A DNA stretch of 36,262 bases from a virus, in the IMG/VR virus record IMGVR_UViG_3300010430_000253, positions 1-36,262 of that record; one strand, 5' to 3'. A program made the position numbers and the translations under genes. Of the stretch, positions 1-36,262 are shown piece after piece; within the stretch, counting starts at the first letter, position 1, and each line of letters starts with the position of its first letter. The notes beneath the pieces are model-generated. The model did no database searches, was not told the origin of the DNA, and saw nothing but the letters and a program-made list of their open reading frames with translations.

Positions 1-46
1 CTACTTTAGGTGGGTGTGTCCTGGTTCCTGCTCTGGCAGTTGACAT
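1..46 (-). CDS. Start of a tail-side structural gene (partial)
   Basis: An ATG on the minus strand at 46 is preceded by a strong AAGGAG ribosome site and opens a frame (MSTARAGTRTHPPKV) that runs off the window edge. It begins 10 bases after the stop of the nozzle-like gene, in the same direction, so it is the next gene of the virion operon. Only 15 codons are visible, so no function can be given. Confidence 0.55.
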   Translation of the reverse strand, partial: MSTARAGTRTHPPKV

Positions 47-56
47 TTACTTCTCC

Positions 57-2426
57 TTAAACGGTGACTGAAAGCTCACTCATTGTTGTGGCCATAATTA
101 CTTCCGAAACTCTTTTCGTACTCTTGATGATGGTTTCAAACTTTTCACCTTTGAACCCTCCCGGTAAACGGAAAGCATCGAGTGTCTGAACTATCTTAGT
201 ATGACGTTTCACGTCATCAGAATAAAATTCTACGGTGACTGGGTAGTCATCAGCAATTACTTTAGCAGCTGCCATGTTGACCGCATGCGGTGTAAACACA
301 GGTCGTGACTTCCAGGTGAACTGTAAGTTTGTAGTGCTTTCGTTCCAACGCTCAATCTCATCGCTGATGATCAAGTACAGGATGTCCTCTTCTATATCTT
401 TATACCCACCCGTTGCGTATTGCGCAACGTACTTTACCCCGTCTTCGGGAGCGAACGGATCGATGATAAACGCACGTTGTACGCCTGCACCGTCGTCGTA
501 GAAACACAGGTACTTCTGCTCCCAGTTCATAGCGACGAAAGAAGTCGGCACTAGGGCCTGCCATTGGTCCCTGTTAAAGATACCAGCCGTAGCGTTCGTA
601 GCCCCGTTGCCGCTGATGACGATCAAGCCGTCAGGGCTGGGGTAAGCGATTGCCGTACCGAAGTCGACCATGCCTCGCTTGGAAACACAGGCTTGCTCAA
701 TCTCCAGCTCCACCATCGAAATGGCTGACGGGTCAGAGCCGATAGCCAGGTAGGGCCACCCTTCTGTGACAATAGCTATCGTGTTGCCGAACACACCAAG
801 CCCTACAATGTCATGACCAGTGACTAGCCTGTAGTCGATTGGCCATGCGTGCGGAGCACCAGGTTCGGAGAACGCCAAGGTATTACCGAAAAAGCCTGCC
901 AGAAATCCTGATGGATGCGCTTTTATGCCAATCGTAGCGTCGTTCGGAGGATCGTACAGCTCTGTAGGGATGACTTCGGCAAGATTCGCAGACGGAATAG
1001 CATCGATAAAAGTGTTGCCAGATACCTGGCTCACTACGCCTTCATCTACATACTCATAGAAACCAGTGCCATCAACGCTTATCAAAGAGAAATGGGTCGC
1101 ATCAACCACCTGTATTGCGTAGCTATTACCATTCAATTCATCCATGCCGTGCGTTACCGTGACAGTACCTGCAGTAGGCAGCCCTTGAAAGTCCTTGCTG
1201 TCTGCTCCTAATAAATTGAATACGTCTACGTCCTCGTAGCTGATGACGTACCGCTCGCCGTTAAACGTCTCCCAGTCTGTTCCGGAAGAACTAACCCACC
1301 CAGCTATCTCTACAGTCTGTCCATCCACGAAACCATGTAGCGGAATCCTGACTCTCGTTTCGTCCTCAGCTATACCGGCACCCTTGGCCACAGAAAATAT
1401 GCTTTGAGTAACCGCGCCACTTACGAGCTGACTCGAATAAACAGTGGAATCCACCGGGATCGTAAACCTGTCACTATCAAGGACTGTTATGGTATGCGTC
1501 GTACCATTAAGGTCCTCCCAGTCCGGAGTACCCTGCGATGCACTTACAACGTCTGTGAACGTTACTCTCTTCCCCGTAAAAAAGCCGTGATCGGTTATTC
1601 TGAATGTAGCCGGGTCGTTCTGCGCTGCTGATACGATCAGTGACAGCTCCAGCCCAAGTCCTTCGAATATTGCTTGCTGCCCAGCAGTTAAAGTGTGCGC
1701 AGTTGTAGTTTCTACAACTACAGGGTTTTCCTGGGTGATGCCTTCAATATCAAACGCCGCCTTTATCACTGCCAACTCCGTGAGGAACTGGTAGTTAGTT
1801 GAGCCGGAACTACCCGTGTTCAGGCGATAGACGCGCCTGTATGTTATGTCGTACGCGCCGCTCGGTACTGCGGGCAAACCCTCCAGCCGCACAGTCTGAC
1901 CAGTACGCCACTCCACCTGGTTGCTCGGTGGTGACGGCGGACCTTCTGCACCCCAGCTATTGACGAATGTGCACACGTAGTACCGAGTCTCAGGTACTTC
2001 GTCTTCAACGTCAGCTATGCCTACCAATGTGGCAGAGAAACCCTGCGTTGGAGGTGGTACGTCCAGGTTACGGTAAGCAGATGGAATCCCGCCCGCTCCT
2101 ACCAATGTTGCATCTGTGACACGCAAACCAGGAGGAGCAGCGTCCGGGTCAGCGTAAATTACTCTGCCGTAGATATCATTAGCTACCGGGTAAGGTACCC
2201 AGTCAGTGTCGCTGTAAGCTTCCAGCCATATATTTGCTGCATACCTGTACAACGAAAGAGGATTAACTAGTGTCGTAGGCTGCAGGTTCAGCGGTGCGCG
2301 CATCGACTCCAGTGCTGCCGAGTCCATACGAGCGTTCAATGCTACTTGCGCAGCCCCGTCTGGAATAAGCCGGGGATGTATGCGAGGCAGTTCGCCCCTG
2401 AACCCACCTAGTCTGATGACGGTCAT
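57..2426 (-). CDS. Large virion protein, probable tail nozzle / tail-tube-B-like
   Basis: This 789-residue protein is the largest structural gene of the left arm. It opens with a short segment typical of phage tail-hub proteins (RLGGFRGELPRIHPRLIP), followed by beta-rich repeats. Three or four segments, roughly residues 240-470, resemble each other: each has a hydrophobic turn such as H-G-F-x-x-G-x-x-V, then a 'NG..Y.I..VD...F' strand pair. These look like small immunoglobulin-like or tube-lining domains. It lies directly downstream of two adaptor-type genes, the position of the nozzle (tail tubular B-like) gene in SU10 and T7-like podoviruses. The assignment rests on position, size and fold pattern rather than a diagnostic motif; a stabilisation or tail-needle-hub protein is the alternative. 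Its start is immediately next to the stop of the preceding gene, so translation is probably coupled. Confidence 0.6.
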   Translation of the reverse strand: MTVIRLGGFRGELPRIHPRLIPDGAAQVALNARMDSAALESMRAPLNLQPTTLVNPLSLYRYAANIWLEAYSDTDWVPYPVANDIYGRVIYADPDAAPPGLRVTDATLVGAGGIPSAYRNLDVPPPTQGFSATLVGIADVEDEVPETRYYVCTFVNSWGAEGPPSPPSNQVEWRTGQTVRLEGLPAVPSGAYDITYRRVYRLNTGSSGSTNYQFLTELAVIKAAFDIEGITQENPVVVETTTAHTLTAGQQAIFEGLGLELSLIVSAAQNDPATFRITDHGFFTGKRVTFTDVVSASQGTPDWEDLNGTTHTITVLDSDRFTIPVDSTVYSSQLVSGAVTQSIFSVAKGAGIAEDETRVRIPLHGFVDGQTVEIAGWVSSSGTDWETFNGERYVISYEDVDVFNLLGADSKDFQGLPTAGTVTVTHGMDELNGNSYAIQVVDATHFSLISVDGTGFYEYVDEGVVSQVSGNTFIDAIPSANLAEVIPTELYDPPNDATIGIKAHPSGFLAGFFGNTLAFSEPGAPHAWPIDYRLVTGHDIVGLGVFGNTIAIVTEGWPYLAIGSDPSAISMVELEIEQACVSKRGMVDFGTAIAYPSPDGLIVISGNGATNATAGIFNRDQWQALVPTSFVAMNWEQKYLCFYDDGAGVQRAFIIDPFAPEDGVKYVAQYATGGYKDIEEDILYLIISDEIERWNESTTNLQFTWKSRPVFTPHAVNMAAAKVIADDYPVTVEFYSDDVKRHTKIVQTLDAFRLPGGFKGEKFETIIKSTKRVSEVIMATTMSELSVTV

Positions 2427-3074
2427 TTAGATTCCGCCGTATTTCACTTTGCGTGCTACACCCGTCTCGAACTCCTCCGCTGCCGCAACACGTGCAGAAG
2501 AGAAACTATCCTGGAACAAAAGCAAGTGGTACTGCCCCATACCCGGGTCAGTCCACGGTTTACGTGGGATCAAGTACAAATACGCCAGCGCCCCGTGGAT
2601 GAACTCCTCGTTGAATTTGTTTATTAAAAGATCATCTATGACAGTAGCTGTGAGCAGGGGTTTTACTGCCAGGCGTGTAGTGTACAACTCAGTTGATGTA
2701 CTGGCGGGCGTAGGCACGAGCCGTAGTATGTTGTTACCGTCGCGAATGTACCACTTCGCAGCTATATCGGTTTCACTGCGCCAGTCGCTGGTGTTTGTGT
2801 CCAGCCAACTGTAAGTGCGTGGATGTACTGGTTCACCGCCACCGTTATTCTTCATAGTGACTACGTCTACCAGTTCTGTACTGGCTGGCAATAAAGTTTC
2901 CAAATCCACAGTGGACTCAGTGTCTACCGTAGATATTTGGATGTTAACGCGCCAGGCGAGCGTTTCTTCGCAGAATACCCGTATAGCTCGCAGTAGTTGG
3001 CGCTCAGCTACGAAGGACGGTATACCAGGAATCTCAGCGAGTACGTCAGGTACTAGTGTAGTGATGGCAGCCAT
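2427..3074 (-). CDS. Head-tail adaptor-like protein
   Basis: A 215-residue protein beginning with a helical segment (VPDVLAEIPGIPSFVAERQL), then an amphipathic helix pair with 'RAIRVFCEETLAWR' and a beta-rich middle ending in a conserved-looking 'LYTTRLAVKP' strand. This arrangement is typical of gp4/gp6-like adaptor proteins (SU10 adaptor family), which form a ring under the portal and link it to the tail nozzle. It overlaps the next upstream gene by one base and abuts the nozzle-like gene. Family assignment is from pattern memory and position. Confidence 0.6.
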   Translation of the reverse strand: MAAITTLVPDVLAEIPGIPSFVAERQLLRAIRVFCEETLAWRVNIQISTVDTESTVDLETLLPASTELVDVVTMKNNGGGEPVHPRTYSWLDTNTSDWRSETDIAAKWYIRDGNNILRLVPTPASTSTELYTTRLAVKPLLTATVIDDLLINKFNEEFIHGALAYLYLIPRKPWTDPGMGQYHLLLFQDSFSSARVAAAEEFETGVARKVKYGGI

Positions 3075-3703
3075 TACGATCTCCTGGGTTCTGTAGCTTC
3101 ATCAACCGCTTCTTTATGCCCTATACTGAGCAAGAAAGCCCGGTAGAACGCAGTGGCACGTGAAAGCTCTGCCGAAGCATCCTCCGTGTCCTTACTGAAG
3201 CCACGATATGCGATGTAATCGATGAGTGAATCAGCGTACATATCGCTGATGACTATGTTACCACCAGCAGTGGCGTCACCTGGTTTCGCGTTATACACCA
3301 CCTCGATTGCTTCGCCGCCTGCCTGGGGAGGAAAAAGTTCGAACTCCAACGGGTTACGCTCGTCGTAGAAAAAGTTCTCAGCTATTCCAGTCGTAGCAGC
3401 TCGCCACGTAGCGCTAAGTACGTCGACTATTGCATAATCTGATTGGTGGATAGCAGCGCCGTTACTGACGTTTTTAACCACGTCAACCAGGCGTATACCG
3501 TTATCCGGCAGTGCTTGCACTGTGCCAATTACCGCTGTGATATTGTCTCTTAGTACGTAGACATCTTCAGCTGGGCCTTTAGCAACAGCGCGCTGACCGT
3601 CATTCAGCCATTCAAGTAGCTCGGATTCCTCCCAGCGTACGTGTTCTTCATCATTCAGTAGCGCCGCTGCTCGGTTCAGGATGCTCCGGACTGTCGTTGC
3701 CAT
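3074..3703 (-). CDS. DUF6682-like head-completion/adaptor protein
   Basis: A 209-residue protein. The N-terminus (RSILNRAAALLNDEEHVRW, then 'ELLEWLNDGQRAV') is the helical start seen in phage DUF6682 / gp4-like adaptors. It is followed by a beta-rich section with 'NPLEFELFPPQ' and 'IEVVYNAKPGD', and a C-terminal helix 'DYIAYRGFSKDTEDA'. Such proteins bind the portal ring during head completion. Two adaptor-like genes in tandem fit a podovirus neck built from two rings. It overlaps the previous gene by about 50 bases and the next gene by one. Confidence 0.65.
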   Translation of the reverse strand: MATTVRSILNRAAALLNDEEHVRWEESELLEWLNDGQRAVAKGPAEDVYVLRDNITAVIGTVQALPDNGIRLVDVVKNVSNGAAIHQSDYAIVDVLSATWRAATTGIAENFFYDERNPLEFELFPPQAGGEAIEVVYNAKPGDATAGGNIVISDMYADSLIDYIAYRGFSKDTEDASAELSRATAFYRAFLLSIGHKEAVDEATEPRRS

Positions 3704-4097
3704 CTTGTTCTACCTCATGCATGGCAAGTGCGAACACTTCCTTCGCTTCTCTGCCTGTGAAATCAAAGTCTACTAGGTTTTTAAGTGCTGCGACCTTCGG
3801 ATGCCCCACTGTGGTGAAGTCTGCCGGGTTACCCCGAACAATCAGCTCTTTACACGCCTCAAGCAAGCCAACGGTCACTGTCTCTTCACGGGTCTTGTTC
3901 TCGGGTACCTCCGGTGTCGTTTCCAGCGGCGTCTCGGGTATCAACCCTGCTGCGATAGCAGCATCGAACAACCTGCGTCCAATCTGCCGCGTTTGTCCTG
4001 CTTCGAACACTGAGCACTGTCCGCCGTCCTCTGACACTATGGTGACATCGCGGGGGGAGGTGAACTTAGCCGATGCGGGTCTTGTATCCAGTTCCAT
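3651..4097 (-). CDS. Hypothetical virion-region protein
   Basis: A 148-residue protein. Its start is supported by GGAG six bases upstream of ATG at 4097. The N-terminal half has short beta strands; the C-terminus is acidic and proline-rich (EQDGNDSPEHPEP) and probably disordered. It sits between the capsid gene and the adaptors, where head-completion or capsid-associated proteins are usual, and a terminator separates it from the capsid gene. I do not recognise the family. Confidence 0.6.
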   Translation of the reverse strand: MELDTRPASAKFTSPRDVTIVSEDGGQCSVFEAGQTRQIGRRLFDAAIAAGLIPETPLETTPEVPENKTREETVTVGLLEACKELIVRGNPADFTTVGHPKVAALKNLVDFDFTGREAKEVFALAMHEVEQDGNDSPEHPEPSSGATE

Positions 4098-4110
4098 AAT
4101 AACACTCCAG

Positions 4111-4144
4111 GGTAAAAAGAAGGGCCTACTGTTAGGTAGGCCCT
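4111..4144 (-). terminator. Rho-independent terminator after the capsid gene
   Basis: A 9-bp perfect stem, AGGGCCTAC / GTAGGCCCT (4121-4129 and 4136-4144), has a 6-base loop. Read on the minus strand it is followed by TCTTTTT. It lies 10 bases downstream of the capsid stop and ends the capsid transcript before the adaptor genes, probably incompletely, so adaptors are made at lower levels than capsid. Confidence 0.8.
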
Positions 4145-4154
4145 TGAGTTGGCT

Positions 4155-5252
4155 TTAGATAGCCGTATCTACAACAACCAGGCCAAAGTCAATAGGCGTG
4201 GTACCAGTGTAGATGCTGTTGAACCGAGGTTTCAGCAAGCCGAAGATTTTACCAATCGACACACCGTGCTGGTTACCATAGTCGAACGTGTTCTCGTCCC
4301 AGTACGGCAAGCCAATATCGGCCATGCCCATCGCTTGTGCGCCACAGAACAGCACTCTCTGACCAGTCTCAGCTCCAGCGCCCCAGGTAGATGATGTATG
4401 CACGTGTCGGAACTCGTGAATAATCAAACCATCCTGAGTAATCATGCTGCCGCTGAACAGCGGGTTAGCCGTGCTACGCGGACCTGCGTTCTGCAAGTTA
4501 GCGAGGAACGTCGAAGACTGTTTCAGCTTGGCAATGCCTTGCGGCGACATGAAGACGTGGTAATACTCTGCGCCGCCAGGTCCCTTGATACCACGGATGT
4601 ACTCGTCCTTCATCCATGCTTTCGTCTCGACAAGCATTTCCCAGGTAGGTATATCTGTGTCACGTATAGCTGTGGTGTCACCAGTGGACAAGCCGTTGGT
4701 GGCATCCCACTGACGGAAACGCGCAGTCGACGGAGCCGTTACGTCACTAGCAAAGGCCAGGTCGTTCAGGTTACGTCCAGTCGGGTTGACCGGGCGAAGC
4801 ACATCGCTGTTGTTGTAGGTGTACGCGACACCTGACATGGTAAGGAAAGCCATCTGATCAATGCGATCAGCAAGCCAGTAGGCCAGTACATCTTTCGACG
4901 TACCGCGGAAATTGACAACAGATCGCTGATCAGCCATGCGACCGGCGAGGCGGTTAGCGTTACGCAGCTGGTCAATCGTGATGACCTCGTCGTAAGCCTT
5001 GATGGCCTCTTCGTTGTTCTCCATCGTGTAGTCGCCTACGACGCCGTCCCCTTCCAGGTCCGCAACGAGCGTTAGAACTGCGCGATCACCTTTCTCACTT
5101 TTGGTGAGTTCAGTAATTCGCTGGATCATGCTGTTGGGGCCCTTTCCAGTAAACCGCATTGTAAACGACGCATTGCGAGCCGCAGCCCAGAGGTCACGAG
5201 ACCATACGGTCTTCTCCTCTGTGGTGAGGGCCGTAAAGTTTGTCATCGCCAT
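4155..5252 (-). CDS. Major capsid protein (N4-gp56 / DUF4043-like)
   Basis: A 365-residue HK97-fold coat protein. The opening 'NFTALTTEEKTVWSRDLW', the following 'FTGKGPNSMIQRITELTKSE', the 'GDRAVLTLVADLEGDGVVGD' strand and the 'RMADQRSVVNFR' helix are characteristic of the DUF4043 / N4-gp56 major capsid family. Length fits the family (350-400). Translation starts at ATG 5252 with GGAG eight bases upstream; a second in-frame ATG lies two codons on. It forms its own transcription unit between two terminators (5384-5411 and 4111-4144), which would allow the high expression a coat protein needs. It lies just downstream of the scaffold-like gene, as usual. Confidence 0.88.
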   Translation of the reverse strand: MAMTNFTALTTEEKTVWSRDLWAAARNASFTMRFTGKGPNSMIQRITELTKSEKGDRAVLTLVADLEGDGVVGDYTMENNEEAIKAYDEVITIDQLRNANRLAGRMADQRSVVNFRGTSKDVLAYWLADRIDQMAFLTMSGVAYTYNNSDVLRPVNPTGRNLNDLAFASDVTAPSTARFRQWDATNGLSTGDTTAIRDTDIPTWEMLVETKAWMKDEYIRGIKGPGGAEYYHVFMSPQGIAKLKQSSTFLANLQNAGPRSTANPLFSGSMITQDGLIIHEFRHVHTSSTWGAGAETGQRVLFCGAQAMGMADIGLPYWDENTFDYGNQHGVSIGKIFGLLKPRFNSIYTGTTPIDFGLVVVDTAI

Positions 5253-5380
5253 TAGTAATGCTCCAAAAATTAATAGGTTTGTACGAAAAGTGTAGTTATC
5301 GGACTACTAAACCGAGCAACAGCATATCCCTGCCGAGGGGCCAGGCTCTAACACGGCCTGGTCGCGAATTTAGACTGTAA
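5253..5380 (-). promoter_or_regulatory. Leader region upstream of the capsid gene
   Basis: A gene-free stretch between the terminator of the scaffold transcript and the capsid start. It holds a second hairpin, CCAGGC (5341-5346) / GCCTGG (5356-5361), and AT-rich sequence nearer the gene. Because the upstream transcript ends at 5384-5411, a capsid promoter is expected here, but I could not pick a convincing -35/-10 pair. Confidence 0.4.
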
Positions 5381-5383
5381 CTC

Positions 5384-5411
5384 CAAAAAAAGCGGGGCTT
5401 CAAGCCCCGCT
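5384..5411 (-). terminator. Strong terminator after the scaffold gene
   Basis: The stem AGCGGGGC / GCCCCGCT (5391-5398 and 5404-5411) has loop TTCAA and is perfect over 8 bp. On the minus strand it is followed directly by seven T residues. On the plus strand it is followed by GTCTTTTTC, so it may also stop antisense transcription. It separates the portal/scaffold transcript from the capsid gene. Confidence 0.85.
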
Positions 5412-5433
5412 GTCTTTTTCTACGAAAACAGCT

Positions 5434-6495
5434 TTACAATATGTCGCCGCGTAATCGCCGTTTCGTAGATTCTGGTAAAGCATCAAACTGTTCATCAGAC
5501 ATAGAACTAACGTCTGTTATAGGTTCCTGACTCTCACCTTTAGCCTTGCCCTTGATCTCAGGTGGTTGATTATTAGCAACATCGACCTTCGCTTTCACGT
5601 CAGTGCGTTTGATGTCTACTACGTTGTCAGGGACCTCTTCCGCACCGGTCTTTACCAGGTCGTGCAGTTTCGCAGCGCGCTCAGCAGCTCGTTGCAAAGC
5701 TTCCACCCTAGTAAATCTACCAGACTGTGCATAACCGACGTACAAGTCGATCATCTCCTCGCGGGCGTCGGGGTTATAATTCTCAGCCTGCGTACTGAAC
5801 TGCGGATAATCTTCTTCGATTAAAGCACCAGCTTCCTCGAAACTTACGTCTTCGCGGGACTGGATATCCCCGGACTCCGAGATTTTCTTGGCCTCGGCTA
5901 AAGTTTCTTCGCGTTCAGCCTTCCTGATCTCAGCGCGGAGTGCTGCGTACTTGTCCTGATCGCCTTCCAGTAAGGCATCCATTGCTTCTTTTTCTTTGGT
6001 CGCGTAATCGTAGGGGGGTGCAGGCTCGGGTGCATTTTTCTCCTCAACTATGCCCTCAAGCTGTTTTTCGAGGGTTTCGACTTTCTTCTCCGCCGACTTC
6101 ATGCGGTCGTTAACCTCATCGAAGCGGTCCTTGGGAATCTTCGGGTCGTCGTCCTCTAATACGACTTCTTCTTCGGTTTTTTCTTCTTCGGTTGTTTCGT
6201 CTTTCTCTTCGGCTTCGGCATCTGTCTCGTCCTTAACATCGTCGTCAGAACTCTTTGCATCGGAGTCATCGGAGTCATCGTCATTTACAGCCTCCTCCGC
6301 AGCGTCTCGCTCTGCGAGTAACTCGGCTTCTTCCTCCGTCTCGGGGGGATGTGTCTCCACCGTAGTCGTAGTGTTCTCGTCCTGGATATACTCCATGTCC
6401 GAGAGATCGTCCTCTTCACCACCAATGAACGGATCAGTTAAGACCGGTGCGGTGGTTTCTTTCTGTTTCTCTGCCTTTGCTTTTTTCTTAGCCAT
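5434..6495 (-). CDS. Acidic scaffold-like head assembly protein
   Basis: A 353-residue, extremely acidic protein with a short basic start (KKKAKAEKQKE). Residues about 20-120 are dominated by Asp/Glu/Thr/Ser runs, then comes a predicted coiled coil ('MKSAEKKVETLEKQLEGIVEE'). The middle is helical, and the C-terminus is short and basic (ESTKRRLRGD). This composition and its place between portal and capsid are the signature of phage scaffolding proteins, which drive capsid assembly and then leave or are degraded; the basic tail is where scaffolds usually contact the coat. No protease domain is visible. Its ATG overlaps the portal stop. Function is inferred from composition and order. Confidence 0.75.
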   Translation of the reverse strand: MAKKKAKAEKQKETTAPVLTDPFIGGEEDDLSDMEYIQDENTTTTVETHPPETEEEAELLAERDAAEEAVNDDDSDDSDAKSSDDDVKDETDAEAEEKDETTEEEKTEEEVVLEDDDPKIPKDRFDEVNDRMKSAEKKVETLEKQLEGIVEEKNAPEPAPPYDYATKEKEAMDALLEGDQDKYAALRAEIRKAEREETLAEAKKISESGDIQSREDVSFEEAGALIEEDYPQFSTQAENYNPDAREEMIDLYVGYAQSGRFTRVEALQRAAERAAKLHDLVKTGAEEVPDNVVDIKRTDVKAKVDVANNQPPEIKGKAKGESQEPITDVSSMSDEQFDALPESTKRRLRGDIL

Positions 6496-8615
6496 TACTG
6501 TGCCCTCTGCGGTGTAGCCGGTTTACTCAGTACATCAAGCTCCTTGATGGAATGCTTGGTGCTTTCCTGCATCAGCGTAGTGTCACGCTTGTTACGAGCG
6601 TGGATACCTGCCAACTGCAGCTTGTTGTCGAGATTATCATAGAACATAGCCAGCTGTGCCTGGCGCTCAGCCAGCTTATCCTTGTATTCAAGCGCCAGCT
6701 CCATGGCTGCCAGCTGTGCTTCGCCTTCAAGCTGTTCGGCCTTGGCGAACGCCATCCTCGACCTGCTCTGCAACTCCTGGACCTCGGCTTCGATCTTGCC
6801 AACCTCAAGCTCAGCGGTACGCATCTCAAGCTGCATCTGCTTGGCAGCCAGCTCGATTTCCTCTGGTGTAGGCGGCGCAACACCTTGCAGCGATGCGACG
6901 CGATCTGCGATGGCTTGTTTGTCGTCCAGCGGCGAGTGACGAATCACTACATCGTCAGGGATCATGACGCCAGCCTCGCGCATCTGTAAAGACGTGGCAA
7001 ACTGCATATCCTCAAAGTTGTCACGTGCCGGGCGCGTACCAACGACTATGTCGTACTCACCGAGCGTGACATCGTTGATCAAATCGCCGGCAGCGTTCAC
7101 ACCGTTGATAACAAGCTCCTGGTCTTCTTCGCCAAAGCCGCCGCTACCAAGTGTTACTCGCAGCACACGGGTCTCGGTGTAGAAGTCCTGGATCAACTCC
7201 ATCATCTTCTTGCCGACCATGATACGTGTACGTTTCAACGAGTCGAACGGTACGTCGACCTGTATAAGGCCGCGAGCCTCCAGCTGGTCAAGTGCAACAC
7301 CTGAAACCTCGCGACTCGGCGCGCCAACCAAACCTTCAACACCGGCAATACCTGCTACATTGCCTTGCGACCGCGCCGCGAGCTGATCAAGGCCGGTAGG
7401 CACGGTGTTCGGAGTAATTTTCTCTGGGCGATCGGCACCTTTCTTCACGGCCATGATAAGACCGGTCTCAGCACCACGTTCCTCAAGGTCTTCGGTCGTC
7501 ATGTTTATGAGCGACCCTTCTTCGTATACCCAGCCGGAGTTCGCCGTGGTGTTCACGATGTGGAGCATCTGCGACTCCATCTTGTTGAACTGCTCCTGCG
7601 GCGACAATAACTGTCGTACGATGCCGGATGTCTTGCCCTTACGGAAAAACGGGAAGTACGGGATCACTGTAAAAGTGCGGTACGGACTCCACGAATCATG
7701 CAGCGTTATGCTGTCTGCAGTGGTAACCCAGCGGATACGGCTGCCTACTTTACTAATAATGGACAGACCGGTCTGTTGTGCAATCTTCTTCGCCTGGTCA
7801 TCGGGCAAATCGTCAGGGATACGCTTCATATCACCGACAGTGTTGTCGATGAAGAACCGTACCGTCGCCATACGGCGATACTGGCGTTCGATGATACGCA
7901 CCGAACGTATGGTGATATCGTCCTCGCTGATCGACTGAATGCTGAAATCTTCGTCACCGAAGGTGCGTCGGCCATCGAAACGCACGGAATCTTCGCCGTA
8001 TGTCTCATAAGAAGTCGTCGCTGTCGCTTCAACCTCGTCACGCTTGGATTTTCCGTAGTTTGCCTCGATATCGTCGAGCGTCATCCACCTGGTGGTTATA
8101 ACGCTGTTCCAGTCGTCAGGATCATAGCTCTTGGCGTCAGGGTCGGGCAGCACTTCGTACGGATCAAGCGTACGGGCCTTGATATCGCCCATGATGTTGT
8201 CTTCGAAGTCCATGCGGAAGTCGAAAAAGCCGCGATCAATGACTATACCGTCCTCGAAAACCTCTCTTTCGAGAAATTCGTAGTCGTTATGGTCAAGAAT
8301 CGACTCAGTGAGCCGAGTAATCGCGTCTGCGGTCTCTGCTTTGGCGTCACGGGCGGGCTTAAACACCAAATCAGCTCGTTGCTTAGACTGTTTGCCTAAA
8401 AACGCGTTGACGACCTTCAAAACTTCGTTGATTGTCAGTACTGGACGACCTTCAGCCTCCAGTTTGTTACGGTCGCGCTCGTCCCACTGCTCGCCGAGGT
8501 AGAAATCGTCGCATTTCTTGGCCGTTTCAAGCCATTTGTCGTGGCCGGAGTCACGTGCACGCTGAAAAGCTACCCAGTTCGCCTCTGCGACTGCGTTTTT
8601 ATTCCCTTCATCCAT
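6495..8615 (-). CDS. Portal protein (P22-like)
   Basis: A 706-residue protein, close to P22 portal length (725). The N-terminus 'CDDFYLGEQWDERDRNKLEAEGRP' followed by 'NEVLKVVNAFLGKQSKQR' is characteristic of the P22-type portal family; 'LDPYEVLPDPDAKSYDPDDW' and 'LLSPQEQFNKMESQMLHIVN' are further typical segments. The C-terminal 130 residues are a long helix rich in Glu/Ala/Gln ('EELAAKQMQ' type heptads), comparable to the P22 portal barrel. It forms the dodecameric DNA channel at one capsid vertex and docks terminase. It is followed by the scaffold gene with overlapping stop and start. Confidence 0.9.
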   Translation of the reverse strand: MDEGNKNAVAEANWVAFQRARDSGHDKWLETAKKCDDFYLGEQWDERDRNKLEAEGRPVLTINEVLKVVNAFLGKQSKQRADLVFKPARDAKAETADAITRLTESILDHNDYEFLEREVFEDGIVIDRGFFDFRMDFEDNIMGDIKARTLDPYEVLPDPDAKSYDPDDWNSVITTRWMTLDDIEANYGKSKRDEVEATATTSYETYGEDSVRFDGRRTFGDEDFSIQSISEDDITIRSVRIIERQYRRMATVRFFIDNTVGDMKRIPDDLPDDQAKKIAQQTGLSIISKVGSRIRWVTTADSITLHDSWSPYRTFTVIPYFPFFRKGKTSGIVRQLLSPQEQFNKMESQMLHIVNTTANSGWVYEEGSLINMTTEDLEERGAETGLIMAVKKGADRPEKITPNTVPTGLDQLAARSQGNVAGIAGVEGLVGAPSREVSGVALDQLEARGLIQVDVPFDSLKRTRIMVGKKMMELIQDFYTETRVLRVTLGSGGFGEEDQELVINGVNAAGDLINDVTLGEYDIVVGTRPARDNFEDMQFATSLQMREAGVMIPDDVVIRHSPLDDKQAIADRVASLQGVAPPTPEEIELAAKQMQLEMRTAELEVGKIEAEVQELQSRSRMAFAKAEQLEGEAQLAAMELALEYKDKLAERQAQLAMFYDNLDNKLQLAGIHARNKRDTTLMQESTKHSIKELDVLSKPATPQRAQ

Positions 8616-8621
8616 GAGGTC

Positions 8622-8786
8622 CTACCGATTGACACCTTTGTCTCGCGGTGTACCTTCATTTTTAGTCATCGGCGTCTCTGCGCCACCCTTGAACTTGGTG
8701 CGTTTACCCGTTGAACCGCCGCCCTGGAACTTAGGTTTGCCCTTAGGGCCGCGAGCGTCGGGGTAAAGTACTTTTCCGTGTGGCAT
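8622..8786 (-). CDS. 54-residue basic Gly/Lys-rich protein
   Basis: A short gene between the two beta-rich virion genes and the portal. ATG at 8786 follows a clear GGAG seven bases away, and the stop at 8622 is seven bases from the portal start. The product is basic and low-complexity (ARGPKGKPKFQGGGSTGKR), ending 'TPRDKGVNR'. Phages of this type often carry a small gene just upstream of the portal; its role is unknown. Disordered basic peptides here could bind DNA or capsid, but that is speculation. Confidence 0.65.
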   Translation of the reverse strand: MPHGKVLYPDARGPKGKPKFQGGGSTGKRTKFKGGAETPMTKNEGTPRDKGVNR

Positions 8787-8796
8787 TACTGTTCTC

Positions 8797-9249
8797 CTAC
8801 TTGAAATACTGAATCGTGACGGCAGTTGCTGCTATACCAGCCGGTGTACCGCCAGTTGGCGCTACGCCAGTCACGTGAATTGTCGTATTCGCTTGAATGT
8901 ACCGCGTCGCGCCATGTGTCAACGCTGGTGAGATCGCCGCAGCAATTGCCGTGGTACCCAAACTTGCAGACAGCGCAAACGCGTCTGTATCTCCGGAAAT
9001 GCCGACGTAAACATACGCAGGCGTTGTAGTAGCCGTAAATGCCTCAGTAACGTCGTACACCGAAATCGCACGCACCTGGCCGCGAAAACCCGGCGGTGAC
9101 TCGATCACCTCGGTCCATCCTTGGCCATAATCCCCCGTTTCAGTCGCAGCGACGTGTGGGAACACGTACGTTACGTCGAACGGCGCGTCCTCCAAGTCCG
9201 GCATAACCAGTGGTGGGATCGCATCTACGAGGTCTGTCAAATTACCCAT
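8797..9249 (-). CDS. Beta-rich virion-region protein, 150 residues
   Basis: The protein begins with a helical/acidic segment (LTDLVDAIPPLVMPDLEDAP), and the rest is Thr/Ala/Gly-rich beta strand typical of phage decoration proteins, head fibres or tail-fibre knobs ('VTGVAPTGGTPAG'). ATG at 9249 has GGAG upstream. It lies between the 257-residue beta protein and the portal. I do not recognise the family; a capsid decoration role is a guess from composition and position. Confidence 0.6.
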   Translation of the reverse strand: MGNLTDLVDAIPPLVMPDLEDAPFDVTYVFPHVAATETGDYGQGWTEVIESPPGFRGQVRAISVYDVTEAFTATTTPAYVYVGISGDTDAFALSASLGTTAIAAAISPALTHGATRYIQANTTIHVTGVAPTGGTPAGIAATAVTIQYFK

Positions 9250-9259
9250 GGTCTAACTC

Positions 9260-10033
9260 CTAAGCATTAAGCAGCAGGATATCTATCTCTGCTGTTGCTG
9301 GAACTGTTGCTGCACTGGCGGTGCCTTGTATCTCAATATCTGTACCAGCGTCAAACACCTGTGGTACCTCAGGACGACAAATATGTGTGTTCTGAAGCAC
9401 CAGATTTCTACCTTTGTTCAACCACACAGTACTGCCTGCCTCGCGTATCAAGAAATCAAACGTACAAGAAGCTGTCACATGCGTTGATGTGTACGTAAGT
9501 TGCTGTATGTATGCTCGCTTACCCGCGGGCACTGTGTAAAAAGCTTGCTGCGTCTGACTAAGGCCAGCACCTATGGTGGCACGAATCGTTGTTGCTACGT
9601 CCGGCGTACCAGTGCTCTGCGTACCCGTCGAGGCGTAGATAATACCAGTGTTGGTACCATTGACTCCCGAACTCGCTACATACATGCGATTCACTCGGAG
9701 AAACGACTTGCCAGTGGTCAGCACCGCCGTTTGCCCGTCCAGCGTCACAGTACTACTGATCTCTGCGAAGTTAGCGTCAAGTCCTTCGATGGTAACGGTC
9801 AGTGCACCGTCACCAGCAGTATTATCATCCGTGTCGTCGGTACTGGTAATGTCCAGCACCGCGGCTGCTGCGGGCCAGGTGTACGCACCATCCTGCAACC
9901 AGATAGTATCTGCCGAGCCAGCTGCTGCGTTAAACCCAAACTTGTGGTTATGCGATTGGTCACGCTGAAACCCAGCTGCGACTCGCACACCCCAAGGAAG
10001 AAATTCGTTGTTTAGTTTAATCTCTTGTGTCAT
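9260..10033 (-). CDS. Beta-rich virion-region protein, 257 residues
   Basis: The protein starts 'NNEFLPWGVRVAAGFQRDQSH' and then is made of Thr/Ala/Gly/Val-rich strands with short loops such as 'DDTDDNTAGDGALTVTIEGL' and 'TVPAGKRAYIQQL'. Such proteins next to terminase in marine and soil podoviruses are usually annotated as virion or hypothetical proteins and could be head fibres or decoration trimers. It sits two bases from terL and eleven bases upstream of the similar 150-residue protein, so the two may work together on the capsid surface. No enzyme motif is visible. Confidence 0.6.
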   Translation of the reverse strand: MTQEIKLNNEFLPWGVRVAAGFQRDQSHNHKFGFNAAAGSADTIWLQDGAYTWPAAAAVLDITSTDDTDDNTAGDGALTVTIEGLDANFAEISSTVTLDGQTAVLTTGKSFLRVNRMYVASSGVNGTNTGIIYASTGTQSTGTPDVATTIRATIGAGLSQTQQAFYTVPAGKRAYIQQLTYTSTHVTASCTFDFLIREAGSTVWLNKGRNLVLQNTHICRPEVPQVFDAGTDIEIQGTASAATVPATAEIDILLLNA

Positions 10034-10034
10034 C

Positions 10035-11861
10035 TTAAGACCCCATCATGGTGCGCGCACCGCGGTGCATGCTGCTTAACCTGTCGCGCCAACTTGCTCG
10101 TTTCTTCAGCACGCTGTAGTTCCGTCCCGGTGACGGCATGTCAGATGCCATCAACGCCAACCAGGCTGCTGCATCGACGTGATCGTCACGCCTACCGTAC
10201 GGAAACTGCAGCAGCTCCGTAACAAATTCATCCACCCAGTCACATTCGTCAGGGTGCGGCAGCCAGACTTTGCCTTGCCGCATAAGTCCCTGCAGGCTGC
10301 GACAACGCTTCAATTTGTTGCCTTCCTGCGCCGGACGAAGTTCCTCAATGTGCATGGCGTATAGTTCCCTATCCTCTATGACGGTGTCGAGCAAAGGCCC
10401 CACGGCCTGCGCTACTTTGTCCTTCTCGATACCCACCGTGTACGGCAAATGCTTCTCATAACTGTCACAGATTTCGTCACATATCGTGAACGCGTCGAAA
10501 TGCCCGTGACGACAGTCAACGAACCAGAACTGCCCTATCGTATCCTTACCCCACGTCATACCGACAGTTTTGTCGTTAACCTCTTTCTGCCCAATAGCCA
10601 GGTCCCAGGCGCTCGCCTTGGTCAGCTCCTCGGGCAGGTCTTCCTTGCGGTAATACTTGATCATCGACTTCTGAAACGCAGCCCCCTCGTCGGGCACCGG
10701 ATTTTGCTGGTAAAGCGCCGCCCAGGTGCGCTCGCCGACTGCCTTACGAATCATCTTCAGCTGCGCGTGGTTGTACCGGTCTGCGTGCAGTGGATCACCT
10801 TTGCGCCGATGTTTCTCGTCATCGACCGCGACTGCCGGGTAACGCACCACCTCGAACACGTCGCCTTCGCCTTCAGCCATATCAGCCTCCAGACGGCCCG
10901 ACAAATCGTCAAGGTGCCAACGCGTCTGAATAACAAGCACTCCGCCACCCGGTGCCAAGCGCGTGTACGCCGTCGATGAATACCACCTTATAATGCCCTC
11001 GCGCTTCAGCTCACTCTCTGCCTCCTGCGAGTTCTTGATCGGATCATCAATGATCAGCACGTGCGCGCCCTTACCCGTGATCGGCCCTTCCACTCCGGCA
11101 GGCAGGAAACCACCTTTCTTCTTCGTCTTCCAGCCCTTGGCGTTCTGGTTCTCAGGGTCAAGATGTGTTGACGGGAACAACACGCTGTACTCTTTATCCC
11201 TGAGTCGCTGACGCACATTCCTGGAAAAGTCCAACGCCAAAGACTCCGCATAAGAACAAACAATAAGCTCCCAGTTAGGATGATGACCCAAGAGCCACGC
11301 CGGAAACTCCTGACTAGCTATCATCGACTTGCCGTGCCGCGGCGGCATCTGCAGCAACAAGCGCGGGTTCTTCCCTTGCTCCACGTCGCGCATGAACTTC
11401 TCCAGGCGAGCGCAAATATCCTTATGCACCCAGCCCGCCAAATAGTCAGGGTTGAACCGCAAGATACTCGCTATCAAGTACTTCCTGGAAAGCTCACGCT
11501 GCGCCAGCTCACGCTGCGCATTGTTATAGTCAACTTCGTCGGCCAGCTCGGCCATTTTCTGCAGCTCGGCATCCTTGTTTTTAAGCGCCCTGGCCGCAGC
11601 GTTTTTCTTCCTCGATGCAATCAGTCGGCGGGTTCGTGTCTTAAGCCGCCGCGCCTTAACCGCAGCTCGCGCTTTAGCACACTCCTCAGGCCACTTCTTC
11701 TCCATCACAGTGAGCCATCTGCCGTTTATTTTCAGTGGTATGGGCTTTCGCTTGCGCTTACCTTCTAACCGCGCCTGGTTCTGAGCGTCGTGGCGCATGC
11801 GCTCGAAATACGCGCGCTTAACCCGGGCAGTCTGCTGCTTATTCAAAAGCTGGCTCTTCAC
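10035..11861 (-). CDS. terL: Terminase large subunit
   Basis: This 608-residue DNA-packaging motor cuts concatemers and pumps DNA through the portal. The ATPase has an adenine/Walker A segment 'MPPRHGKS' at about 172-179 and a Walker B 'HVLIIDDP' with the acidic pair near 272-273. The nuclease domain begins with 'SAWDLAIG' (Asp near 420) and ends with the conserved 'RDDHVDAAAWL'. The start is GTG 11861 with AAAGGTG upstream, overlapping terS by 23 bases. It is longer than the usual 450-520 residues because of an N-terminal, highly basic, helical extension of about 120 residues rich in Lys/Arg/Ala. Confidence 0.93.
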   Translation of the reverse strand: MKSQLLNKQQTARVKRAYFERMRHDAQNQARLEGKRKRKPIPLKINGRWLTVMEKKWPEECAKARAAVKARRLKTRTRRLIASRKKNAAARALKNKDAELQKMAELADEVDYNNAQRELAQRELSRKYLIASILRFNPDYLAGWVHKDICARLEKFMRDVEQGKNPRLLLQMPPRHGKSMIASQEFPAWLLGHHPNWELIVCSYAESLALDFSRNVRQRLRDKEYSVLFPSTHLDPENQNAKGWKTKKKGGFLPAGVEGPITGKGAHVLIIDDPIKNSQEAESELKREGIIRWYSSTAYTRLAPGGGVLVIQTRWHLDDLSGRLEADMAEGEGDVFEVVRYPAVAVDDEKHRRKGDPLHADRYNHAQLKMIRKAVGERTWAALYQQNPVPDEGAAFQKSMIKYYRKEDLPEELTKASAWDLAIGQKEVNDKTVGMTWGKDTIGQFWFVDCRHGHFDAFTICDEICDSYEKHLPYTVGIEKDKVAQAVGPLLDTVIEDRELYAMHIEELRPAQEGNKLKRCRSLQGLMRQGKVWLPHPDECDWVDEFVTELLQFPYGRRDDHVDAAAWLALMASDMPSPGRNYSVLKKRASWRDRLSSMHRGARTMMGS

Positions 11862-12396
11862 GCACCTTTAACGGCTTGCGCGAAGCACGAAGGTCTGGGT
11901 CGAGCGGCTCTGCGCTTGCCTCAGGCTCCTCGACCACCGTAAACTCCGCATCGACCGCGTCCGCCATACGGCCTCCAGCCATTCGCCTGAGGTCTTCATC
12001 AGTCATCTCCTTAAGCTCGTCCTTGGAATAGTCACGAATCTCCAGGATTCGCTTGGTGGGTTCGTAGCTGCCGAGCAACTTACCTATCTCGCGCCACGCC
12101 ATCACCAACTCTGCAGAAGTTGCTGCTGCATTAACCGCGTCCATCATGCCGCTTAGTACGTCGCTCTTAGTGAGTAGGTCTACGCTCTTGGTGCTCTCAT
12201 TAATAAGATACCGAATAGCTGCCAAAACCTTCGGGTTCTTAGCCAACGAAGGAGCTGAATGGTCTGCCGCACCTGCGGCACGCGCCGCCGCCGCAGAGGT
12301 CAATCCCTGCAGACGCCCCTCAACATAATTCTTCTGGATAATTGTCAGAATAGTGTACGGATTATTCTCAGTGAGCTTGAGTTCGGTTTTAGCCAC
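11839..12396 (-). CDS. terS: Terminase small subunit
   Basis: A 185-residue protein. A helix-turn-helix near residues 20-60 ('EGRLQGLTSAAAARAAG', 'KNPKVLAAIRYLI') is typical of phage small terminases that recognise the packaging site. The central helices with 'MDAVNAAATSAELVMAWREIGKLLGSYEPTK' match the oligomerisation core. The C-terminus is acidic. The start is GTG (12396), with AAGAG upstream. It overlaps both neighbours and is immediately upstream of terL, the classic arrangement. Identification rests on the HTH pattern and position. Confidence 0.8.
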   Translation of the reverse strand: MAKTELKLTENNPYTILTIIQKNYVEGRLQGLTSAAAARAAGAADHSAPSLAKNPKVLAAIRYLINESTKSVDLLTKSDVLSGMMDAVNAAATSAELVMAWREIGKLLGSYEPTKRILEIRDYSKDELKEMTDEDLRRMAGGRMADAVDAEFTVVEEPEASAEPLDPDLRASRKPLKVREEPAFE

Positions 12397-12598
12397 TCTT
12401 CAACTCACTCAGCTCCTGGCTTTGCGCCAAGACCTTGGAGCGGAGCCGGACAACACTGGCACGCAGCTCGCGTTCCTCACGCCTGCGCTTGGCACGCCAG
12501 GCCTTCATATAATTACTGTGGCAATCCTTACAATACCGCTGTCCGTAGCGCTGCGGCTTCGAACAAGCTGGCATGCTGCAGAGCTTGGCGTCTGACAT
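12389..12598 (-). CDS. Small zinc-binding / coiled-coil protein
   Basis: A 69-residue protein. It starts with four cysteines in a C-x4-C ... C-x2-C arrangement ('CSMPACSKPQRYGQRYCKDC'), a treble-clef or HNH-like zinc knuckle. A strongly basic stretch (KAWRAKRRREERE) and a leucine-spaced helix follow. It is encoded between terS and the 115-residue gene, with short overlaps on both sides. It could be a nucleic-acid-binding cofactor of packaging or a relic of an HNH protein; catalytic histidines are missing. Confidence 0.6.
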   Translation of the reverse strand: MSDAKLCSMPACSKPQRYGQRYCKDCHSNYMKAWRAKRRREERELRASVVRLRSKVLAQSQELSELKSG

Positions 12599-12945
12599 TA
12601 GCTGATCCTAAGAACGTCGTTCTGGTCTCGTAGAACAGCAGGATACTCCCCGGGTCGCATATTTGCCATAGACAGCCCCGGGGTGTCCTCAAACTTAATC
12701 TCAACGTCGTGCACAGTGACCACCGGGTAGTGATCACTGAGCTCTCGATGGGCTACGCCCACCGAGGTCTTAAACACCAGCCGGTAGCCGGTTTCGTCAT
12801 GCACCAACTTCGCTGCGACCGTATTAGTACCAATCACGTAGCGCTCGGCACCATAAATAGTAACAAGCGCTGAACGCCACGGTGGATTAGTAACTGGCAT
12901 CTTGGTGACAATGCCACAACGTTCTAGAATGCTTTGCTCATTCAT
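12598..12945 (-). CDS. Hypothetical protein, 115 residues
   Basis: A small mixed alpha/beta protein with no motif I recognise. It contains 'RYVIGTNTVAAKLVHDE' and 'VVTVHDVEIKFEDTPG', suggesting a compact beta-sandwich. It is translationally coupled to both neighbours (TGATG with the upstream 34-residue gene; its stop overlaps the start of the zinc protein). Confidence 0.6.
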   Translation of the reverse strand: MNEQSILERCGIVTKMPVTNPPWRSALVTIYGAERYVIGTNTVAAKLVHDETGYRLVFKTSVGVAHRELSDHYPVVTVHDVEIKFEDTPGLSMANMRPGEYPAVLRDQNDVLRIS

Positions 12946-13049
12946 CAGCTATAACTCCAATTGCCAGGTGTGCGGTCAATCTTCCTCTGGTCAATCTTCC
13001 AGTAAGCCCAGCGGCACTTCGTAGTATCCGTCTTGTCGTCGAACTTCAT
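12945..13049 (-). CDS. 34-residue Lys/Trp-rich mini-protein
   Basis: ATG at 13049 opens a 34-codon frame ending in TGA that overlaps the ATG of the next gene (TGATG), a coupling typical of this operon. The product is basic and rich in Trp/Tyr (KCRWAYWKIDQRKIDR). An internal short DNA repeat, GAAGATTGACC, occurs twice. No strong ribosome site is visible. Function unknown. Confidence 0.45.
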   Translation of the reverse strand: MKFDDKTDTTKCRWAYWKIDQRKIDRTPGNWSYS

Positions 13050-13140
13050 GTTGACTGTTAGTTCATCATCCGCAGGATTTGGAGTTAAGTACAGCCACAG
13101 CCCCCGTGGTGGGGGCCTTGTTGATGTGGTGGTCCAGATG
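13050..13140. other. Short gap with a GC-rich hairpin
   Basis: Between two small minus-strand genes lies a perfect 6-bp GC stem, GCCCCC (13100-13105) / GGGGGC (13111-13116), with loop GTGGT. No T-run follows on either strand, so it is not a standard terminator. It may stabilise or process the transcript. Confidence 0.45.
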
Positions 13141-13317
13141 TTAGTGAACCTTCTGAAATTCTTGCAAGGCTGCGTTGAGATCGAACTTGGTCATCTCCAC
13201 TGGTACTTGATATGTCCTGATTTGTCCGCGTTGAAAACCTTTCTTAAGGCCGCAGAGGAATGCTTCGTCTTGCGGTTGTAGTTTGATGGGTAATTCTAGT
13301 TGGAATGGGTCACGCAT
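13141..13317 (-). CDS. 58-residue hypothetical protein
   Basis: ATG at 13317 is preceded by GGAAGA at the right distance, and the frame stays open for 58 codons with normal codon use. The product begins 'RDPFQLELPIKLQPQDEAF' and ends with a helical 'MTKFDLNAALQEFQKVH'. It lies in the minus-strand leader of the late operon, after a weak terminator. Its family is unknown. Confidence 0.65.
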   Translation of the reverse strand: MRDPFQLELPIKLQPQDEAFLCGLKKGFQRGQIRTYQVPVEMTKFDLNAALQEFQKVH

Positions 13318-13341
13318 GGGTTTCTTCCTATTAGGGTGGGG

Positions 13342-13366
13342 AAAAACCTACCCCTTTGAGGTAGGT
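13342..13366 (-). terminator. Weak terminator or attenuator in the late leader
   Basis: The stem CCTACC (13347-13352) / GGTAGG (13360-13365), loop of seven, is followed on the minus strand by TTTTT. The stop codon of the 94-residue gene lies inside the stem. Only 6 bp, so it could attenuate the late transcript rather than end it. Confidence 0.5.
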
Positions 13367-13632
13367 AAGGGGGATGCAAACATAATTACTTTGCCGTCTT
13401 CGAGTTCGAAGTATTCTCGTTTGATGTTGCCGTTGGTCTGAGTACGAGGTGCTCCGTACAAAGTGCGGAGGTGATCACGGTGGAAGTTGAACATCTGCGA
13501 CTTGCCACGTTGGCGGCTAACTCTAAACAGCTGACTCTTGCTCGTCAGTAGGTGCTTCACATCTTCGTACAAGACCCAAGACCCCTCAGGGTCTTCGTCA
13601 CGTCGTACGTCGTCTACAGTGTATCGCTTCAT
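13348..13632 (-). CDS. Hypothetical protein, first gene of the minus-strand unit
   Basis: A 94-residue basic protein (KRYTVDDVRRDEDPEGSW; 'HLLTSKSQLFRVSRQRGKS'; 'YFELEDGKVIMFASPL'). It is the first gene leftwards from the divergent control region, so it is probably expressed first from the leftward promoter. No clear Shine-Dalgarno lies before ATG 13632. No recognised domain; its size and charge would suit a small nucleic-acid-binding protein. Confidence 0.55.
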   Translation of the reverse strand: MKRYTVDDVRRDEDPEGSWVLYEDVKHLLTSKSQLFRVSRQRGKSQMFNFHRDHLRTLYGAPRTQTNGNIKREYFELEDGKVIMFASPLPTSKG

Positions 13633-13922
13633 TGTTCTACGATAACTGAAATACGGAAAAATTACAAGCGTTTTCGCATAAAACTACCCCTCCCGTAGTA
13701 CCACGAGCAAGCACGCCCACCCCATTCGCAATCACTACCATCCAACCTCGAATCCGTCCATCACGTAACTGGGCCCCGTCGATTCTCCTGCGATCAGCTA
13801 GCGAGCACTGGTCTGGCAGCACCTGGCTACTAAGCACTGAGCACTGGTTAACTTCAATGCCCCGCTGATCGCTGGTAGTTGGTTTGTGTAATTAATGTTG
13901 ATTACGTAATGGAGTACACACC
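13633..13922. promoter_or_regulatory. Divergent control region between the two arms
   Basis: A 290-base gene-free stretch where leftward (late) and rightward (early) transcription diverge. It contains a perfect 9-bp inverted repeat GCGATCAGC (13790-13798) / GCTGATCGC (13864-13872) and two direct copies of AGCACTGGT between the arms. On the minus strand a possible -35/-10 pair, TTGTAA (13667-13662) and TTATCG (13645-13640), lies close to ATG 13632; it would give a nearly leaderless message and is only suggestive. Confidence 0.55.
13879..13910 (+). promoter_or_regulatory. Rightward promoter-like box, copy A
   Basis: TTGGTTTGTGTAATTAA is followed by TGATTACGTAAT, which includes the perfect palindrome ATTACGTAAT (13901-13910). 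The same two blocks, slightly changed, recur at 15374-15410 upstream of the next rightward operon. In both places they follow an inverted repeat and precede a GGAG-ATG start, so they are probably phage-specific promoters or activator sites. Confidence 0.45.
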
Positions 13923-14216
13923 ATGGCTACACGCATTGAGAACTTGCAAGTTTCGCTCTTCCTTAACGATCGTCCGGGCAACCACTCGTACATCCAGAAC
14001 CAGTCACGGCCCATGCTCAGTGGTTCGCTCTACAATCCCAGTGACGCGGACATCACCATCGTCATTCCTGCCAAGGGTCGCACCTACCTTCCGGGCCTGT
14101 TCGACAATAGCAAGTACGCCAACGTCGAGACCAAGCTCACCAAGACCGCAGTGACCGTCAAGCTCCCCATCGGCGGCACCACGCCAGTCTTCAACTCCGG
14201 CAAGGTTAAGAACTAA
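13923..14216 (+). CDS. First rightward early protein, 97 residues
   Basis: The first gene to the right of the divergent region. ATG 13923 has GGAG seven bases upstream, and the promoter-like box A ends just before it. The product is basic and beta-rich ('QNQSRPMLSGSLYNPSDADI', 'AVTVKLPIGGTTPV'). As the first product of the early operon it could be abundant and act on host functions. I do not recognise the family. Confidence 0.65.
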   Translation: MATRIENLQVSLFLNDRPGNHSYIQNQSRPMLSGSLYNPSDADITIVIPAKGRTYLPGLFDNSKYANVETKLTKTAVTVKLPIGGTTPVFNSGKVKN

Positions 14217-14303
14217 GCCACTATCGGGCTGACATCCCGTGAACACTGTCACCAAGTCCTGATAGACCCGTCAGGCTATTGGCTGCGGCTGATAGAGCAC
14301 GTC

Positions 14304-14705
14304 ATGAGTCCTGACGTTAACTGGGCTCTTCACCTTTTTTTACTCATCAACCTCGCTGTGGGGTGCTTCATTTCCTTGCAGCTGACTACATCGTCCGCAT
14401 GGGTGGGCTTTTTCCTACCCGAGTGGGCATTTTCCCATAACTTGGAGATTTTCATGAAACTCACAATCTACTACCTCGTTAAATTCTTACTCGTCGCTTC
14501 ATACACATACATCATAGTATTTCTCTTCCACTACAGCCTCATGCCACTAATCACTCTATACGGTTTCTGGCCATTCATCGGCACTATCACCTTCATGTCA
14601 TTCGCTGCTTTCATCATCAGTGCCGCCTTTTTCTTCATCCCTAAACCTAAATCACCACAAGCTACACACCGCCACCCTGATCTCACAAAGGAAACACAAT
14701 CATGA
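14304..14705 (+). CDS. Membrane protein with about four hydrophobic segments
   Basis: The frame from ATG 14304 encodes 133 residues with hydrophobic segments near 8-30, 35-50, 54-75 and 80-115, ending in a short polar tail. ATG 14454 (GGAG six bases upstream) is better placed for translation and would give an 83-residue protein with two membrane spans. Both are possible, or the two starts may be used as in dual-start holins. The inner membrane is the likely location; an exclusion or holin-like role is only a guess. Its stop overlaps the next start. Confidence 0.5.
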   Translation: MSPDVNWALHLFLLINLAVGCFISLQLTTSSAWVGFFLPEWAFSHNLEIFMKLTIYYLVKFLLVASYTYIIVFLFHYSLMPLITLYGFWPFIGTITFMSFAAFIISAAFFFIPKPKSPQATHRHPDLTKETQS

Positions 14706-14893
14706 ATCTCAACCGCATACGCAACTCAGCAATCGACAAATCAATCAAGCTACTCAAACAAGCCAAAGCCAAGCCAACACCAGCTAGTACTGAACTCAAA
14801 CACTTGCTCGACAATCCTGAACTCTCCAACGCCGACAAAATCAAAGCACTCAACTTCGTCGCCAAGCAAATCAAGGAGACACAAGATGCTTGA
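14702..14893 (+). CDS. Small basic helical protein, 63 residues
   Basis: ATG 14702 follows AAAGGA and overlaps the stop of the membrane protein gene. The product is helical with a Lys/Ala-rich first half (SIKLLKQAKAKPTPAS) and 'NADKIKALNFVAKQIKETQ' near the end. It resembles short phage proteins of unknown function. Strongly C-over-G on the coding strand. Confidence 0.6.
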   Translation: MNLNRIRNSAIDKSIKLLKQAKAKPTPASTELKHLLDNPELSNADKIKALNFVAKQIKETQDA

Positions 14894-14972
14894 ACTAATC
14901 GGATTCCTCGCTGTTTGTTTTCTTGCCTACCAATGGTTCGACCAACAATACGGAGATCACGATGATGACTAG
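14886..14972 (+). CDS. 28-residue single-pass membrane mini-protein
   Basis: ATG 14886 has GGAG seven bases upstream, overlaps the stop of the previous gene and itself overlaps the start of the next one. The product is one hydrophobic span (LELIGFLAVCFLAYQWF) with an acidic tail ending in three Asp. Good ribosome site and double overlap argue for a real gene. Confidence 0.55.
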   Translation: MLELIGFLAVCFLAYQWFDQQYGDHDDD

Positions 14973-15219
14973 CTCCCCTGTGATTCATCTACGACCCGCA
15001 ACAGCCTGCCACAAAGCCATGACCGGTATCTTACAAACCGAATGTCAAACCTGTCACATACTCATAGACATCGACGTTCAACTTATCAAAGACTTACCAC
15101 CATGCAAAAACTGTGGTCCTACCCAATGGCACTATGTCACACCCGCCATTGATATCCTCAACACTCTCGGCTATACCAAACACTTAGCCGAACAACACGC
15201 TCCACTCACCAATAAATAA
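14962..15219 (+). CDS. Zinc-ribbon protein, 85 residues
   Basis: Start chosen at ATG 14962 because GGAG lies six bases before it; a further ATG follows immediately. Two cysteine pairs, 'CQTC' and 'CKNC', about 25 residues apart form a likely zinc ribbon. It is one of several small zinc-ribbon proteins in the rightward region. A terminator follows, so it is the last gene of this first early operon. Function unknown. Confidence 0.65.
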   Translation: MMTSSPVIHLRPATACHKAMTGILQTECQTCHILIDIDVQLIKDLPPCKNCGPTQWHYVTPAIDILNTLGYTKHLAEQHAPLTNK

Positions 15220-15231
15220 CTAACACCAAGT

Positions 15232-15277
15232 CCTAGTTCATACCCAACAAGTATGAGCTAGGCGTTTCCTCTTTTTT
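15232..15277 (+). terminator. Rho-independent terminator of the first rightward operon
   Basis: A 12-bp stem, CCTAGTTCATAC (15232-15243) / GTATGAGCTAGG (15251-15262), has one T-G wobble and loop CCAACAA. It is followed by CGTTTCCTC and then six T residues (15272-15277). Confidence 0.8.
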
Positions 15278-15303
15278 ACCTATAGCCTAATAGTGGGTAC
15301 TAA

Positions 15304-15357
15304 CCCCACGAGCAGCTACGTAGTGAGTATCACGAACTACGCTGCTCGCTGGTGGGG
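15304..15357. other. Long interrupted stem-loop in control region B
   Basis: Three nested stems share one 11-base loop (15325-15335): CCCCA/TGGGG (15304-15308 and 15353-15357), CGAGCAG/CTGCTCG (15309-15315 and 15342-15348) and CGTAGT/ACTACG (15319-15324 and 15336-15341), with small internal bulges. There is no T-run after it, so it is not a simple terminator. It could be a DNA cruciform, an operator for a dimeric regulator, or a structured leader/sRNA. Confidence 0.7.
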
Positions 15358-15373
15358 TGGTGGGTGTATTTAA

Positions 15374-15410
15374 TTGGTTGTGCGAATTAAGAAACGACTG
15401 ATTATGTAAG
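15374..15410 (+). promoter_or_regulatory. Rightward promoter-like box, copy B
   Basis: TTGGTTGTGCGAATTAA and then TGATTATGTAAG repeat the two blocks of box A (13879-13910), with longer spacing between them. Box B lies after a terminator and a stem-loop and before the next operon, whose first start codon is at 15442. The position and the shared blocks suggest a second rightward promoter of the same class. Confidence 0.45.
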
Positions 15411-15441
15411 TAATTAAACTTTTAATTAGTAGGAGACAATC

Positions 15442-15495
15442 ATGAACTGTTACACAGGTATTGGCGCAAGACAGACACCCGCTGATGGAGACTAA
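15442..15495 (+). pseudogene. 5' remnant of a SLOG/DprA-like gene
   Basis: ATG 15442 with GGAG upstream opens a 17-codon frame, MNCYTGIGARQTPADGD, then TAA. 'Y-T-G-I-G-(A/S)-R-x-T-P' is the N-terminal nucleotide-binding motif of phage SLOG/DprA-like Rossmann proteins of about 150-200 residues, which often sit beside macro-domain genes. Here everything after the motif is missing and the macro gene begins two bases later. The ribosome sites GGAGACAATCATGAA (15432-) and GGAGACTAATCATGAA (15487-) are near-identical, so a deletion between similar repeats is plausible. The peptide may still be translated. Confidence 0.55.
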
Positions 15496-15497
15496 TC

Positions 15498-15959
15498 ATG
15501 AAACGCGAATTCGGAAACATGTGGACCATCTTCGACCACACCGACAACTTCATCATCACTACTAACTCGTACATACGTGCAGATGGTGCACTTGTTATGG
15601 GACGTGGTATCGCAGCTGAAGTCAAAGCACGATACCCCCACGTACCTCACGAACTTGGTGCAATGATTAACCATCTCAGCCTATATGGCCTGGTCACTTT
15701 GATGACCAAGCAAGGCCTACCTACTATTAGTGCATTCCAAGTTAAATATCACTACTCAGACCCGGCAACGCTAGAACTCATTCAATACTCAACCACGTAC
15801 CTGGACACACTAGCATCAGAAATACCTGAATGTCGCTTCGACATGAACTTCCCTGGCATCGGCAATGGCAAGCTTGCCTACGACGATGTCCTACCCATAA
15901 TTCAACAACTCCCAGATAACATACATATCTGGACATTCCACCCTGGAGACAACTCATGA
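15498..15959 (+). CDS. Macro-domain protein (ADP-ribose binding)
   Basis: A 153-residue single-domain protein. 'FIITTNSYIRADGALVMGRGIA' near residues 12-35 matches the macro-domain start with the ADP-ribose-binding G-x-G loop; 'FPGIGNGKLAYDD' near 118-130 matches the second ligand loop (usually 'PGIG.G'), followed by the terminal strand 'NIHIWTFHP'. Macro domains bind or hydrolyse ADP-ribose, ADP-ribose-1''-phosphate or ADP-ribose on proteins and nucleic acids. In phages they are thought to process NAD-derived metabolites or counter NAD-based immunity. ATG 15498 has GGAG seven bases upstream. Its neighbours include a SLOG-like remnant upstream and a Tad2-like gene 4.5 kb downstream. Confidence 0.82.
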   Translation: MKREFGNMWTIFDHTDNFIITTNSYIRADGALVMGRGIAAEVKARYPHVPHELGAMINHLSLYGLVTLMTKQGLPTISAFQVKYHYSDPATLELIQYSTTYLDTLASEIPECRFDMNFPGIGNGKLAYDDVLPIIQQLPDNIHIWTFHPGDNS

Positions 15960-16243
15960 AACGTATCAATCCCAGACTGCAGCATATGCTGCCAACCAAA
16001 ATACAACTCAAACGTGATCTCAATGACTGTGATCCACTCCCTAAACCGACACTCCGCTGGATGTGTCCTCAATGTGACAATCAATATGTCACAGAAAAAA
16101 CCTTCCTTACCTACTACAACTGTCGCTGTGGTTGGGAAGGTACTCGCATCGATTTACTACTCGCTACACCAATGAAACTTCGAGACGACTATGTCCTCGT
16201 ATCAAGCATATTAAAGGAAGACACTCATGCCGTATCTAAATGA
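15956..16243 (+). CDS. Zinc-ribbon protein, 95 residues
   Basis: ATG 15956 overlaps the macro gene stop (ATGA) and has GGAG upstream. In the middle of the protein 'MCPQCDNQYVTEK' and then 'YNCRCGWEG' give a C-x2-C ... C-x-C-G zinc ribbon; flanking parts are basic at the N-terminus and helical at the C-terminus. Coupling to the macro gene suggests co-expression, but no function is known. Confidence 0.65.
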   Translation: MKRINPRLQHMLPTKIQLKRDLNDCDPLPKPTLRWMCPQCDNQYVTEKTFLTYYNCRCGWEGTRIDLLLATPMKLRDDYVLVSSILKEDTHAVSK

Positions 16244-16424
16244 AAACATGAGTGAACTAGCTTGTCGCGAACGTGTTGAACATCTCAAATCTCACGAACA
16301 AATCGTTGAAGCCCTTGCTCTCGTACAAAAGCAACTCGACTCGCAAAGCAAGGCCCTTAAACTATTGCACGAAATGTGCAACATACTGAAAAAGGAAATC
16401 CAATGCTTGAAGCAGGACTCTTAA
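16227..16424 (+). CDS. Short coiled-coil protein, 65 residues
   Basis: ATG 16227 lies inside the end of the previous gene, with AAAGGAAG upstream. After a short polar start the protein is almost one helix with heptad leucines ('QIVEALALVQKQLDSQSKALKLLHEMCNILKKEI'). It probably dimerises. No family recognised. Confidence 0.6.
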   Translation: MPYLNENMSELACRERVEHLKSHEQIVEALALVQKQLDSQSKALKLLHEMCNILKKEIQCLKQDS

Positions 16425-16690
16425 CAGCAATCGGTGTCATCTGGATACTCAGCCGGATGAATCTTAAACGCATAGCAGGTTATGCGTTACCAGTAGATAT
16501 CGCATTAACGTCTGGATTGGCATTTATATTTATAGGTACCTATGCCGGACTCATGACTGGTATACTAGCAGGATTGATAATCAGCATCTTCTTAACTGGT
16601 GTTAAGAAAACACTAGGCGCTGAACGCTTAAGATTAGAACGTAAAGAAGGTGATGCACTACCACGAGCTAGATGGAAGGAGGTTAAATGA
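16403..16690 (+). CDS. Membrane protein, 95 residues
   Basis: Start chosen at ATG 16403, which has AAGGAA five bases upstream. It has hydrophobic spans near residues 5-18, 28-45 and 47-65 ('GLAFIFIGTYAGLMTGILAG'), then a basic cytoplasmic tail (RLRLERKEGDALPRARW). The topology resembles small phage inner-membrane proteins; a holin or exclusion role is possible but unsupported. Its stop overlaps the HNH start. Confidence 0.6.
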   Translation: MLEAGLLTAIGVIWILSRMNLKRIAGYALPVDIALTSGLAFIFIGTYAGLMTGILAGLIISIFLTGVKKTLGAERLRLERKEGDALPRARWKEVK

Positions 16691-17142
16691 AAAAAGGATC
16701 AAGAGCGCCAATGCCAGCCAGGTTTTGGAACTTTATTGTTTCAAAGCCTGATTGCTGGCTATGGCGTAACACAACAGGCCGACCTAAATTCTGGCATGAA
16801 GGAAAGTTCGTACCTGCTTCAAGAATAGCTTACGAACTTACTTATGGCCCCATACCCAATAACAAGATCATATGCCACCACTGCGACAACCCACGATGTG
16901 TCCGACCTGATCACCTATACATAGGTACATATCAATCAAATATGATTGATAGAGAAGTAAGAGGTAACACTGCTAAAGGTGAAGCTATAGGCACATCAAA
17001 ACTTAAAACTAAGCAAGTAGTTGAGATACGACAACTACTAAGAAACGGCAAAAACCAACAGGCTATTGCTCTTAGATACGGTGTCCATCAAGGCACTATT
17101 TCTCGTATTAAGCGTAATAAAACTTGGAAGGAAGTGAAATGA
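16687..17142 (+). CDS. HNH endonuclease with C-terminal HTH
   Basis: A 151-residue protein of the free-standing HNH homing-endonuclease type. The core is 'ICHHCDNPRCVRPDHLYIGT' (residues about 60-80), giving the first His, the zinc Cys pair and the last His-Leu of the beta-beta-alpha-metal fold. A linker with 'NMIDREVRGN' follows. The C-terminus is a helix-turn-helix (ALRYGVHQGTISRIKRNKTW) for DNA recognition. A very good AAGGAGG site precedes ATG 16687, which overlaps the membrane-protein stop. Its coding strand lacks the strong C bias of the genes before it, consistent with a recently moved element. Confidence 0.85.
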   Translation: MKKGSRAPMPARFWNFIVSKPDCWLWRNTTGRPKFWHEGKFVPASRIAYELTYGPIPNNKIICHHCDNPRCVRPDHLYIGTYQSNMIDREVRGNTAKGEAIGTSKLKTKQVVEIRQLLRNGKNQQAIALRYGVHQGTISRIKRNKTWKEVK

Positions 17143-17339
17143 GTGCGTACACAAAGAATCTACGTAACATCGCAACTAATCTTCGTACTGAAGGTTGGGA
17201 CATGCGTGCACATGCTATTGAACATGCAGCTGATCGCATGGATGCAATGGAAGAGCTTATCACTAACTTGATGGAAGGAGAAAATGTTGCCAAAGAAACC
17301 CAAAGGCAAGAAAGACAAGAAAGGAACGCCAAGGGATAA
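17139..17339 (+). CDS. Small helical protein, 66 residues
   Basis: ATG 17139 overlaps the HNH stop (ATGA), with AAGGAAG before it. The product is helical: 'NLRNIATNLRTEGWDMRAHAIEHAADRMDAMEELI' and then a charged Gln/Glu/Arg tail. Comparable small helical proteins are common in phage early regions. No function known. Confidence 0.6.
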   Translation: MSAYTKNLRNIATNLRTEGWDMRAHAIEHAADRMDAMEELITNLMEGENVAKETQRQERQERNAKG

Positions 17340-17562
17340 GTCACCAAATGAAATTGAACTGTATTTTCAATGCAGTCAATGTCTCGATGAATTGCCCTAT
17401 GGTGTGTCACCAGCTGAATATGCCAACCTTAATGTCGGCTGGTCAAAGCCAGGTATACAAGTCTGGTGTAACCGTCATGATTGCAACATCATTCATATTG
17501 ATTTTGAAGGTGTAAAACATCATTTAGTAGAGGAGAACACTGCATATGTCAAAACGCACTAG
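17284..17562 (+). CDS. Zinc-ribbon protein with lysine-rich start, 92 residues
   Basis: ATG 17284 follows AAGGAG and overlaps the previous gene by 56 bases. A lysine-rich N-terminus (PKKPKGKKDKKG) precedes 'QCSQCLDEL' and, 38 residues on, 'WCNRHDCNIIHIDF', a likely four-ligand zinc site. It ends with a His pair (VKHHLVEE). It could bind nucleic acid through the basic tail. Family not recognised. Confidence 0.6.
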   Translation: MLPKKPKGKKDKKGTPRDKSPNEIELYFQCSQCLDELPYGVSPAEYANLNVGWSKPGIQVWCNRHDCNIIHIDFEGVKHHLVEENTAYVKTH

Positions 17563-17671
17563 CAACAAAAAGAGCAGGGATCGTAAGACCCCTGCTCGAT
17601 CACAACCCAAGCAAAGCAAGTATGGCTTGAAACATCGTGTAATACGAGCATTCAAACGCTTGTTCAAGTAG
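17546..17671 (+). CDS. 41-residue arginine/lysine-rich peptide
   Basis: ATG 17546 lies 11 bases after an AGGAG and within the end of the previous gene. The product is extremely basic (about 18 Lys/Arg of 41; 'KRTSNKKSRDRK', 'KHRVIRAFKRLFK') with a possible amphipathic C-terminal helix. It may bind nucleic acid or membranes. Tight packing between two genes supports it. Confidence 0.5.
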   Translation: MSKRTSNKKSRDRKTPARSQPKQSKYGLKHRVIRAFKRLFK

Positions 17672-17686
17672 TCAATGGAGACAATC

Positions 17687-17875
17687 GTGATCAGACTACG
17701 AGTAGCATTCATCGACGGTACATTTGTCGATAAAGAATACCTCAATCATGAGATCGAAACAGTAGAACTCATGATTGAGGGCACGCCTCGTGATCTACTC
17801 TGTCGAGTAGAACTAGAGGACAACACAGAAACCTTAATCTATAAATACTCAAGGAAACCAGACTATGTCTACTAA
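17687..17875 (+). CDS. Hypothetical beta-rich protein, 62 residues
   Basis: GTG 17687 is preferred over ATG 17675 because GGAGACAATC precedes it at the same spacing as in the repeated initiation cassette found before 15442. The product is small and mostly beta ('RLRVAFIDGTFVDKEYLNHE', 'RVELEDNTETLIYKY'). The stop overlaps the next start. Function unknown. Confidence 0.55.
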   Translation: MIRLRVAFIDGTFVDKEYLNHEIETVELMIEGTPRDLLCRVELEDNTETLIYKYSRKPDYVY

Positions 17876-18917
17876 GACGACAAAGAAACAAGCCAACAAA
17901 AAAGCAAAACGCAAACAAGCAAAGAAAGACGGACTCGCTGATCTCAAGCGCCTGGCACGTAACAAGAAAGCACGCGAACAACGTGCTGCCAAAAAACAAG
18001 AGAAACTCAACGAAGAGAACGCAGAGAAGAAGCGCCTCACTTCAATTACTGAAGGTGTAACCATCCCTGTCTCTAACGAGATGGAACCTGAAGGTTCACA
18101 TTCAATTGACCATGGCACTATCATGGACAATCATATTGAACCTGATACCAACAAGCATCCTGCTGAAGACCTCAAATTACACGAAACAGCTGATTTATCC
18201 TTCTGGAATAACAGCTGGTGCTGGGTCGAAGCTGCCAACAGCTACGGTAATAAGCCACAAGATAAGTGGTTCATCAATCCAACCTCAGAACTCATTGGCA
18301 AGGTCATGCTCAATGCACCTACCATCATGAGTGCTTGTGAAGTTGGTCTCATCGCTGGTCAACATGTAGAGCAACTCAAACGTGAGCGAGAACGCCACGT
18401 TGAGTTTCTAAGAACTTGCGAACCAGGTGATATCGTATCTGAAGCACTAGATATGTTGACTGCGTATCAAGGAAGATACTTTGAGTGTGTACAACGATAT
18501 CTTGGCTTAGAAGCAAGCTATCACAATCAACAGAACAGCAAGAACATTTCATCAGAGCAACTGGAGAATGCTCAGCTTCGTAAGCACAATGCTGGTGGAC
18601 AGTGCAGATCATGGGCTGCCAAGCTCATAGCACTGGTCGAAGGATACAATGCAACAGTCTCTGACGAACGAGCGTTTAAACTCTCGTTTGACTTCGCGCC
18701 GTTGCCACCTGATGACAATCGTCCACCAACTCGTGAATACAGCTTGTACAAATGGTCGGTAACCAACACCCTCAATAAGGTAGGACGCCGACTTGCTCGT
18801 AGCATCAAGGAAGGCAAAATGGATGCAGAGAAATATCGCATCCCTCGTCCCTGGCTAGAAGAGTCCCAGCTGAAGAGTCAAGTTGGTGCCAACGAACTAC
18901 TTAGTGACTTTGCATAA
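17865..18917 (+). CDS. Hypothetical protein with lysine-rich N-terminus, 350 residues
   Basis: The largest gene of the accessory region. Residues 1-65 are a Lys/Ala/Arg-rich, highly charged helix; residues about 90-345 look globular with 'LSFWNNSWCWVEAANSYG', 'KWFINPTSELIGKVMLNAPTIMSACEVG' and several long helices. ATG 17865 has AAGGAAAC upstream. It is the last gene before a strong terminator, so it ends an operon that starts near 15442. I see no known catalytic motif. A nucleic-acid-associated scaffold or early takeover protein are possibilities, unsupported. Confidence 0.7.
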   Translation: MSTKTTKKQANKKAKRKQAKKDGLADLKRLARNKKAREQRAAKKQEKLNEENAEKKRLTSITEGVTIPVSNEMEPEGSHSIDHGTIMDNHIEPDTNKHPAEDLKLHETADLSFWNNSWCWVEAANSYGNKPQDKWFINPTSELIGKVMLNAPTIMSACEVGLIAGQHVEQLKRERERHVEFLRTCEPGDIVSEALDMLTAYQGRYFECVQRYLGLEASYHNQQNSKNISSEQLENAQLRKHNAGGQCRSWAAKLIALVEGYNATVSDERAFKLSFDFAPLPPDDNRPPTREYSLYKWSVTNTLNKVGRRLARSIKEGKMDAEKYRIPRPWLEESQLKSQVGANELLSDFA

Positions 18918-18952
18918 ATCAGCGCGATTCTCTCCCATCGCAAATGTCACTA

Positions 18953-18986
18953 CCCGGTCAGGCCCTGTGCCTGGCCGGGCTTTTTT
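18953..18986 (+). terminator. Strong Rho-independent terminator
   Basis: An 11-bp stem, CCCGGTCAGGC (18953-18963) / GCCTGGCCGGG (18969-18979), has one T-G wobble, loop CCTGT, then C and six T residues. It ends the macro/HNH operon. Confidence 0.9.
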
Positions 18987-19018
18987 ACCCCATTACTGTA
19001 TGTGGGTTGGAGACCATT

Positions 19019-19285
19019 ATGAAAGTTGTTTACAACGTCTGTCCAAACAAAGAATGTGGAAAAACACTGGATGGAGCAACTAATGCTGATGATATAAATG
19101 ATAAATCATCACCAGAACCAGGTGATGTCAGCATCTGTACTTATTGCGAAACCTTCCTCGTCTACGACGACACCATGACATTACAATTTCTTGACCCAGA
19201 CAAAGAATCACCAATAACAATGCTTGGTCTTGAACAAGCGCTTAGGTACATACGCGAACTTAAGGTAACCGGAGAACTGGAATGA
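19019..19285 (+). CDS. Zinc-ribbon protein, 88 residues
   Basis: Start at ATG 19019 because GGAGACCATT precedes it, a variant of the recurrent initiation cassette. 'CPNKECGKTL' and 'ICTYCETFLVY' give C-x4-C ... C-x2-C. The C-terminal half is helical. It is the first gene after the terminator, so a promoter should lie between 18987 and 19010, although none is obvious. It overlaps the next gene (ATGA). Confidence 0.65.
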   Translation: MKVVYNVCPNKECGKTLDGATNADDINDKSSPEPGDVSICTYCETFLVYDDTMTLQFLDPDKESPITMLGLEQALRYIRELKVTGELE

Positions 19286-19464
19286 AATGCCTTGTATGTC
19301 ATTCAGATGAAATTGAATGGTTAGAAACCATAATGCTTGATCCAGAGGAAGGTTATGAATCGTATACGTGCAGGAATTGCAGGAGCAAGTTCGAGCTTGG
19401 GATTAAAGTTACGAGGCTTATCTACACAGGTCGTGACAACGTGTTCCCGTTTGAAAACGAGTGA
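19282..19464 (+). CDS. Zinc-ribbon protein, 60 residues
   Basis: A complete two-knuckle ribbon: 'CLVCHSDEIEW' at the start and 'YTCRNCRSKFELG' 25 residues later, then a short beta strand and an acidic end. This is the architecture of MJ0042/C4 finger-like phage proteins. ATG overlaps the stop of the preceding zinc-ribbon gene, suggesting that two related small proteins are co-made. Confidence 0.65.
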   Translation: MKCLVCHSDEIEWLETIMLDPEEGYESYTCRNCRSKFELGIKVTRLIYTGRDNVFPFENE

Positions 19465-19765
19465 AGTAGCAGAAGCACTAATAGCTACATGGTGTGTTGA
19501 GTTCTTAAGAGTGAGAAAGATAGGTGGACTTAACGTAGTACAGATTGTAACTATCAGCGTACTAATGTTAGGAGTGAAAACAATCATCACTGAAGCCAGT
19601 AGGAGGCGATACGGTGGAAAAGATAAATCAATTGTTGTGTCAAATAGGACTACATCGGTGGAGTCCATGGGAATCCATGGAAACTCCTATGTTCCCAATC
19701 AGCGGGTACGACGCGCTCGAAGATATCAACGACGTGACCATAGAGACCCGTACGAGAACTTGTGA
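19451..19765 (+). CDS. Possible membrane protein, doubtful
   Basis: An open frame fills the otherwise gene-free stretch 19465-19613 and carries a hydrophobic segment (GLNVVQIVTISVLMLGVKTII) followed by a basic part. It has no good ATG/ribosome site: TTG 19451, GTG 19511 or an upstream ATG at 19337 are possible. Beyond 19614 it overlaps a better-supported gene in another frame, so the true end may not be used. Confidence 0.25.
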   Translation: MKTSEVAEALIATWCVEFLRVRKIGGLNVVQIVTISVLMLGVKTIITEASRRRYGGKDKSIVVSNRTTSVESMGIHGNSYVPNQRVRRARRYQRRDHRDPYENL

Positions 19766-19814
19766 ACGGGGAACATGTGGCAAAGGTCAGATAAGAAAGG
19801 TGTTGCACTGGTGA
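19614..19814 (+). CDS. Small Cys-containing phage protein, 66 residues
   Basis: GTG 19614 is preceded by GGAGG seven bases upstream. The protein has 'IGLHRWSPWESM' near the start and 'TRTCERGTCGKGQ' near the end, a layout common in short phage proteins with one zinc knuckle (usually C-x2-C-G; here C-x4-C). The TGA overlaps the next ATG. Confidence 0.6.
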   Translation: MEKINQLLCQIGLHRWSPWESMETPMFPISGYDALEDINDVTIETRTRTCERGTCGKGQIRKVLHW

Positions 19815-20386
19815 TGGATAGACTATCATTCGGGGTTATGCCCGATCGTCATATGATGATAGATATCGAAACCCTGGACACTGCAGTCACAGCAGCGATC
19901 CTCGCCATTGGTGCAGTAGTTTTCAATCCGCGGGGAGAAATATTGGAAGATACCTTCCATGTCACTATTTCAGCAGACGAAAATGAGAAACACGGTCGTA
20001 CCGTCTCACGGTCTACCGTAGCCTGGTGGCATCAACAAGACCAGGAAGCACAAGATGCTGTCTTCAAAGGCCCGCACGTACCACTAAATCTAGCACTGGC
20101 TAATTTTGCTCAGTGGGTAAATAGAATGGTTCCAACATGTACCAGGGTGTGGGCAAAATCACCAGACTTTGACTGTAATATCCTGATTCATGCGTGTGCA
20201 GAGCAAAATGTGCTTTGGCCATTTAAGTTCTGGGAAGGACGTTGTGTGCGTACCATCATGGAGCTTGCGTATGCTGGTGGTGATTTTCCACATATAGATA
20301 TGGAAGGTCCGAAGCATGATGCACTGGCTGATGCGAAACTGCAGGCAATGCAGGTCCAACACAGTTATTACGTACTAGGGGTTTAG
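19814..20386 (+). CDS. DEDD-type 3'-5' exonuclease (Rv2179c-like)
   Basis: Start at ATG 19814, overlapping the previous stop (TGATG); further ATGs at 19838 and 19853 are possible. The 190-residue protein carries 'MMIDIETLDTAVTAAILAIGAVVF' (Exo I motif D-x-E), 'AKSPDFDCNIL' (Exo II Asp) and 'GPKHDALADAKLQAMQ' (Exo III H-D-A-x-x-D), that is, a DEDDh active site. This is the small RNase T/Rv2179c-like family common in phages, which trims RNA or DNA 3' ends. It lies directly before a Tad2-like gene. Confidence 0.85.
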   Translation: MDRLSFGVMPDRHMMIDIETLDTAVTAAILAIGAVVFNPRGEILEDTFHVTISADENEKHGRTVSRSTVAWWHQQDQEAQDAVFKGPHVPLNLALANFAQWVNRMVPTCTRVWAKSPDFDCNILIHACAEQNVLWPFKFWEGRCVRTIMELAYAGGDFPHIDMEGPKHDALADAKLQAMQVQHSYYVLGV

Positions 20387-20387
20387 T

Positions 20388-20600
20388 ATGACGTTCGATA
20401 ACGCATTAAAGATGTTCAGACAAGGTGTCAACATGACCAGGCTTGACTGGGCTGATGCGAAACAGTCTGTATATCTTGAAGAACGTATCTTCAAGAAAAC
20501 TGTACGGGTATATGCAGACCAGATTAAATACTCAACCATTGCTTATTCATTTAGCAATGAAGACCTGTTAGCGAAGGACTGGGAGGTTACAAGATCATGA
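20388..20600 (+). CDS. DUF2829 / Tad2-like protein (putative Thoeris antagonist)
   Basis: A 70-residue protein with the full DUF2829 pattern: 'MTFDNALKMFRQGVNMTRLDW' at the start, a short beta segment ('VYLEERIF') and the terminal 'NEDLLAKDWEV'. DUF2829 proteins include Tad2, a phage protein that tetramerises and sequesters the cyclic ADP-ribose signal (gcADPR) made by TIR proteins, so blocking Thoeris defence. Length fits (70-100). Not all DUF2829 members have been tested, so binding of gcADPR here is inferred. It starts two bases after the exonuclease and overlaps the next gene. Confidence 0.78.
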   Translation: MTFDNALKMFRQGVNMTRLDWADAKQSVYLEERIFKKTVRVYADQIKYSTIAYSFSNEDLLAKDWEVTRS

Positions 20601-21001
20601 GCATTAATTTCGATGAAAGCATCCGGGCTATTTACTACGCTTCGTTGAACGAAAACTCAGACTGGATGCTTGGTATTAACGAAGAAGAAGAATATTGGCA
20701 CATTCAATATCGTTTTCGTTATTACCATAGTGATGATCCCTGGGATCAGGAAGACAAGAAAAACTGGTACGAAATACGGGTAAGCAAAACGGACTCCCTG
20801 GCATCAGTAATTGAAACCGTCAATGAAATGTTTAAGATCATAGAAGAAACAGCTGATGGTGATTGTTATAAATTGCTTCGTGGAGAAGGTACACACAAAC
20901 AGTTCTTCACTGAATTTGAAAAGCTGCCGTTTGTTCACAAGCGTGAAGCAACGGAAGAAGAGCGCCGTGAAATGGACATGGAGAGTCCTATAGAATCATG
21001 A
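20597..21001 (+). CDS. Hypothetical acidic protein, 134 residues
   Basis: ATG 20597 overlaps the DUF2829 stop, so the two are co-translated. The product is acidic and aromatic-rich ('EEEEYWHIQYRFRYYHSDDPWD', 'KNWYEIRVSKTDSLASVIETVNEM') with an acidic tail. The mix suggests a small alpha/beta domain. Its coupling to the Tad2-like gene makes it a candidate partner or second counter-defence protein, but there is no direct evidence. Confidence 0.65.
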   Translation: MSINFDESIRAIYYASLNENSDWMLGINEEEEYWHIQYRFRYYHSDDPWDQEDKKNWYEIRVSKTDSLASVIETVNEMFKIIEETADGDCYKLLRGEGTHKQFFTEFEKLPFVHKREATEEERREMDMESPIES

Positions 21002-21244
21002 GGTGTCAAGCGTCGTTCGGTACATCGCCGATCGGATTGTAGTAAGCCTGCTGGGTATGACCCGGGCTACGAACAGAAGACTTAAGAAGGCACTTATTGA
21101 CGCTGGTGCCTTGCCTCTCCAAAACACATGATTGTCTCCATGTTATATGACCTGGGATACAACGATCAGTGAGGTCATAGCCAGCTCGGGTGGCACTGGT
21201 GGTCAAGACGCCCCAATAGTTCATTAACCTTAGAAGGAAGGAAA
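21002..21244. other. 243-base gap with degenerate repeats and hairpins
   Basis: No convincing gene is visible on either strand. There are two imperfect copies of TATGACC(C/T)GGG(C/A)TAC at 21056-21073 and 21146-21163 (90 bases apart, 14 of 18 identical), a hairpin GGGT/ACCC around the first copy, and AAGGCAC/GTGCCTT near 21086-21112. Tiny overlapping frames exist but lack ribosome sites. It may be a decayed gene, a leader for the gene at 21245, or a structured RNA. Confidence 0.4.
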
Positions 21245-21742
21245 ATGTCAGACGAAACAGAATACGCGATGAAATATGCGCGTGAACGCCGTATGCGTAT
21301 CAATCTTGAGGACAGGTTACTCAGCCTCATGTATCGATTGGTGCCATATGCTGCAGTGACCAATGATCTTTGCCACAGAATAATCAGTAAAGAAGCTGAC
21401 GATGTTGCAGGAGCTATAGCACGCCTTGCCGAATGGCAAGGTGATGTCGAACTCAATTTGATGCTTAACCTGCTCAAACCTGCAGGTTTACTTGAGGGGA
21501 TCAGCATCGAAACCCTGGAAAACATAGATTGTTTACAAGACCTGCCAGACGAAGAGCTTAATCGACTGGAGACTATTACCAAGGGATGTTCTGAAAAGGT
21601 AGAAAAAGAATGGGACAAACTGGCAATTAGCCGCGGATATGCTACAGCAGAGGAGTACTGTGAAAGGCATAAAGAAGCGATTATCAAATCAACCCTCAAG
21701 GCTATGAAAAAGCACGGACTAAAACCGAGGTCTCATGTATAA
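21245..21742 (+). CDS. Hypothetical helical protein, 165 residues
   Basis: ATG 21245 has a doubled AAGGAAGG site upstream. The protein is helical throughout, with 'KYARERRMRINLEDRLLSLMYRL' near the start, 'LPDEELNRLETITKG' in the middle and a basic end. No motif recognised. It overlaps the ribbon-helix-helix gene by eight bases, so the pair may be a functional unit. Confidence 0.65.
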   Translation: MSDETEYAMKYARERRMRINLEDRLLSLMYRLVPYAAVTNDLCHRIISKEADDVAGAIARLAEWQGDVELNLMLNLLKPAGLLEGISIETLENIDCLQDLPDEELNRLETITKGCSEKVEKEWDKLAISRGYATAEEYCERHKEAIIKSTLKAMKKHGLKPRSHV

Positions 21743-22226
21743 ATATCACCAATACGAAGAAATCTATCCACGTATTTCCTTACACGATCCTGGCAGTAAG
21801 AGTAGACAACTTCCAGTACCTAAAAGAAAACGTGATCCCCCTGGATCGATTAAAGGTGAACTCGTTGCGGTCTTTTTCAAATTCGATATGGATCGTTATG
21901 CAGCCTTGGTAAAAATCCTTGATCGTACTCATTACTTGACAATTAAAAGGGAAGGGTTTCGACAGGAAGGCCCTATATCATTAGGCCAATTCGTACGAAT
22001 AGAGATTGATCGATGGCACAAAGATCACTACATTTTCGCCCGGTACGACTTGTCATACAAACCAGCCCACATCATCGAAGGCATACAGTTAAGGATCAGC
22101 ATAAGTCGCAGTACACGGGATAAATTGAACAAAGCGGCCAAGAAAGGTGGATTCACCGTATCGGCCCTGCTCCGGGTGCTGGTGGAACGTAAAATGGACG
22201 AAGTGCAGTCCTTATGTGGGCCGTAA
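21735..22226 (+). CDS. Ribbon-helix-helix DNA-binding protein, 163 residues
   Basis: The last 45 residues fit a ribbon-helix-helix (CopG/Arc) fold: strand 'IQLRISISRSTRD', helix 'RDKLNKAAKKGG' and helix 'TVSALLRVLVERKM'. The first 110 residues are basic and mostly beta, with no known motif ('GELVAVFFKFDMDRYAALVKIL'). RHH dimers bind short inverted or repeated sites. The gene ends 20 bases before a cluster of TGTTAC repeats, so it is the leading candidate to bind them, as an autoregulator or an origin-binding protein. That link is inferred from position. Confidence 0.6.
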   Translation: MYKYHQYEEIYPRISLHDPGSKSRQLPVPKRKRDPPGSIKGELVAVFFKFDMDRYAALVKILDRTHYLTIKREGFRQEGPISLGQFVRIEIDRWHKDHYIFARYDLSYKPAHIIEGIQLRISISRSTRDKLNKAAKKGGFTVSALLRVLVERKMDEVQSLCGP

Positions 22227-22245
22227 ACACCATTTATAGCCTTGT

Positions 22246-22545
22246 GTTACGTATGTTAAGTCAAAGTTACAGACAAAATCAAAAGACGTAACAAGCCCTA
22301 ACTAAAGCCAGTACTTAGTGCTAAGAAACTTTGTTACGGATGTTACATCAAACTCACACGATTAGGTTCTGGCTGAGTTCTGGTGGGAGGACCTACCCCC
22401 TACTACTACTGTATATGTTATATATATATTTTATATAATTAATGTAACAGTAGTAACAAATAAGTAAGGTATTTATAAAATTCAACAATTTACCTTTGTT
22501 ACAGCTTTTGATTTCCTGTGTAACTTTAGAGAAACCGGGTGTAAC
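22246..22545. repeat. Iteron cluster, candidate replication origin or operator array
   Basis: Ten copies of GTTAC or its complement GTAAC occur here: forward at 22246, 22266, 22333, 22342 and 22498; reverse at 22288, 22444, 22453, 22520 and 22541. Eight extend to TGTTAC/GTAACA. Two closely spaced pairs (22333/22342 and 22444/22453) are nine bases apart in the same orientation. In the middle (22411-22443) is an almost pure A/T tract with alternating TATATATAT. The 355-base region has no gene. Iterons plus an AT-rich unwinding-like element just before the replication genes is the classic origin layout; a multi-site operator is the alternative. Confidence 0.6.
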
Positions 22546-22580
22546 AACTTTCAACTGAAACCAAAAAGGAAGGAAACAAG

Positions 22581-22985
22581 ATGTCGAACCAATTGTTAAT
22601 TGATCTAGCAGATAACATCAAAGACTCACTTGAAGAGATCGATGAGAAGATTGAATCATCAAGAGCTGAAGCTGAAGAGTCTCGTGGTGATATTGATCAA
22701 GCTCGTGACATGCTCAGCAATGCGTACGATGAGGCTGAAAGGGCTGAGGACCGAGCTATCGAAGCAACTCAGCTTCTCAACAACGTAAAAGCGACGCTCG
22801 AAGAGCTAAGCACGAAGCTCCAGGGAGACGAACTCACAGGGCTTGATGCTGATATCGCCCGCAACAAAGCCGATGTCCTGAGGCTCCACAAGGCCGGACA
22901 CGGCATCGCAGCGATCGCCAAGCACAAGAAGATCAGCGAAAGCCTGGTCGACATCATCATCAGGCGAAACTTGGCGGCAGCATAG
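22581..22985 (+). CDS. Coiled-coil protein with C-terminal HTH, 134 residues
   Basis: ATG 22581 has AAGGAAGGAAA upstream. Residues 5-85 are an acidic, uninterrupted heptad helix ('SLEEIDEKIESSRAEAEESR', 'ARDMLSNAYDEAERAE'). The C-terminal 45 residues form a helix-turn-helix of the resolvase/transposase type ('ADVLRLHKAGHGIAAIAKHKKISESLVDIIIRR'). The layout suggests a dimeric DNA-binding protein. It is the first gene after the iteron cluster, so it could bind it or be controlled by it. Confidence 0.65.
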   Translation: MSNQLLIDLADNIKDSLEEIDEKIESSRAEAEESRGDIDQARDMLSNAYDEAERAEDRAIEATQLLNNVKATLEELSTKLQGDELTGLDADIARNKADVLRLHKAGHGIAAIAKHKKISESLVDIIIRRNLAAA

Positions 22986-23007
22986 CAGGCTCCTGTTCAG
23001 GAGCCTG
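22986..23007 (+). other. Perfect 10-bp hairpin between two genes
   Basis: CAGGCTCCTG / CAGGAGCCTG with a two-base TT spacer starts immediately after the coiled-coil/HTH stop codon. There is no T-run, so it is not a standard terminator; it may act as a 3' stabiliser or as a palindromic protein site. A tight two-base loop favours a DNA palindrome over an RNA hairpin of the full length. Confidence 0.6.
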
Positions 23008-23025
23008 AGAACGAAGGAGACTGAG

Positions 23026-23241
23026 ATGACACCTGGTGAGAAAAAAGGTTTGACAAAGATTATCAACGCACAAGCAACCATCATATCAATACTGGTCCTT
23101 ACCAATCCTGAGTACGAAGATGTTCATTCAAACACCATGGACCAGTTATGGGAAGCAGCTCGGCTATTGGACCTTGATGCTATGGAAATGGTTGCTGATC
23201 TGGTGAATGTAAAAGTTCCGAAACTAAACAGTCCAACTTGA
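23026..23241 (+). CDS. Small helical protein before the AAA+ gene, 71 residues
   Basis: ATG 23026 follows AAGGAG. The protein is helical ('KGLTKIINAQATIISILVLT', 'MDQLWEAARLLDLDAMEMVADL'). It lies 13 bases upstream of the AAA+ ATPase and could be an adaptor for it, but only position supports this. Confidence 0.6.
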   Translation: MTPGEKKGLTKIINAQATIISILVLTNPEYEDVHSNTMDQLWEAARLLDLDAMEMVADLVNVKVPKLNSPT

Positions 23242-23254
23242 AGGAGGACACAAC

Positions 23255-24688
23255 ATGGGCAAATCGCTCGATGAAGCAGGACCTGTCACGGAAGTGGCAG
23301 AGGTAGTACACCACGGAGAGAAACTCATTCTCCCCGAGGGAATGAAAATCAACGCAGCTATTGATCTGCTGTATCGTCGTGCCGAGTACTTAGAGGCAAC
23401 CGTCGAGATAGCTGAGAAGTTTGATGTATTCCCGTTCGATGGTGCGTATGCACTGTCGCAGGTAATCATCGAACGCTACGGCTGGGCTCAAGGTAAGTCA
23501 ATCGTCAGTATGTTTGGCGAGCAGAAGCCGCAGATTTTCAAGATTCCATCATCCGTCTCGGAGAAAGTCGACGTGCCATGGGGTATGTTTGAACTACCCA
23601 ACGTTACTGGCACATTAACCACCAGCTCTACACGCAACGCGCAGGGCCGTTACATCTTCACACTAAGTGCTGAAGTCAAACGCAAGGACGAAGAGACCAT
23701 TCGGGACCTCTTCAAGAACCTTCGTGACTACCTGGCAGAGAACTCTCTGTACCGTGGCAAGGCCATCAAGATAAGGTTCCGCGACGACGACGGTGATCCG
23801 TTGGCTATGCCGGAGCCTGAGTTTATGGACGTTGCTAACGTCGATCCTGAGGGCTTGTTGCTTAACCGTGACCTGGAAGCCAGCATCAATGCCAACCTGT
23901 TCACGCCGATCACCCGCGTTGATGACTGCATCAACAACGGCATCAAGGTGAAGAGAGGCATATTGCTTGGTGGCAAGTACGGCACAGGCAAGACACTCGC
24001 AGCAACCGTTGCGGCGCATCTGGCCCAGAAGAACGGTATTACTTACGTGTATACGCCGCGGGCCAGTGAGCTGAGCGATGCGATAGCATTCGCCAAGCAG
24101 TACCAGTCGCCAGCATGTGTGATCTTCTGTGAGGATATCGACAGGCAGGTCAGCGGTGATCGTACCGTTGCCATGGATGACATTCTGAACATACTCGACG
24201 GTATTGATACCAAGAGTGAGAATATCATCACGGTGCTGACCACTAACAGGCTCGACAATGTCAACCAGGCAATGTTGCGGCCAGGACGGCTGGACGCCAT
24301 CATTGACGTGGTAGCTCCTGACCAGTACACAGCTGCTGACCTGGTACGTTTCTACGGCCAGGAAGCCATTAACTTCGACGAGGATTTGTCGGGTGTTGGT
24401 GAAGCACTTGCCGGTCAGATTCCTGCAGTGATTGAGGAAGTCGTGAAGCGTGCCAAGCTGTTCCAGCTGGCTCTGAACGACGAAGGCTCGGCGGTTACAG
24501 GCATCAGTGCAGAAGCGTTGCACCAGGCATCGGTCACCATGACCACGCAGATCGAGCTTCTCAGTGACAAGGAAGTCATCACGCCAGCGTCGCTCGACAC
24601 AGCGATGGGTGATGTCGTCAAAGTGGTTGTTGATCAGCACGTTCCATCGATTGTCAAGAAAGAGGTCGATAAGCTGCGTCAGCAGTAA
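23255..24688 (+). CDS. AAA+ ATPase (CDC48/FtsH-like core)
   Basis: A 477-residue protein. The N-terminal 220 residues are a family-specific domain. The AAA+ module then shows Walker A 'GGKYGTGKT' at 239-247, Walker B 'CVIFCEDID' near 288-296, sensor 1 'LTTNR' ending near 332 and the arginine-finger box 'LRPGRLD' near 341-347, as in the classic AAA clade (Cdc48, FtsH, proteasomal ATPases). No HEXXH protease follows, so it is an unfoldase/remodeller, not an FtsH-type protease. Phages carry such ATPases near replication genes, where they may remodel replication complexes or host proteins. AAGGAGG precedes ATG 23255. Confidence 0.88.
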   Translation: MGKSLDEAGPVTEVAEVVHHGEKLILPEGMKINAAIDLLYRRAEYLEATVEIAEKFDVFPFDGAYALSQVIIERYGWAQGKSIVSMFGEQKPQIFKIPSSVSEKVDVPWGMFELPNVTGTLTTSSTRNAQGRYIFTLSAEVKRKDEETIRDLFKNLRDYLAENSLYRGKAIKIRFRDDDGDPLAMPEPEFMDVANVDPEGLLLNRDLEASINANLFTPITRVDDCINNGIKVKRGILLGGKYGTGKTLAATVAAHLAQKNGITYVYTPRASELSDAIAFAKQYQSPACVIFCEDIDRQVSGDRTVAMDDILNILDGIDTKSENIITVLTTNRLDNVNQAMLRPGRLDAIIDVVAPDQYTAADLVRFYGQEAINFDEDLSGVGEALAGQIPAVIEEVVKRAKLFQLALNDEGSAVTGISAEALHQASVTMTTQIELLSDKEVITPASLDTAMGDVVKVVVDQHVPSIVKKEVDKLRQQ

Positions 24689-24693
24689 TAGAA

Positions 24694-24743
24694 ATGCTCG
24701 TCGTTACACAACCCTCCCGTTGATGAAGGAATACGACGAGCAT
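24694..24743 (+). other. Inverted repeat downstream of the AAA+ gene
   Basis: ATGCTCGTCGT (24694-24704) and ACGACGAGCAT (24733-24743) are perfect 11-base complements separated by 28 bases, starting five bases after the AAA+ stop. No T-run follows. A 41-codon frame (24723-24848) begins in the loop but has no ribosome site. The element could be an mRNA-stabilising stem, a processing site or a protein-binding palindrome. Confidence 0.55.
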
Positions 24744-24822
24744 CTCAGCAGGACAGTGGATTCAATGTCCTTCGTAGGTCTGGCCCGCCTGCTCCACGCA
24801 AAGGGCCCTGAAGGAAAATTTT

Positions 24823-25113
24823 ATGAACCACGAACACGCAGACTTTGACAAAGCCTGGGCTGAATACAAAGCAATGTGTATGCCGGATGATGCTGGCAAG
24901 ACACAACAAGAAGAAACTCGTAAGGCGTTCTACGCAGGCGGAGCCGTTGTTTTTATGTTTATCAATGACTGGTCCGAGAAGGACTTGCCAGGTCCTGAGG
25001 GCGCAGCTGCCCTGAGGTCTTTGAACGATCAGTTCGAGGCATTCATGTGCTCTCTCGAAGAGGGCTGCGGTGACGCTGACTGTCCTGTCTGCGGTAAAGA
25101 AACACTTCAATAA
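24823..25113 (+). CDS. Hypothetical protein with C-terminal zinc knuckle, 96 residues
   Basis: ATG 24823 follows AAGGAAAATTTT. The body is helical ('DFDKAWAEYKAMCMPDD', 'TRKAFYAGGAVVFMFINDW'), a pattern seen in a widespread family of small phage proteins, and the end adds 'CGDADCPVCGKE', a zinc knuckle. Function is not known. Confidence 0.65.
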   Translation: MNHEHADFDKAWAEYKAMCMPDDAGKTQQEETRKAFYAGGAVVFMFINDWSEKDLPGPEGAAALRSLNDQFEAFMCSLEEGCGDADCPVCGKETLQ

Positions 25114-25129
25114 ATTCAGAGTATAAAGC

Positions 25130-25399
25130 ATGGCTATCAAAGACGAAGACATAGGCTTTGGCGAATCAACCGTAGTCGTAAAACCCAGCTACTCAAGTGC
25201 CAGGCGTAAAATAAGAGTTTATTGTCACCACTGTGGCAGTGAAAAAATAGAAGTCACGTTTTGGTGTACATGGGATATACCCACACAAAGATGGGTAAGT
25301 ACAGGTGAATGCTCCGAGGATGCAGAACCTTACTGTCCTAATTGTGGTGACACTAGCGAAGTTGAGGAAGAAAGAATAGCAGTACCAGGAGAAACCTGA
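25130..25399 (+). CDS. Zinc-ribbon protein, 89 residues
   Basis: The ribbon is formed by 'YCHHCGSEK' and, about 40 residues later, 'YCPNCGDTS'; between them a tryptophan-rich segment with one extra Cys. ATG 25130 has a weak upstream purine stretch (TATAAAG). It overlaps the next gene by one base. This is the ribbon shared by small phage proteins that end in an acidic tail. Function unknown. Confidence 0.65.
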   Translation: MAIKDEDIGFGESTVVVKPSYSSARRKIRVYCHHCGSEKIEVTFWCTWDIPTQRWVSTGECSEDAEPYCPNCGDTSEVEEERIAVPGET

Positions 25400-25830
25400 T
25401 GTGTTTCAAGATTGATAACAGTGCGGAGCAACCCAAGCGCAAGCATGCTTACAAGATAGTAAGGATCATGCCTAGTGGGTTGGTCAGAAGCTTTATCCGT
25501 GATAAACAATACTGGCAGTGTAACAAGAACGTAGAAATTCGCCACGACGCACGTACCAAGAATGTTTCACCGTCGTCGTTCTATGGTAATTATTATTCCT
25601 ATGCTTGTGAAGGCATCTACGTATACGACACAGCACATATTGCGCGTACTGCGCTTGGTAACTGCTCATCGCTAACAGAATCAGGGGACCTGGCCATCAT
25701 GAAAGTCGAGGTAGACCCGGCAGACTGGCTGCACTCAGCACTGAGTGACAGGTGGTATTTTGCTAGTGGCATATCGACCTACAGGAAAGTATACGTCCCT
25801 GAGAAACAACCTTACATGGAATGGTACTAG
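25399..25830 (+). CDS. Hypothetical protein, 143 residues
   Basis: ATG 25399 overlaps the previous stop (TGATG). The protein has a basic N-terminal part, then an aromatic-rich domain with 'SFYGNYYSYACEGIYVYDTAHIA' and 'VEVDPADWLHSALSDRWYFASGISTYRKVYV'. The latter pattern is common in phage proteins of unknown function. Its stop overlaps the GTG of the first coiled-coil gene. Confidence 0.6.
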   Translation: MCFKIDNSAEQPKRKHAYKIVRIMPSGLVRSFIRDKQYWQCNKNVEIRHDARTKNVSPSSFYGNYYSYACEGIYVYDTAHIARTALGNCSSLTESGDLAIMKVEVDPADWLHSALSDRWYFASGISTYRKVYVPEKQPYMEWY

Positions 25831-26174
25831 TGAGTGATCTATCAGATGGTCGTAATAAAGACAAGCGCATTGCTGAACTTGAGGCTGAGTTGAAGGTATG
25901 GAAACCTGATACGGCATCTCTTGGGCACTCATGCCCCGGTTGTGGCAGAGAATACAACCTCGAAACGGACTTACATGCCCGCATTGCTGAACTTGAGGCC
26001 GAGTTGTATCGAAAGAATAAAAGACTAGAGAAGTGGATTGCTTGCGCCAAAGAGTATGAACAGCGCATTGAGGAACTTGAGGGTGCGTTGCGTGAAATCG
26101 GGTCTGGCGCATATAACGACGAGTGGTCAGCCGACTTAGCACGGCAAGCACTAGGAGAGGATAAGAATGAGTGA
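25830..26174 (+). CDS. Repeat-bearing coiled-coil protein 1, 114 residues
   Basis: Start chosen at GTG 25830, which overlaps the previous TAG; ATG 25821 in the same frame is possible. Three 'RIxELExxL' heptad units (two of them exactly RIAELEAEL) build a parallel coiled coil. Between the first two is a knuckle 'CPGCGREY'. The end 'LARQALGEDKNE' is shared in DNA with the next two genes. This resembles ead/Ea22-like phage proteins that shuffle the same repeat. Function unknown. Confidence 0.65.
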   Translation: MSDLSDGRNKDKRIAELEAELKVWKPDTASLGHSCPGCGREYNLETDLHARIAELEAELYRKNKRLEKWIACAKEYEQRIEELEGALREIGSGAYNDEWSADLARQALGEDKNE

Positions 26175-26393
26175 CCTGATTGGAATGTTGACCTTCACGC
26201 CAGAAGTTAAACGAATAACATTTAATGCGGACCAAGTTCGTGCTGTAAAAGCAGAGATTGAGCGCCTGACTGATAACTATAACCATATGTTAGTCCGCAT
26301 TGCTGAACTTGAGGCTGTATTGATGACCGAATCAGAGAAGTGTGACCTACTATCGAAGGAACATTATCGGGACCGCATTGCTGAACTAGAGGC
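25866..26393 (+). repeat. Five copies of a 20-bp coiled-coil-coding repeat
   Basis: CGCATTGCTGAACTTGAGGC occurs exactly at 25866-25885, 25980-25999 and 26296-26315, with one change at 26374-26393 and three changes at 26064-26083. All copies are in frame and encode RIAELEA or RIEELEG. A second repeat, (AGC)ACTAGGAGAGGATA, ends three successive genes at 26147-26163, 26436-26449 and 26765-26781, and supplies the ribosome site of the following gene in the first two. Confidence 0.85.
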
Positions 26394-26454
26394 TGAAGTA
26401 GAGAACCTGAAGGGCGCATTAGAAGATCATGGAGTACTAGGAGAGGATAAATGA
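26167..26454 (+). CDS. Repeat-bearing coiled-coil protein 2, 95 residues
   Basis: ATG 26167 follows GGAGAGGATAAG, part of the repeated gene-end sequence, and overlaps the preceding stop. Residues 35-90 carry two RIAELEA units ('VRIAELEAVL', 'DRIAELEAEV') in a coiled coil; the N-terminal 30 residues differ from its neighbour ('LIGMLTFTPEVKRITFNADQ'). It ends 'GVLGEDK'. It probably arose from, or recombines with, the gene before it. Confidence 0.65.
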   Translation: MSDLIGMLTFTPEVKRITFNADQVRAVKAEIERLTDNYNHMLVRIAELEAVLMTESEKCDLLSKEHYRDRIAELEAEVENLKGALEDHGVLGEDK

Positions 26455-26798
26455 ACGACAAAGAATTAGCTGATGCTGTAGTGGCGCTGGGTGTTGGACA
26501 GAAAGACCCACACCAGAAAATACTTCCGTATCAAGCACCGGACAGCAATGAGTGGGATGAGGATGAACTATTCGTCCGTGACTGGCGAGTAGCTGGGGCG
26601 CTGATGGAAATGTGGGCAGAAGACCAGCAGCATGAGTTTGATATAGGGTCTGATAAGGGGTTGTTTTATTGTGCGCCTCAAGCGCCAGACGATTATTCGT
26701 GGAACTCAGTCTGCTGGATTCAAAACGAATCACTCCCCCGCGCCATTATTGAGGCTTGTGTGGAAGCACTAGGAGAGGATACAAGAAACAAATCCTGA
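26451..26798 (+). CDS. Phage ABA-sandwich-like protein, 115 residues
   Basis: ATG 26451 follows GGAGAGGATAA and overlaps the previous stop. The protein has 'KELADAVVALGVGQKD' at the start, 'DWRVAGALMEMWAED' in the middle and 'ESLPRAIIEACVEALGED' at the end. This order (short helix, helix with W-x-x-A-x-x-L, strands, terminal P-R-A-I-x-E-A helix) fits the phage ABA sandwich family of unknown function. It shares only the LGED gene-end repeat with the two coiled-coil genes. Confidence 0.6.
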   Translation: MNDKELADAVVALGVGQKDPHQKILPYQAPDSNEWDEDELFVRDWRVAGALMEMWAEDQQHEFDIGSDKGLFYCAPQAPDDYSWNSVCWIQNESLPRAIIEACVEALGEDTRNKS

Positions 26799-26810
26799 AG
26801 GAGGATATTC

Positions 26811-27035
26811 ATGAATGCACAGAAAATAACGACAATGTTTGCTTTTGTCACCACGGAAAATGACAACGGCGACGAAGGCATCATCGCAACAGTAACTCCA
26901 AGCGGAGTACTTTCACCCATGGTCGGTTCGGACATGGACCTGTTACCCAAGATGACAGACCACGCCGAAGATATTGGCCTTAGTTATAAAATCAAATTTT
27001 TCAAAGAGGTGCCACGTGAAAGCGTATTTAATTGA
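26811..27035 (+). CDS. Hypothetical protein, 74 residues
   Basis: ATG 26811 has AAGGAGG upstream. The product is small and beta-rich ('TMFAFVTTENDNGDEGIIATV', 'LPKMTDHAEDIGLSYKIKFF'). The pattern of 'GDEGI.A' and 'AEDIG..YKI..F' is seen in small phage proteins adjacent to primase genes. It overlaps the next gene by 20 bases. Function unknown. Confidence 0.6.
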   Translation: MNAQKITTMFAFVTTENDNGDEGIIATVTPSGVLSPMVGSDMDLLPKMTDHAEDIGLSYKIKFFKEVPRESVFN

Positions 27036-27453
27036 TCCGGAACAAAAATCGATTACCGAGATGTTCTATGACGACAGTAATTACAGAAACATCGGAAAGC
27101 TAATCGACGCTGACTTGTTTGACGTAGTGCGTTTTGCAGATACTCATGACGTGATTTATGTCGACGATAATGGTTTATCTGCTGATAAACGATTTTTTAC
27201 AGTCAAAGGCTATCCATCACCTCTAGCAGGCAAGGGCCTGGTACTTGGTACTAATTACGCAGGGGAATCGATGGCACCCGAGACGACCATCGAGGGCCTG
27301 GAACAGATCATTACTTTCATATCTGACCATGCTGCCATAACCATGGCTGTCGAAGCTGATGAAGCTGCCGTACGCAACAAGGCTGAAAATACAATCTACA
27401 TCCCCGTTGCTGACATTATTCAAAGTCGAGCGTATACTGATCCGTCTGAATAA
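27016..27453 (+). CDS. DUF3846-like phage protein, 145 residues
   Basis: GTG 27016 is chosen over the upstream in-frame ATG because AGAGGTG precedes it and the known family begins 'KAYLIDP'. Conserved-looking segments are 'YLIDPEQKSITEMFYDDS', 'DVIYVDDNGLSADKRFFTV' and 'YPSPLAGKGLVLGTN'. This family is common in phages and conjugative elements and has no firm function. It ends 27 bases before the primase-helicase start. Confidence 0.6.
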   Translation: MKAYLIDPEQKSITEMFYDDSNYRNIGKLIDADLFDVVRFADTHDVIYVDDNGLSADKRFFTVKGYPSPLAGKGLVLGTNYAGESMAPETTIEGLEQIITFISDHAAITMAVEADEAAVRNKAENTIYIPVADIIQSRAYTDPSE

Positions 27454-27480
27454 GTGTATGTAAGCAAGGGAGTATGGAAA

Positions 27481-29844
27481 ATGCGGGTTAATTTCCTCGG
27501 AGCTAGCGACGAGACGCCACTATCGAAGACGTTCGAAGAAATTGCCCCAGGTAAATACAGAGAAGAATCCTACCCCCACATTTCCAAGTTCAACTCCATT
27601 GAACGTACCATCAATACCACTGAAGACTTTTACAATCACATCGTTGCCTGTGCAAACGAAGGCTTGTGCCTGCTCAAGGGCGAATTAGACCGACCGCTGA
27701 TCAATGAATCCCGCGCCGGGCATACTGAAGCGTCGACACCAACATCCTGGATATGTCTCGACGTAGACTACACAGTCAAAGATCGAACTCCGCCTGAATT
27801 TCTCGAAGCGCTTGGTACTGCGTTCGTAGATGTTAATTTTATATTCCAGAAATCGTCGTCCATGCACATCAAGGCTGAAAGCCTTGATGATCAAAGAGGA
27901 TGGCGCGGTCACTTCTTTGTTCTGTTAGACTCACCCCAGTCGCCGCAGGCGCTGAAACAGTGGCTTATTCAGGCTAACTTGGGTGCTTCCTTCCTTCTGC
28001 CCAATATTGGACTCAGTGCCAGCGGCGGCGCTTTAACCTTTCCTTTAGATGTAACGACGTGTCAGAACGACAAGCTCTTATACATCGCCAGCCCACGCTG
28101 TATTAATTTCGATGACCCTGTGTCCGAGCGCTTCGAGTACTACGAAGGCAACCGGGACGCGGCCAGCCTGTGTTTAGACGTGTCTGCAGCGGCTAACCAG
28201 GCCAGCGTCCGGGAAATGCTCCACGTGAAACGTCACACGGCAGGGCTTACGAAAAAGACCTTTCGCAGTACTCAGTGCCAGGGTCACGAAGTTCTGACTA
28301 ATCCTGACCCGGTAACGGTCACCACCAAGAAAGAAGAGCGTGGATTTGTCTACCTGAACCTCAACGGTGGCGACTCCTGGGGTTATTTCTTCCCTGTCAA
28401 CAGCCCCGACATCCTGCATAACTTCAAGGGTGAACCCTGTATGTATATGTGGGATGTCGATAAGGATATTTACAATGAATATTCAAACACCACGAAAATC
28501 GACCTCAGTACCACCGGAGCTGTGGCTTTTGGTTTTCTTTGGCCTGATGACGATAATTACTATCGTGGCTTTGCTGATCCTGATACCGGGGAATTGTTCC
28601 GTTTGCACTCAACAGGATCAAAAGCAAAGCTCAAAGATTTCTACACCCAGAACGGAGTTCAGGTCAGCCAGGGGTGGGCAGTAGATGAGTGGCAGCTGGA
28701 CTTCGACCCTACTACTGATGGCAAAGCAGACTTTGCTGCCAAGACAGTCAACACGTATAAACAGACAGACTTGATGCGTAACGCCGTGCCTCAGCACGGC
28801 GCTTCGTACATCCCGCCGTTAATTGATCGTGTCCTCACCAGCGTATGTGTCAATGAGGAAACAAAAAAATATTTCCTCAACTGGATAGCTTCTATCTTCC
28901 AGACACGTATCAAGACCAATACGGCGTGGATTTTTCAGGGAGTGCAAGGCACCGGCAAAGGAGTGTTGTTCACGCATATTCTCTCACCACTAATCGGTGG
29001 CAAATATTGCCACGAAATGACAATGGATCGACTAGATGACGACTTTAACGCTTACCTCAGTGACAACATCCTGCTTTTCATTGACGAAGCTAAAATCACC
29101 GATTCCCGCAATGGGGACCGCTTACTTAATCGGATTAAAAATCTCGTTACTGAACCCGAGCAGCACATCCGTGGAATGCGAAGAAACGCTGTTACTCGCA
29201 AGAATTATTCCAATATCATACTGGCGTCTAATTACGACGAAATTATTCCCATGGAAGTATCAGACAGGCGATTTAACGTTGCGCCTCGGCAGGAAGAGCC
29301 TATTCAACTGGAGTACGATGATATCCTTACAATTCGGAACGAACTGGCAGAGTTTGCCAATTTTCTCCACTCGTATTCTGTTGATACAAAGGCCGTTAAG
29401 AAAGTTCTTCTCTCGGAAGCCAGAGACCAGCTCATAATCTTGAGTGAAACCACGATAGATGCATTCTTCCATGCAGTACGTGACGGAGACCTGTCCTACT
29501 TCACGCAGTACTTAGACGATAGTGCCAAGTCCGACCTGGAAGGTATCAGGTACTTTGACTATGCACTTGTTGTCAAACAGTGGATAGAAACCATAGGCGA
29601 AGAATGTAACGTCGGACGTAATGATTTACGTATCTGCTACCAATACCTGCAGAACACTACTATCAGCGCGACCAAGTTTTCACGCATGTGCACCAAGTAT
29701 GGGCACCAAATTATACCAGTCCGAGCCAACGGTAAACTCATGCGGGGACTTCACGGCATAAGGTGGTACTTATCCGATGAAGAACTAGCTCATCACAAAG
29801 AAACGGCGGCCAGTAATGTCGTACCTTTCAAGGAAAAAACATGA
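27481..29844 (+). CDS. Primase-helicase (AEP-like primase + DUF5906 SF3 helicase)
   Basis: A 787-residue replication protein. Start at ATG 27481, preceded by AAGGGAG; an upstream GTG at 27454 lacks a ribosome site. The N-terminal third has 'ICLDVDY' (94-96, catalytic D-x-D of archaeo-eukaryotic primases) and 'WRGHFFVLLD' near 141-150 as a second motif. The C-terminal third is a superfamily-3 helicase: Walker A 'GVQGTGKG' (487-494), Walker B 'ILLFIDEA' (530-537), motif C 'ILASNYDEI' (580-588) and the Arg pair 'DRRF'. It unwinds the fork and primes synthesis for the family-A polymerase at 36212. Confidence 0.85.
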   Translation: MRVNFLGASDETPLSKTFEEIAPGKYREESYPHISKFNSIERTINTTEDFYNHIVACANEGLCLLKGELDRPLINESRAGHTEASTPTSWICLDVDYTVKDRTPPEFLEALGTAFVDVNFIFQKSSSMHIKAESLDDQRGWRGHFFVLLDSPQSPQALKQWLIQANLGASFLLPNIGLSASGGALTFPLDVTTCQNDKLLYIASPRCINFDDPVSERFEYYEGNRDAASLCLDVSAAANQASVREMLHVKRHTAGLTKKTFRSTQCQGHEVLTNPDPVTVTTKKEERGFVYLNLNGGDSWGYFFPVNSPDILHNFKGEPCMYMWDVDKDIYNEYSNTTKIDLSTTGAVAFGFLWPDDDNYYRGFADPDTGELFRLHSTGSKAKLKDFYTQNGVQVSQGWAVDEWQLDFDPTTDGKADFAAKTVNTYKQTDLMRNAVPQHGASYIPPLIDRVLTSVCVNEETKKYFLNWIASIFQTRIKTNTAWIFQGVQGTGKGVLFTHILSPLIGGKYCHEMTMDRLDDDFNAYLSDNILLFIDEAKITDSRNGDRLLNRIKNLVTEPEQHIRGMRRNAVTRKNYSNIILASNYDEIIPMEVSDRRFNVAPRQEEPIQLEYDDILTIRNELAEFANFLHSYSVDTKAVKKVLLSEARDQLIILSETTIDAFFHAVRDGDLSYFTQYLDDSAKSDLEGIRYFDYALVVKQWIETIGEECNVGRNDLRICYQYLQNTTISATKFSRMCTKYGHQIIPVRANGKLMRGLHGIRWYLSDEELAHHKETAASNVVPFKEKT

Positions 29845-30032
29845 AATGTTGTATATGCGAAGGAGAAATTCAACCGCAAATGGTTAACGACATCGTTGTC
29901 TGGGACCAAGGCAACAACGCTGAACCTGTAGTAGAGAACGGTCGTTGTTGTGATGACTGTAACTGGTCTGTTGTCATACCCGCACGACTAGGCCTTCACC
30001 ATAAACCCAAAAGGAAAAAGCATGAAGTATGA
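29841..30032 (+). CDS. Zinc-finger protein, 63 residues
   Basis: ATG overlaps the primase stop. 'CCICEGEI' at the start and 'CCDDCNWSVVIPARL' in the second half form a four-Cys site; the tail is basic (KPKRKKHEV). Closely coupled to the primase-helicase, it may be a replication accessory factor, but only position suggests that. It overlaps the next gene by 11 bases. Confidence 0.65.
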   Translation: MKCCICEGEIQPQMVNDIVVWDQGNNAEPVVENGRCCDDCNWSVVIPARLGLHHKPKRKKHEV

Positions 30033-30315
30033 ATTACCCCACCGTTCAATTGAAAAAGCTAAAGAGCTATTACCTGACTACATGGTCGGTGCTCTTGTAC
30101 GTTACTTCAATTGTCATATACCGCCAGGTGATTTTCTTACCGCGGTACTCTCCAACGACCTTGCTGAAGCTGTAAATCGAGCAGATGAAGTTAACCGACA
30201 TGCACTGGGTGACTACATCATATGGCTTTACAACTACGCACCTGGTCGTCCTAATGGTTGGGGTTCACCTCAAGCGGTGCAAGACTGGATCGCGTACGAA
30301 GAGGAAATTGCTTGA
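30022..30315 (+). CDS. Widespread small phage protein, 97 residues
   Basis: The core 'PPGDFLTAVLSNDLAEAVNRADEVNR' followed by an aromatic helix 'YIIWLYNYAPGRPNGWGSP' and 'VQDWI' is a pattern found in small proteins of many phages, often near replication or early genes; I know of no function. ATG 30022 has AAGGAAAAAG upstream. Its stop overlaps the TTG start of the nuclease. Confidence 0.65.
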   Translation: MKYELPHRSIEKAKELLPDYMVGALVRYFNCHIPPGDFLTAVLSNDLAEAVNRADEVNRHALGDYIIWLYNYAPGRPNGWGSPQAVQDWIAYEEEIA

Positions 30316-31016
30316 TCAAAACCATCTCCGCCTGGTCCATCTCACGACTGCTTGACTTCGAGCGATGCGCTCATCGTTCGTACTTGCAGCTGATCGTGCG
30401 CTCCCCTCAGCCTGAGCTTCCTGACAACCACCCGATGCTCAGAGGCAGTCGTATTCATAAAGAAACAGAGGAATATATCAATGCAAGTACAGAAACCTTC
30501 CCCAGCAGCGGGAAAAAATTACAAGAGACAATCGACTACTGTAAAGACCAGTACGCAGACGGAAATGCTACGGTTGAGGATCAGTGGGCTTTTGATGAAA
30601 ATTGGGGGCCTACTGATTGGTTTGGCGACACTACTTGGCTACGCATGGCCACTGATTGCACAATTTTTACTCTCGACACTGCAGAAGTTTATGACTGGAA
30701 GACAGGAAAGAGTTTTGGCAACGAAGTAAAATACATGCAGCAGATGCAGCTGTACGCTTGCGGCGTATTTATGCGTTTCCCCGAAGTAAATTTTACCGAC
30801 GTAACACTAGGTTTCCTGGACGACGGCAAGACCCGTGTAAAGCACTTCGAACGTGGTGCCAAGATCAATGCACTTATCGCCAAGTTCACAGAGCGCGGTA
30901 ATCGCATGACCAACTGCGTGGATTTTCGCCCCAAGCCGAACCCCATGAATTGTAAGTACTGTCCCTTTGGGCCAGGAGGAACTGACGCATGTCTGTACGG
31001 AGTAGAACCGCTGTAG
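30312..31016 (+). CDS. PD-(D/E)XK nuclease, Cas4/RecB-like with Fe-S site
   Basis: Start at TTG 30312 (GAAGAGGAAA upstream, overlapping the previous TGA). The 234-residue protein begins with the RecB-type 'SRLLDFERCAHRSYLQ' (Cys 19), followed by 'HPMLRGSRIHKETEEYI' (motif with the family His), 'MATDCTIF' and 'VYDWKTGK' (catalytic D and D-x-K), 'QMQLYACG' (motif III Q-x-x-x-Y) and the C-terminal 'CKYCPFGPGGTDAC'. One N-terminal plus three C-terminal cysteines is the iron-sulfur staple of AddB/Cas4. It probably acts as an exonuclease in phage recombination or replication. Its end overlaps the membrane-protein start. Confidence 0.83.
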   Translation: MIKTISAWSISRLLDFERCAHRSYLQLIVRSPQPELPDNHPMLRGSRIHKETEEYINASTETFPSSGKKLQETIDYCKDQYADGNATVEDQWAFDENWGPTDWFGDTTWLRMATDCTIFTLDTAEVYDWKTGKSFGNEVKYMQQMQLYACGVFMRFPEVNFTDVTLGFLDDGKTRVKHFERGAKINALIAKFTERGNRMTNCVDFRPKPNPMNCKYCPFGPGGTDACLYGVEPL

Positions 31017-31240
31017 TTGTAGTAATTGCATTCTTACTAGTAGGGCTTGGCATGTATGTCATGCAAGACTTTAGCACTCCGCATGAACGTTGCTTAGTAG
31101 CAAGAGCTAAGATCGAAGCGTACGAAAGCTTTCAACGCGACTCTAAAATCTACATGACTTGGGGCGAGCGACACAATTTAATTGTAGCCCGAGTTCAGGA
31201 AGCAAAATGGTGCGATCACCCTCTCTCAAGAGAAAATTAA
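30989..31240 (+). CDS. Single-pass membrane protein, 83 residues
   Basis: ATG 30989 lies inside the nuclease end, with GGAGGA upstream. A basic start (SVRSR) precedes one strong membrane span (TAVVVVIAFLLVGLGMYVM), then a polar periplasmic-type domain with two Cys ('HERCLVARAKIEAYES' and 'AKWCDHP'), which could form a disulfide. The topology (N-in, short periplasmic helix) resembles small phage inner-membrane proteins; a spanin or exclusion role is possible but not shown. Confidence 0.6.
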   Translation: MSVRSRTAVVVVIAFLLVGLGMYVMQDFSTPHERCLVARAKIEAYESFQRDSKIYMTWGERHNLIVARVQEAKWCDHPLSREN

Positions 31241-31347
31241 CCAAGTACAAGAAGGAAGGCAAAGATGCGCGATGGCTTGCTGGATACGCAAAAAAATGGC
31301 GAGAAGTTGAGCGTCGTTTCAATAAAAAGCGGACCAATGATGGCTAG
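31207..31347 (+). CDS. 46-residue basic peptide
   Basis: ATG 31207 has CAGGAAG upstream and lies within the end of the membrane-protein gene. The peptide is very basic ('SLKRKLTKYKKEGKDARWL', 'KKWREVERRFNKKR'). It overlaps the next gene by 11 bases. No known family. Confidence 0.45.
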   Translation: MVRSPSLKRKLTKYKKEGKDARWLAGYAKKWREVERRFNKKRTNDG

Positions 31348-31501
31348 TATGGAATTTGATCGTGTTAAAGCTAAACAGCTACGTAAAAAGTACGAAGAAG
31401 CACTTCGTAACGACGACACTTCGTTCTGGTTTGAAGACCAGGAATTATTAACGGCGTACGCAGCCTATTTACTGGAGTACCTGGACACAAGATTAATTTA
31501 G
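31337..31501 (+). CDS. Short helical protein, 54 residues
   Basis: ATG 31337 overlaps the end of the previous gene; the ribosome site (AGCGGA) is weak, and ATG 31340 or 31349 could be used. The product is one charged helix followed by 'DDTSFWFEDQELLTAYAAYLLEYL'. The frame ends nine bases before the next gene. Function unknown. Confidence 0.5.
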   Translation: MMASMEFDRVKAKQLRKKYEEALRNDDTSFWFEDQELLTAYAAYLLEYLDTRLI

Positions 31502-31510
31502 GAGAAAATC

Positions 31511-32035
31511 ATGGCAGACAGAAAAATTGTTAGCGGGATGTTGGATAAGCTCATCGAGCTTGACGCAACATCGAACAAAGCCTACTACGAAATGGGGCAG
31601 ATACTGTATGCGTTCTCAACCCAGAAACTCTATGAAATAGCTGGGTACGATACGCTCTCGGAAATGATCGAAGAAGAGCTTTCATTTACGGTCAGTACCG
31701 CACATCACTACAGCAGATTCTATGGTGAGACAAAACGCTTGCATTACACCAAGAAAGAATCTCTGAAGTTACTTAAAGAGCATGGTCTTACCAAGCTCAG
31801 CAAAGTATTAATTAAATCGAAAGATAAGATTGGTACCATCGCCATTAAAAAACGTATCAACAAATTTGACGAGTTCCAGATCAGCTTTACGCTGACAGAA
31901 GATGAACTCAAGGATGCGCACAGAGCATTACTCGTGATGGGTGCTACGCAAACAGGCGCAGGTCGTTACCAGCATTCGTCCGAAGCATTTATGTCAATGG
32001 TCCATCAAATCGTTAAGGTGAAGAAGGCAGCGTAA
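31511..32035 (+). CDS. Helical protein, ParB/DUF3102-like, 174 residues
   Basis: ATG 31511 follows GGAGAAAATC. The N-terminal 100 residues are helices with 'LDATSNKAYYEMGQILYAF', 'LSFTVSTAHHYSRFYGE' (possible HTH) and 'SLKLLKEHGLTKLSKVL'. This resembles DUF3102/ParB-related phage proteins that bind DNA, but the match is loose. The C-terminal part, 'FQISFTLTEDELKDAHRALL', is typical of RHH- or dimerisation-type ends. Adjacent helicase and membrane mini-protein genes give no further clue. Confidence 0.55.
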   Translation: MADRKIVSGMLDKLIELDATSNKAYYEMGQILYAFSTQKLYEIAGYDTLSEMIEEELSFTVSTAHHYSRFYGETKRLHYTKKESLKLLKEHGLTKLSKVLIKSKDKIGTIAIKKRINKFDEFQISFTLTEDELKDAHRALLVMGATQTGAGRYQHSSEAFMSMVHQIVKVKKAA

Positions 32036-32181
32036 TGTCAGATCATTATCACACTATAGTAACGCTCTGGTGCATAGCAGCGATGGGTATAGCTGCATTC
32101 GATGGCGATTTAATTATAAGTGGCCTTTGCCTTCTTACTGGAGGCATAACACTGATAGCAGGTCTAATGGCAGCTAGATGA
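32035..32181 (+). CDS. 48-residue membrane mini-protein
   Basis: ATG 32035 overlaps the previous stop (TAATG), and its TGA overlaps the helicase ATG. Two hydrophobic segments ('TLWCIAAMGIAAF' and 'IISGLCLLTGGITLIAGLM') suggest a helical hairpin in the membrane. GGTGAAGAAGG lies upstream. Coupled on both sides, so likely real. Function unknown. Confidence 0.55.
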   Translation: MSDHYHTIVTLWCIAAMGIAAFDGDLIISGLCLLTGGITLIAGLMAAR

Positions 32182-33554
32182 CTCATAGCATGTTCCGCAG
32201 TGACTCCATACCGGAGTTGTTCGAGCACCAGGATGAAACACGCGAGTACGGCATCCTTACGCCGCGGGTGTTTGATATGTCCGACGCAGGTACGGGGAAG
32301 ACTCGTGCTTGGCTCGAAGTACTGGTACACCGTAAGAAGCTACTCGGTGGTAAGACCTTGGTACTTGCTCCCAAGACCATCATGCAGAATGCATGGGCCG
32401 ACGACATCAAGAAGTTCACCCCGGAGCTAACCTATGTAGTTGCATATTCTACTAACAGGGCTAAAGCATTCGAAGAAGACGTAGATGTCTACATCACAAA
32501 CCACGACGCGGTTAAGTGGCTCGTCAAAAACCCACAGTACATTAAAGATAGAGGTTTCGTGTCCATCCTCATCGACGAGTCCACTGCTTTCAAACACCGC
32601 ACTTCACAACGATCAAAAGCTTTGGCCAAACTGGTTAAGTTTTTTGATTACCGAACTAACCTATCTGGCACTCCTAACCCCAATGGTCTACTTGATTTAT
32701 GGCACCAGGTTTTTCTTCTGGATGACGGCGAACATCTTGGTGATAGTTATTGGCGTTTCCGTAATTCTGTATGCGAACCGAAACAAGTAGGCCCCAGTCC
32801 TCAACACGTCCGTTGGGACGACAAGGACGGCATGGTCGAAGCAGTCGGTGGATTGCTCGAAGATATGACTATCAGACATGTCTTTGAAGATTGCACTGAC
32901 ATCCCGGCAAATCATGTATACACCGTACCATTCACTCTTACCCCCAAACATAGAAGAGCTTATGAAATCCTCAAAGAACACGCGCTCCTCGAACTTGAAG
33001 AAGGCGGCATATCTCCGTTCAACACTGGTGTCCTGGCTAACAAACTTCTGCAGATGGCCTCAGGGGCTGTCTACGATGCGGATAGCGTTGTGCAGCTTTA
33101 CGATACTGGTCGGTATGAGCTTGTCCTTGATCTTGCGCAGCAACGCGATCAGTGTGTGGTTGCCTTTAATTGGACTCATCAGCGTGATCATCTTATTGAC
33201 CTGGCGCGGAAACGAGGAATAGAGTTCGCCGTTATTGATGGCAAAGTAAACATCAAAGACCGCGAGAAGGCGGTACGCATGTTCCAGGCCGGGATGATAA
33301 AAATCATCTTTGCCCATCCAGCGTCTGCTGCACACGGTTTAACGCTTACCCGGGGAACGACGACAATTTGGGCTTCTCCTGTATACAACGCTGAGCACTA
33401 CATACAGTTCAACAAGCGTATCTACAGGATTGGCCAGAAGAAGAAATCCGAGACCTTACTGGTCATTGCAGAGAACACGATCGACGCAGAGGTAGCCGCG
33501 AAACTAATGGGCAAGGTAGAGCGAATGACAACTTTGTTGGAGATGTTGTCATGA
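32178..33554 (+). CDS. SNF2-like superfamily-2 helicase
   Basis: A 458-residue helicase with a full motif set: Q-like 'LFEHQ' (14-18), motif I 'DAGTGKT' (36-42), Ia 'VLAPKTIMQNAW', II 'LIDEST' (132-137), III 'NLSGTPNPN' (162-170), a lobe-2 strand 'CVVAFNWTHQ', IV-V 'HPASAAHGLTL' and VI 'FNKRIYRIGQ'. 'RIYRIGQ' is the SNF2/DEAD hallmark. Family members in phages act as DNA translocases or in recombination and replication restart. It is flanked by replication genes and overlaps the mini-protein before it and the 36-residue gene after it. Confidence 0.88.
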   Translation: MTHSMFRSDSIPELFEHQDETREYGILTPRVFDMSDAGTGKTRAWLEVLVHRKKLLGGKTLVLAPKTIMQNAWADDIKKFTPELTYVVAYSTNRAKAFEEDVDVYITNHDAVKWLVKNPQYIKDRGFVSILIDESTAFKHRTSQRSKALAKLVKFFDYRTNLSGTPNPNGLLDLWHQVFLLDDGEHLGDSYWRFRNSVCEPKQVGPSPQHVRWDDKDGMVEAVGGLLEDMTIRHVFEDCTDIPANHVYTVPFTLTPKHRRAYEILKEHALLELEEGGISPFNTGVLANKLLQMASGAVYDADSVVQLYDTGRYELVLDLAQQRDQCVVAFNWTHQRDHLIDLARKRGIEFAVIDGKVNIKDREKAVRMFQAGMIKIIFAHPASAAHGLTLTRGTTTIWASPVYNAEHYIQFNKRIYRIGQKKKSETLLVIAENTIDAEVAAKLMGKVERMTTLLEMLS

Positions 33555-33661
33555 ATACACCACGAACAAAGGAATTGACTAAAAAGTATCGAGAACCTGG
33601 GCAGTTAGCTGCTGCGAAAGCTCCAGGTAAACGGCCAAGCAGGGAGGCCGTCACTAGATAA
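33551..33661 (+). CDS. 36-residue basic peptide, possibly truncated
   Basis: ATG 33551 overlaps the helicase stop (ATGA). The product is Lys/Pro/Arg-rich ('KELTKKYREPGQLAAAKAPGK') and ends 'REAVTR' at TAA 33659. After that stop the same frame stays open to 33741 with similar composition (GRLAPGAGKPAGLAFMPF), so the gene may have been longer. DNA hairpins overlap this junction. Function unknown. Confidence 0.4.
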   Translation: MNTPRTKELTKKYREPGQLAAAKAPGKRPSREAVTR

Positions 33662-33693
33662 GGGCGCCTGGCTCCGGGCGCAGGTAAACCTGC
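33631..33693 (+). other. Three consecutive GC-rich hairpins
   Basis: Stems are ACGGCC/GGCCGT (33631-33636, 33646-33651), GCGCC/GGCGC (33664-33668, 33677-33681) and GCAGG/CCTGC with a TAAA loop (33680-33684, 33689-33693); the last two share bases, so they are alternatives. This resembles an attenuator or recoding structure and lies over the possible in-frame stop at 33659. No clear T-run terminator follows (GCTTTTATG only). Confidence 0.45.
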
Positions 33694-33757
33694 AGGGCTT
33701 GCTTTTATGCCGTTCTTGTGGAACAATGACAGGTCAAGCTAAATTACTGAGACGACA
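33662..33757 (+). other. Short gap before the 123-residue gene
   Basis: Except for the hairpins and the continued frame described above, nothing else is visible. The last 15 bases carry a weak ribosome site (GAGACGACA) for ATG 33758. Confidence 0.4.
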
Positions 33758-34129
33758 ATGAAAATAGACGACAAAATCGACGAAATGTACATGTTACGAG
33801 AGCGCAAGAAAGGCCTGGAAGCTCAGATCAAAGAAGTAGCTGACGATATACTGAAATGCCAGGAATGGCTGCTCACCAGGTACAAAGAGGTGGGTACTAC
33901 GACCTCACGAGGCAAACTAGCCTCAGCCACAGTCTCTGAATCTATTGTCCCTAACATCACAGACTGGGGCGCTATCTCTGACTGGATTATAGAGAACGAC
34001 GGCGTATACTTGGTCCACCGACGGATCAGTGCAGGTCCATGGAAAGAACTCTTGGACGCAGGGACAGAAGTCCCTGGCATTGAGCCGTACACAAAGACCA
34101 CGATATCACTAAGAAAGCTAAAGGATTAA
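33758..34129 (+). CDS. Small coiled-coil phage replication-region protein, 123 residues
   Basis: Residues 5-45 form a coiled coil ('IDEMYMLRERKKGLEAQIKEV'), followed by 'GKLASATVSESIVPNITDWGAI', an aromatic strand 'GVYLVHRRISAGPWKELLDAG' and 'VPGIEPYTKTTISLRKLKD'. The same layout is found in a phage family that commonly precedes the Cys-rich ssDNA-binding-like gene, as here. Gam-like or single-strand annealing accessory functions have been suggested for neighbours, not shown for it. Confidence 0.6.
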   Translation: MKIDDKIDEMYMLRERKKGLEAQIKEVADDILKCQEWLLTRYKEVGTTTSRGKLASATVSESIVPNITDWGAISDWIIENDGVYLVHRRISAGPWKELLDAGTEVPGIEPYTKTTISLRKLKD

Positions 34130-34132
34130 ATC

Positions 34133-34798
34133 ATGCCATCAACAAAGAAATCTGTAGTAAACATTCAAGACGAGCTTAAGAAAGAACTTACCGGGCTCAA
34201 GGATCGAGTAGAGCCACCCAGTGGCTACATGATCAGCACTAAAGGTAAAGTATTCAACCTGCCAAACGGTTCATCGAGCGATGGCCCTTTGACTTGCGTA
34301 GTCCTCGACTGGGCAACTGCAAATACTTACTTCGAAGGCATCTATAACCCCAAGGACATCAAGCCACCTGTGTGCTTCGCTATCGCAGATGAACCAGCCA
34401 AGGCTGCGCCGTCTGACAAGGCACCGAAGAAACAGGCTGAACTGTGTGCTGACTGTCCGAAGAACGAGTGGGGCTCTGACCCACAAGGCGGCAAAGGCAA
34501 GGCGTGCAAGAACACGCGGCGCTTGCTGATCGTGCCGATAGATGCCACCGAGAAGACACCACCCTGGATCATCAGCGTTTCGCCAACAGGCTTGAAGTAC
34601 TTTGACAAGTACGTCAATACGCTGGCTGACATGGGTACGCACCCGATCGAAGTGACTACGGACATTTCGTTCGAAGCTTCTGACGCCTTCCCGAGCCTAC
34701 GCTTCGAGGTTGTTGACAAGCACGATAACCTTAATATCATGTGGGCACTTAAAGGCCAGGGCCAGGAGATTCTGCACCAAGAACCGAAGCTGGACTGA
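34133..34798 (+). CDS. Putative ssDNA-binding protein, Cys-rich phage family
   Basis: A 221-residue protein of a widespread phage family. The N-terminal half has beta strands with 'VFNLPNGSSSDGPLTCVVLDWATANTYFEG' and 'DIKPPVCFAIADEP'; the middle carries the family signature 'LCADCPKNEWGS' with 'GKGKACKN', a four-Cys zinc or Fe-S site; the end has 'ISVSPTGLKYFDKYVNTL' and 'SLRFEVVD'. Members are usually next to the replication nuclease and DNA polymerase and are thought to bind ssDNA; this is inference from context and composition. AAAGGA precedes ATG 34133. It overlaps the sulfotransferase start. Confidence 0.65.
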   Translation: MPSTKKSVVNIQDELKKELTGLKDRVEPPSGYMISTKGKVFNLPNGSSSDGPLTCVVLDWATANTYFEGIYNPKDIKPPVCFAIADEPAKAAPSDKAPKKQAELCADCPKNEWGSDPQGGKGKACKNTRRLLIVPIDATEKTPPWIISVSPTGLKYFDKYVNTLADMGTHPIEVTTDISFEASDAFPSLRFEVVDKHDNLNIMWALKGQGQEILHQEPKLD

Positions 34799-35442
34799 TG
34801 GCTGTCATCGCACAACGTGACGGAGTACGTGTGGTCGCATTTCAAAAGTGCGGCCACACTTCCATCATCAACATGTTCCTGACACCTGCTGATGTGCCAC
34901 TGGTTCGTGGCGGAGCTATCCCAGACGACGCGTACCGCGGCACCGTCGAGAAAGCACGCAGCTGGCCAGAGCCAAGGTTGACTATTGCCTTCATGCGTAA
35001 CCCGCTGATGCGCGCTTTCTCCGCTTACGATCACTTCATCATACGTACTCAGCGAGCTTCGATCATGGCGCTGGGGTTTACCCCCGACATGAGCTTTACC
35101 CAGTTCATTACTCACCTCGGGGAGATTGACCTGACTGCAGACGAACACCTCAAGCCGCAGTGGCTGTCTTTTATAGAAGCTTGCGCCAGCCTGGATGTTT
35201 ATGGCGGGCAACTGGAGCAGCTGGACACAACCTGGCCACTGATCGTTGATCAATACGGCCTGGATTGCACCAAGGAAATACCGCACTACAATCGAGCTGA
35301 ACGCGACTATATGTGGGACACAGAAGATCGTTTGCCCAGGTCTGTCCTGGCTGCGTTCAAAGTACTGTACGCTACTGATTACGCTTGTTGGAACGCCGCA
35401 CACTTTGAAGCCGGAACGTCGTTTTCGTCAGTCTATCACTAA
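34798..35442 (+). CDS. Sulfotransferase (PAPS-dependent type)
   Basis: A 214-residue enzyme with both PAPS-binding boxes. The 5'-phosphosulfate loop is 'FQKCGHTSIINMF' (Lys 17, Gly 19, Thr 21, Ser 22). The 3'-phosphate motif is 'FMRNPLMRAFSAYDHF' (Arg 67, Ser 75), the classic R-N-P-x-x-R-x-x-S-x-Y. Such enzymes move a sulfate from PAPS to hydroxyls of carbohydrates, lipids or small molecules. The length is at the lower end for bacterial sulfotransferases. Its ATG overlaps the TGA of the ssDNA-binding-like gene, so it is made with the replication proteins. No secretion signal. The acceptor is unknown; a host surface glycan is possible. Confidence 0.82.
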   Translation: MAVIAQRDGVRVVAFQKCGHTSIINMFLTPADVPLVRGGAIPDDAYRGTVEKARSWPEPRLTIAFMRNPLMRAFSAYDHFIIRTQRASIMALGFTPDMSFTQFITHLGEIDLTADEHLKPQWLSFIEACASLDVYGGQLEQLDTTWPLIVDQYGLDCTKEIPHYNRAERDYMWDTEDRLPRSVLAAFKVLYATDYACWNAAHFEAGTSFSSVYH

Positions 35443-35443
35443 G

Positions 35444-35536
35444 CACTTAAGGACCATTTACTGCTGGTCAATCAATGATAGCTGGCATGCTGGAGTCCCT
35501 GATCATTAATACTCAGGGAATGGCGGTGACCTGTGG
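35444..35536 (+). pseudogene. 5' remnant of a PD-(D/E)XK nuclease
   Basis: In the frame of the next CDS, residues before its GTG read 'TIYCWSINDSWHAGVPDH', then TAA (35507-35509), then 'YSGNGGDLW'. In intact phage VRR-NUC/PD-(D/E)XK proteins this is one continuous segment ('...GxPDxxYSGxxGDLWVEYK'), with the Pro-Asp of the active site just before the point where the stop lies. No start codon precedes it; upstream is the sulfotransferase end. The gene is therefore broken twice: missing start and premature stop. Confidence 0.6.
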
Positions 35537-35797
35537 GTGGAGTACAAGTATTTCCCTACAGATCGCGCCAAGTTCGACCTCACCAGGCCACCCAAGCACC
35601 CTAAGCTGAGTCGTATCCAGCAGTCTTGGCTCAACGCACGACGTACTGAGGGCAGAGTTGTCCGAGTCATTGTTGGCATGCCGAGCGGCGGCGTGATACT
35701 GCAAGACGAAGAGTGGATGGAGCCCGTAGTCGTCGAAGGCATAATGACCCGCGAGGAAATCGCGGCTGAGATACTAAGGATTTGTGATGTACCCTGA
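35537..35797 (+). CDS. C-terminal part of the PD-(D/E)XK (VRR-NUC-like) nuclease
   Basis: From GTG 35537 an 86-residue frame remains open: 'VEYKYFPTDRAKFD' (the E-x-K motif), 'PKLSRIQQSWLNARRTEGRVVRVIVG' (the VRR-NUC C-terminal helix and strand), then 'MPSGGVILQ'. It lacks the catalytic Asp, which lies upstream of the stop at 35507-35509, so as a separate protein it should be inactive. No good ribosome site precedes GTG 35537. Homologous nucleases act beside phage DNA polymerase. Alternatives are translational readthrough or an assembly error at one base. Confidence 0.6.
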   Translation: MEYKYFPTDRAKFDLTRPPKHPKLSRIQQSWLNARRTEGRVVRVIVGMPSGGVILQDEEWMEPVVVEGIMTREEIAAEILRICDVP

Positions 35798-36221
35798 CGT
35801 TTATACTGAGGATGGAGTACGAAAAACCTCTCCAGAATATAGAAGCTGGCAAATGATGAAAAATCGTTGTCTTAATCCTAATGCAGAGGACTACCATCAC
35901 TACGGCGGGCGAGGGATTAACATCTGCGATACTTGGTTGCTATTTGAAGGGTTCTTAGCTGACATGGGGCGACGTCCCGCTGAAAGTCTTACTCTCGACA
36001 GAATAAATAATAATCTTGGGTACAACAAAGCGAATTGTCGTTGGGCCAGTAGAAAAACTCAGGCCCAAAACAGAGATTACTGTGAGCTGGATCAAACCAA
36101 GGCTAATAAAATACGAAGACTATATGCTGATGGTGCTCTTCAACGTGAACTAGCAGAGATATTTGGTGTATGCCAAAGAACTATCTCGTTAGTTGTGCGG
36201 GGAGAGGCTTGGTGCGAGTAG
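35787..36221 (+). CDS. HNH-type homing endonuclease-like protein with HTH
   Basis: ATG 35787 has AGGA six bases upstream (GTG 35784 is also in frame). The first 90 residues show the pattern of phage-borne 'YGGRGI' endonuclease-like proteins: 'SPEYRSWQMMKNRCLNP', 'YHHYGGRGINICDTW', 'FLADMGRRP', 'LDRINNNLGYNKANCRWAS' and 'Q.QN'. The last 45 residues form a helix-turn-helix ('RELAEIFGVCQRTISLVVRG'). These proteins are free-standing mobile endonucleases or DNA-binding relatives. Its place against the polymerase start is a usual insertion site for homing endonucleases. Confidence 0.78.
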   Translation: MYPDVYTEDGVRKTSPEYRSWQMMKNRCLNPNAEDYHHYGGRGINICDTWLLFEGFLADMGRRPAESLTLDRINNNLGYNKANCRWASRKTQAQNRDYCELDQTKANKIRRLYADGALQRELAEIFGVCQRTISLVVRGEAWCE

Positions 36222-36262
36222 TTTTAGATATGGAAACGTATTATGACGACGAATACTCACTC
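36212..36262 (+). CDS. DNA polymerase I-type (family A), partial start
   Basis: GTG 36212, with GGGGAGAGG just upstream, opens a frame 'VRVVLDMETYYDDEYSL' that runs off the end. 'LDMETYYD..YSL' is the first exonuclease motif (D-x-E) of phage family-A polymerases with 3'-5' proofreading. The start overlaps the preceding stop. Primase-helicase, nucleases and an ssDNA-binding-like protein upstream fit. Only 17 codons are visible. Confidence 0.75.
   Translation, partial: MRVVLDMETYYDDEYSL

Follow-up and report, generated by a model that had tools for sequence, protein, structure and literature searches.

We propose, with moderate confidence, that two separate early-region genes of the virus studied counter ADP-ribose-based host immunity, one encoding a short Tad2-like sponge and the other a macrodomain hydrolase. 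The window, i.e., the whole stretch of DNA analysed, was the 36,262-nt virus record IMGVR_UViG_3300010430_000253 of IMG/VR (positions 1 to 36,262), and the region examined was 15442-20600. The minus strand of the window carries podovirus-type late genes, with TerL at 10035-11861 and further genes that are presumably those of tail proteins, the capsid, and the portal, as judged from gene order and from what is usual in such phages. The plus strand from approximately 13.9 kb is the early/replication region and would be expressed early in infection. Megablast of the whole region against phages gave no match. Phages are known to carry genes of each of these kinds (macrodomain, Tad2-fold protein, and SLOG) against host immunity. 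An earlier note on this DNA had read a SLOG remnant, the macro gene, and the Tad2-like gene as a single NAD-immunity island under joint selection, to which partner genes were coupled. The features are listed below; L038, L039, L140, and L155 denote related contigs.

15442-15495 (+): remnant (17 codons) of a SLOG gene (DprA-like, phrog_768) lost by deletion, with its ribosome-binding site; recognised from the sequence, the intact copy at the corresponding spot in L038, and the chance expectation
15498-15959 (+): macrodomain protein (153 aa) of the DarG/TARG1/Poa1p class, with a conserved K83 as the counterpart of the catalytic lysine; phrog_335, profiles, model, alignment
15956-16243 (+): small zinc-ribbon-like protein, start overlapping the macro stop; weak Zn-ribbon match
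19775-20386 (+): 3'-5' exonuclease (Rv2179c-like, phrog_255); profile matches, pair with Tad2 conserved in L039
20388-20600 (+): short Tad2-like (DUF2829, PF11195) protein (70 aa) without the insertion present in SPO1, Hgm, and Spt Tad2; Pfam, model, alignment
20597-21001 (+): uncharacterised ORF of 134 aa, start overlapping the Tad2 stop; ORF list

The SLOG remnant reads MNCYTGIGARQTPADGD followed by a stop codon, and its start codon is preceded by AGGAGA, a good Shine-Dalgarno sequence. A six-frame search of the window for the motif YTGIG[AS]R[QEN]TP, which corresponds to the N-terminus of phage SLOG proteins of the phrog_768 family, gave a single match vs. 8e-8 expected by chance. L038 (TerL 69% identical) has, beginning at the corresponding position, an intact SLOG gene of 170 aa (phrog_768, E 7e-61) whose stop overlaps the macro start. 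DNA alignment with L038 revealed that the window has kept the ribosome-binding site, the first dozen SLOG codons, and the bases just upstream of the macro start, and that approximately 460 bp from the middle of the gene are missing. "Remnant", as the earlier note had it, is therefore the correct term. Judging by the sequence, the gene is dead in the window, where 17 codons are left of the Rossmannoid domain that is intact in L038; SLOG cannot act there, and a functional SLOG was not supported.

The macro ORF matched phrog_335 (E 6.8e-17), and a Pfam search of its product returned no macro match. Relatives were found in 155 phage records, mostly from phages of Pseudomonas and Vibrio, with many N4-like phages among them. 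Against solved structures, profile searches returned DarG, the DarTG fusion 7omu, and TARG1. The AlphaFold2 model (pLDDT 93.6) was most similar to DarG (5m3e; Z 18.0, 2.2 Å over 140 residues), followed by TARG1 (Z 16.2), Poa1p (Z 16.0), and YmdB (Z 13.3). Profiles and structure comparison thus confirmed a macro fold nearest to the ALC1/TARG1/DarG class. The family and coordinates given earlier hold, and of the two structures proposed for comparison, Poa1p was among the best matches; an affinity to YmdB was not upheld, being outscored by DarG, TARG1, and Poa1p alike. Over 14 phage relatives, N23, V33-M34-G35, G37, A39, F80-Q81-V82-K83, and H85 (VMGxGxA and FQVKxH) were invariant, and N117-x-P-G-I-G-x-G was near-invariant. 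K83 aligned with the catalytic lysines of DarG (K80) and TARG1 (K84). Since K83 is invariant and equivalent to DarG K80, the alanine mutant of which is inactive (PMC5179494), conservation favours a catalytic ADP-ribose hydrolase over a passive sensor of the Thoeris type.

The protein resembles DarG (5m3e, 5m3i, 7omu) and TARG1 (4j5r) in structural and profile matches and in the equivalent catalytic lysine, at 17-24% identity, and shares with DarG a GxGNGxL loop. Unlike DarG, it is a standalone 153-aa protein without the rest of DarG, and no DarT was recognised in profile scans of the neighbouring ORFs. It was not assigned as a DarG antitoxin, scoring 24.1 bits against the NCBIfam DarG model with its cut-off of 250. 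Assignment as a macro effector of Thoeris (Thoeris II ThsA, TM-macro) was also rejected: the product is a single macrodomain, and no TIR match was found in the scanned ORFs. The match (L002) from a first viral scan with the macro protein proved to be an unrelated gene. Most likely, the macrodomain would hydrolyse an ADP-ribose bond via the lysine equivalent to DarG K80, and its substrate may be either the nucleic-acid ADP-ribose that DarT makes or a soluble derivative of ADP-ribose; on the model, the scores of DarG, TARG1, and Poa1p are too close to pick between a nucleic-acid and a small-molecule substrate. In Pseudomonas phage Zuri (L126), a SLOG domain occurs in a transposase-annotated protein (3623-4570) with an annotated DarT-family ADP-ribosyltransferase nearby (5870-6253), in the early region of the phage itself.

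The macrodomain of the window could instead be a general ADP-ribose-1''-phosphatase or ADP-ribose-clearing enzyme of RNA repair or nucleotide metabolism, with Tad2 as an unrelated accessory and the co-occurrence coincidental in a gene-rich early region. The Z of 16.0 with Poa1p fits this, as do phage relatives annotated as "phosphatase", which lie among early genes of N4-like phages without defence context, and the lack of a general association with Tad2. We regard it as rather unlikely: the scanned ORFs of the window included no recognisable gene for an RNA ligase, KptA, or a kinase, DarG and TARG1 score slightly above Poa1p, and pairing of SLOG with macro recurs.

The product of 20388-20600 scored 37.1 bits with PF11195, above the gathering cut-off of 25. 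Its model, built from six sequences, had a pLDDT of 84.5 and superimposed on SPO1 Tad2 (8wje) with Z 12.2 and an rmsd of 0.9 Å over 63 of the 70 residues. His-ADPR-bound ModTad2 (9eib) gave Z 11.6 and AcrIIA7/HgmTad2 gave Z 10.5-11.2; the Tad2 entries listed thus scored 10.5-12.2, and the next unrelated chain 6.7. The DUF2829 (Tad2-like) assignment and coordinates of the earlier note were accordingly confirmed, and the comparison with Tad2 that it had proposed yielded a Tad2 fold. Tad2 is an established sponge (PMC12657218, PMC12043709), and ModTad2 binds His-ADPR (PMC13299392; the PDB title of 9eib says the same). The pocket for the ADP-ribose signal in Tad2 is formed by loop b1-b2, b3-b4, b4, and helix a3 across protomers (PMC12043709). 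The strands, loops, and helix described around it are present in the monomer model of the short protein, which we presume to form tetramers.

Alongside this common fold (rmsd 0.9-1.2 Å over 63 of 70 residues), the short protein shares with SPO1 Tad2 (8sme/8smf) and ModTad2 the N-terminal G13, R18, and W21 and a C-terminal DxLAxDW motif. It differs from both in length (70 vs. about 89 aa) and in having no insertion, with 21-27% identity. W21 is invariant, and because Tyr and Phe stand in the C-terminal motif where SPO1 has Trp and Pro, the ligand may differ from that of SPO1 Tad2. The insertion after the second strand binds cyclic dinucleotides in SptTad2 and HgmTad2 (review PMC12043709); both alignment and model showed it to be absent here. 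The short protein, presumably co-expressed with the exonuclease gene, would most likely sequester a TIR-made ADP-ribose signal of the gcADPR or His-ADPR type, and not cyclic dinucleotides. It offers a test of whether ADP-ribose signals can be bound without the cyclic-dinucleotide insertion. Tblastn of the protein against phages gave no match. Two Tad2-like genes in tandem, overlapping each other, were observed in another phage (L003; 7806-8228 and 8215-8403, plus strand), and likewise in L004, L005, and L006.

Members of the Tad2 family bind several ligands (9eib, 8smf, 8wjd), and AcrIIA7, annotated as an anti-CRISPR, belongs to the family and matches the short model (8kbi, Z 11.2); one phage DUF2829 protein is also annotated as anti-CRISPR. 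The product of 20388-20600 might thus be an AcrIIA7-like anti-CRISPR or a binder of a nucleotide other than the TIR signal, which we consider very improbable. AcrIIA7 (HgmTad2) was crystallised with cADPR and cGG (8kbj, 8kbk), and therefore the anti-CRISPR label does not exclude signal binding. The insertion that binds cyclic dinucleotides is absent from the short protein. A sponge for an ADP-ribose signal remains our preferred reading.

The macro and Tad2 genes are separated in the window by 4.4 kb with approximately 11 ORFs, including those of an HNH endonuclease, zinc-ribbon proteins, and a 350-aa protein. The Tad2 gene starts 1 nt after the exonuclease gene, and in L039 (TerL 74%) this pair is kept, while SLOG and macro are absent from its 44.9-kb contig. 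The SLOG-macro pair and Tad2 are therefore separate modules and do not form a single operon. In L140 (TerL 45%, capsid 62%), Tad2, SLOG, and macro are all present; L155 (TerL 44%) has Tad2 and SLOG and, as far as its contig reaches, no macro; SLOG and macro are present in L038, the contig of which ends before the Tad2 locus. The Tad2 of L140 and L155 is the longer canonical form, encoded on the strand opposite SLOG and on the terminase side of it, and that of the window and L039 is the short form behind the exonuclease. Two loci with two forms suggest separate acquisition or relocation. Because SLOG was lost in the window and no macro adjoins SLOG in L155, these data show that the three-gene set is not needed as a unit.

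SLOG lies directly upstream of macro in 3 of the 13 IMG/VR macro relatives (L038, L136, and L140). Among 80 TerL contigs, only L038 carries SLOG or macro. The pair is one of several SLOG contexts, since macro adjoins SLOG in only L038 and L140 among 80 SLOG loci. SLOG-Macro-NADAR neighbourhoods were reported in a survey of viral NAD/ADP-ribose proteins by Iyer et al. (2022), and phages were proposed to use SLOG/Macro/NADAR against soluble ADP-ribose signals (PMC9503650). The adjacency in the three contigs agrees with these neighbourhoods, and the window differs from them by its SLOG deletion. The macro gene of the window would formerly have overlapped a SLOG gene as one of a pair, the latter since cut to its 17-codon stub. 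The co-occurrence of SLOG and macro stated earlier was thus substantiated as a recurrent adjacent pair in phages. Beyond the lineage, Tad2 was not enriched with macro or SLOG (Tad2-macro link, p 0.32), Salmonella phage TR2 was the only co-carrier, and none of 26 SLOG records had Tad2. Within the library of papers searched, none joined Tad2, SLOG, and the macro domain.

Selection of all three genes as one island with coupled partners has in its favour that they lie within 5.2 kb in the window, that L140 has the complete set and L155 has Tad2 with SLOG, and that Fisher tests on TerL-lineage contigs gave p = 0.005 with the window and 0.027 without it, values that overstate the association because the contigs share ancestry and two of them, L140 and L155, came from searches for the genes themselves. 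The intervening ORFs, the tie of Tad2 to the exonuclease, its presence alone in L039, its different locus and strand in L140 and L155, and the destroyed SLOG gene make the joint island quite improbable. The recurrence of the three genes in changing combinations, with two Tad2 loci, nevertheless suggests selection, on the basis of five related contigs. An unlikely scenario is that this podovirus-like lineage acquired Tad2 twice (short behind the exonuclease, long near the terminase) beside a SLOG-macro pair that was gained, cut down, or lost, giving a modular kit of a sponge and a two-enzyme degrader acting on related ADP-ribose immune signals. Close relatives in which Tad2 is accompanied by SLOG and macro, or is not, form a natural series, which allows a direct test of the part of each gene in escaping Thoeris, DarTG, and other NAD-derived defences.

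A partner role was not supported for either of the two genes named as candidate partners. That at 15956-16243 encodes a small Zn-ribbon protein, a weak counterpart of which comes after macro in L038; for that at 20597-21001, searches found no relatives, and it does not adjoin Tad2 in L039. Small CxxC zinc-ribbon-like proteins cluster in the early region (14923-15219, 15956-16243, 17284-17562, 18944-19285, and 19282-19464), most without a family match. An HNH_3/HTH endonuclease gene was located at 16687-17142, between the macro and Tad2 regions, and a similar-looking HTH protein at 35784-36221 near the right end. Homing endonucleases could help to shuffle the SLOG-macro and Tad2 modules. Strong terminator-like hairpins were observed at 15232-15262 and 18953-18979, the former separating the gene that ends at 15219 from the SLOG remnant/macro unit; terminator-like sites in 14900-22600 numbered 17 vs. 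6.7 in shuffles. The product of 34798-35442 had a weak Sulfotransfer_2 match (E 0.0015, below the Pfam cut-off) and, near its start, a KCGHTS motif like the phosphate-binding loop of sulfotransferases. To our knowledge, a phage-encoded sulfotransferase would be unusual.
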